IMG/VR virus record: IMGVR_UViG_3300028895_000274 | Span: 1 to 33,632 of that record | Length of the DNA: 33,632 bases | DNA from: a virus | Strand: one strand, 5' to 3' | Shown here: piece by piece, positions 1 through 33,632 of the stretch | Layout: each line of letters starts with the position of its first letter | How positions within the stretch are numbered: the first letter of the stretch is position 1 | Notes under the pieces: generated by a model | Seen by the model: the letters and a program-made list of their open reading frames with translations, nothing else | The model's database searches: none | What the model was told of the DNA's origin: nothing | Translations under genes and position numbers: made by a program

Positions 1-2
1 AT

Positions 3-359
3 TGCCTGGGTACTGAGTATGGTGGGGAGGGACGTTTTTTTCTCTCTGTAGATGGCAACCGTATTGGCGGTGTCTACGATGCTTCGCCAGTCTATAACGT
101 GTGGGTTCATATCGTGGTAACATGGAACGGATCGCAAGCGGTCTTCTATAAAAACGGAGCAGGCAAGACCGCCCACGTGGAAGGTGACGACATTCCCGAC
201 ACAACCGGTACTTTGTTGATCGGAACAGGTTACACCACTGCAATCGAGTTCAAAGGTTATCTGGATGACATCCGTGTCTATACGCGGGTTCTGGGAGATG
301 CGGAAGTTACCGCGCTATACGAAAGAAGAGATACAGTATATGGGCACAGTGATCCATAA
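3..359 (+). CDS. LamG/concanavalin-like tail adhesin, C-terminal part
   Basis: The reading frame is open from the left edge to a TAA at 357-359, so this is the 3' end of a longer gene. The roughly 118 visible residues are a LamG/jelly-roll (concanavalin-like) domain: a VWVHIVVTWNG strand, then KGYLDDIRVYTRVLGDAE and a final ALYER helix, the usual end of LamGL domains. In phages such domains sit at the ends of tail fibres, tail-tip or capsid-decoration proteins that bind host surface sugars. Its place just ahead of secreted and membrane proteins fits a late structural/lysis operon. The fold assignment is fairly secure. The role in adhesion is inferred. Confidence 0.75.
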   Translation, partial: CLGTEYGGEGRFFLSVDGNRIGGVYDASPVYNVWVHIVVTWNGSQAVFYKNGAGKTAHVEGDDIPDTTGTLLIGTGYTTAIEFKGYLDDIRVYTRVLGDAEVTALYERRDTVYGHSDP

Positions 360-369
360 AGGAGGAACC

Positions 370-774
370 ATGAAGAAGTGGACGACGGTAATGATCGGGC
401 TGCTACTGGCAGCAGGAGCGATGGCTCAGCAGGACGTGGTCGTGAACATCGGCATCACGATCCCCGGTGAGCACGTCGCCGAGATGGCGGATGTGATCAA
501 CAACCTGCCCGACCGGATCTATACGAATGCTCTGGTGGTGACCACGAACGCCATCCCAGAGTACGAGTACAGTGGCGGGACGAATCAGGTCATCATCGGG
601 ACCAACTGGACGTATCAGGTCGTGACCAACACTGTCATAAAGGAGATCCCGGAGACTCCCAGAGATCGGTTCCGGCGAGTCTCGGCTCACCGGGTGCTGC
701 GATACTGGAGAGCAAAGGTCCGGCAGTATAGAGCGGCACAGCAAAGTGACGAGGACCTAGTGGAGACAGACTGA
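370..774 (+). CDS. secreted hypothetical protein with signal peptide
   Basis: A strong AAAGGAGGA ribosome binding site lies just upstream of the ATG at 370, 10 bases after the adhesin stop. The 134-residue product begins with a classical signal peptide (MKKWTTVMIGLLLAAGAMAQ, likely cut after AMA). The mature part is rich in Val, Thr and Asn and ends in a basic/helical stretch (RFRRVSAHRVLRYWRAKVRQY) followed by an acidic tail. The stop overlaps the next start (ATGA at 774), so the two are probably translationally coupled. I do not recognise a family. Position between adhesin and lipoproteins suggests an exported protein of the late/lysis region. Confidence 0.7.
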   Translation: MKKWTTVMIGLLLAAGAMAQQDVVVNIGITIPGEHVAEMADVINNLPDRIYTNALVVTTNAIPEYEYSGGTNQVIIGTNWTYQVVTNTVIKEIPETPRDRFRRVSAHRVLRYWRAKVRQYRAAQQSDEDLVETD

Positions 775-1184
775 TGAAGAAACTGCTTGGCATCATTCTC
801 ATCGGGATCTTGGCTTCGGGCTGCGCCATGCTCCCCGAGCCAGATGATTCATGGAACGTCATCAAGCCGACCAACTGGATCGGCTGGGGCAATCAGCCTC
901 CGGTTCCAAGAGCCGTCTCAGTGGTCACGCTGGTATGGGAAGCCAGTGATACCTACGTGGACGGAACGGTGATCACGAATTCGGTCACCTTCACCTTGTA
1001 TGGAGATGAAAGCATCATCGGGGATGACCTCACCAACACGGTGTACAGCGTGGAGTTGCCTCCCCCACCGGCGCACAAGATCTCCTTCACCGTCACGCAG
1101 ACGGTCGTGGGCGATGGATGGGAGTCCGATCCCAGCGTGCCGAAGGTGATCAAGAAGTCCAATCCACCGAAGGGATGGAAGTGA
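774..1184 (+). CDS. FN3-like lipoprotein
   Basis: This 136-residue protein starts at the ATG overlapping the previous stop. It has a lipoprotein signal MKKLLGIILIGILASGC with lipobox LASGC (Cys17), so it should be lipidated and anchored in the host envelope. After a Pro/Trp-rich linker, residues of about 45-125 look like one fibronectin type III or Ig-like beta sandwich (VVTLVWEASD, FTLYGDE, ISFTVTQTV). It is one of two lipoproteins made by adjacent overlapping genes. An outer spanin was considered because phage lipoproteins are often o-spanins, but those are usually Pro-rich and lack an FN3-like domain. Superinfection exclusion or surface modification are other options. Confidence 0.7.
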   Translation: MKKLLGIILIGILASGCAMLPEPDDSWNVIKPTNWIGWGNQPPVPRAVSVVTLVWEASDTYVDGTVITNSVTFTLYGDESIIGDDLTNTVYSVELPPPPAHKISFTVTQTVVGDGWESDPSVPKVIKKSNPPKGWK

Positions 1185-2017
1185 AGAAGCTGACGTTCGT
1201 ACTTACTCTCGCTCTGCTGGTCGGGTGTTCAACCACCAGTCCACCAGTTCAGCCGGGTCCCCCACCTGAATACGCGGGAGCAAACGGTTCGGCGTGGGTG
1301 GCCATCGGCCTGCTGAACGTGGATCCGGCAGTCTACGGCTCCAGTATGCCTTGTCCGGGAGCGGACGTGGACGCTGCGTGGTTCTACGCACGTGCATCCA
1401 GTGCTGGCTACACGTCCTGGTTACTGCTGGACGAGAATGCTACGTGGTCGAACGTCACGAATGTAGTACGGCAAGCAGCTGCGTCTGTAAGTGAGGATGG
1501 GGTACTCGTAGTTTCTATGGCGGGTCATGGTTCACAGATACGCGACAACGATGGGGATGAGGCTGATGGATTGGATGAGACGGTATGCTTGTGGGATGGG
1601 CAGGTTAGGGACGACCGCGTACTCGCTCTGCTGCACAGTCTGCCGCCGTTGCGTGTTCTGCTGATCAACGACCAGTGTCACAGCGAAGGTAACTTCCGGT
1701 CGATCGTGCGAACCGCACAGCAGTTGGTCAGCCTCGGGTACTGGGGCAGAGTTCGGCCACCCGATATGGTGGAGCGCCGGGGCAACTGGAACGGTCAACT
1801 GATACAACTCGCCGCGTGTCGTGAAGCGGATTACGCCACAGGGACTAGTGAGGGAGGCTCATGGAGCCTGAGCCTTGCCGACAGTTCGGCAACGGGTAAA
1901 GTGTTACACCAGTGGTACGAGGACGCTGCAGGACAAATGCCGGCGTATCAGCCACCGGTGTGGGTGGAGTACGGTGAAGTGGAACAGGCTTTCCGTCTGT
2001 TCCAAGTCTACAAGTAA
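1181..2017 (+). CDS. caspase/metacaspase-fold (peptidase C14) lipoprotein
   Basis: The 278-residue product carries both signatures of caspase-like peptidases. The catalytic His lies in VSMAGHGSQ (His116), directly followed by the metacaspase-type acidic run DNDGDEADGLDET, and the catalytic Cys lies in LINDQCHSEG (Cys166; TGT at 1676-1678). A later QLAACREADYATG...GGSWSLSL segment matches the strand after the active site. The N-terminus is a lipoprotein signal with lipobox LLVGC (Cys16), so the protease is predicted to be membrane-anchored outside the cytoplasm. I chose GTG 1181 (AGGGA five bases upstream, GTGA overlap with the previous stop) over in-frame ATG 1175, which has no ribosome binding site. 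It sits in a late operon next to membrane proteins. Peptidase activity is inferred from motifs, and Arg/Lys or Asp preference cannot be read here. Confidence 0.85.
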   Translation: MKKLTFVLTLALLVGCSTTSPPVQPGPPPEYAGANGSAWVAIGLLNVDPAVYGSSMPCPGADVDAAWFYARASSAGYTSWLLLDENATWSNVTNVVRQAAASVSEDGVLVVSMAGHGSQIRDNDGDEADGLDETVCLWDGQVRDDRVLALLHSLPPLRVLLINDQCHSEGNFRSIVRTAQQLVSLGYWGRVRPPDMVERRGNWNGQLIQLAACREADYATGTSEGGSWSLSLADSSATGKVLHQWYEDAAGQMPAYQPPVWVEYGEVEQAFRLFQVYK

Positions 2018-2027
2018 GGAGGACGAG

Positions 2028-2402
2028 GTGAAGATAGTAGTAACGTGTCTGTTGGTGTTGGCTTTGATCGTTCCTGTGCTTGCACAGGAGCCGGTACAGC
2101 CAACGGGAGAAGGAACGGTCGGTTTGAAGATGGATGTGTCTCAGCCAAACAAAGTAGCCGAGCACTTCAAGCAGCACTGGTGGAAGTATCTTGGAATCGC
2201 TGCGCTTGGCTACACTGCCGACCGGGTCGCTGACAATAACGACTGGTGGTGGCACGACAGTAAGGAGAAGAGCTCTTCTGTTGGTGGCGACATCAATCAG
2301 AGCCAAGCCACTACAGAAACTGAAAACGTCAACGTAACCGTCTCTGGTAACGAAGGGGATGTGCGCGTTGAGATTAACTACAAGACTGGTGGAGGGGAGT
2401 AG
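2028..2402 (+). CDS. exported or membrane protein, unknown
   Basis: GTG 2028 follows GGAGGACGAG at ideal spacing and lies 10 bases after the metacaspase stop. The 124-residue product has a signal peptide or N-terminal anchor (MKIVVTCLLVLALIVPVLAQ). A second short hydrophobic segment, WWKYLGIAALGYTADRV, precedes a Trp-rich DNNDWWWHD motif. The C-terminal half is Ser/Thr/Asn/Val-rich (NVNVTVSGNEGDVRVEI) and probably beta-structured. No family is recognised. In a lysis-type operon it might be part of a spanin or envelope-disruption set, but that is only contextual. Confidence 0.65.
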   Translation: MKIVVTCLLVLALIVPVLAQEPVQPTGEGTVGLKMDVSQPNKVAEHFKQHWWKYLGIAALGYTADRVADNNDWWWHDSKEKSSSVGGDINQSQATTETENVNVTVSGNEGDVRVEINYKTGGGE

Positions 2403-2410
2403 TAGTAGTG

Positions 2411-2806
2411 ATGACTAGCACGATGTTGAAGGGAACAGCAGTCGTGTCCAGTGTCGGCTTGGCTTTGCTGGCGCAGATACCGGTAGACCCGATGGCTGCA
2501 GGAGAGCGACTGGGCCAGTCCACGTTGGCTGGTGCTCTTGGTGTGGTCAGTGTAGTGTGTATACTGGCAGTAGTTTACCTGTTCCGCGCAAAAGAGAAGT
2601 CCAGTGAACGCCACCACGCTGCACAGGAAAAGCAGCAGGAAGCCTTACACGAGTTGGTGCGAGAGACCACCAAGGCAGTGACCAAGGCTGCAGAGAAGGA
2701 AGACCATATCTGCGAGGCTCTGCGAGATGTGAAGACATCCAACACTGCAGTAATACAGGCAGTACAATGGTGCAAGGATCGCTCTCGAAGTATGGCCAGT
2801 GGCTGA
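2411..2806 (+). CDS. small membrane protein with cytoplasmic coiled coil (holin-like)
   Basis: The start is ATG 2411 (or GTG 2408, one codon earlier) behind GGAGGGGAG. The roughly 131-residue product has a hydrophobic stretch at about residues 8-22, a clear transmembrane helix at about 37-58 (GALGVVSVVCILAVVYLF), a basic stop-transfer RAKEKSSERHH, and then about 65 residues of Glu/Lys/Ala-rich amphipathic helix. One or two membrane segments followed by a charged helix is the general layout of several small phage holins, and the position in a late operon fits. There is no sequence family I can name, so holin is a contextual guess. Confidence 0.65.
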   Translation: MTSTMLKGTAVVSSVGLALLAQIPVDPMAAGERLGQSTLAGALGVVSVVCILAVVYLFRAKEKSSERHHAAQEKQQEALHELVRETTKAVTKAAEKEDHICEALRDVKTSNTAVIQAVQWCKDRSRSMASG

Positions 2807-2853
2807 ATCCGACAGGCTACGTCCTCCATCCTACTGGGAAATGGGAGCCGGGC

Positions 2854-3282
2854 ATGGGATACCTGTTCGGTCTCGGCGCACTGGTAGGGTGGAGGCGTAA
2901 GCGCCGGCAATACGAATTCAGGCTGGATCCGGTCGCTCCGCTGACGTTCGAGCACCCAAACGGCTTCTACGTTCAGCCGGACCGACACGGATTCACTGAT
3001 CTTGGGAGCATCCCGGAAATCTTAGAACCTTTTGTTCATCGGACGAGTTACGAGCCGAGTTTCCTTCTCCACGACTCAGCTTGTCGCGAGCATGGACTGT
3101 ACTTCTCCAGTCAGGTCGAAGGACCTTTCGTGTTCTGCGAGATCGGCAGTGACGCGGCTCACCGTCTGCTTCGCATGACGACTCGCGCCGAGGGTGCGTG
3201 GAGACAGATGTCTTGGGCGATTTATCAGGCGGTCTATCGCTTTGGACCTCAGTGGGAACTCGGTGCTCCGGCATTAGCGTAG
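2854..3282 (+). CDS. DUF1353 family protein
   Basis: The core FVQP..HGFTDLGSIPEIL...YEPSFLLHDSACREHGLY matches the DUF1353 pattern seen in many phages: a short strand, D/T-x-x-S-I-P, then an x-L-H-D-x-x-x helix. ATG 2854 is preceded by GGGAG at good spacing and gives 142 residues. In-frame ATG 2767 would add 29 residues, but it overlaps the previous gene by 40 bases and has no ribosome binding site. The first residues (MGYLFGLGALVGWRRKRR) are a short hydrophobic helix followed by a basic cluster. DUF1353 genes are often near phage lysis or tail genes and their function is unknown. This is the last plus-strand gene before the convergent switch. Confidence 0.75.
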   Translation: MGYLFGLGALVGWRRKRRQYEFRLDPVAPLTFEHPNGFYVQPDRHGFTDLGSIPEILEPFVHRTSYEPSFLLHDSACREHGLYFSSQVEGPFVFCEIGSDAAHRLLRMTTRAEGAWRQMSWAIYQAVYRFGPQWELGAPALA

Positions 3283-3451
3283 CGTTCCACCCGCGATGGT
3301 GTGCGTAATCCATCAACCACTTACCCGGCTTGCCTATCGCCCAGGACAGTAGCGTCCCACCACTCACCACAACACCACAGTGAACCTGTACGCTGCTATG
3401 GAAGTGGGGAGCATGGATAACCAGCAGCCCACTGTCCTGTTCAATCGACAT
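2993..3451 (-). CDS. possible short hypothetical protein, antisense 3' overlap
   Basis: The minus frame opens at an ATG (3449-3451) that overlaps the end of the Rad50 C-terminal gene and has GGGAG at proper distance, typical of the local operon style. The first 60 or so residues (for example WAIGKPGKWLMDYAHHRGW) look like real protein. The remaining 90 run antisense through the DUF1353 gene and are Arg/Ser-rich, as shadow translations usually are. Either a real last gene of the minus operon overruns the convergent plus gene by 290 bases, or the true protein is shorter. The 3283-3440 stretch between the two operons holds no obvious terminator hairpin. Confidence 0.35.
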   Translation of the reverse strand: MSIEQDSGLLVIHAPHFHSSVQVHCGVVVSGGTLLSWAIGKPGKWLMDYAHHRGWNATLMPEHRVPTEVQSDRPPDKSPKTSVSTHPRRESSCEADGEPRHCRSRRTRKVLRPDWRSTVHARDKLSRGEGNSARNSSDEQKVLRFPGCSQDQ

Positions 3452-4058
3452 GACTCACTCCCTTCACTTTCTTCACGTTGAACGTTCTGTCCGCGACTTC
3501 AGTGAGCTCGGGCAACAGAGTAACCATTACTATCTGCAGACCCAGCCGGTCACTCACTGTCTTTACCATACGCGCTGCTGCTTCATGTAACCGGCGCGAT
3601 GGGTCGTTCAGGTTCTTGAAGGGTTCGTCCAAGAACAGTATCGGCCGCGTCTTGTCCTGCTGCAGCTTCCAGCACGCAATGCGAAGGGCAAACGCGGCGA
3701 TGTCCACCGCACCACCACCGCTGGCGTCCAGCGGATCAATTTCCTCGTCACTGTTCGGCAACGTAAAGTACAACCGTGCCTCTGTGGCGCCACGCTTCAC
3801 TGGGAAGTCGATATGCAGCGTATACGGCTCCGGGAACACGCTGTCCAAGGCAAGGGAAGCAAGTTCGCTGAGCCGGTACTCCAGCTGCTGCTGTGTGGCT
3901 TGTGCTACTGTCTGTACTGCCGCCTGAGCGCGTTCCACTGAGCGCAGTCGCTTCTTCAGTTTACGTATTCGCTCTTCGCAGGCAACCCGGTCAGCCCGGC
4001 AGCGGTCGCGCTCACCTTTGCGGCGCTCCAACTCGTTACGCGTCTCTGACAGATTCAA
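3441..4058 (-). CDS. Rad50/SbcC/gp46-type ATPase, C-terminal half
   Basis: This 205-residue product is the C-terminal lobe of a Rad50/SbcC-type ATPase. A returning coiled coil occupies residues 1-65, the ABC signature is DASGGGAVDIAAFALR (about 111-126), Walker B is ILFLDEPF (about 140-147) with D-loop KNLND, and a final strand IVMVTL precedes the His-switch region. It has no Walker A, which is encoded separately at 5985-6908. TTG 4058 was chosen because GGAGG lies six bases upstream. The upstream in-frame ATG would overlap the 4036-4287 gene by 86 bases with nonsense-like sequence. With the Mre11-like nuclease at 4280-5197 it should form a recombination/end-processing complex such as T4 gp46/gp47. 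Confidence 0.85.
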   Translation of the reverse strand: MNLSETRNELERRKGERDRCRADRVACEERIRKLKKRLRSVERAQAAVQTVAQATQQQLEYRLSELASLALDSVFPEPYTLHIDFPVKRGATEARLYFTLPNSDEEIDPLDASGGGAVDIAAFALRIACWKLQQDKTRPILFLDEPFKNLNDPSRRLHEAAARMVKTVSDRLGLQIVMVTLLPELTEVADRTFNVKKVKGVSHVD

Positions 4059-4287
4059 GGACAGCCTCCAATTCGTCTGTAGCTGATTCCAGTGTGGTCT
4101 CCAGCTTCTTGATATGACCAAGTAGTTCCTTGCGTTTGGCTTTCAGTTTCTTCAGTGTGCGACAGCCAAACTCCTTCTGCATCATGACCCGCGTCTGGGA
4201 GACGGCTCCTTCCATGCGCGTGATACCCTCGCGCTCCTTGTCCAGTCGTTTACGTAGCTCCAGTAACCTGTCGGCGATGTCAGACAC
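4036..4287 (-). CDS. coiled-coil protein, middle piece of split Rad50
   Basis: GTG 4287 overlaps the end of the Mre11 gene by eight bases and is preceded by GGAG. The 83-residue product is almost entirely heptad-like coiled coil (RLLELRKRLDKEREG, LKKLKAKRKELLGHIKKLE). It lies directly upstream of, and in a different frame from, the Rad50 C-terminal lobe, where the returning arm of Rad50's coiled coil would be expected. It may be a separate subunit, or it may join the 3441-4058 frame by a frameshift near 4040-4060 (programmed, or a sequencing error). The amino-acid pattern alone would fit any coiled-coil protein. The assignment rests on position. Confidence 0.65.
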   Translation of the reverse strand: MSDIADRLLELRKRLDKEREGITRMEGAVSQTRVMMQKEFGCRTLKKLKAKRKELLGHIKKLETTLESATDELEAVLESVRDA

Positions 4288-5197
4288 TCTCTACTCCTTC
4301 CCATATCAGGTCGCGTGTTTCCTTACGCTGTGGATTATCCTCCAGCCATCGTTTCATGTTTTCCACGAAGTCCACGCTGTGCTGTTCATCCTTCACAAGC
4401 TGATTGACAAAGCGATCCAGACGAGCGCTGCGTTGCTGGTTTGTCTGGATGTGCTCCCGGGAGATCACTCCCTTCTTGACTGGCAGGAACACCGGCTTCA
4501 CTTCGTTGCGCTTGGCAAACCACAGGTACACGCGTGGCTCGTGATCAGCCTGATCCGCGGTGGTTCGCATCAGTGAGCCGGGATTAACCAACAACCTGCC
4601 CTTCCACTCACTGACGAATGGCTTGTGGTTGTCACCCGTCACAATCAGGTCGTACTGTGGATACTTATCCTGTAGCCGTCTCGCGGCCGTAGCCTGACAT
4701 CCCGGCCACGGTATGCGGCCGCGCCACGTGAACGTGTGCCAGACCAGTACCCGCCGTGCACCGGGTACCGCTGGCGGTGGAGCCGGTGGAGTCATGCCAA
4801 AACCGGCTCCCTGCAGTATCCTGAGCGGACGCTCAAAGCGTCGCCGTCCCCCACAAAGGGAAACGGCTACACCCGCCCTTTCGAGAACGGCCAGTGCCGA
4901 TTTTGAATACGCTGTGTGACTGTGATACGGGAGGTCGTGTTGACCGGGTACAATGTAAAGCGAAGCCGGCAGGTGAGAGATCGCCCAGGATATCAGACTG
5001 TGATCCGTGCGCCCACTGAATCCTTGCCATCTGTCGAACACGTCACCCGCTACTACGACCGGGCAACCGTGTTCCGCTTGTAGATCACGGATACATCGTA
5101 TCTTGTGACGCTGTGCCGTCTGGAAGTCGTCCGTGCGGCAACGCGGAACGTCGTCTCGCAGATGCCAGTCAGCAGTAAGTATCAGGTCAGGCTTCAT
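4280..5197 (-). CDS. Mre11/SbcD/gp47-type nuclease subunit
   Basis: This 305-residue calcineurin-like phosphoesterase shows the metal-binding motifs in order: TADWHL (Asp10, His12), VVAGDVFDRW (Asp52), VPGQHDLPYHS (His87, with Gln where GNHD has Asn), LVWHTF (His154), and TGDNHKPF (His191, with Asp where many relatives have the first His of GHxH). VNPGS follows as in other SbcD/Mre11 proteins. In T4, gp47 with gp46 resects double-strand ends for recombination-dependent replication. Here the nuclease gene lies between the two halves of its ATPase partner. ATG 5197 has GGAGGTGAGCG upstream. The C-terminal 60 residues should contain the Rad50-binding helices. Confidence 0.9.
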   Translation of the reverse strand: MKPDLILTADWHLRDDVPRCRTDDFQTAQRHKIRCIRDLQAEHGCPVVVAGDVFDRWQGFSGRTDHSLISWAISHLPASLYIVPGQHDLPYHSHTAYSKSALAVLERAGVAVSLCGGRRRFERPLRILQGAGFGMTPPAPPPAVPGARRVLVWHTFTWRGRIPWPGCQATAARRLQDKYPQYDLIVTGDNHKPFVSEWKGRLLVNPGSLMRTTADQADHEPRVYLWFAKRNEVKPVFLPVKKGVISREHIQTNQQRSARLDRFVNQLVKDEQHSVDFVENMKRWLEDNPQRKETRDLIWEGVESV

Positions 5198-5457
5198 CGC
5201 TCACCTCCTGTCGAACATTCAGATTCAGCGGACGGATTACTGCCGCTGATCTGTGCGTTCGACATCCCAAGGAGGACGGCAGCGCCGGATGTGCCGCCGC
5301 TCGGCTGTATGCACAATACTTTGCGTTCGACCGCAAGCGGAAGCGCGGACCTCAATCCCCGTCGGGCAGTCACTTCGCCCATCTGCGTCAAGTGGCCGTT
5401 CAAGTCCTGCGCACGGCCTTCGCCTAGACGTTCGGGATGTCGAACAAATCGTTTCAC
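5194..5457 (-). CDS. hypothetical protein
   Basis: GTG 5457 follows GAGGTAGTT, and the stop overlaps the Mre11 start (ATGA), as expected for a coupled gene. The 87-residue product has no recognisable domain; it is Arg-rich at the N-terminus and Gly/Ser-rich at the C-terminus. Its first codons lie within one copy of a 35-bp direct repeat (5445-5479), and 12 bases of its start region (5434-5445) are repeated in inverted orientation at 5257-5268. Plus-strand frames are also open across this stretch. I keep it as probable because of its ribosome binding site and overlap, not its sequence. Confidence 0.45.
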   Translation of the reverse strand: MKRFVRHPERLGEGRAQDLNGHLTQMGEVTARRGLRSALPLAVERKVLCIQPSGGTSGAAVLLGMSNAQISGSNPSAESECSTGGER

Positions 5458-5479
5458 AACTACCTCTCTTCGCTCGGAG
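5445..5479. repeat. 35-bp imperfect direct repeat, copy 1
   Basis: This stretch matches 5756-5790 at about 32 of 35 positions, centred on CGTTTCACAACTACCTC and GCTCGGAG. On the minus strand each copy contains a GAGG ribosome-binding-like core and GTGAAACGATTT. Copy 1 overlaps the start of the 5194-5457 frame. Confidence 0.8.
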
Positions 5480-5503
5480 TGCGAACTTCGGCGTTGGGTG
5501 TAC

Positions 5504-5731
5504 TCAGCATTTTGCGATCTTCACCCTATGCGTTGTCTTCAGTTCCGCGTGATAGGCGTCCATTAGCTTCAGCGGGTTGTCGCCCTCATACGCCCATAGC
5601 TTCACGCCGTTGCAATCCGCCTCCACTAGGCAACCCACGCGGTTCGCCATCTCGCAGATGTCGCAGCAGGCGTCCCGTATATCCGTCCCCGCCATCAGTT
5701 CAACTTTCAGTGTCATTTTCAGATGTCTCAC
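5504..5731 (-). CDS. small cysteine-containing hypothetical protein
   Basis: GTG 5731 has GGAGG five bases upstream; the in-frame TTG at 5743 does not. The 75-residue product (MRHLKMTLKVELMAGT... to ...THRVKIAKC) alternates a strand-like start, a helix with closely spaced cysteines (DACCDICEMANRVGC) and a second strand. The cysteines could bind a metal, but the spacing is not a standard zinc knuckle. The gene sits between the two copies of the 35-bp direct repeat. No family recognised. Confidence 0.65.
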   Translation of the reverse strand: MRHLKMTLKVELMAGTDIRDACCDICEMANRVGCLVEADCNGVKLWAYEGDNPLKLMDAYHAELKTTHRVKIAKC

Positions 5732-5755
5732 GTTGTCCTCCAATCAGCATTCAAC

Positions 5756-5790
5756 AAAATCGTTTCACAACTACCTCGCTTTGCTCGGAG
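5756..5790. repeat. 35-bp imperfect direct repeat, copy 2
   Basis: This is the second copy of the repeat at 5445-5479. It begins immediately after the TAG of the 5791-5982 gene and forms most of the leader of the 5504-5731 gene. Its GTG opens only a five-codon frame, so here it acts as untranslated leader or relic. Confidence 0.8.
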
Positions 5791-5982
5791 CTAGGGTTCA
5801 CGTTTCACCAAGTCACCTACTCCACCAAGAAACGTCAGGATCAGCAGTATACCAATCCACACGTATCTGTCTCTCTCAGTGGAGAGACCAAACCAAGCGG
5901 ACGCCACGCCGAACACTAGGAACGCTATGATCATCCGCACTTCCACGCGTCTTGCTGCCTTCTTCTCTTCCGGTGTCTTCAC
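5791..5982 (-). CDS. two-helix small membrane protein
   Basis: GTG 5982 lies just after the stop of the Rad50 N-terminal gene, with AAAGGAG eight bases upstream. An in-frame GTG at 6003 would overlap that gene. The 63-residue product has a charged N-terminus (KTPEEKKAARRVEVR) and two hydrophobic helices (IIAFLVFGVASAWFGL and WIGILLILTFLGGVGDL) joined by a short polar turn. The Lys/Arg-rich N-terminus suggests an N-in, C-in hairpin. Unknown role. Small membrane proteins of this kind are scattered between replication genes in this window. Confidence 0.7.
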   Translation of the reverse strand: MKTPEEKKAARRVEVRMIIAFLVFGVASAWFGLSTERDRYVWIGILLILTFLGGVGDLVKREP

Positions 5983-5984
5983 TT

Positions 5985-6908
5985 CTACTTCTCCTTTGGC
6001 CACGGTTGTTCACAAAGCGGGCAGCGCTCGGGAACCAATCGGGAGTACTCTGTTTCGTGCCGCTCAGTTTGTGCACGAGCGTTCTTCAACGTCCGCAGCT
6101 GAGTAGCCAGAGTCTGGCCGACCAGTAGAACCCGGCGCTGCTCCGCAGATACATACTTCAAAACCTGTTGCGCTGCTTCCAACTCCTGCAGCTTTTCGTG
6201 TGCCTCTTCCAGCGTGTCTTTCTTTGCGCGTACACGTGTCCACTCCCTCAGCACAGACACGCACTTATCCAACGACGCGAGTTTGCGGTTAGCCTTGCCC
6301 AGCTTACGCGCTGCGCGTTCCGCAGTGTCAAGCAACGCTTCGGCTTCACCGAGATACGTGTAACCGGCTTCCTCCGCTTGCAGTTCTTTCAGCCGAGACT
6401 CTTCTACGGCCAACTCGCGGGAGGCACGTGTCTTCGCTGAGTTGAAGAACCGATAGGCTTTGTCGATGACTTCCAGATTCGCCAAACGATTCAGCCGTCT
6501 CGCGACGGCCGGAGGACTCTCCGAGAACAGGAAGGTGGGGTCGTGTTGATTCTGCCAGTTGATAGTGCCGATGCTGAGTGCCTTCTGTATTTCAGCCGGC
6601 ACGTCGCTGCGCACCTTCTTGAACTCGAGTTCCTCATCGCTAAGTCTGAGCCGGTAGCCGTTCTTACCTTTGAACTGCAAGCGCGCCACGCGGGTTCCGT
6701 CGTCAAACTCACCGGTGACCCGGTGTTCCCCTCCCCAGTGAGAGTGCAGACCCGTTCCAGTGTTGAACAGCCACCAGCGCACACCACGTAGGATACCGGA
6801 CTTTCCGCTGTCCGTTACGCCAAGGATAGCGTTCACTCCCGGAGAGAGCTCCAGCGTGGTGTCCTTGTGAGACTGGATGTTCTGTATACGTAGTTGGTTC
6901 AGGCTCAC
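5985..6908 (-). CDS. Rad50/SbcC/gp46-type ATPase, N-terminal half ending at zinc hook
   Basis: The 307-residue product starts with the Rad50/SbcC N-lobe: MSLNQLRIQNIQSHKDT, then Walker A GVTDSGKSG (about 30-38) and a Q-loop region near NQHDPTFLF (about 120-128). From about residue 150 it is a long coiled coil that ends at RCPLCEQPWPKEK. The CPLC (296-299) is the CxxC of the Rad50 zinc hook, and the protein stops eight residues later, so the chain ends at the tip of the coiled coil. Signature and Walker B are in the separate 3441-4058 gene. GTG 6908 (AGGA upstream, GTGA overlap) is preferred over TTG 6938. The two halves should reassemble through the coiled coil. Confidence 0.88.
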   Translation of the reverse strand: MSLNQLRIQNIQSHKDTTLELSPGVNAILGVTDSGKSGILRGVRWWLFNTGTGLHSHWGGEHRVTGEFDDGTRVARLQFKGKNGYRLRLSDEELEFKKVRSDVPAEIQKALSIGTINWQNQHDPTFLFSESPPAVARRLNRLANLEVIDKAYRFFNSAKTRASRELAVEESRLKELQAEEAGYTYLGEAEALLDTAERAARKLGKANRKLASLDKCVSVLREWTRVRAKKDTLEEAHEKLQELEAAQQVLKYVSAEQRRVLLVGQTLATQLRTLKNARAQTERHETEYSRLVPERCPLCEQPWPKEK

Positions 6909-7021
6909 TGCAGCTTCCTGTATATTGCGATGAGGCAATCCACGATGTGCTTCATCCGTATGAGGATTACTATGCCGAAGTAAGTTACCAGCACCACCAA
7001 CAAGACAAGCAGTCCATTCAT
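6905..7021 (-). CDS. 38-residue single-pass membrane peptide
   Basis: A short frame begins at ATG 7021 (AAAGGAG 11 bases upstream) and ends in a TGA that overlaps the Rad50 N-terminal start (GTGA). The product starts MNGLLVLLVVLVTYFGIVIL and is one transmembrane helix followed by a basic amphipathic tail (RMKHIVDCLIAIYRKLQ). It fills the whole gap between the 7026-7445 gene and the ATPase. The small size lowers certainty, but the ribosome binding site, exact overlap and helix pattern all agree. Confidence 0.6.
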   Translation of the reverse strand: MNGLLVLLVVLVTYFGIVILIRMKHIVDCLIAIYRKLQ

Positions 7022-7025
7022 TGGT

Positions 7026-7445
7026 TCACAGTCTCCTTTCCAACACCAGCCGTTCCTTCAATGAATTGCTACCGAAGCGCAAGCCAAGCCAGCGGACAGT
7101 GTAGTCCGGTATACTCAGGCAGCTGCGTATGCGTGTGTCTCCCTGATGTTCATCTACAACGCACTTACCGTGAGGAGGACGGTTAGTTCCGATGAACTTG
7201 AGGACTAAGTCATCTGAAGTCCACAGCGACTGCAATAATATGCTGCATGAGATTGCCCAGTCGTCGTATGCACGGACGATGTCCAGTTCACCTTCCAGGA
7301 AGAACTCCCGTAGTATGTTCTGTGCATCCCATCCAGCAGTGATGTACAAGCGTACATCCTCACTGCGATTGTCCGGGTCCACTATGATCCTTGCCTTGTG
7401 CGTCAGGCTATGCCTTGTAGCTGGTAGTCTCTGTCTAACACTCAC
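7026..7445 (-). CDS. hypothetical protein
   Basis: GTG 7445 overlaps the stop of the RuvC-like gene (GTGA), with GGAGG eight bases upstream. The 139-residue product looks globular and mixed alpha/beta (RIIVDPDNRSEDVRLYITAG, FFLEGELDIVRAYDDW, LVLKFIGTNRPP). No known motif is visible. Its position in the recombination block, between the resolvase and Rad50 genes, is the only hint to a role. Confidence 0.65.
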   Translation of the reverse strand: MSVRQRLPATRHSLTHKARIIVDPDNRSEDVRLYITAGWDAQNILREFFLEGELDIVRAYDDWAISCSILLQSLWTSDDLVLKFIGTNRPPHGKCVVDEHQGDTRIRSCLSIPDYTVRWLGLRFGSNSLKERLVLERRL

Positions 7446-7942
7446 AGTGCGTTCCTCCTTGCGTACTCTGCGATCAACAGACTGTCCGCGTCCTTGTGCT
7501 TCTGTATCAGCTTACGGAAGTGCGGAAACAGACGACAGCCGATGTCCCGGCTCTTTCGCTTCAGCTCAGCACCCTTACATCCCTTCGGCAGTAGAGCGGA
7601 CTGCCATTGCCGGGAGTCCATGTACTGAACAGACAGACCCACTTCCTCCAGCACTACCAGCACAGCTTCCAATGCGCGCAGAGCTGACCGGGTTGCTTTG
7701 AATCGGCCGGGATTCACCATCGGTCGCTCCACGAATACACGCGTGCGCGTAGGATTGCATTCACTTATCAGTGAGTAGAACTCCTCGTGGTCGATACGTG
7801 TGATGTTGTCCTTGCGCTTGGTATAATTCTGCTCTCGCTTTGTAGGCATGGGTGCAAAGACAGTCCTCCCGTTCGACGGCAGTATGGCAATGCTGCCACT
7901 TACACCATTGTCAATGCCTATGTAGGTTGTGACCGTTTCCAT
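7442..7942 (-). CDS. RuvC-like Holliday junction resolvase
   Basis: The 166-residue product has a RuvC/RNase H-fold layout. Strand 1 is TYIGIDNGVSGSIAIL with catalytic Asp11, strand 4 is RVFVERP with Glu72, and the C-terminal helix HKDADSLLIAEYA offers Asp151/Asp153. These are the acidic residues that bind metal in RuvC-type resolvases. ATG 7942 has AAGGAGGAAGCG upstream and overlaps the end of the exonuclease gene by 25 bases. Neighbouring exonuclease, RecA-like and Mre11/Rad50 genes fit a role in resolving recombination intermediates before packaging. Confidence 0.8.
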   Translation of the reverse strand: METVTTYIGIDNGVSGSIAILPSNGRTVFAPMPTKREQNYTKRKDNITRIDHEEFYSLISECNPTRTRVFVERPMVNPGRFKATRSALRALEAVLVVLEEVGLSVQYMDSRQWQSALLPKGCKGAELKRKSRDIGCRLFPHFRKLIQKHKDADSLLIAEYARRNAL

Positions 7943-8850
7943 CGCTTCCTCCTTGGTTGTTTTACTTCTATGCCTACGGGACTGAACTTGTCGTGGAACA
8001 TACCGTCCCACTGCTCCATGCGCTCTTCGTCTAGGAAAGAAGCCATTCCTAGCTCAGTGCATACAGAGACAAGACCGTCCATGTCAAATTCGTTACGTTG
8101 CAGTTCCAGTGCCTTTGTGGCCGGCAGCGGCAGCGTCACAAGCCACAGGTTGCGCTCAATGATGTCCTCACTCTCACGTGTCCTCAGCTTCTGCACTACC
8201 TTGGACTTGGGTTCCAAGCGTCCGCGTATGTACCGACAGGCAAACACTTCACCGACACCGTTGACACCGGGCACTTCGTCACTCTTGCAACCGGCGATTG
8301 CTTTGACCAGCGGCCACTGCTCCGGCCGGATGTGATACTTCTTCCTGAATGACCGTGTTGTGATCATGCGCTTGGCTGACGGATTGTAGATTCGCACGTA
8401 GGGACGCAGTAGTTGGTACAGGTCTTCGTCGGATGATACCAGTATGTAGTCTCCAAGGCAGCTGTCCACTAGCTTAGCCATTAGGTCGTCAGCTTCACAC
8501 CCGCGTTGAACGAATACGTTCCGGAAGCCAATGGCTGGCAGTATCTCCCTACGCAGTGTGTTGAACTGCTTGTACGTCTGCTGCATAGCAATCCGCTCCG
8601 CTTTGGTGAGCTCACGTGTGCGCCGGTGTCGCTTGTAGAAATCGTGCTTCTTGCGGCGGATGCTGTGCTTACTGTCCCAGCAGAACACGATGTCGTTGGT
8701 TCGGAACATCCACGCCAGCGACAGTAGCCGGGCGAGGAATCCGTACGTCACTCCCGTAGGTGTATCCCCGAACTTCAGGTCGCGCATCGTGTACATTGCC
8801 TGATAGCCGAGGTAGTTACAATCCAGCACTATGGTAGGAGACAGGTTCAT
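7918..8850 (-). CDS. FEN/T4 RNase H-type 5'-3' exonuclease
   Basis: The 310-residue product has the PIN/FEN nuclease acidic residues in order: TIVLDCNYLG (Asp10), FCWDSKHSIRRKKH (Asp59 plus basic arch start), GCEADDLMAKL (Glu119, Asp121, Asp122) and VSSDEDLYQL (Asp141, Asp143). A helix-three-turn-helix IAGCKSDEVPGVNGVG follows at about 185-200. This is the layout of T4 RNase H and the 5' nuclease of DNA polymerase I. It probably removes Okazaki primers; the family A polymerase here has no 5' nuclease domain of its own. The C-terminus is strongly basic (KQPRRKRWKRSQ). Confidence 0.9.
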   Translation of the reverse strand: MNLSPTIVLDCNYLGYQAMYTMRDLKFGDTPTGVTYGFLARLLSLAWMFRTNDIVFCWDSKHSIRRKKHDFYKRHRRTRELTKAERIAMQQTYKQFNTLRREILPAIGFRNVFVQRGCEADDLMAKLVDSCLGDYILVSSDEDLYQLLRPYVRIYNPSAKRMITTRSFRKKYHIRPEQWPLVKAIAGCKSDEVPGVNGVGEVFACRYIRGRLEPKSKVVQKLRTRESEDIIERNLWLVTLPLPATKALELQRNEFDMDGLVSVCTELGMASFLDEERMEQWDGMFHDKFSPVGIEVKQPRRKRWKRSQPT

Positions 8851-9215
8851 GGTTCAATGTCTACTGGAACTCCAAGTGCGGGCATGTACCGGTGACACTG
8901 CTTACACTCATACGCAAGTGCACCTCCCGTGGAGTTGACCACGTATAGTTTGTGTAAAGGGAATGAGCCGAGGCATACTATACATCTACCCAAACGCACC
9001 TTCTTCTTCTCTTCCAGTATTGGTGTCACTGTCACGATGAAACGGCGAGCGTCGGGCAGCGGTTCATTATCGAAGCCGTAGGGTACCCATGCGCCGTCTG
9101 GTTCCTTCACAAAGTAAAGGGTACGCCCGAGGGGCACCAACTCCGTGAGTGGTCGCTCACCGCGCTCCTGCGTGTACATGACTTGGAACACGTCCGGGTT
9201 CAGTGTCGTTCTCAC
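8847..9215 (-). CDS. zinc-ribbon-like hypothetical protein
   Basis: GTG 9215 follows AAAAGGAG and lies one base after the RecA stop. The stop overlaps the exonuclease start (ATGA). In the 122-residue product the C-terminal half carries two CxxC knuckles, GRCIVCLGS and YECKQCHRY, spaced about 35 residues apart, a likely structural zinc site. The N-terminal half is beta-rich (LYFVKEPDGAWVPYGFDNEP). Function unknown. Being coupled on both sides to replication/recombination genes suggests nucleic-acid-related work. Confidence 0.7.
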   Translation of the reverse strand: MRTTLNPDVFQVMYTQERGERPLTELVPLGRTLYFVKEPDGAWVPYGFDNEPLPDARRFIVTVTPILEEKKKVRLGRCIVCLGSFPLHKLYVVNSTGGALAYECKQCHRYMPALGVPVDIEP

Positions 9216-9216
9216 T

Positions 9217-10299
9217 TCAGTATCTCCTTTTCCTGTGCAGTTTGCACTGCTCTTCAATCTTGAGCCAAGCGCGACCGGTCACTTTCTGTAGCTCGCGCTC
9301 CAGTCCGCGTTCTTCCACGAGTCGAATCAGTTTGTCCTTCGTCCCTTTGATCCCGAGTCCTCGCGCAATCACGGTCTGCTTTCGCTTGATCCATACACCC
9401 TCCCTTACCAGCCAGTCTACGCATGAGCCAATGTCGTCGATACCGTAGTCGTAGTAGACGGGGAAGTCCACTGTGCGTGTCTTTCCAATCAGCTTGTTCT
9501 TCGTCCACTTGACGCGCACTTCCACGCCGACCTGTCGGCTCTTCCCGTGAACCTGACGAGATATCTGTCCACGTACGGCAGTCCATAGCTCATGCGTGGA
9601 GTAGAACTTGAGTGCCTTGCCGCCGGAGCGTGTCTTGGGAACAAAGCTACCCGGACTGATGTTCGTGCGTGTTTGACTGATAACCACAAGCATACTAGAC
9701 GTCTTCTTGATCTTGGCTTTCAGGTTGCGGAGAATCCACGACGCGTTCTTGGCTTTGGACATGCCGTACGTGCCGGAACTGTCCTCACCTTTCTTGTGTG
9801 CCTTGCGTTGGACTTCCACTTTCTCTTGGTCAGCAGTGTCGTCCAGTGCATCCAGACTGTCTAGGATGTAGACGAATGGGTCACCCTGCTCAACGGCATC
9901 CAGTACGTGGTAGTGGAAGTCCTGCATCGTGTCGCTGTGAGACGAGTAGCCGTCCTTGTCAACGCTCGGTGGTTCAATGCGGTGGGCACAGCGTTCACCA
10001 AACAGATACCTTACATCGAACTGGTTGGCCTGCTCCGCGTCGTCGTAGATGCAGCGATAGTCGTGGAACCGTTTGATACGGGACATCTCTGCAAATACAG
10101 ACAGTGCCAGTATTGTCTTACCGCTGCTACTGTCACCGATTACATTGTTGATTGTGCCGAGAGCGAAGGCACCAAACGGATTATCCGAGCAAGCAAGGTT
10201 GAAAAGCGTGGAGCCGGTGGGAACCAACTTACCGGTGGCTACGGGAAGTGCACTGCTCTGTAAGACGTCAGGCTGTCCCTTGTGCTTTGTCCGTGGCAT
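9217..10299 (-). CDS. RecA/UvsX-like recombinase
   Basis: The 360-residue product has a RecA-fold core: Walker A GDSSSGKT (55-62), the Glu/Asp-containing CIYDDAEQANQF segment, Walker B FVYILDSLDAL (about 142-152) and an L1/L2 region with SGTYGMSKAKNASWIL and VVISQTRTNISPGS. The C-terminal third is basic (VKWTKNKLIGKTRTVDFPVYYDYGIDD in the beta-hairpin region seen in phage RecA proteins). It should form the ssDNA filament that drives strand exchange. The N-terminus MPRTKHKGQP is shared with the 32523-33200 protein. ATG 10299 sits about 20 bases from a strong hairpin in its leader. Confidence 0.88.
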   Translation of the reverse strand: MPRTKHKGQPDVLQSSALPVATGKLVPTGSTLFNLACSDNPFGAFALGTINNVIGDSSSGKTILALSVFAEMSRIKRFHDYRCIYDDAEQANQFDVRYLFGERCAHRIEPPSVDKDGYSSHSDTMQDFHYHVLDAVEQGDPFVYILDSLDALDDTADQEKVEVQRKAHKKGEDSSGTYGMSKAKNASWILRNLKAKIKKTSSMLVVISQTRTNISPGSFVPKTRSGGKALKFYSTHELWTAVRGQISRQVHGKSRQVGVEVRVKWTKNKLIGKTRTVDFPVYYDYGIDDIGSCVDWLVREGVWIKRKQTVIARGLGIKGTKDKLIRLVEERGLERELQKVTGRAWLKIEEQCKLHRKRRY

Positions 10300-10318
10300 A
10301 GAATTCTCCTGAGTGAAG

Positions 10319-10351
10319 TAGCGCCGGGCAACACATGGTCACCCGGCGCTA
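10319..10351 (-). promoter_or_regulatory. perfect 10-bp stem hairpin in recA-like leader
   Basis: TAGCGCCGGG (10319-10328) pairs with CCCGGCGCTA (10342-10351) around a 13-base loop, in the 76-base gap between the SSB and RecA-like genes. On the minus strand no T-run follows (CTACTTCACT), so it is not a standard terminator. It could protect the 3' end of SSB mRNA, be an RNase processing site, or attenuate read-through. Confidence 0.55.
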
Positions 10352-10375
10352 GCTCCTACTTACTGTGAGGTGAGT

Positions 10376-11683
<1,308 letters not shown>

Positions 11684-11695
11684 ACTAACTCCTCC

Positions 11696-11962
11696 TTACT
11701 TTACGGGTGCCGCAAACTGCTGCGGACCGCCCTTCGGTTTACCCTTCTTCGTTGTGGTCTCCACTACTTCCGGCTTACCCTTCACGACGAGCCGGTCCTC
11801 GTCAATCCAACGTGCATCCGGGTACTTGTTCTCTCCTTTCTTCATCTTTGATTGTACCAAGTACTGGCGGCACCCGGTTACGTACTCCGTCCTGCCAGTG
11901 ACTGTGCCTTTGAATCCCGTCACGCTGTCTTCAACTTTGCTGAGCATGTCAATCTTGAACAT
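11696..11962 (-). CDS. small conserved-looking hypothetical protein
   Basis: ATG 11962 has AGGAAGGAG upstream; an upstream in-frame start would only add residues shadowing the previous gene. The 88-residue product has a compact beta-type N-terminal domain (KVEDSVTGFKGTVTGRTEY, then VTGCRQYLVQ) and a disordered Lys/Pro/Gly-rich C-terminal tail (KGKPKGGPQQFAAPVK). I recall similar 'D-x-VTG-x-x-G' small proteins in phage genomes but cannot name a family. It lies directly upstream of the SSB gene. Confidence 0.65.
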   Translation of the reverse strand: MFKIDMLSKVEDSVTGFKGTVTGRTEYVTGCRQYLVQSKMKKGENKYPDARWIDEDRLVVKGKPEVVETTTKKGKPKGGPQQFAAPVK

Positions 11963-12101
11963 CGCTCTTCTCCTTCCTCTGTCCCAGCCACCATCCACGC
12001 GCTGCGCCGGCAGCAACTACCTTTGCTATCAGGTAGAACCACACCGGCGCAAGCAGGAACAGTGTAACTAGGACGATTACCACTACTGTTACTTTGTTCA
12101 T
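11949..12101 (-). CDS. 50-residue single-pass membrane protein
   Basis: ATG 12101 follows GAGGTGAGCCA, and the TGA overlaps the next gene by 14 bases. The product (starts MNKVTVVVIVLVTLFLLAPV) is one transmembrane helix of about 25 residues followed by a Gly/Ala/Trp stretch and a charged end (GQRKEKSDVQD). It fills the only gap between the mediator-like gene and 11962. It resembles in style the membrane peptides at 6905-7021 and 5791-5982. Confidence 0.6.
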   Translation of the reverse strand: MNKVTVVVIVLVTLFLLAPVWFYLIAKVVAAGAARGWWLGQRKEKSDVQD

Positions 12102-12105
12102 TGGC

Positions 12106-12615
12106 TCACCTCGTCCGCCGTGAGCGTTGCTTACCGACCGGCTTCTTTACCTGTATCTCACGTCGTATCTTCTCCCTTACTCTGTTTCGCATGACCTCAC
12201 CCATGCCTTTATGTTCAGCGCCGAGGTCACGTGGCGCCGATGGCCCAGCGAAGTACTGTGTCCCATGCAAGCGAGACAGGTTCTCCAGTGCGGTGCACCG
12301 TCTGTCCAATGCTTTCACGAATGCTTCCATGCGGCCAACTCTGCGTTCCGCTTTCACTAGCGCGTGCACCCACTTGCGATGTATAGGGTCACGCTCACGT
12401 GCCCGGCGCACGGCCGTATCCGTTGGCTTCTCCATCCTGGAGCGCAGCTGTTCGTCCATGTCAGCGCGGAACTCATCCAACGTCACCTTGACCATATCAC
12501 GTTCGTACCGCGCATCAGCCAAGGCTTCACATGCCTCCAGTGTGGTGTTCGCGTGTTCCAGCCACTCCACATCCAGAGCATCAGGGTCAATCGCTGTAAC
12601 TGGTGTGTCCTTCAT
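12106..12615 (-). CDS. helical protein, possible UvsY-like recombination mediator
   Basis: The 169-residue product is almost fully helical, with long charged helices (WLEHANTTLEACEALADARYERDMVKVTLDEF; VHALVKAERRVGRMEAFVKALDRRCTALENLSRL) and a basic C-terminal tail (REIQVKKPVGKQRSRRTR). The pattern of a helix holding A..ARYE.D..K..L, then a second helix ending ALENLSRL, is common in small phage proteins encoded near SSB and RecA. Here it lies two genes upstream of SSB and just after the clamp loader. Mediator function as in T4 UvsY is an inference from context and general shape only. ATG 12615 has AAGGAG upstream. Confidence 0.6.
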   Translation of the reverse strand: MKDTPVTAIDPDALDVEWLEHANTTLEACEALADARYERDMVKVTLDEFRADMDEQLRSRMEKPTDTAVRRARERDPIHRKWVHALVKAERRVGRMEAFVKALDRRCTALENLSRLHGTQYFAGPSAPRDLGAEHKGMGEVMRNRVREKIRREIQVKKPVGKQRSRRTR

Positions 12616-12638
12616 ACAATGTACTCCTTCCTATTCAT

Positions 12639-12668
12639 GTTATACCTGACGGGACATGCCGGCACTCA
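12639..12668 (-). promoter_or_regulatory. candidate promoter (TGAG-N20-TATAAC)
   Basis: On the minus strand TATAAC (12644-12639) lies 23 bases ahead of the ATG at 12615, with TGAG beginning 24 bases upstream of it. The same pair at the same spacing occurs ahead of the 22926-23810 gene. It resembles a -10-type element. The phage's own sigma-like factor could use it, but two cases are weak evidence. Confidence 0.25.
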
Positions 12669-13604
12669 GCCAATACCGACCGTAGCCGCGTAAGCAGCCA
12701 AGGACAAGCCAGCCTTCCCGGTATTGAACACCGGCTCACTGAAACAATCCATTACCACGTACGCTGCCTTGGCTTTGTCTCCTGTCGTTTTCAACAGTAT
12801 CACGTTGCAGTAACCGAGTACGTTGCGTCGCACGGATTCTGCGTCCCTGTCCTCAAGTGAGCGTAGTATACCGGAGATCGTCTTCCAGTTCTTACCGCCC
12901 ATCAGCGCACGGCACAATTCAATCACCTTGGACTTCTCTTCCGCTGTGCGCTTGGCGATCGCCAGCTGGTGCTTCGGTTCCGCGTCAATGACAGCTTCCA
13001 AGATTGACAATGCTATGCCGGGTGAACCCATCGCGTCGTCGGCGATCTGCTGTAGTGCTTGCTCCACCACAGTTGCGTGTTCACGCTTGCACACGCTTTC
13101 CAGTAGATGTAGGATACCCTCCTCCGTGCGCGGCTTCAACTCAAACGTTGTACAGCGACGTTTGAGTGTTGGCTTCAGCTTCTCTGGTTCCGTGGTAGCA
13201 AACACGAAGTACGCGTACTCCGGACCGTCCTCCACTGTCTTGAGCAATAGCTCCTGAGCCTGTGGAGTCAGGCCATGACACTCGTCCAGTAACCAAACGT
13301 GGCACGCACTCTCGAGAGGAACCAACCTTGCTCGTTCTTGTATCTCCCGTGCAGCGTCGATTCCACGGTAGTCGGAAGCGTTACACTCGTGAAAGTCGCG
13401 TCCATGACACTTGAGCCATTTTGCGATGATGTAAGCCAGTGTGGTCTTACCGCACCCGGACTGTCCCGTCAGCAAGAATGCTTTGGGTATCTTGTCCCGG
13501 TGTCGCTTCAACACGCGACGAACAGCTTCTACCACGTCAGCTTCTGCAACCGGCGCGAACTGCTTCAGCGTCCTCGGGCGATAGCGTTCAGCAAGCGATG
13601 CCAT
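12666..13604 (-). CDS. AAA+ sliding clamp loader ATPase
   Basis: This 312-residue RFC-small-subunit/gp44-like ATPase starts ASLAERYRPRTLKQF, typical of RFC and gp44 proteins. Walker A is GQSGCGKTT (47-55), Walker B is WLLDECHG (Asp107, Glu108), sensor 1 is FVFATTEPEKLKPTLKRRC with the RRC variant of the SRC arginine finger, and a helical lid and collar follow. It should open and load the clamp encoded at 22110-22826 onto primed DNA. No separate gp62-like gene is recognised. ATG 13604 has AAGGAGGAAAGCCAG upstream and overlaps the 13565-13765 gene by 40 bases. Confidence 0.9.
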   Translation of the reverse strand: MASLAERYRPRTLKQFAPVAEADVVEAVRRVLKRHRDKIPKAFLLTGQSGCGKTTLAYIIAKWLKCHGRDFHECNASDYRGIDAAREIQERARLVPLESACHVWLLDECHGLTPQAQELLLKTVEDGPEYAYFVFATTEPEKLKPTLKRRCTTFELKPRTEEGILHLLESVCKREHATVVEQALQQIADDAMGSPGIALSILEAVIDAEPKHQLAIAKRTAEEKSKVIELCRALMGGKNWKTISGILRSLEDRDAESVRRNVLGYCNVILLKTTGDKAKAAYVVMDCFSEPVFNTGKAGLSLAAYAATVGIG

Positions 13605-13765
13605 CTGGCTTTCCTCCTTCGTTGTCGTTCTTCACTATGTAGTAACTCTCCCTTCGAGACAATGTTGCTCCACGGACGACCAACCATCAAGTAGTCAATG
13701 TACTCCGCTACTGCGTTTGACCGGCGCAGGTTCTCGATGTACTTCTCCTCTTCTTCCGTGATCAC
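13565..13765 (-). CDS. small helical hypothetical protein
   Basis: GTG 13765 has GAGGACTT upstream and overlaps the DUF3820 stop (GTGA). The 66-residue product is helical and charged (ITEEEEKYIENLRRSNAVAEYIDYLMVG ... EERQRRRKARWHRLLNAIARGR). The 3' end overlaps the clamp loader start by 40 bases and contains its ribosome binding site. No family known. Tight coupling on both sides suggests expression with polymerase and loader. Confidence 0.6.
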   Translation of the reverse strand: MITEEEEKYIENLRRSNAVAEYIDYLMVGRPWSNIVSKGELLHSEERQRRRKARWHRLLNAIARGR

Positions 13766-14010
13766 AAGTCCTCCTTCCTCAGGATCGTGTCTTTGAAGGG
13801 GAGTGCTCCTTTCTTGTGCATGCGCACAATGTAGTTGTAAACTCCGAGCCACTCCTTCGACCACTTTTGGTTGTACAGCCATTCCAAGTAGTCGTCGGGT
13901 ACATCCTTCAACGGTTTACCTTCGTGTTTACCGAACGGGAACAGCGTCTCGTCCGTGCACCCGCGTGGACCGTACCCTCTGTGCGTCTTTGCATGTATTG
14001 TTCTAGGCAT
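13762..14010 (-). CDS. DUF3820 family protein
   Basis: The 82-residue product contains LFPFGKHEGKPLKDVPDDYLEWLYNQKW, the signature of DUF3820 (a small domain with F-G-K-h-x-G-K and a V-P-x-x-Y-L-x-W helix) found in many phages and some bacteria. Function is unknown; in phages the gene is often beside replication genes, and here it follows the polymerase by overlap (14003-14010). The N-terminus MPRTIHAKTHRGYGPRG resembles the MPRTKHK start of two other proteins in this window. Confidence 0.75.
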   Translation of the reverse strand: MPRTIHAKTHRGYGPRGCTDETLFPFGKHEGKPLKDVPDDYLEWLYNQKWSKEWLGVYNYIVRMHKKGALPFKDTILRKEDL

Positions 14011-15382
14011 CGGCTATCCTCACTTTCTCCATGTCAAACCAGCTACCACCAACCGGCGCGAGTTCAGCTTCCACTTCCAGCGGCACGATAATCCACTTCC
14101 ACGCTTCGCGTATATCCACGCACATGATTTGCTGTGCCTGCTGTAACACGAGTCCTACTTCATCCGGCTGGTAGTCGTTGACAATGGAGTCGTGTATCTG
14201 TCCTATGATGCATGACTCCATCTTCTCGCGTTTCAGCCAGCGGTTCAGTTGAATCAACGACCACAGTAGACAGTGAAATGCGCTACCTTGGATCGGCCGA
14301 TTCCACGCTTCGTTGCGCTTCATAGGTTCATAGCAACGGAAGCCGGTTAGCATATCCACGTAACCGTGTCGCAGATAGAACTTGTACAAGTCCTCACGCC
14401 ATTTGTTGTACACCGTGTAACGCTTGTGCCAGAAGTCGTGCTCCACAGCTTCGATGTGCTTCTCAAACTTCTTGTAGGTCTTGATACCCTCGTCCCGTAA
14501 GTGTTCCATCAGCGGCACACCGTCTGTTGTCACCAAGTCGCGCTTAGTGATGTCGTTCCACAGATTCTTTGCACAGTCGCGGAAGTAGTCTCCGTAGAAC
14601 TCCGGGAACACGAAACTGTTCTTGGAGCAGTCACGTATTGGTTTGTTCACCTGTCCACGCTTCAGTAGGTAACACTCTTCCGCCATGTCTCTGTGCATGT
14701 CACGCTTCGGGTCAGTGACATCAGCTATCAACGCTGGGTCGTGGTGGTAGCAGCAGGAGACCATCACTTCCAAGCGGGAGTAATCCAGTTCACCGAGACG
14801 TCCACGCTTGCGACTACGCTTGTGAACACGCGGTATGAAGCAGCGCCGGACGAGTTCAGCTTTCTCCAAGTTGCGGCGATCCATGTTCTGGAAATTGTAA
14901 TCCTCGCTACTGGAACGGTAGGTGCGCGCCGTATGTAACTGGAAGAAGGGATGCATGACACCGTTGATCGTCTCTGTCAATATGCCTTGCAGTCGTGTGC
15001 GCGTACTCACAAGTTTTTTCCACTTCGAGTAACGCTTGGTGAACGTCGTGCCTATTGCAGACAATGCCGCGTCATCCACCTTCGGCAATCCGCTCTCCGT
15101 CTCTCGTTCATAGTCGTGCTTCAGTTCGGTGAACAGCACCCGGCGCAGCTGCGTGTCACTAGCTAACTTGAACTTCTGTGCACCATAGAGACGGCGCCAC
15201 AGCTTGACTTCCGAGCAACGGTCAAGACGTTCTTCCATCACGGTAATGGCGTTGCTGAGCTCATCTACCTGTTGCTCGGCGAAGTCCACGTCTACTGTGA
15301 TACCAGTAGCTTCTACTTCAGCTAGCGTGACTACTCCGTCGTGCAGCAGCTTGTACGCGTCCTTACGTGTAGCTTTGATCAA
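14003..15382 (-). CDS. polA: family A DNA polymerase, polymerase domain only
   Basis: The 459-residue product has the three PolA motifs: A in GELDYSRLEV (catalytic Asp about 200), B/O-helix IRDCSKNSFVFPEFYGDYF (Arg250, Lys254, Tyr263-Gly264), and C in IGQIHDSIVND (HDS about 397-399). Motif C has Ser where Pol I and T7 polymerase have Glu. The 3'-5' exonuclease domain that normally precedes this module is in another gene (16092-17327), separated by an MTase gene. TTG 15382 is chosen because AGGAGG lies nine bases upstream; an in-frame TTG at 15424 has poor spacing. This is the likely replicative polymerase working with the phage clamp and SSB. Confidence 0.9.
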   Translation of the reverse strand: MIKATRKDAYKLLHDGVVTLAEVEATGITVDVDFAEQQVDELSNAITVMEERLDRCSEVKLWRRLYGAQKFKLASDTQLRRVLFTELKHDYERETESGLPKVDDAALSAIGTTFTKRYSKWKKLVSTRTRLQGILTETINGVMHPFFQLHTARTYRSSSEDYNFQNMDRRNLEKAELVRRCFIPRVHKRSRKRGRLGELDYSRLEVMVSCCYHHDPALIADVTDPKRDMHRDMAEECYLLKRGQVNKPIRDCSKNSFVFPEFYGDYFRDCAKNLWNDITKRDLVTTDGVPLMEHLRDEGIKTYKKFEKHIEAVEHDFWHKRYTVYNKWREDLYKFYLRHGYVDMLTGFRCYEPMKRNEAWNRPIQGSAFHCLLWSLIQLNRWLKREKMESCIIGQIHDSIVNDYQPDEVGLVLQQAQQIMCVDIREAWKWIIVPLEVEAELAPVGGSWFDMEKVRIADA

Positions 15383-15391
15383 TCGCAGTGT

Positions 15392-15412
15392 CCTCCTTTT
15401 CTTGAGCGCCAG
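15392..15412. repeat. 21-bp direct repeat at polymerase gene start
   Basis: This stretch matches 16104-16124 at 19 of 21 positions. It contains the AGGAGG that serves the polymerase start, and the frame through it (LALKKRR) mirrors the exonuclease C-terminus (LALKQRR). The two copies bracket the MTase gene. Confidence 0.85.
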
Positions 15413-15414
15413 CT

Positions 15415-16095
15415 TCAAAGCCAAGTTCCTATGCCGCTTCTATTGGTCTTGTACAATGAGGTCACGGAAACGTGGTTGCTGTGAAATACGGCTTCCGCAA
15501 ATGCTTTCGGTGTAAGTGAGCGTATACCAGTTTGGTTGGGACCACTCGCCTTCCAGATGTGATTCTTATCTACTGATGCCGAATTCCATCTTAGCTTACG
15601 TATCTTTGCAGGCATGCGGAAGCCGTTCCCAACCCATAGGCATGTGTTCTTGCTGTATGTGTCACCAAATTCGTACGGGTGAAATGTAAAATCAGGTGGG
15701 CGCATGTGCCGACTAAGTGCACCGACAGGATTCTCCAGCATGTAAGGAGCCCCGGACCAACTCGCCATTATTTCACACGCAAGGAATAACTCCATACAAT
15801 CCATGAGTAAGCGATTCCCTTTGGTTAGAAAGTCCCTTCTGCCAGCATTGCTGACGTGTGTGCATGGGGGAAACGCAAAGAATATCCCTACGTGGCGAGA
15901 CATATGCCTTGGTAAGATAAAGCTGCGTGCGTCCCCCCATAAGTAAGTCACATTCCCTTCACGTCGTGGTTTCCTTATGCTGTGCCGTATGTCCACACAA
16001 ACACAAGGAAAACCAGCATCGGCCCAAGGCATGACCATAACGCCGCTGAAATCGCAGAAGGACACTACGTATGGTAGTGTATGCTTTGTCCTCAT
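15415..16095 (-). CDS. C5-cytosine-methyltransferase-like protein (short)
   Basis: The 226-residue product has a SAM-binding Rossmann start with a VSFCDFSGVMVMPWADAGF motif I, VCVDI motif II, the catalytic-loop-like FAFPPCTHVSNAG (Cys78) and MLENPVG (Glu121), corresponding to C5-MTase motifs IV and VI. It is shorter than typical C5-MTases, with no clear target-recognition domain or motif VIII. It could methylate cytosine or be a divergent enzyme of the same fold. Codon use looks more AT-rich than the neighbours. It lies between the two parts of PolA, overlaps the exonuclease stop (ATGA), uses that gene's AAAGGAGG as ribosome binding site, and ends RSGIGTWL, sharing a C-terminal pattern with three neighbours. 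Confidence 0.75.
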   Translation of the reverse strand: MRTKHTLPYVVSFCDFSGVMVMPWADAGFPCVCVDIRHSIRKPRREGNVTYLWGDARSFILPRHMSRHVGIFFAFPPCTHVSNAGRRDFLTKGNRLLMDCMELFLACEIMASWSGAPYMLENPVGALSRHMRPPDFTFHPYEFGDTYSKNTCLWVGNGFRMPAKIRKLRWNSASVDKNHIWKASGPNQTGIRSLTPKAFAEAVFHSNHVSVTSLYKTNRSGIGTWL

Positions 16096-17327
16096 TTCAA
16101 CTGCCTCCTTTGCTTGAGCGCTAGCCGGTATTCCAGCAACGAGTCCATGCCATTGTAGAGAAGTAACTCATCCATATCCACTTTGTCTATGCGATTGAAA
16201 GCGTTCGCACCACCCGGTCCTCGGCTTTCCAAGTATGGCTCGATATGGCTGGAGTAGTCCAGTATACCGAACTGAACGTAGGCTTGAAACTTGAGTCCTG
16301 TGATACCAGACCGGTTGTCCAGTACATGAGAAGCTACCATTGAATCCCATACCCATCCACGTACTCTCGTCCCGAGACAGACCCGGCTCCACGCTTCCTC
16401 AAACTTCAGGTTCTGTGCAATCTTCTTGATATGCCTGTCGCGAAGCAGGCGGACGAAGGCACTCTCGACAGCGTGGGTCATAGGAAAGGCTACGGCTTTC
16501 GTTTTCGAGTATGCTACAGACGCACTCACGATCCTGTGCCCATCCCTGTGCGGCTTCAGCCCGGTTGTCTCATAGTCAAACGCGATAACCTTCGGCCGTC
16601 TCTTGTCCACGAGCCACGTTAGGAAGCGGACAACCCGGTCTTCGTCACGGATAATCCTCACGCATTCACGCTCGTCCTCCCATGCCGGCAGTGGTTTGTC
16701 CACCAACTTGAGAGCACGCTCCAAGTCCTGGCTGAATATCGTGGCGGCACCCGGTGGACTGCTACTGCGAATGATGTAAGCCGGGTGAAATAGCGGACAT
16801 ACCCATGCGTTGACTTCCCTGTCCGGGATATGCCATCCACGCCAGCGGCTGATACCTCGCAGATTACGCTTCCATCTGTGACCCAGGAAGCAATCCACGG
16901 CGATCCCACCAAACAGTAGGATGACGTGCGGCTGGAATTCATTGATTACCTTCCACGTATGTGGCCGGCAAGCCTCCAGTTCCACCCGCGTTGGCTTGCG
17001 GTTGTCTGGCGGACGACAGTTTATCGCGTTCAGTTTGATGCAGTCGCGATCCAAGTCAAACCCAATCGAACGCATCTCCCTACGGACAAGCCTGCCGCTC
17101 TTGCCTACAAGTTGAACACCACGCTCGTCCTCCACGCGACCGGGAGCCTCCGCAATCACCAGCACCTTGCGCTTGCCTTCGCCGGATGGTTTCATGTTTG
17201 GTGACTCGCATGTACGGAACAGCTTGCAGTCTACCCGGCATAGCTTCTTGCGCCGGTTGGTGTTGCGATGCCGTGGCGATGCCGTGGTGTTCTTTTCCGG
17301 CCAAAAGAAGAACTGCGTGTTGGTCAT
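16092..17327 (-). CDS. uracil-DNA glycosylase superfamily / 3'-5' exonuclease fusion
   Basis: The 411-residue product has two domains. Residues 25-210 are a family 4/5-type uracil-DNA glycosylase: IAEAPGRVEDERG (60-70), LNAINCRPPDNRKP, LLFGGIA and LFHPAYIIRS. Cys at 30, 34 or 40, 104 and 120 could hold the family's 4Fe-4S cluster. Residues 240-411 are a DnaQ/PolA proofreading exonuclease: IAFDYETTG (Asp251, Glu253), QNLKFEEAW (Glu in place of the exo II Asp), WDSMVASHVLD, and YNGMDSLLEY (Tyr391, Asp395). It ends at LALKQRRQLK, where the polymerase domain would continue in related phages. The glycosylase may act as a uracil or modified-base sensor at the fork; that is inference. Confidence 0.88.
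   Translation of the reverse strand: MTNTQFFFWPEKNTTASPRHRNTNRRKKLCRVDCKLFRTCESPNMKPSGEGKRKVLVIAEAPGRVEDERGVQLVGKSGRLVRREMRSIGFDLDRDCIKLNAINCRPPDNRKPTRVELEACRPHTWKVINEFQPHVILLFGGIAVDCFLGHRWKRNLRGISRWRGWHIPDREVNAWVCPLFHPAYIIRSSSPPGAATIFSQDLERALKLVDKPLPAWEDERECVRIIRDEDRVVRFLTWLVDKRRPKVIAFDYETTGLKPHRDGHRIVSASVAYSKTKAVAFPMTHAVESAFVRLLRDRHIKKIAQNLKFEEAWSRVCLGTRVRGWVWDSMVASHVLDNRSGITGLKFQAYVQFGILDYSSHIEPYLESRGPGGANAFNRIDKVDMDELLLYNGMDSLLEYRLALKQRRQLK
16104..16124. repeat. 21-bp direct repeat at exonuclease gene end
   Basis: Partner of 15392-15412 (19 of 21 identical). On the minus strand it encodes the last residues of the exonuclease and supplies the AAAGGAGG for the MTase start. Confidence 0.85.
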
Positions 17328-17344
17328 ACGAACTCCCGTATACC
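17324..17344. repeat. 21-bp direct repeat at end of GT-A gene
   Basis: This stretch matches 18172-18192 at 19 of 21 positions. On the minus strand it encodes GIREFV-stop and includes the ATG of the glycosylase/exonuclease gene in the overlap. Confidence 0.85.
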
Positions 17345-18175
17345 CTTATGACGTTGCCGTTTACCGTGTTCCGCTAGCTTCTTCCACGCGACTTTGATGT
17401 TTGCTACGTGAACCTTACCGTCCTCCGCTACCGGGAATCCCGGCCATGCGCTTGGATTGTTGGTCTTCTCCGTGACGGTGACGTAGTCCGGATACTTGTC
17501 AGCCAGATACTGGCATACCTTCTCCAGCAGCGCCGGTGTCCTGTAACGCGAGACACCACCGGTTACGTTGATGGTCTGATCAAATGCGTGAGCCATCAAC
17601 ACGTAGGTATCGTATCCCTTGGAGAGTAGTTGGATGTTAATGTAATGCTGATGCAGCAGCCAAGGTTCGAAGTCGCTCATTACGCAACCCTCGCGTACGT
17701 AGGCTTCACGATTGAGCACAAAGCATGAGCCTATCGCGCCGGGTGACAGCACGTCCTTGTCCTTGCTCAATCCGTTGACGAACGTGTGGCTAATGCCGAT
17801 AGCTCCGACGTTCTTCTTGCGTGTAAACCGCGCAACCAGCGATAGCATACGTGACATGTCTTCGTGCGTGGAGTTCCTCAGCTTACCGTCTGCACCGCGT
17901 GTCTTGAACACCAAGTCATCGTCCATGATGAACACGAAGGGCACCCGCGCCGTCTGCATCACCCAGTGTCGCTGTGAAGATACATACGGTGGCACGTCCG
18001 CCGGCATAGCAATGACATCCCATCCCTTGCACGTCGCGTAGTAGTCGCGTGCCTCGTTACGTGGAACGACAACTGCCGTAGAGCGTCGCCAGTTGCGCGG
18101 TAACTGTTCAAGAGTTACCACGCGGTCTGCCCGGCGCGACGAGTTGATGAATATCTGTATGGTGTTTGCATTCAT
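17324..18175 (-). CDS. GT-A glycosyltransferase, TET-associated (TAGT) type
   Basis: The 283-residue product starts IQIFINSSRRADRVVTLEQL, continues VVVPRNEARDYY and has the metal-binding FVFIMDDDLVF (Asp85-87). This layout is that of GT-A glycosyltransferases, in particular the TET/JBP-associated group known from phages, which put sugars on hydroxymethylated pyrimidines in DNA. Later GSCFVLNREAYV and EPWLLHQHYINIQLL are consistent with an acceptor/catalytic region. No TET-like gene is in the window. It overlaps both neighbours by ATGA and ends HKGIREFV, nearly the same as the end of the preceding radical SAM protein. Family placement is probable; the DNA substrate is inferred. Confidence 0.75.
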   Translation of the reverse strand: MNANTIQIFINSSRRADRVVTLEQLPRNWRRSTAVVVPRNEARDYYATCKGWDVIAMPADVPPYVSSQRHWVMQTARVPFVFIMDDDLVFKTRGADGKLRNSTHEDMSRMLSLVARFTRKKNVGAIGISHTFVNGLSKDKDVLSPGAIGSCFVLNREAYVREGCVMSDFEPWLLHQHYINIQLLSKGYDTYVLMAHAFDQTINVTGGVSRYRTPALLEKVCQYLADKYPDYVTVTEKTNNPSAWPGFPVAEDGKVHVANIKVAWKKLAEHGKRQRHKGIREFV

Positions 18176-18192
18176 ACGAAGTCCCGTATTCC
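18172..18192. repeat. 21-bp direct repeat at start of GT-A gene
   Basis: Partner of 17324-17344 (19 of 21 identical). It encodes GIRDFV-stop of the SPASM protein and includes the ATG of the GT-A gene. Confidence 0.85.
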
Positions 18193-19179
18193 TTTCCGTC
18201 GCTTGTAGTATTCCCCTGCGTGGAACGGGTCACCGCTACCACGATTGTGGGTGATCCATACTTCCTCCAGTTTCTTGAGCGCGTTCTTGGTGCGCGGCCA
18301 TGGTTCTGGTAACAGACCAAGACGGAACCCTCCGTTGTAGTCACAGCGATAGCAAGGCACGAATGACCGGTTACCTGAAGACAGTAGCTTACGCGCTGCG
18401 CCGAAAAGTTCACCGTTCCAGATCTCTTCGAGTGAGCCGCTGGTCGGGAATGACCCCATGATGCACTCGTGTCTCCAGTCCAGACAGCATACCGGGATCG
18501 TTCCGTCGTGGTGCACGACGATCTCGCGGAAGGGGCGCGAACACTTCTTCTGAAGTGGTGCACGCAGTGGCTCCACACCATACTTGTGCTTCAGTACTTT
18601 GGCGTTCGCGTTGCCTGCGTGGTTCAGTATCTTGCGCGCAGCGCGTTTACCGGACTCCGCTCCAAGGTTCCGCATCAGCACAATCACGCGCACGTGCTGG
18701 TTGTGGTAGTGATAGGGATTGAAGCTGTGCCGGTAGTAGTCATAGACCTGTATCGTGTTGTCGATTGCCTTGGCTTCTTTCGCCAGTTCCACCGTCTCTT
18801 CCTGGTGTGAGTACATGTCCAGGATCAGTATGTTCAGCCCATCCGCGAACAGTTGCGCTACATACCCGGCGCCACACTTACGCGGCACAATACCGTTACT
18901 GGTCAGTTGGAGTTGGGCCTGCGGTAAGTTTGCCCGGAACGCAATAATCGGCATCGCAAGATTGTGGAACAGCGTAGGCTCTCCGTGCATAGCGAACTCC
19001 ACCCGCTTCCGGTCAAATCCCTTCCACTTCCCCAGCCCTACAGCCAACTCAGTTACTAGTTCCAGCGGCATCAACTTTGGCTTCCGCGCCTGCTTTCCCA
19101 GCGAGTGAATTCCACAGAAGTCACAGCACCGGTTGCATCCCTGTACAAGTTCCACTTGGATGTTGTTCGGTAATGGCAT
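18172..19179 (-). CDS. radical SAM enzyme with SPASM domain
   Basis: The 335-residue product has the radical SAM cluster motif QGCNRCCDFCGIHS (Cys15, 19, 22; CxxxCxxC), the SAM-contact FAMHGEPTLF and LQLTSNGI, and a C-terminal SPASM-type cysteine set: KKCSRPF, IPVCCLDW, ECIMGSF and PCYRCDYN (about 213, 231, 232, 239, 276, 279) for auxiliary Fe-S clusters. The SPASM layout is typical of enzymes modifying peptides or other large substrates. Here the gene is coupled to two glycosyltransferases, so a role in making or attaching a DNA modification is inferred. ATG 19179 has GAGGTGAACA upstream. It ends RRKGIRDFV. Confidence 0.85.
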   Translation of the reverse strand: MPLPNNIQVELVQGCNRCCDFCGIHSLGKQARKPKLMPLELVTELAVGLGKWKGFDRKRVEFAMHGEPTLFHNLAMPIIAFRANLPQAQLQLTSNGIVPRKCGAGYVAQLFADGLNILILDMYSHQEETVELAKEAKAIDNTIQVYDYYRHSFNPYHYHNQHVRVIVLMRNLGAESGKRAARKILNHAGNANAKVLKHKYGVEPLRAPLQKKCSRPFREIVVHHDGTIPVCCLDWRHECIMGSFPTSGSLEEIWNGELFGAARKLLSSGNRSFVPCYRCDYNGGFRLGLLPEPWPRTKNALKKLEEVWITHNRGSGDPFHAGEYYKRRKGIRDFV

Positions 19180-19187
19180 TGTTCACC

Positions 19188-20216
19188 TCACAGCCAACGG
19201 TTGATACCAGTGTTTCCTGAGGCGTCCTGAACGGATGCTGAGCCGTCCTGCCAGGACTGGAACAGGGACTTATACGTTTTCCCGATGCGACGGTGTGAGT
19301 GGGCATGCAGGATACTCTCGTACCGAGGTCCGTTGTCCGTGTCTTCCCAGTCCTTACGTGCCCGGCGCACAGCCTGCCGCAGTTCCTTGGCTGTGGAGAC
19401 CGCGATGTAATGATCCCCCGGCTTCAGTTCATCCTTGGAACCTGTCGCCCATCCCGCGTTGCAGATGAGCGTGAGACCGTAGTCCATTGCTTCAAGGAAC
19501 GTGTACTGCGTGCCGCCTCCGTCCATGTGAATCGTGGACATGTCCACAAGCGCACACGCACCGGGATAGACATCGGCTGGTGTCTTGAAGCTGCCCTTGT
19601 AACAATCCATCTTGCGAATCCCGCCCAGTTCTTCGTAGTCGTAAATGTGATTGACATAGCCGGTGTGTATCTCCACTCCACAGTCCGCGTCCAGTATCAG
19701 CTTGGTGTTCTTGTCGAAGTCCACCCGGCTGGTTGCCACCACACGGTTACCGGACAGTATCCCGTCACTCTCGCGCTTGTACGGATGCAGCACCACCTGT
19801 CGATGCTGGAGGAACTGCGAACAGTCTGCCCGGGCAACACTGTCCCGGATGAACACGAACAGAGCCGTGCGCGAAATAAGAGACAGCCAGCGCCGGGTCT
19901 TCTTCTTGCGAATCTCCGTAGGGTCGTGGATTGTCACCACCAACCTGTGCTCCCGCGACAGTGACCGCAACGTTTCCAGTATGGGATCCGGTGTCTTTTC
20001 ACATACGGCATTGTCCAAGTGAACGACGTCGTACTCGTCGAGCTGATCCGCGCTTTCCAGCACGTCAACCCACTTACTCGCGCCGGCAGGCTTATCCACG
20101 CTCAGCGAGTGAACGTCGATGCCCTTCGTTGCCTCCAGTGCATGTAGCATGTGGCGCTTGTACGTAGGCCAGCCTCCGTACTGACACCACCGTAAACTCA
20201 ACAGTCCTACCTTCAC
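19188..20216 (-). CDS. GT-B glycosyltransferase (GT4-like)
   Basis: GTG 20216 has GGAGGAAGCT upstream and overlaps the 51-residue gene's stop (GTGA). The 342-residue product has an N-terminal Rossmann half (KVGLLSLRWCQYGGWPTYKRH, DVVHLDNAV, LVVTIHDP) and a nucleotide-sugar-binding C-terminal half with MDGGGTQYTFLEAMDYGLTLI, the GT4-type loop before the Glu-x-x-x region. It ends in a helix and the tail NTGINRWL. In phages such enzymes glycosylate modified bases or, less often, host surface or tail proteins. Its coupling to radical SAM and TAGT-type genes favours DNA. The sugar donor cannot be read from sequence. Confidence 0.8.
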   Translation of the reverse strand: MKVGLLSLRWCQYGGWPTYKRHMLHALEATKGIDVHSLSVDKPAGASKWVDVLESADQLDEYDVVHLDNAVCEKTPDPILETLRSLSREHRLVVTIHDPTEIRKKKTRRWLSLISRTALFVFIRDSVARADCSQFLQHRQVVLHPYKRESDGILSGNRVVATSRVDFDKNTKLILDADCGVEIHTGYVNHIYDYEELGGIRKMDCYKGSFKTPADVYPGACALVDMSTIHMDGGGTQYTFLEAMDYGLTLICNAGWATGSKDELKPGDHYIAVSTAKELRQAVRRARKDWEDTDNGPRYESILHAHSHRRIGKTYKSLFQSWQDGSASVQDASGNTGINRWL

Positions 20217-20368
20217 AGCTTCCTCCTTACCCAGAGCGGACCGACCCGCAGCGCCCACTTGTATGGTGCGGCCGCGTCACGCACCGGGTCACGTTTCCAT
20301 ATAGACACCCGCCAGTTGTGCCATCCCAACCAGACGATGTCACCTACCACTAAGTATAATACCTTCAT
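20213..20368 (-). CDS. small hypothetical protein
   Basis: ATG 20368 lies inside the end of the SplB-like gene (29-base overlap) and the stop overlaps the GT-B start (GTGA). The 51-residue product is Trp-rich and basic (MKVLYLVVGDIVWLGWHNWR ... LRVGPLWVRRKL), possibly a small beta barrel (SH3/KOW-like turn VVGDIVWLGW). Family unknown. The ribosome binding site, GAGGAG, is 12 bases away, a little far. Confidence 0.5.
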   Translation of the reverse strand: MKVLYLVVGDIVWLGWHNWRVSIWKRDPVRDAAAPYKWALRVGPLWVRRKL

Positions 20369-21788
20369 CCAACCAGCGCTCCTCGTACTCGGATGGTGCG
20401 TACCTGAACCGCAAGTTGCCGTCGTTGTCCAATCCGACCGGTAACAGCTTTCCATGGAAGTAGTTCCGTGGATTCGCTGGACTGCGTAGGTTGTTCCACT
20501 GTTCCTGTAGTAGCAAGCGGAACGTAAGGTTCGCCCGGTCAGCTTCGCAGCGACTGGACAGACCTACAGCCAAGTTCATGTATGCGCGTGTTCCCTCGTT
20601 CAGGTATGGGACGTCGTCCGGGTATACCTCGTTGAACGTCAGGTACTGGGGTTCACCCGTCTCGTGATACTTGCGCCGGCACTCCTTCAGGTGAAACGTA
20701 AGCTGATGCCGCGTCCAGTTCTCGACTCCCCGGTTGTTAGGGAAGTCGTCCGGCATACCGCAACAGGAACCGCTCATGTTCAGTTCCTTGAAGTCAGGGT
20801 CGCTGCAGGCAAATACCAGATCGTTCTCGACACAGAACTCGTACACTGTCCTGACGTGTTGTTCCTTCACCAACCTGTTCAGTCTCATGTAACCGCCACG
20901 TTCGCTTGGACTGAGCCGTTTGAAGTAGGACTGCAGGTCGTCAACGCCGACCAGCTTCGCAATCCACTCGTACCGTTCCCGCATACCAGTGTTACACCGC
21001 ATGTCCATAGCGAAGAACTCCATGGAGACCGCACGTATGCCGGCTTCAAGCGAACGCTCCAGTAAACTTTCGATGCCGTGTTCGCTGATGCCGATGATGT
21101 ATGGTCGCAGTCGCAGGATTGTCCAGTACCCCATCGCGCTCAGCCGTCGGATGGCTTCAATGCGCTTGGAAGGTGACGGCACACCGATCTCCACCAGCTT
21201 TGCTTTCTCGTCGTCGCCGGTGATAATAGACACTTGGAACGCGAAGTTCTGTTGATCCGCGTATCGCTCGAACGTGCGGAGGTACTGCTTCTTGAATACC
21301 GTTCCTCCCTTGAAGCTGAACAGACACGGATAGTCCATCTCCCCCAGCGCGTCTATCAACTTGAGACCATCGCGGTTCGCTGCTTCAAACTGGCAGAACG
21401 GGTCAGCCAACCCACCCCAGTGCAGCAGGAACTTGTTCTCATAGAAGAGACGGTACATCACGCGGCCGAGACCGCCCTTCGTCCCGCGTCCCTGCATGTT
21501 AGCAATCATCTTGTCCACGTTCACGGACTTCAACGTGATCTCCCGGATGGCGGGATTGTTCGACTTGAAGAAGTACGCGAAGCAGTACAGACATCCAAGG
21601 CTACAGTAGTTGTACTGGTCGAACGTCAGCGGCATGGAACAGTCCGGTATCTCCGAACTGATCCGCGGGGACAGGTACTTACCTGTGCCGGGTCCGCACT
21701 GACACCCGGCGTTTCCTTCCACCCACGCGCGACTTTCCCTTACGATATCTTCGCTTAGCGAAAGTGAACATTTGCGCTTCGTCCTCAT
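20340..21788 (-). CDS. radical SAM enzyme, SplB/DNA-photolyase-like (COG1533 type)
   Basis: The 482-residue product has a radical SAM motif YNYCSLGCLYCFAYFF (Cys62, 66, 69). It is followed by the layout of the spore-photoproduct-lyase-like group: HWGGLADPFCQFEA in the place of the G-T-x-T-D-P-Y-Q motif, VSIITGD, VPSPSKRIEAIRRLSAMGY and RPYIIGI. Extra cysteines (about 29 and 31, and MSGSCCGMPDD) may hold another metal. Spore photoproduct lyase acts on thymine in DNA, so a nucleic-acid substrate is plausible but not shown. It is longer than typical members, with about 150 additional C-terminal residues. The start at ATG 21788 overlaps the previous gene by 110 bases; no better in-frame start was seen. 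Confidence 0.82.
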   Translation of the reverse strand: MRTKRKCSLSLSEDIVRESRAWVEGNAGCQCGPGTGKYLSPRISSEIPDCSMPLTFDQYNYCSLGCLYCFAYFFKSNNPAIREITLKSVNVDKMIANMQGRGTKGGLGRVMYRLFYENKFLLHWGGLADPFCQFEAANRDGLKLIDALGEMDYPCLFSFKGGTVFKKQYLRTFERYADQQNFAFQVSIITGDDEKAKLVEIGVPSPSKRIEAIRRLSAMGYWTILRLRPYIIGISEHGIESLLERSLEAGIRAVSMEFFAMDMRCNTGMRERYEWIAKLVGVDDLQSYFKRLSPSERGGYMRLNRLVKEQHVRTVYEFCVENDLVFACSDPDFKELNMSGSCCGMPDDFPNNRGVENWTRHQLTFHLKECRRKYHETGEPQYLTFNEVYPDDVPYLNEGTRAYMNLAVGLSSRCEADRANLTFRLLLQEQWNNLRSPANPRNYFHGKLLPVGLDNDGNLRFRYAPSEYEERWLDEGIILSGR

Positions 21789-22110
21789 ACACGATCATCC
21801 CTTCTTCAAGTGCTTCCAGGAACAGAGTTAGCATGTCCAAGCGATAGCAGCACTGCTCCACGTACTGTGTTACTGAGAAGTACTTGCGGAACAGTTCCGT
21901 CGCTTGTTCAGTAGGGAACACCAGCTTCACGCTTCGCGCCGCAACTCCCTGTACAGGTGGTTGCTCACCAGTGTAACGCGGAATTGGCTCTGGTTCCAGT
22001 AGGTGTTCCTCCAGTTCGCGTAACTCGCGTTGGGTGGTCTTACCCTTCGCTGCCTTGCCGAACCGCTCTACGCGTGAACGTCGGCCACCAGTGAATGAAC
22101 TGATTCCCAT
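21679..22110 (-). CDS. hypothetical protein coupled to the sliding clamp
   Basis: ATG 22110 shares its A with the clamp stop (TGATG), so translation is probably coupled. The 143-residue product has a basic N-terminus (GGRRSRVERFGKAAKGKTTQRE), an acidic helix, a central VKLVFPTEQATELFRKYFSVTQY-type domain and a Lys/Arg-rich C-terminal tail that lies in the 110-base overlap with the radical SAM gene. Position beside the clamp invites comparison with T4 gp62, but I see no sequence support. Unknown function. Confidence 0.6.
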   Translation of the reverse strand: MGISSFTGGRRSRVERFGKAAKGKTTQRELRELEEHLLEPEPIPRYTGEQPPVQGVAARSVKLVFPTEQATELFRKYFSVTQYVEQCCYRLDMLTLFLEALEEGMIVYEDEAQMFTFAKRRYRKGKSRVGGRKRRVSVRTRHR

Positions 22111-22826
22111 CAGCTGGCCACCGGTGTCAGCGCCCAAAGGAACTGTCCACCCTGACTTATCACTACGGGACCGCCGTCGCTCAGACCGAGTTCCGGTGCC
22201 TCGTCCTTCTCCCCGAACGTCAGCACCTGCAGCACGGCGGTCAGGAACTCTCCATACACTTCCGTGCGCATGTCGTCAGCTTCTACTTTGCCAAGTGTCA
22301 GCTTGAACTGCTGTGCGTCTTTGGGGCTGCTCTGCGCCATCACGGTTCCACCGGCTACGCCGAGGAACACGCTCTTACTGCGAACGAGATTGATGTGATA
22401 CAGTAGATCAGCTACCTTGCTCTCCTTCAGCGTGAGCGTAGTCTGTATGCCCTTCGACAGCTTCTCGGCAGCGACACCCGGTTTTTCCAACGCGGTCGGT
22501 ACTTCCTTTGGTTCCAGTAGCTGACAGCGTATCATCCCACGTCCTCTGCGCTTGACTGTGAGGCGTGACTCGCTAGGCTCCAGTGACACCGGTCCCTCCG
22601 CGTCACCAAGATACTTGCACAGCAGACCAAGGTCGCCGATGCCAAGTGTGGCTTTCTTTGCGTCCGGCACTTCGACCGCGCACATGAGGTATACCGTGTT
22701 ACTCAGGTCGATCGCTTCAACGTGTGCTGTGCCGTCGTCAAAGACCAACAGGCACTCTTCGATCTTTCCACCAAGGAAAACACGCTGGAGCATACTCGCG
22801 ATTGCGTTTCCATGTTCAGTCTTCAC
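22110..22826 (-). CDS. DNA polymerase sliding clamp (gp45/PCNA-like)
   Basis: The 238-residue product matches the gp45/PCNA-type clamps in size and pattern: AIASMLQRVFLGGKIEECLLVFDDGTAHVEAIDLSNTVYL as the first half-domain, an LGIGDLGLLCKYL helix, and a second repeat ending FLWALTPVAS. GTG 22826 has GGAGGGGACA directly upstream; the upstream in-frame TTG is part of that site. The presence of a gp44-like loader supports the call. It should tether PolA, and in T4 the clamp also contacts the late sigma factor, of interest given the sigma-like gene at 30331. A hairpin terminator lies just upstream. Confidence 0.82.
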   Translation of the reverse strand: MKTEHGNAIASMLQRVFLGGKIEECLLVFDDGTAHVEAIDLSNTVYLMCAVEVPDAKKATLGIGDLGLLCKYLGDAEGPVSLEPSESRLTVKRRGRGMIRCQLLEPKEVPTALEKPGVAAEKLSKGIQTTLTLKESKVADLLYHINLVRSKSVFLGVAGGTVMAQSSPKDAQQFKLTLGKVEADDMRTEVYGEFLTAVLQVLTFGEKDEAPELGLSDGGPVVISQGGQFLWALTPVAS

Positions 22827-22846
22827 TGTCCCCTCCAATACGCACG

Positions 22847-22882
22847 AAAAGCCGGACCTGCATAGTGTAGCAAGTCCGGCTT
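22847..22882 (-). terminator. hairpin terminator upstream of clamp gene
   Basis: On the minus strand AAGCCGGAC (22882-22874) pairs perfectly with GTCCGGCTT (22857-22849) around a 16-base loop and is followed by a short T-run (CTTTTCG). It lies between the H1-like gene and the clamp gene. The T-run is weak, so partial termination or mRNA 3'-end protection is likely. Confidence 0.6.
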
Positions 22883-22925
22883 CCGTGATATTTGCTAGCC
22901 TAGTCCAAGCATGTTACTGCGTGGA

Positions 22926-23810
22926 TTAGAGCGATTTCTTCTTGGCTTTGAACGTGTCGCCCTTCTCGGTGATCCCCACCAACCGGTCCAGACGTTTCTT
23001 GTGAGCGCGGAAGTGGCCGTTCGCGGCCGAGTCCGTGCACTTCTTGGCTTTCTTCAGTGCTTTCACAGCAGCTGCTGCCGTCGTACCCTCGGCGAACAGG
23101 TCGTCGAGTATGGCGCCCACCGAACCCTCGCGGTGGCCGTACCGGCTCTTCTCCACGCTTGCCTTCGCTGTCGCTTTCTTCGTGGTCTTCTTGGTGCCGG
23201 TGTCCTTCGTCGCTTTCTTCGTCGTCGTCTTCTTTGCTTTCGCTGTGCTCTTCTTCTTTGCCGCCACTTTCTCAGCCTCCTGCGGGTCAACCGGGTACTC
23301 GTACTCTTCCCCGTCGTACTCCGCGTTGACAGTCAACTCGTCGTCGCTGACCGCCGTTACCGTTCCGACAAGATCCCCGTCCTCGTCGTGAGTGAAGGAT
23401 ACCTCGTCGCCGACGTTGAACTCAGACTCCTCGTCCTCGTCGCCTTCCTCGTCTTCGTCGCCTTCCTCGTCTTCGTCTTCTTCCTCGTCTTCTTCCTCGT
23501 CTTCTTCCTCGTCGTCTTCCTTGTCCTCCGCTTCCTCGTCTTCCTCGTCGTCTTCAGCGGTCTCTTCTTCCTCGTCCTCCGCTTCGCTCTCCTCCTCACC
23601 CTTCAGCGGAGAGACATCGACACCGGCTTCCTCAAGGATGGCAACCGTTGAGTCCTTGAACTCGTCGCCTTCCTCCAGCTGCCCTTCGATGTTTTCGCGG
23701 ATGGCCTCCAACCAAGACTTGGCTGTCTTGCCTCCTTCGATGGGAGGCTCCAGACCCATAGCCTTATTGAGTTCCTTCGCCGCTGCCTTTACTGCTTTCA
23801 GTGTTGCCAT
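22926..23810 (-). CDS. acidic/KOW-like/histone H1-like DNA-binding protein
   Basis: The 294-residue product has a helical N-terminus (1-65), an almost pure Asp/Glu region (71-130), a small beta barrel like a KOW/chromo-SH3 domain (FNVGDEVSFTHDEDG ... YPVDPQEAEKV, 131-181), a Lys/Thr/Ala linker like histone H1 tails (184-216), and a basic helical C-terminal domain (SVGAILDDLFAEGTT ... NGHFRAHKKRLDRL). This mix suggests a protein that binds DNA or other basic/acidic partners. ATG 23810 has AAAGGAG upstream, at the head of its own unit with a candidate promoter and a following hairpin. Function unknown; nucleoid or compaction role is inference. Confidence 0.7.
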   Translation of the reverse strand: MATLKAVKAAAKELNKAMGLEPPIEGGKTAKSWLEAIRENIEGQLEEGDEFKDSTVAILEEAGVDVSPLKGEEESEAEDEEEETAEDDEEDEEAEDKEDDEEEDEEEDEEEDEDEEGDEDEEGDEDEESEFNVGDEVSFTHDEDGDLVGTVTAVSDDELTVNAEYDGEEYEYPVDPQEAEKVAAKKKSTAKAKKTTTKKATKDTGTKKTTKKATAKASVEKSRYGHREGSVGAILDDLFAEGTTAAAAVKALKKAKKCTDSAANGHFRAHKKRLDRLVGITEKGDTFKAKKKSL

Positions 23811-23864
23811 GATACATGCTCCTTTCTGTTGATGTTATGGCCTACACCACGAGCCGTCACTTAC

Positions 23865-23894
23865 GTTATACTGGCTCACACGATTTGCGGCTCA
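23865..23894 (-). promoter_or_regulatory. candidate promoter (TGAG-N20-TATAAC)
   Basis: TATAAC (minus 23870-23865) is 54 bases ahead of ATG 23810, with TGAG 24 bases upstream as at 12639-12668. The 110-base gap it lies in has no gene. A third TATAAC (28632-28627) precedes the 27958-28605 gene without the TGAG. Confidence 0.25.
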
Positions 23895-23920
23895 CTGAAT
23901 CATGCGAACCTTCAGCCGGG

Positions 23921-25507
23921 TCAGTGATACGAGGCTATCAACGGTCGTCCAATCTGATGACACTGAAGTATTGTCACCTCCTCGTCAGTGTGATACAGAC
24001 CCTCGCGCAACACCAACCATCCTACTCTCAACAATCCTTGCTTCTTCTCCTCTCCAGTCTGATTCAGGGCAAGCGTACCTGTGGTGTGCGCATACTTTCG
24101 CTTGTCCTCGCTGAAGTGTTCCATTGTCTGGGAGACTGCCTTGTGCGCCGCGATAGAGGCCTGAGACGCGGTTACCACCAAACAGTGCTTGTCCATCGAC
24201 AGAGCACGTAGCATCTGCCACGTTTCGTTCTGTTGATGGCGGAACTCCTTACGCTTGTCCTCCGGACCAAGATTGTCTGCGTAGTCAAGGACAATTACGT
24301 CCGGCACAAAACCTTCCACGTCCTCCCAGATATCCAACTGGTCTCGGATGTCCTTCACGTTCACAGACGCGTTCGGGTAGCACTCGAGTTTGAAGTCACG
24401 TCCGCGGAACCGCGTCAGGAACTTGCGCGCGTTACGCAACCCTTCCCTCCACGTGAGAGGATCCACCTGCTTACGGAGTCGGTAGAACACCGCGCCGGCA
24501 AACGTGTCCCGTCCACGCGCCGCACAGACGGAGCAAGGAGTGTAGCCGCGTGGAGCACTGTCGAAGAGTTCTTCCGGTGTAAACTGTTCGTCCGTGTCCT
24601 TCTCCTCGTTCTCGTCGTCGTCTTCCGGTACGTGGATGTCCAGTCCCTTTGTACATGTACGGCAACTCAATTCACACGTATTCTTTTGGTTGTAGCAGCA
24701 GTCGAGTACCGGCACGAGCAGGTCAGCACAGTACTTCCTCAGCCAGTGCTTGCCACTCACTCGAGCGTGGAACCGGCGCGTAACTTGCTTCTGGGACATG
24801 TCACCAACGGATAGGTAAACGGTGTTGCGCCTCGCGGCAAGTGCACGGATTGTGAATTCTATGAGGAGCATGGTCTTCCCGCGCTTTTCCGGAGCCTGTA
24901 TTCCAATGAGTGACTCCCTTCCAAGCTGAGATTCCAATAGCTTACCGAACGCACCCGGGAAGCTGATGAGATCATCCTCTTCTACATTGTCCAGAGCGTC
25001 GATAACTACGTCCTTGTCCAGCAGTGGATTCACACCGGCTACGTCCGGAGGACCCAGCTTCTTGTGTAGGGACAACCGCGCTTCAGCTGCTCGTGTGTTG
25101 CCGTGAGTGAGTTCCGCGCCGACGTCTTCCATCAGTATAGCGATTGCGCGACCGTTGACAAACTCCTTGGCTTCATCTGTGAGGTAGTCCACGTTCAGTA
25201 GCTCACCTTGCGCGTATTCCTTGGACAGGGACGCAACAAACTCACCGAGGAGCTCCTCCTCTTCTTCACGCATACCGCGCCGTATAGCCGCGTTGTACAA
25301 GTCCTGCACGTGGCGACCCGGTGCCTTCTTGTAGCGCTTGTAGTGTGACAGGCACCAACGCGCGACAGTTCGCCCGTAAGGTAACTCCAGTAAAGACAGT
25401 TCCTTCAACAGAGGCACCATACGCCCGAGGAACTGTGTATTAGTGATCATCCCGATAAGGATACGCCGTTCGATGGATGCATCCACCCGTTCCCGCTTTA
25501 TCTTCAA
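23921..25507 (-). CDS. DnaB-type replicative helicase with cysteine-rich insertion
   Basis: The 528-residue product has an N-terminal helical domain (SIERRILIGMITNTQF, typical of DnaB N-domains) and a RecA-fold ATPase: Walker A IQAPEKRGKTMLL (about 203-215), VGDMSQKQVTRRF, Walker B VIVLDYADNL (about 405-414), and QASIAAHK. Between the first strands and Walker B an insertion of about 70 residues holds seven cysteines (270, 271, 278, 282, 285, 325, 328) and an acidic loop, probably binding zinc. Standard DnaB lacks this. TTG 25507 has GGAGG six bases upstream. The primase and an initiator-like gene directly precede it. Confidence 0.85.
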   Translation of the reverse strand: MKIKRERVDASIERRILIGMITNTQFLGRMVPLLKELSLLELPYGRTVARWCLSHYKRYKKAPGRHVQDLYNAAIRRGMREEEEELLGEFVASLSKEYAQGELLNVDYLTDEAKEFVNGRAIAILMEDVGAELTHGNTRAAEARLSLHKKLGPPDVAGVNPLLDKDVVIDALDNVEEDDLISFPGAFGKLLESQLGRESLIGIQAPEKRGKTMLLIEFTIRALAARRNTVYLSVGDMSQKQVTRRFHARVSGKHWLRKYCADLLVPVLDCCYNQKNTCELSCRTCTKGLDIHVPEDDDENEEKDTDEQFTPEELFDSAPRGYTPCSVCAARGRDTFAGAVFYRLRKQVDPLTWREGLRNARKFLTRFRGRDFKLECYPNASVNVKDIRDQLDIWEDVEGFVPDVIVLDYADNLGPEDKRKEFRHQQNETWQMLRALSMDKHCLVVTASQASIAAHKAVSQTMEHFSEDKRKYAHTTGTLALNQTGEEKKQGLLRVGWLVLREGLYHTDEEVTILQCHQIGRPLIASYH

Positions 25508-26449
25508 CTACAGCCTCCTCCCAGTTTTGAACGACACTTGCAATCTCCGTTCCTCCTTCACAATGAAACGTCTCCCTACCTTGCTGGTGACGGCCAACGC
25601 ACCCATGGAAAGATCCGTGTAGTCACCGAACCTGTCACGTAAGTAATCCGCGAACGCGCGCACAAGCGACATGGGAGTTCGATGGAAGTACTTGACCCCA
25701 CCTTTCCGTGGAGACGACGCTTGCTTGTCTCCCGGTAGGCTCTTCCAGTAGTGTGACCAGTCCTCCGCGATACGCGACAGCTTCACGCGCTCAGTACGTG
25801 ACACTTTTGCTCCGCTGATTTCCTTGTATACCTTGGACAGCACGTCGTATGTTTTGGGCGCACGACACTTGACTTCTTCGACGTCCCCACCAGACTCACC
25901 ACGGCGCAGGTTCATGTTCGCAAACTTGGTCAGTCCGTTCCGCGACTTCTTCCGCAGCTGAGTGAGGGACAGGCAATTCCGAGACCAGAAGTCGTCGTCC
26001 ACTACCCAACGTATGGTTGGCTGTATGTCTTTCTTGAAGCCGAATCCGTCGATACGTATCAGTCTGTCTATGGAGCGTAGTGAAGAGCGGATGGTCTCTT
26101 TTGTGGGTGACTTCACGTATTGTGGCCAACGAGCCATCTGTTCTTGGTAGAACCAATTCACTAGTTCTAACCATGTAGTGGGGAATGACATGATCTTTTC
26201 ATCGATGCTCTCGCGTGCGCCGGCACGTGCGCGTGTACGCGCCGTCGCCTTCACCCGGCGACCGAAGGGAGCCGGTGTGCGCGCAGGGCCGCTCGCGCAT
26301 AATGCATGCGCCCGTATGCCCTCGCATAATGCGCTCGCCTGAGGAGAAGTGAGAATGAGCAAACGACGACCGTCCTCGTTTTCCAGATACACTTTGCCGG
26401 TCTTGTCGCTGACCATTAGGCGTAGCTTCACGAGTTCTTTTACTGCCAT
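25508..26449 (-). CDS. replication initiator/helicase-loader-like protein
   Basis: ATG 26449 has GGAGGTAAGT upstream. Of 313 residues, the first 45 are a small helix-strand unit. Residues of about 50-85 are an Ala/Arg-rich linker encoded by a palindrome-rich stretch. The rest includes MSFPTTWLELVNWFYQEQMARW, then IRSSLRSIDRLIRIDGF and IRWVVDDDFWSRNCLSLTQLRKKS. That D-x-F-W ... S-x-x-x-L-R-K-K pattern is what I know from phage replication initiation or loader proteins. It lies between primase and DnaB. Assignment is by motif memory and context, so moderate. Confidence 0.6.
   Translation of the reverse strand: MAVKELVKLRLMVSDKTGKVYLENEDGRRLLILTSPQASALCEGIRAHALCASGPARTPAPFGRRVKATARTRARAGARESIDEKIMSFPTTWLELVNWFYQEQMARWPQYVKSPTKETIRSSLRSIDRLIRIDGFGFKKDIQPTIRWVVDDDFWSRNCLSLTQLRKKSRNGLTKFANMNLRRGESGGDVEEVKCRAPKTYDVLSKVYKEISGAKVSRTERVKLSRIAEDWSHYWKSLPGDKQASSPRKGGVKYFHRTPMSLVRAFADYLRDRFGDYTDLSMGALAVTSKVGRRFIVKEERRLQVSFKTGRRL
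26291..26340. repeat. palindromic repeats, candidate replication origin
   Basis: The 10-mer CGCATAATGC occurs at 26296-26305 and 26323-26332. Each copy sits in an inverted repeat (CGCAT-A-ATGCG around 26323-26333; GCGCAT...ATGCGC around 26295-26312). They lie in the linker-coding part of the initiator-like gene, as lambda iterons lie inside gene O. The origin role is inferred. Confidence 0.4.
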
Positions 26450-26476
26450 ACTTACCTCCGCAAAACGCTGCCTTCC

Positions 26477-26522
26477 GTGCGCTTGGAGTGGGCGAGCACA
26501 GATTTCCCACTCTTCCACGCAC
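26477..26522 (-). promoter_or_regulatory. imperfect hairpin in primase-initiator gap
   Basis: GTGCG...AGTGGG (from 26477) can pair with CCCACT...CGCAC (to 26522), 11 base pairs with an internal bulge. It fills most of the 93-base gap between the primase stop and the initiator start. No T-run follows. It may be a leader structure or part of an origin region. Confidence 0.35.
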
Positions 26523-26542
26523 AGAAGTACAGCGTGAATTGT

Positions 26543-27460
26543 TCACAGTCCCAGTAGCATGCGACGAACCGTCTGCGCCTGCTTGTCCGTCAACTCCGCT
26601 GGGTCTTTGACGCTTTCCAGCACCACGATCTCCGTAACTCCGTCGAACTGGCCGAGCATGCGGCTTAGCTTTCTAGCCTGTACCTGTGCAGCCGGTTCCA
26701 TGTCAAACAGTATGTAGCGTCGTTGATACTTGACCAGTTCCGCCACCTGTTCGGTAGTGTAAGACAACCCGAACGTAGCGACGGCACCCGGACCTAGCCT
26801 CCACGCGTCAGTGATACCTTCCACGATGATTACCGTGTCGCCCGGTACAAGCCAGCTGCCGTAGAGACAGTGCTTGTGTGGGCGCACTTCATCTTCCTTA
26901 CGGCAAGCCTTGTAGCGTAGCTGACTGCGCCCGGTCACGTCTCGCGCTTGGAAGGACACGAGTTGGTCTCCGTAGAAGATAGGCGCCACTATCCTGTACT
27001 TGTACGAGCCGGTGGAGCCTGTGGCCAGCAGTCCCCATTGTTGAGCTACTCGCATGGGGTGGAACCCGCGTCGTTTCAGGTAGCGCCGGTGCAGCCTCTT
27101 GAGCGGACCTGTGCCGGCTGGAAGCTTACACTCGGCCGGTGTTACCCGTTCAGACTGGCGACGCGCCACAGGAGCACTGCGGATCCAGCCATACTCCTTC
27201 AGCACGTCCCGCGCCTCAGCGAATGTCAAACCACCCAGCGCCGCGACTGTTTCCACCGCATTGTGCCGACCGCAGCGCCAGCAGTTGAAGACCCCACTCT
27301 CCTCGTGCCATCCAAGGTGAGGTCCTTCCCCGCCAGTACAGCTTGGAAAGGGACAATCCAGTTGAACCCATCCGTGGCTGCACTGCTTGAATCCCGTCGT
27401 GTAGTACGGGATGTTGTGGTCTTCACAGAAACGTCTCAGGTCAAAGGACTTCATACTCAT
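26543..27460 (-). CDS. DnaG-type primase
   Basis: The 305-residue product opens with a zinc-binding domain (LDCPFPSCTGG ... FNCWRCGRHN; Cys36, 41, 60, 63). A linker with basic residues follows, then a TOPRIM core with TVIIVEGITDAWRL (metal Glu) and RYILFDMEPA (Asp-x-Glu instead of the more usual Asp-x-Asp). This is the DnaG/phage primase plan without a long C-terminal helicase-binding domain. ATG 27460 overlaps the preceding stop (TGATG). The next genes are the initiator-like protein and DnaB. It should make RNA primers for the family A polymerase. Confidence 0.85.
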   Translation of the reverse strand: MSMKSFDLRRFCEDHNIPYYTTGFKQCSHGWVQLDCPFPSCTGGEGPHLGWHEESGVFNCWRCGRHNAVETVAALGGLTFAEARDVLKEYGWIRSAPVARRQSERVTPAECKLPAGTGPLKRLHRRYLKRRGFHPMRVAQQWGLLATGSTGSYKYRIVAPIFYGDQLVSFQARDVTGRSQLRYKACRKEDEVRPHKHCLYGSWLVPGDTVIIVEGITDAWRLGPGAVATFGLSYTTEQVAELVKYQRRYILFDMEPAAQVQARKLSRMLGQFDGVTEIVVLESVKDPAELTDKQAQTVRRMLLGL

Positions 27461-27702
27461 CACTTTCCCGCACACGGTTTTCCGTTGTGCTGTTCACAGG
27501 ACAGGAACAGTTCCGTCCACGTGATCCACGTAGCTGTTCCCTTGCCTGTCTTCCTGTCCGACGCCATCACCATCACGCCTGCGCTACAGAACGCAAGCAC
27601 CAACGCTGCTGCCCCACCCGGTCCACCATGTGACTTCCGCCGGATGTAGACCGTTCTGTTCTTGGGGAATGTATCGTATGTCCACGCTTTCATTGCTGCC
27701 AA
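27460..27702 (-). CDS. small hypothetical protein
   Basis: TTG 27702 has GGAGGTGACAC upstream; ATG 27693 (ATGA overlap with the previous stop) is the other option. The 80-residue product has a basic N-terminal part with TVYIRRKSHGGPGG, one hydrophobic helix (AALVLAFCSAGVMVM) and a tail with TELFLSCEQHNGKPC. It may be membrane-associated. No family recognised. It is coupled to the primase gene. Confidence 0.55.
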   Translation of the reverse strand: MAAMKAWTYDTFPKNRTVYIRRKSHGGPGGAAALVLAFCSAGVMVMASDRKTGKGTATWITWTELFLSCEQHNGKPCAGK

Positions 27703-28103
27703 GTGTCACCTCCTTCCATGACGTCTCTCTCTATCTTGTTGCACAGTTGCGTGTAATGATCCACCAGCTTATTAGGATCACGCACCATCTGCTCGAACCG
27801 ATTGTACCCGACAGCTTCGCGTACACCAACAAGCGCAAGGCAAAGGAACATCTTCAGCGTGTTCGGGTTGTTTGCAAACATGACTGCAACGTGCAGAGGA
27901 TCTGCAGCTATGCTCCCGATCAGTGTGGTGGTAACCAACACTTCCGAACCATCCGCTTTAGTTACTGCCTCCCGCATCATGTCCATGTATTCCATCAGCT
28001 TGCGACTGTTCAGCAGATTCTTTGCGTTTGCGTTGTCGTTGCTTTGCCTCTCTCCACTTCCGCCGTTGCTGCCGTTGCTTTCTCCGTGCTTCTTTTCTGT
28101 CAC
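27690..28103 (-). CDS. helical hypothetical protein overlapping the zinc protein
   Basis: GTG 28103 has GGAGGGAAGAGC upstream and gives 137 residues: a Ser/Asn/Gly-rich N-terminal linker, then a helical domain (LMEYMDMMREAVTKADGSEV ... LHVAVMFANNPNTLKMFLCLALVGVREAVGYNRFEQMV). The first 146 bases overlap the 27958-28605 gene in another frame. ATG 27995 would cut the overlap to 38 bases but lacks a ribosome binding site. Function unknown. Confidence 0.55.
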   Translation of the reverse strand: MTEKKHGESNGSNGGSGERQSNDNANAKNLLNSRKLMEYMDMMREAVTKADGSEVLVTTTLIGSIAADPLHVAVMFANNPNTLKMFLCLALVGVREAVGYNRFEQMVRDPNKLVDHYTQLCNKIERDVMEGGDTWQQ

Positions 28104-28605
28104 GCTCTTCCCTCCACTTTCGTTTGCGTTGCGTTTCAAGTCGTGTACACCAAATACACACGAACACTCCCCATATCTCCGAGTACAGCATCTGCTTTGG
28201 GTAGTACTTCTGTTCACACAGGAAGCACGTCCGTCGCCTCTTGCCACGTGTGCGCGGGTCACCTCGCTGTTTCTTCTTCGGTATCTTCACCTTGCCGGCG
28301 GGTAACCGCAGCCGGGCACCACCCATCTTGTGTGCTTCCACGCCGAGGCTCTCCACCCGCTCCCGTATGTAGTTCACGTTCCTCCAGTTTGAACGTCTGG
28401 CTGCTTCACCACGTATGACCGTCGCTTCCTCGTCGGCCCAGCCCTGCCGCTGCATGATGTAGGGCATTGCATCCAAGCATTCTTCGTGGAGCGGGTAGAT
28501 GTTCAACAGGTCAATGAGTATCTCCGTCAACTGTGACCTGTCCAGCGGAACCCGGAACGGCACCTGAGGGAACCGTGTCCGTATTGCTTTACCCTTCCGT
28601 CTCAT
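27958..28605 (-). CDS. zinc-finger protein with basic C-terminal helix
   Basis: ATG 28605 has AAAGGAGCACAGT upstream. The 215-residue product has a helical N-terminal half (LDRSQLTEILIDLLNIYPLHEECLDAMPY), a central basic segment, a zinc site RTCFLCEQKYY ... VFVCIWCTRLE (two CxxC), and a C-terminal run of Arg/Lys/Gln helix (RKRKWREERDRKEARRKQRQ) that lies in the overlap with 27690-28103. The domain order suggests a nucleic-acid-binding protein. A TATAAC element lies 21 bases upstream. No family named. Confidence 0.65.
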   Translation of the reverse strand: MRRKGKAIRTRFPQVPFRVPLDRSQLTEILIDLLNIYPLHEECLDAMPYIMQRQGWADEEATVIRGEAARRSNWRNVNYIRERVESLGVEAHKMGGARLRLPAGKVKIPKKKQRGDPRTRGKRRRTCFLCEQKYYPKQMLYSEIWGVFVCIWCTRLETQRKRKWREERDRKEARRKQRQQRRKWREAKQRQRKRKESAEQSQADGIHGHDAGGSN

Positions 28606-28627
28606 ACTGTGCTCCTTTCCAACCACG

Positions 28628-30319
28628 TTATACGGTCTGCGCGCCGGTCCGCATCCGGTAACGCTTCAGCAGCGTGGTCAGCATGGCTTCCTCCGCCGCT
28701 GCCTTACCGTCCACTACTTGTGATACCACGTCGCGCTTGTCGTCCAGCATTCCCATCACGTCTTCTTCCACCGTCTCCGCGGCAATCAGGTAGTAGACCT
28801 GAACAGCGTCAGCTTTTTGGTTCATCCGATACACGCGGTCTTCGGCTTGCTCGTGGTCGGATGGTGTCCACCACAGTTCCAGCATTACCACTACCGACGC
28901 AGCGGTCAGGTCAATCCCCTCCACCGCAGCGAGCGTCCCGACAAACACGCTTGTACGCTTGTCAGTTTGGAACTTGTCTATCGCCTCCTGCCGTTTCTTC
29001 TGTGAGACACCACCGTACACTGATACACACCGGCTACGAAAGGTAGCTTCCACTGCCTTCACTGTGGTTCTGTGATGGCAGAACACCACCACCTTGCCGG
29101 CGGTCTCCAGCAGGTCCGCGATCCACTCGAGACACGCTAGTAGCTTTGCCTTCACCGCGAGTTGCTTCAACGTATTCAGCCGGGTCAGCGCATTGCTCTT
29201 CGTGCCGGAGCCGCTCCGCTCTAACCAGTCGCTGAAGTCGCGCTCCGCGTGCATGTACTCACGCTTCGCCAGTTTCTCGAGCGGAACAGCCTCCACGATC
29301 CTTTCCTTGTCTGGTAGTTCAGTGAGTACTTCCGTCTTCGTGCGGCGAAGCATGAGCGTCTTTGTCAGTATGGTGTTCAGCTCCTCCGTGTGGCTTGCTC
29401 CACTGTAGTCCCACTTGAATCCGTTGTGCCTTGCGTCACAGAAACGTCGCGCGTACGCGTTGAAGTTTGGAAAGAGCGCCGGGTCTATCAAACGCATCAC
29501 GTTCCAGAACTCATACGGACGGTTCGGCACTGGCGTACCGGACAGACCGATCACGGACTGCACCTTCTTGGCAAGGTGATACGCTGCCTTGCTACGCTTG
29601 ATACCGCGATTCTTCAGCTTGTGACACTCGTCAAACACCACAGCACCCGGCGCCACCTTCCGCAGCGTTTTCCACCACGACGAGAGTATGTCGTAGTTGA
29701 TAATCAACACGGTATGGCTCCAGTCCTGCAGAGCGAACTCCTTCGGCGGAACCACACCGTTGATTACGTGCGGTCTGTAGCCGGTTGTCCACTTGACCAC
29801 TTCCCGCGACCAATGGATCTTGACCGTAGCCGGACACACCACCACCACAGGCTCCGTCGGCTTGGTCAGTTGAATCCATGCCAGAACCTGTGGCGTCTTC
29901 CCGAGCCCCATGTCATCAGCTAGCAGACAGCGACCGCCGGTTGCCTTCAGAAAAGCTACGCCGACACGCTGGTAGCGCCTCAGTCGCAATCGCAACCCGG
30001 TCACCCGTTTTGTAGGGACAATTGCCGGACGCTCACGTATCCGTGGCGGAGTCGCATTCCCTTGGCCTAGGAACCGCCGCGCCTTACACTTGTAGACGCG
30101 TCCTGTGCGCTTCTGGAAGGGCCACGCATCGATGGTGTTCACGTTCGCTTCACAGAACGCTGCGTGCCACACCCGCGTACCATTCACGTCTCGCTGGTAA
30201 GCGCCGTACAGTCTCTTGACAGCGAAGCGAACGCGGCCGCACCGTGGATCAAACCGTAGCCGGATCATCGGGCGACCGCGTATCCGTACCAGTATCACTA
30301 ACACTTTCTCTTCAGCCAC
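28628..30319 (-). CDS. SNF2-family helicase/translocase (UvsW or SMARCAL1-like)
   Basis: The 563-residue product has all SNF2 motifs: RLRRYQRVGVAFL (Q-like), LLADDMGLGKTPQV (I, about 135-145), VVVCPATVKIHWSREV (Ia), VVFDECHKLKNRG (II, DECH), IGLSGTPVPNRPYEFWNVM (III), VFCHHRTTVKAV (IV), VFVGTLAAVEGIDLTAAS (V) and EQAEDRVYRMNQ (VI). The N-terminal 110 residues are a basic beta-rich domain that may bind branched DNA. Such proteins regress forks and remodel recombination intermediates, as UvsW does in T4. GTG 30319 has GGAGGCACACA upstream; GTG 30334 is an alternative that overlaps the sigma-like stop. Confidence 0.9.
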   Translation of the reverse strand: MAEEKVLVILVRIRGRPMIRLRFDPRCGRVRFAVKRLYGAYQRDVNGTRVWHAAFCEANVNTIDAWPFQKRTGRVYKCKARRFLGQGNATPPRIRERPAIVPTKRVTGLRLRLRRYQRVGVAFLKATGGRCLLADDMGLGKTPQVLAWIQLTKPTEPVVVVCPATVKIHWSREVVKWTTGYRPHVINGVVPPKEFALQDWSHTVLIINYDILSSWWKTLRKVAPGAVVFDECHKLKNRGIKRSKAAYHLAKKVQSVIGLSGTPVPNRPYEFWNVMRLIDPALFPNFNAYARRFCDARHNGFKWDYSGASHTEELNTILTKTLMLRRTKTEVLTELPDKERIVEAVPLEKLAKREYMHAERDFSDWLERSGSGTKSNALTRLNTLKQLAVKAKLLACLEWIADLLETAGKVVVFCHHRTTVKAVEATFRSRCVSVYGGVSQKKRQEAIDKFQTDKRTSVFVGTLAAVEGIDLTAASVVVMLELWWTPSDHEQAEDRVYRMNQKADAVQVYYLIAAETVEEDVMGMLDDKRDVVSQVVDGKAAAEEAMLTTLLKRYRMRTGAQTV

Positions 30320-30330
30320 TGTGTGCCTCC

Positions 30331-30867
30331 TCACAATTCCTCGCGTATTGAACTTCGTATTTCACTGTACACTGCTGTAATGCGGCGCTTCGTCCAGCCT
30401 CGCTCCAGTCGCAGGAACCGGCTCAGCGCACCGCGCACAGCACGAGGAGACCGCGCCATGACGCCGAACGCTTCTGTAGGTGCGGACAGTATCAACGAGA
30501 GTACGAACCTTGCCTCACTTGACAGGGACAGAACCCACGACTGGAAGTGGACAGTCCAGTTCGGATTCCACTCATGCCGTTGGCTTGGAAACACACTCAG
30601 GTCAGGTTCCTCCGCGTCAGCTAGTGGGAACCGGTTCACGTGATACCACAAGCGTCGCGACAAAGCGCGATACAAGTAAGTAGTGAACGCGGCTCCACCG
30701 GCTGAGCCGTCCCATTGTCGTGTCGCTGCCATGAACGTCTCATTCGCAACGGAACGTAACTCGTCGACCGGATATCCCGACCGTCGATGCACAGACTGAA
30801 CCCTATCCTCCATCACTGCCCGGCTCTTGCTCAGTTGCTGCCCCTCCGTCCATTGCGTTCTAGCCAT
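30331..30867 (-). CDS. sigma-70 region 2-like protein
   Basis: In the 178-residue product residues of about 25-85 look like sigma region 2: VDELRSVANETFMAATRQWDGSAGGAAFTTYLYRALSRRLWYHVNR, which corresponds to D-x-L-Q-E-x-F-x-A-x-x-R-x-Y-D-P-x-x-G-x-F-x-x-Y-L. The C-terminal part is helical (FVLSLILSAPTEAF, RAVRGALSRFLRLERGWTKRRITAVYSEI) and could be a region 4-like DNA reader. Phages use such proteins as late or middle promoter factors (T4 gp55 is one). Start ATG 30867 has AAAGGA upstream. Function is inferred from pattern. Confidence 0.65.
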   Translation of the reverse strand: MARTQWTEGQQLSKSRAVMEDRVQSVHRRSGYPVDELRSVANETFMAATRQWDGSAGGAAFTTYLYRALSRRLWYHVNRFPLADAEEPDLSVFPSQRHEWNPNWTVHFQSWVLSLSSEARFVLSLILSAPTEAFGVMARSPRAVRGALSRFLRLERGWTKRRITAVYSEIRSSIREEL

Positions 30868-31027
30868 GAGTCTTGTCCTTTGCCTTCTGTTCCTGCACCC
30901 ACCGAAGTGTGATGTACTCCAGCACTTCAGCCGTGCGTTTACCCTTCATCTTGCACATCCCGACGAACATATCCTTGACGCTCTTCGGGAATCGCTTGAT
31001 TGACCACGTTACTTCCTTGTCCGGCAT
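30860..31027 (-). CDS. 55-residue ribbon-helix-helix-like protein
   Basis: A short frame with GAAGGAGGTATAGTT before ATG 31027 ends in a TAG overlapping the sigma-like start. The product reads like an Arc/CopG-type unit: strand VTWSIKRFP, helix KSVKDMFVGMCKMKG, then helix RTAEVLEYITLRWVQEQ and a Lys-rich end. That order (strand, helix, G turn, helix) fits a small dimeric DNA-binding repressor. It sits just ahead of a sigma-like factor, fitting a transcription control pair. Not confirmed by similarity search. Confidence 0.55.
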   Translation of the reverse strand: MPDKEVTWSIKRFPKSVKDMFVGMCKMKGKRTAEVLEYITLRWVQEQKAKDKTHG

Positions 31028-31031
31028 GTAA

Positions 31032-31382
31032 CTATACCTCCTTCGCTTTCCTTGTGAATCCTAGCTGTGCCGCGAGTAACACGGACAGTACCATGTTTGT
31101 AATTTGATGAGCCGCTACTGTGAAGTCCGGATAGTAGAACCGCTGCGGCTTGCCATTGGACATCAGTCCGTGGAACTCAGCACGCAGCGTCTGCATGTTG
31201 CACAGTGTTGTGTTCTTCACTTCAACGGAGCCGAACGGTTCCTGCTCCGGGAGGCAAAGAGGGGCATTGTACTGCCCCTCCTTCACCTGCTTGAACTGGA
31301 AGGGGACGCTAGGCTTTGCGTCCCGTACCAGTGCTTCTATCACCTGTACTGCCTTGGACAGCGTCGTGATCTTCTCGTTCAC
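31032..31382 (-). CDS. hypothetical protein
   Basis: GTG 31382 overlaps the previous stop (GTGA). The 116-residue product has a helical N-terminus (MNEKITTLSKAVQVIEALV), a central beta-type part (FGSVEVKNTTLCNMQTLRAEFHGL) and a C-terminal hydrophobic helix (ITNMVLSVLLAAQLGF) before a basic end. The helix may be amphipathic rather than transmembrane. No family known. Confidence 0.6.
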   Translation of the reverse strand: MNEKITTLSKAVQVIEALVRDAKPSVPFQFKQVKEGQYNAPLCLPEQEPFGSVEVKNTTLCNMQTLRAEFHGLMSNGKPQRFYYPDFTVAAHQITNMVLSVLLAAQLGFTRKAKEV

Positions 31383-31684
31383 GCGGCCACCTTACCCTTC
31401 GCCCGGTTCGCTGCAGCACGTGCCCTCATGCTGTGAGGACGCAGCGCCGGGTTCGGGTCGTACCAGTCATAGGCACCCGGCGTTCCCCGGCGCATGCGTT
31501 CCGACCGCATCCTGCCCTTTGCTCCGCGTATCGAACCGTTGGTGTAACGATTCTGATGCTTGGGCCCACGCTCCACTTCACCTTGGTGGTCGTGTTCCAC
31601 GTTCTTGCGCTGCTTCGGCTCCACCCGCCGTGCCTTGTCCCGCTTCAGCCACCGCATAACTGTCTTTGCAAAGTTACCGAACAT
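31379..31684 (-). CDS. basic hypothetical protein
   Basis: ATG 31684 has AAAGGAGCTGAAGCA upstream. The 101-residue product begins with a short hydrophobic-basic helix (MFGNFAKTVMRWLKRDKARR) and is then Arg/Lys/Gly-rich and probably disordered (GSIRGAKGRMRSERMRRG, SMRARAAANRAKGKVAA). Basic composition suggests nucleic-acid or membrane contact. Unknown role. Confidence 0.55.
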   Translation of the reverse strand: MFGNFAKTVMRWLKRDKARRVEPKQRKNVEHDHQGEVERGPKHQNRYTNGSIRGAKGRMRSERMRRGTPGAYDWYDPNPALRPHSMRARAAANRAKGKVAA

Positions 31685-31688
31685 TGCT

Positions 31689-32141
31689 TCAGCTCCTTTC
31701 CGCGTGGTATCCACGCACTCTTCTGATTTCACCCTTCACCTGAACCAACCTGTCCAGTACAGCCTGTGGACTTGTCTGGTCGGACGGACCACCAAACTCA
31801 ACGAGATCCAGCAGGTCAATCAACAGATGACCATTGTCTGTCGAGATATCCAACTCAGTGAGTAGCGATCGCGCCCGTCGCGCGTTTTCCTGACTGAGGT
31901 GATACGTAGTGTGCCCGACGTGGCTACGTGTGCCGTTCGGGAACTGCTGCGACAACTGGTCACGCAAGCGAGTAGCGCAGTCCACGTCCACCACTACGCA
32001 CGTCTTGTCTCCGTGCCCATCGTCGAACTCCAAGTGGGCACCCGGCTCTGTGTCCTCCCTGTGAAGAGAGTGTGCATCCGGTATGTCACACTTTGTAACC
32101 TTGGAAAGCCTGAACGTCCTTGTCCATCGTGATATCAACAT
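31689..32141 (-). CDS. hypothetical protein
   Basis: ATG 32141 lies six bases after the stop of the upstream gene; a possible AAAGG is rather far. The 150-residue product has an acidic, beta-rich middle (AHLEFDDGHGDKTCVVVDVDC) and a helical C-terminal part (ARRARSLLTELDISTDNGHLLIDLLDLVEFG; QAVLDRLVQVKGEIRRVRG). No family recognised. Confidence 0.55.
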   Translation of the reverse strand: MLISRWTRTFRLSKVTKCDIPDAHSLHREDTEPGAHLEFDDGHGDKTCVVVDVDCATRLRDQLSQQFPNGTRSHVGHTTYHLSQENARRARSLLTELDISTDNGHLLIDLLDLVEFGGPSDQTSPQAVLDRLVQVKGEIRRVRGYHAERS

Positions 32142-32145
32142 GGTG

Positions 32146-32523
32146 TTACACCAACCTTTCCAGCCGAGTTACGACTTCGTACGTGAGCCACTGCCGCGTG
32201 TAGTAGGCTGCTTCGGCAAACGAGACACCGAATGCGTTGGACAGCTTCAACACGATGGTGTGTGCTTCCATACCCTGAGCATTCACATCCAGCCACGCTT
32301 GGATCGCCAGTTCCTTGGACTCCGCTTCCCGCTCGTAGTCCACGTCCACCGGCATATCGTCCACGTCCACGCCGAGTGGCTCCAGATACAACTCATCCTC
32401 GTCTTCGTCACGCTGACCCGGTTGAGTAATCGCCCACAGGAACATCATCCCTATGAGTGACACCGCAACCAGCGCCATCCCTATCAGTGACTGCACCATG
32501 TAGTATGTAACTGTCGTAGTCAT
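32146..32523 (-). CDS. membrane-anchored acidic hypothetical protein
   Basis: ATG 32523 (TGATG overlap with the previous stop; GGAGG eight bases upstream; GTG 32526 also possible) gives 125 residues. One transmembrane helix (MVQSLIGMALVAVSLIGMMFLWAI) is followed by an acidic linker (DEDEDELYLEPLGVDVDDMPVDVDYE) and a helical C-terminal domain (IQAWLDVNAQGMEAHTIVLKLSNAFGVSFAEAAYYTRQWL). The last part resembles small phage helical domains but I cannot name it. Confidence 0.6.
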   Translation of the reverse strand: MTTTVTYYMVQSLIGMALVAVSLIGMMFLWAITQPGQRDEDEDELYLEPLGVDVDDMPVDVDYEREAESKELAIQAWLDVNAQGMEAHTIVLKLSNAFGVSFAEAAYYTRQWLTYEVVTRLERLV

Positions 32524-33200
32524 CACCGTGTCCTCCTGGACTTCGTCCTCTTCGACTTCCTCACACTCTTGGTTCGCTTCACCTTCCGCTCCGCTTTACC
32601 GTTCTCCTTTCGCTTGTGTTGTTGAAGGAAGTAACCCTGCCGGTTCTTGCGCCAGAACACGTCGCAGACGCGGCCGCACTCCGGACACACTGCCTTCAGT
32701 CCCACCACTTTGTTGCGCTTCATCGCGACCTTTACGCCGCGAAGGTTTGGATTCTCGCCCTCCAGTATCTCGGCATTGTTGATGGATACCCGCTTACCGT
32801 CCCGGCACCAACCCGGCTTTACCTTGTCCTCACCCGGTCGTACCTTCTTCCTGAGTCCCACTTTCTTGCCGTCCAGCAGCCCACTCACGGAATCCTTGTC
32901 CATCTCCCTGACAACCGTGTAGCCCAGGAACCACAGTTCCTTCAGCGTCGTTTTCGCCGTCCGCCCGGTGTCCATTGCAGCGACCGTAACATTCTGCTCC
33001 GGCCACAGGTAGGTGGGCATGATGTTAGCGATAACCACTTCCCGGGAGCAACCCGGCTTTCCCAGTACGGAGCCAACCCGATAATCAGGCATGGAACCGC
33101 CATCGTCTGGTATGTGCGCATTGTGCGTCTTCCGTACCGACTTCTTGTGCACTGTGCGCTTCGCCGTCTTCTTCGCTGTCTTGTGCTTTGTCCTAGGCAT
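32523..33200 (-). CDS. basic protein with zinc ribbon
   Basis: ATG 33200 has AAGGAGCACAGCG upstream. The 225-residue product starts MPRTKHKTAKKTAKRTVHKK, a basic leader whose first seven residues are identical to the RecA-like protein's. A middle alpha/beta domain follows (VVIANIMPTYLWPEQNVTVAAMD ... TLKELWFLGYTVVREMD ... VRPGEDKVKPGWCRDGKRV), then a CPECGRVCDVFW zinc knuckle and a very basic tail (KVKRTKSVRKSKRTKSRRTR). The composition points to nucleic-acid binding. Family unknown. Confidence 0.65.
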   Translation of the reverse strand: MPRTKHKTAKKTAKRTVHKKSVRKTHNAHIPDDGGSMPDYRVGSVLGKPGCSREVVIANIMPTYLWPEQNVTVAAMDTGRTAKTTLKELWFLGYTVVREMDKDSVSGLLDGKKVGLRKKVRPGEDKVKPGWCRDGKRVSINNAEILEGENPNLRGVKVAMKRNKVVGLKAVCPECGRVCDVFWRKNRQGYFLQQHKRKENGKAERKVKRTKSVRKSKRTKSRRTR

Positions 33201-33420
33201 CGCTGTGCTCCTTTGCGTGCTTCGTGCGAACTGACCGACGCTTGGCCGGGAACAGACAGTGGTTCCGCTTGACCACCTGTCCCGTCTTGATGAGTGCCGA
33301 CTCTATCGCCTGACCGCACGGCGCACCTATCATCGGGTCGGCTTCGTTGACCGTCTCCAGTATGACGTCGGTAATCGCTCCGAGTATCAGCTTGGCTTTG
33401 GCTTTGTAAACTGCGTCCAT
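33193..33420 (-). CDS. small hypothetical protein
   Basis: ATG 33420 has AAAGGAGCACAGTG upstream. The 75-residue product has a helical N-terminal half (MDAVYKAKAKLILGAITDVILETVNE) and a basic C-terminal part (KRNHCLFPAKRRSVRTKHAKEHS). The stop overlaps the next start by eight bases. No family. Confidence 0.55.
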   Translation of the reverse strand: MDAVYKAKAKLILGAITDVILETVNEADPMIGAPCGQAIESALIKTGQVVKRNHCLFPAKRRSVRTKHAKEHSDA

Positions 33421-33436
33421 CACTGTGCTCCTTTCT

Positions 33437-33632
33437 TCACCGAATTTGCTTCACCTTCTTCGAGCTTCCCTTCAATCCATCGCGCAACGCAATGCGATTG
33501 CCGGCTGCTCTTCCACGGACTGCCGCATTGTAATTGCCTTTCGGCATATGGCTTGGGCCATACTTCAGCCGCATGTTCTCCTTTACCCACTGGGTCACTG
33601 CGTGCCGGGCAGGGATTTCATGATAACCAACT
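33437..33632 (-). CDS. partial gene, C-terminal end only
   Basis: A frame enters from the right edge and ends in TGA (33437-33439). The visible 64 residues include IPARHAVTQWVKENMRLKYG, then PKGNYNAAVRGRAAGNRIALRDGLKGSSKKVKQIR, with a helix and a basic end. Too little to assign. AAAGGAGCACAGTG, the ribosome binding site of the next gene, starts just after the stop. Confidence 0.5.
   Translation of the reverse strand, partial: VGYHEIPARHAVTQWVKENMRLKYGPSHMPKGNYNAAVRGRAAGNRIALRDGLKGSSKKVKQIR

Follow-up and report, generated by a model that had tools for sequence, protein, structure and literature searches.

The window (the whole analysed stretch, 33,632 nucleotides of a viral record) encodes on its minus strand replication proteins and a set of putative DNA-modifying enzymes. 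The six reading frames that the first-pass annotation had assigned to a DNA hypermodification system were all found at the positions and on the strand claimed, and most of them overlap or almost touch. The genes considered here are:

22110..22838, minus strand: predicted PCNA-fold sliding clamp, 242 aa, the proposed docking platform (AF2, Foldseek and VIA-align)
21679..22137, minus strand: small conserved protein in the clamp/SplB-like interval, with a basic C-terminus (homologues in related loci)
20340..21788, minus strand: SplB-like radical SAM enzyme, no tail (CxxxCxxC; PF04055 below cut-off)
19188..20258, minus strand: GT-B glycosyltransferase, tail TGINRWL (PF13524 weak; DGGGTQYTFLEA motif)
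18172..19179, minus strand: radical SAM/SPASM enzyme, tail KGIRDFV (PF13186 and PF04055 above cut-offs)
17324..18175, minus strand: TAGT-family DNA glycosyltransferase, tail KGIREFV (PF20691 and phrog_842)
16092..17327, minus strand: UDG and 3'-5' exonuclease half of a family A DNA polymerase (PF03167, PF01612, phrog_17)
15415..16095, minus strand: C5-MTase-like gene, tail SGIGTWL (phrog_757)
14003..15424, minus strand: DNA polymerase A, polymerase domain (PF00476, E 3.6e-36)
12666..13604, minus strand: clamp loader small subunit, RFC/gp44-like (phrog_5846, E 4.1e-60)

The gene at 22110–22838 had been guessed to encode a clamp, and correctly so; no Pfam or PHROG model detects it, and a structure model was needed. 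AF2 with a 7-sequence alignment gave a model with pLDDT 89.9 and pTM 0.87, for which the best Foldseek match was PCNA (E 6.5e-13), and VIA-align superposed it on 3ifv_C with Z 23.3 and rmsd 2.4 over 220 aligned residues. The protein is thus predicted from its model to be a PCNA-fold sliding clamp with the two-domain clamp fold. The neighboring small gene (21679–22137) has a homologue in L041, and 13 of the 18 additional clamp and SplB loci described below have one too.

The glycosylase/exonuclease, previously counted as part of the modification system, turned out to be half of a split DNA polymerase. The frames at 16092–17327 and 14003–15424 match consecutive segments of phrog_17 (477–828 and 831–1235), and in each of L042, L043 and L116 one frame covers both halves, aligned end to end; from these consecutive matches and fused homologues, the UDG/exonuclease protein is assigned to replication. 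The downstream half probably starts near 15382. The C5-MTase-like gene between the halves matches phrog_757 (E 7e-54; annotated 'DNA methyltransferase'), and PF00145 reached only 10.5 bits against a cut-off of 22. This gene is an optional 753-bp insertion at ~15382–16134: it is missing in sister contigs L001 and L003, which are elsewhere 99.9–100% identical to the window and have 40 bp in place of 15382–16134. Given this absence, a role of the MTase as a necessary base activator is not supported. A 21-base sequence occurs at both edges of the insertion, with two differences between the copies.

The claim of two radical SAM classes was borne out, with SPASM in 18172–19179 and without it in 20340–21788. 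The latter, SplB-like protein, which we take to be COG1533-type, carries CxxxCxxC at residues 62–69 and reached 27.8 bits with PF04055 (cut-off 29.5). It matches the DNA repair photolyase PHROG phrog_9252 weakly (E 3.5e-5), and no sequence in the PDB set matched at E 0.1. In spore photoproduct lyase, the catalytic cysteine lies outside the cluster motif. The window protein resembles that enzyme in its CxxxCxxC and its phrog_9252 match, but its nearest curated NCBIfam models are PA0069 (45 bits, cut-off 360) and Rv2578c (39 bits, cut-off 430), both far under cut-off, and its orthologues travel with modification genes. These orthologues, 50–60% identical, occur in seven other clamp phages and form a clade with support 100 in a small tree with long branches. 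The GT-B call could be upheld only weakly (PF13524, 15.4 bits against a cut-off of 25); the DGGGTQYTFLEA motif is presumably GT4-like. The SPASM enzyme has both CxxxCxxC and the SPASM cysteines, its closest solved structure is BtrN (E 1e-6), and it has 190 viral relatives, of which 80 were kept. The TAGT-type call was confirmed by PF20691 (46.5 bits against a cut-off of 27.5, E 5.4e-12) and phrog_842 (E 6.1e-22); the DDD motif is retained and the ED motif of ten aligned relatives is absent, and a pattern search of the L042 and L101 TAGTs likewise found DDD and no ED.

The earlier reading overlooked a clamp-binding-like tail common to the GT-B, SPASM, TAGT and C5-MTase proteins, which are otherwise unrelated and all end in G-I-x-x-[FW]-[VL]-stop. 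Of 373 frames in the window, 4 finish with G[ILV]xx[FWY] followed by no more than two residues, every one of them in the cassette, and the tail codons differ among the four genes. The PIP box is QXXhXXaa in the available text of PMC7225939, where non-canonical PIP motifs are also described. The tail corresponds to the hxxa part, with h and the first aromatic residue in all four proteins and V or L, the last residue in the window's tails, replacing the second aromatic; it differs in having R, R, H and N at position 1 (C5-MTase, SPASM, TAGT and GT-B, respectively) rather than glutamine, and in being extremely C-terminal. Judged by sequence, the tail is PIP-box-core-like and looks like a clamp hook. 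The window's polymerase, clamp loader and SplB have no tail, so no canonical clamp client there bears the motif. Among GT-B relatives, the L013 protein ends ahead of the extension and that of L008 has a different ending. Long frames (1110–1171 aa) in L054, L106, L112 and L128 carry, 17–20 residues before their stop, a G[ILM]xNF motif that was considered as a polymerase clamp motif and not counted. A UDG domain makes up their C-terminal part, and its alignment stops just ahead of the motif, which may be the last UDG helix; the window polymerase half did not match these frames.

The tail and the clamp co-occur across phages. A scoring matrix was trained on the window's four tails alone, with thresholds from 10,285 unlabelled frames and with frames having identical last 60 residues collapsed in the test. 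At the top 1% level, tails were found on 7 of 8 SPASM and 5 of 8 TAGT proteins of held-out clamp phages, compared with 0 of 52 and 0 of 48 at loci where no clamp was detected within ~10 kb; at the top 5% level the counts were 7/8 and 6/8 versus 6/52 and 1/48. The SPASM protein of L101 and three of the eight TAGTs fell below the 1% level. We then define slot genes as those between SplB and the UDG/polymerase gene. In 18 further phages with clamp and SplB, 16 of 61 slot genes had a tail, whereas outside the slot 4 of 222 did (Fisher P 9e-9). Removed from this set beforehand were loci from phages that had been examined before, near-duplicate SplB, loci lacking a clamp frame of at least 100 aa (including L113, L115 and L120), and frames that were open, on the minus strand or <100 aa. 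At least one tailed slot gene was present in 11 of the 18; of the seven with none, L119 and L122 lack slot genes in the locus altogether, and L116, L121, L133, L136 and L137 have slot genes, none tailed.

Among the products of tailed genes are an amino acid:DNA transferase (ADDT; PF18724, E 8e-11), a 5hmdU-kinase-like protein with a weak PF18748 match (E 6e-4, below cut-off), a B12-binding radical SAM enzyme, an N6/N4 MTase and a glycosyltransferase with a beta-glucosyltransferase PHROG match (E 2.5e-6). The ADDTs of L137 and L149 and the B12 radical SAM enzyme of L106 are untailed. In one GT-B family, the members from L046, L124 and L139 have the tail and that from L009, a locus with no clamp found, does not. 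Clamp-phage SplB genes group in a single clade, and the SPASM genes of these phages sit at two or more supported positions of the SPASM tree, suggesting that the tail tracks the clamp and not enzyme lineage; that tree (>90% identical rows dropped; L106 counted twice for its two SPASM genes) holds just three independent clamp/no-clamp contrasts, too few to reach significance.

The genomic company of these enzymes points to DNA. The SPASM family is abundant in phages, where its neighbors are TAGT plus TET, thymidylate-synthase-fold or SplB-like genes; in the relatives' synthase-fold genes, the position that discriminates dCMP from dUMP hydroxymethylases aligns to neither N nor D. Together with PF18724 and the weaker PF18748 match in the same slot of sister phages, this company sustains the earlier proposal of base hypermodification, and the window enzymes very probably decorate DNA bases. 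All records examined are classed as possible fragments. TET, thymidylate-synthase-fold and ThyX genes gave no match in the window, nor in a 39-kb sister. Their absence is usual in the phage group and not universal: a synthase fold occurs in L043, L059 and L143, and ThyX in 8 of 30 records. ADDT was found in 4 of 30 group records and in neither the window nor G003; ADDT records G055 (109 kb) and G059 (51 kb) have no TET, synthase fold or ThyX. TET was found in none, and a synthase fold in one, of 23 SplB-group records, which reach 188 kb in length and include three from phage types already seen. For 56 non-redundant SPASM genes, SplB lay within ~10 kb at 1 of 31 synthase-fold loci and 13 of 25 others. 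SplB presence is partly built into the search design, and SplB and TET occur together in L004, L006 and L007. In INPHARED phage records, searched with E limits for the SPASM, TAGT and clamp queries, SPASM and TAGT each had a single weak match and the clamp had none at these limits, and a genome-contig scan gave at least one relative, a MAG contig.

The closest functional precedent is phage T4, whose alpha-GT, a DNA glycosyltransferase, binds the phage's sliding clamp gp45, according to the accessible part of PMC13216743; the same text describes this contact as not the main determinant of the alpha-glucosylation level. T4 gp43, gp55 and gp33 bind gp45 via C-terminal peptides (PMC2988020, in the portion available). 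The parallel is functional, with no common motif, as the C-terminus of T4 AGT (CFKEQFDIITK) is unlike the gp43/gp55 peptide SLDFL[FY]. Here, by contrast, four enzyme families in one phage, and more in relatives, radical SAM included, carry one C-terminal peptide. Among the literature matches listed, none beyond T4 alpha-GT describes clamp-tethered hypermodification. The locus also resembles TET/TAGT and hydroxymethylase/TAGT cassettes, in which TAGT adjoins DNA-modifying partners and SPASM relatives occur, and it shares an SplB-like gene with some TET cassettes (L004, L006 and L007 above), but neither the window nor the 39-kb sister has a TET or synthase-fold match. Known thymidine hypermodification proceeds via 5hmdU and then a 5hmdU DNA kinase, in the excerpted text of PMC6449724. 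The ADDT or 5hmdU-kinase-like gene in the sister-phage slot recalls the 5hmdU-derived systems of M6, ViI and phi W-14, whereas the window has no ADDT match and differs further by its tails and by its radical SAM and sugar enzymes.

Our preferred reading, which we consider probable, is that the cassette hypermodifies DNA bases through enzymes held on the PCNA-like clamp of the phage, coupling modification to replication. The tail could instead be a by-product of the ribosome-binding sequence for the downstream gene, with no function as a peptide, given that the next start lies at most ~35 nt past all four tailed genes and that the KG codons (AAAGGA, AAGGGT) are Shine-Dalgarno-like. We rejected this origin as exceedingly improbable: the ribosome-binding-like sequence AGGTGA or AAAAGGAGG sits past the stop of the GT-B and C5-MTase genes, the codons for the conserved I, F/W and V/L do not resemble Shine-Dalgarno, the UDG-exonuclease end overlaps the next start yet has no tail, and sister-phage tails vary in sequence and trailing length.

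Nor is it at all likely that the glycosyltransferases and radical SAM enzymes have proteins, peptides or surface sugars, and not DNA, as their substrates. Pathways for peptides and surface sugars commonly include SPASM and GT4-like folds, and the NCBIfam matches of the SPASM enzyme are weak and mixed; against this stand the TET and synthase-fold neighbors of SPASM relatives, the ADDT and 5hmdU-kinase-like genes of the sister-phage slot, and TAGT/phrog_842, a DNA glucosyltransferase family in the available portion of PMC13390438. Docking of DNA-modifying enzymes on another shared partner (a scaffold such as the 21679–22137 protein, SSB, or each other) is less remote, and still unlikely. It would fit the restriction of the tail, in the window, to modification enzymes, with polymerase, loader and SplB untailed, and the wide retention of the small gene with the cassette; it fits less well with the match of the tail to the PIP core, the PCNA fold of the clamp, the T4 precedent, and the tailed genes of L131 and L139, two loci with no recognised copy of the small gene.

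Under clamp tethering, an RFC-like loader would place the clamp (22110–22838) on DNA, and the PIP-box-like tails would dock GT-B, SPASM, TAGT and, in this strain, the C5-MTase-like protein on it. Because the tails would hold the enzymes on the clamp, the cassette would modify bases behind the fork, on DNA that has just been copied. A first step might be the activation of a pyrimidine, most likely thymine, by the SplB-like radical SAM enzyme or by some other activity, unseen or of the host; TAGT would then attach a sugar, SPASM would change the sugar or the base, and GT-B would attach a second sugar. More tentatively, and less likely than not, the SplB-like enzyme, which goes with this clamp lineage, may represent a third, oxygen-independent route of pyrimidine activation, replacing TET and nucleotide hydroxymethylases and feeding interchangeable clamp-riding enzymes (sugar, amino acid, kinase, B12/SPASM radical SAM and methyl). 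The replisome would then be a modular assembly line for decorating DNA. The C5-MTase-like insertion is a recent change, with the tail already present and near-identical sister contigs lacking it.

It is an open question how a phage can modify a large share of its rapidly growing genome while the host is spared. If clamp tethering is true, a portable clamp-docking tail on many unrelated base-modifying enzymes would answer it for one large phage group. The tail would also serve as a sequence tag for unknown DNA-modifying enzymes, having already flagged families without a Pfam match, and, if it acts as proposed, it suggests how such enzymes might be directed to newly copied DNA.

The gene set named in the first-pass annotation was confirmed in this 33.6-kb virus record, which comes from an uncultivated phage and is possibly a fragment. 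The block lies on the minus strand, flanked by the genes of a clamp and of a clamp loader, and four of its products end in a common PIP-box-like peptide (G-I-x-x-[FW]-[VL]-stop, hereafter the tail).

Genes of the cassette
22110-22838, minus: PCNA-like clamp
20340-21788, minus: SplB-like radical SAM enzyme
19188-20258, minus: GT-B glycosyltransferase, tail TGINRWL
18172-19179, minus: radical SAM/SPASM enzyme, tail KGIRDFV
17324-18175, minus: TET-associated-type DNA glycosyltransferase (TAGT), tail KGIREFV
16092-17327, minus: UDG-exonuclease
15415-16095, minus: C5-MTase-like protein, tail SGIGTWL
14003-15424, minus: DNA polymerase
12666-13604, minus: clamp loader

The UDG-exonuclease gene and the polymerase gene align to neighboring stretches of phrog_17, and single frames in three viral relatives (L042, L043, and L116) align end to end with the pair; on these alignments the two genes are assigned as halves of one family A polymerase. 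Two sister contigs, which match the remaining compared window at 99.9-100%, lack the C5-MTase-like gene; they carry 40 bp in place of 753 bp (window 15382-16134), and a 21-base repeat, with two differences between the copies, sits at both edges of the insertion. The candidate modification genes therefore come down to a core of four (SplB-like, GT-B, SPASM, and TAGT) and one optional gene. The earlier reading as a DNA hypermodification system is partly supported and extended; the glycosylase/exonuclease it included belongs to the polymerase. Elsewhere in the window, a caspase-domain protein (Peptidase_C14, E 1.6e-9) is encoded at 1118-2017 on the opposite, plus strand, and secondary BLAST matches revealed internal repeats (10375-10885) at the C-terminal end of an SSB-like gene (10376-11683).

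G[ILV]xx[FWY] followed by at most two residues ends 4 of the 373 window frames of at least 50 aa. The four tail-bearing families are mutually unrelated, and in GT-B, TAGT, and C5-MTase the motif lies beyond the part common to the compared relatives. The four tails use codons unlike each other, and a ribosome-binding-like sequence lies 3' of the stop in GT-B and C5-MTase. The SPASM and TAGT tails are similar at the DNA level and therefore may have a common origin. PIP boxes follow the canonical pattern QXXhXXaa, from which deviations are known (PMC7225939); the window tails match its h-x-x-a, but end in V or L and have no Q.

No Pfam or PHROG model matched the clamp gene product. Its AlphaFold2 model, built on an alignment with six homologues from related loci, had a pLDDT of 89.9 and a pTM of 0.87, and the best 50 Foldseek matches listed, starting at E 6.5e-13, comprised 46 chains of PCNA and 4 of bacterial DnaN. 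VIA-align superposed it on Haloferax PCNA over 220 residues (Z 23.3, rmsd 2.4). The homologue in L043 weakly matched the DnaN C-terminal domain (E 0.006, below cut-off).

Clamp, SplB, TAGT, SPASM, UDG/polymerase, and loader genes occur together in seven other phages (L041, L042, L043, L054, L059, L101, and L106; the L106 clamp is cut in that locus and visible in L117/L118). Using a scoring matrix trained on the window's four tails only, we found tails at the 1% level on 7/8 SPASM proteins in these phages versus 0/52 in loci with no clamp detected within about 10 kb, and on 5/8 versus 0/48 TAGTs; at the 5% level the counts were 7/8 versus 6/52 and 6/8 versus 1/48. The L101 SPASM, the L041 TAGT (2%), and both L106 TAGTs fell below the 1% level, one of the latter ending in KITEYF, PIP-like by eye. 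None of the SplB, UDG-exonuclease, PolA, loader, and clamp proteins of these phages scored at the 1% level.

A SplB-like profile yielded 46 loci. In 18 further distinct clamp phages, the slot that runs from SplB to the following UDG/polymerase gene held 61 genes, 16 of them tailed at the 1% level, compared with 4 tailed genes among the 222 others on the plus strand (Fisher P 9e-9). At least one tailed slot gene was present in 11 of the 18; the remaining seven include two loci with no slot gene (L119 and L122) and two phages whose TAGTs, outside the scoring, have ends that are PIP-like by eye (GMSAFLKSRQS in L116, TNTLKRFF in L133). Among the tailed proteins run against Pfam and PHROGs are the following.

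Tailed proteins of further clamp phages
L123: amino acid:DNA transferase (ADDT; PF18724, E 8e-11)
L123: phosphatase and P-loop kinase fusion
L128: 5hmdU-kinase-like protein (PF18748, E 6e-4, below cut-off)
L124: B12-binding radical SAM enzyme (56% relative in L139 likewise tailed)
L134: glycosyltransferase (beta-glucosyltransferase PHROG, E 2.5e-6)
L149: low-molecular-weight phosphatase
L149: N6/N4 DNA methyltransferase (PF01555, E 8e-29; outside the counted slot)

One GT-B family that no Pfam model matches has the tail in L046, L124, and L139 and lacks it in L009, where no clamp was detected. L046, a fragment without upstream sequence, has a different glycosyltransferase from the window, ending in TTGVNKWLK and preceding the SPASM gene. 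Counting against the link between tail and clamp, the tail is absent from the ADDTs of L137 and L149 and from the B12-binding radical SAM enzyme of L106. The latter (5607-7226) occupies the same slot as its tailed counterparts in L124 (11604-13289) and L139 (11435-13066), with 47-56% mutual identity, so that these enzymes add a further radical SAM class to the cassettes.

The clamp-phage SplB genes form one clade (tree of 11 rows, long branches flagged), while their SPASM genes fall into two or more supported positions and their TAGT genes into two, the latter a separation not forced by the tree. Tails therefore seem to be acquired as enzymes move into phages that have this clamp; a formal contrast test, with three pairs only, was not significant.

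Other features of the slots were also observed. The long L149 slot (12601-17610) encodes ADDT, amidoligase-like, low-molecular-weight phosphatase, P-loop, and N6/N4 methyltransferase proteins, three tailed and the ADDT not, and looks like an undescribed modification pathway. In more distant SplB/clamp phages (L135, L136, and L137), slot genes share other aromatic ends (..GWF, ..KWF; ..TYW, ..AIW; ..SNWW, ..HGWW), perhaps another docking peptide; in L137 it is the ADDT gene that bears one. Frames of 1110-1171 aa follow the slot in L054, L059, L106, L112, L121, L123, L124, L128, and L139; they carry a UDG domain at the C-terminus, do not match the window polymerase half, and probably encode another replication protein. 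A G[ILM]xNF motif close to the C-terminus of long frames from four phages was considered as a polymerase clamp motif and was rejected and not counted, because these frames end in the UDG domain with the motif directly after the UDG-aligned part, and because the window polymerase half does not match them.

Relatives of the SPASM protein comprised 15 distant loci from a single-protein search, 190 viral relatives from a profile (80 loci kept), and at least one MAG contig from a profile search of genome contigs. In the first 15 whole records, TAGT was present in 11 (9 over cut-off), TET in 5, and a thymidylate-synthase fold in 8, never the latter two together and neither in 2; PF00145 (C5-MTase) matched in none. 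Within about 10 kb of 56 non-redundant SPASM genes lay a synthase fold (30), SplB (11), TET (6), SplB with TET (2), SplB with synthase (1), or none of these (6). Judged by these neighborhoods, the genomic company of SPASM is that of DNA base modification.

The TET or thymidylate synthase-like gene that the first-pass annotation proposed to look for was found neither in the window nor in its 39-kb sister, and the same held for ThyX and ADDT. Among 23 SplB-group records, including three of phage types already sampled, a synthase fold was present in one and TET in none, in a run where the TET model matched nowhere, controls included (it matched other phages in separate runs). ThyX occurred in 8 and ADDT in 4 of 30 records; of the first clamp phages, L043 and L059 had synthase-fold matches. 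The apparent lack of a known hydroxymethyl source is suggestive only, because the records may be fragments. L025 (424-5794), a relative whose replication backbone is the same, carries, by eye, apparent 7-deazaguanine modification genes upstream of the polymerase (QueC-like, and FolE-like with what looks like an intein) as well as a longer, DnaN-like clamp.

In the proposed pathway, the SplB-like enzyme would activate a pyrimidine, possibly by a radical-based step, and TAGT would then add a sugar. BtrN, the nearest solved relative of SPASM, oxidises an aminocyclitol, and SPASM may alter the sugar, which GT-B would extend. The modified base may be thymine, as suggested by the ADDT and 5hmdU-kinase-like genes of sister phages. 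In T6-like phages, TAGT is likely responsible for adding a second glucose (PMC13390438). A precedent for the proposed docking is T4 alpha-GT, which binds gp45, although T4 alpha-glucosylation is set mainly by expression rather than clamp contact (PMC13216743, 2026); gp43, gp55, and gp33 use C-terminal peptides (PMC2988020). Collectively, the common tail, the PCNA fold, the co-occurrence, and the DNA-modifying nature of several tailed families make it likely that the cassette is a clamp-tethered, replication-coupled DNA hypermodification system, in which the tails would dock the enzymes on the clamp and modification would take place behind the replication fork.
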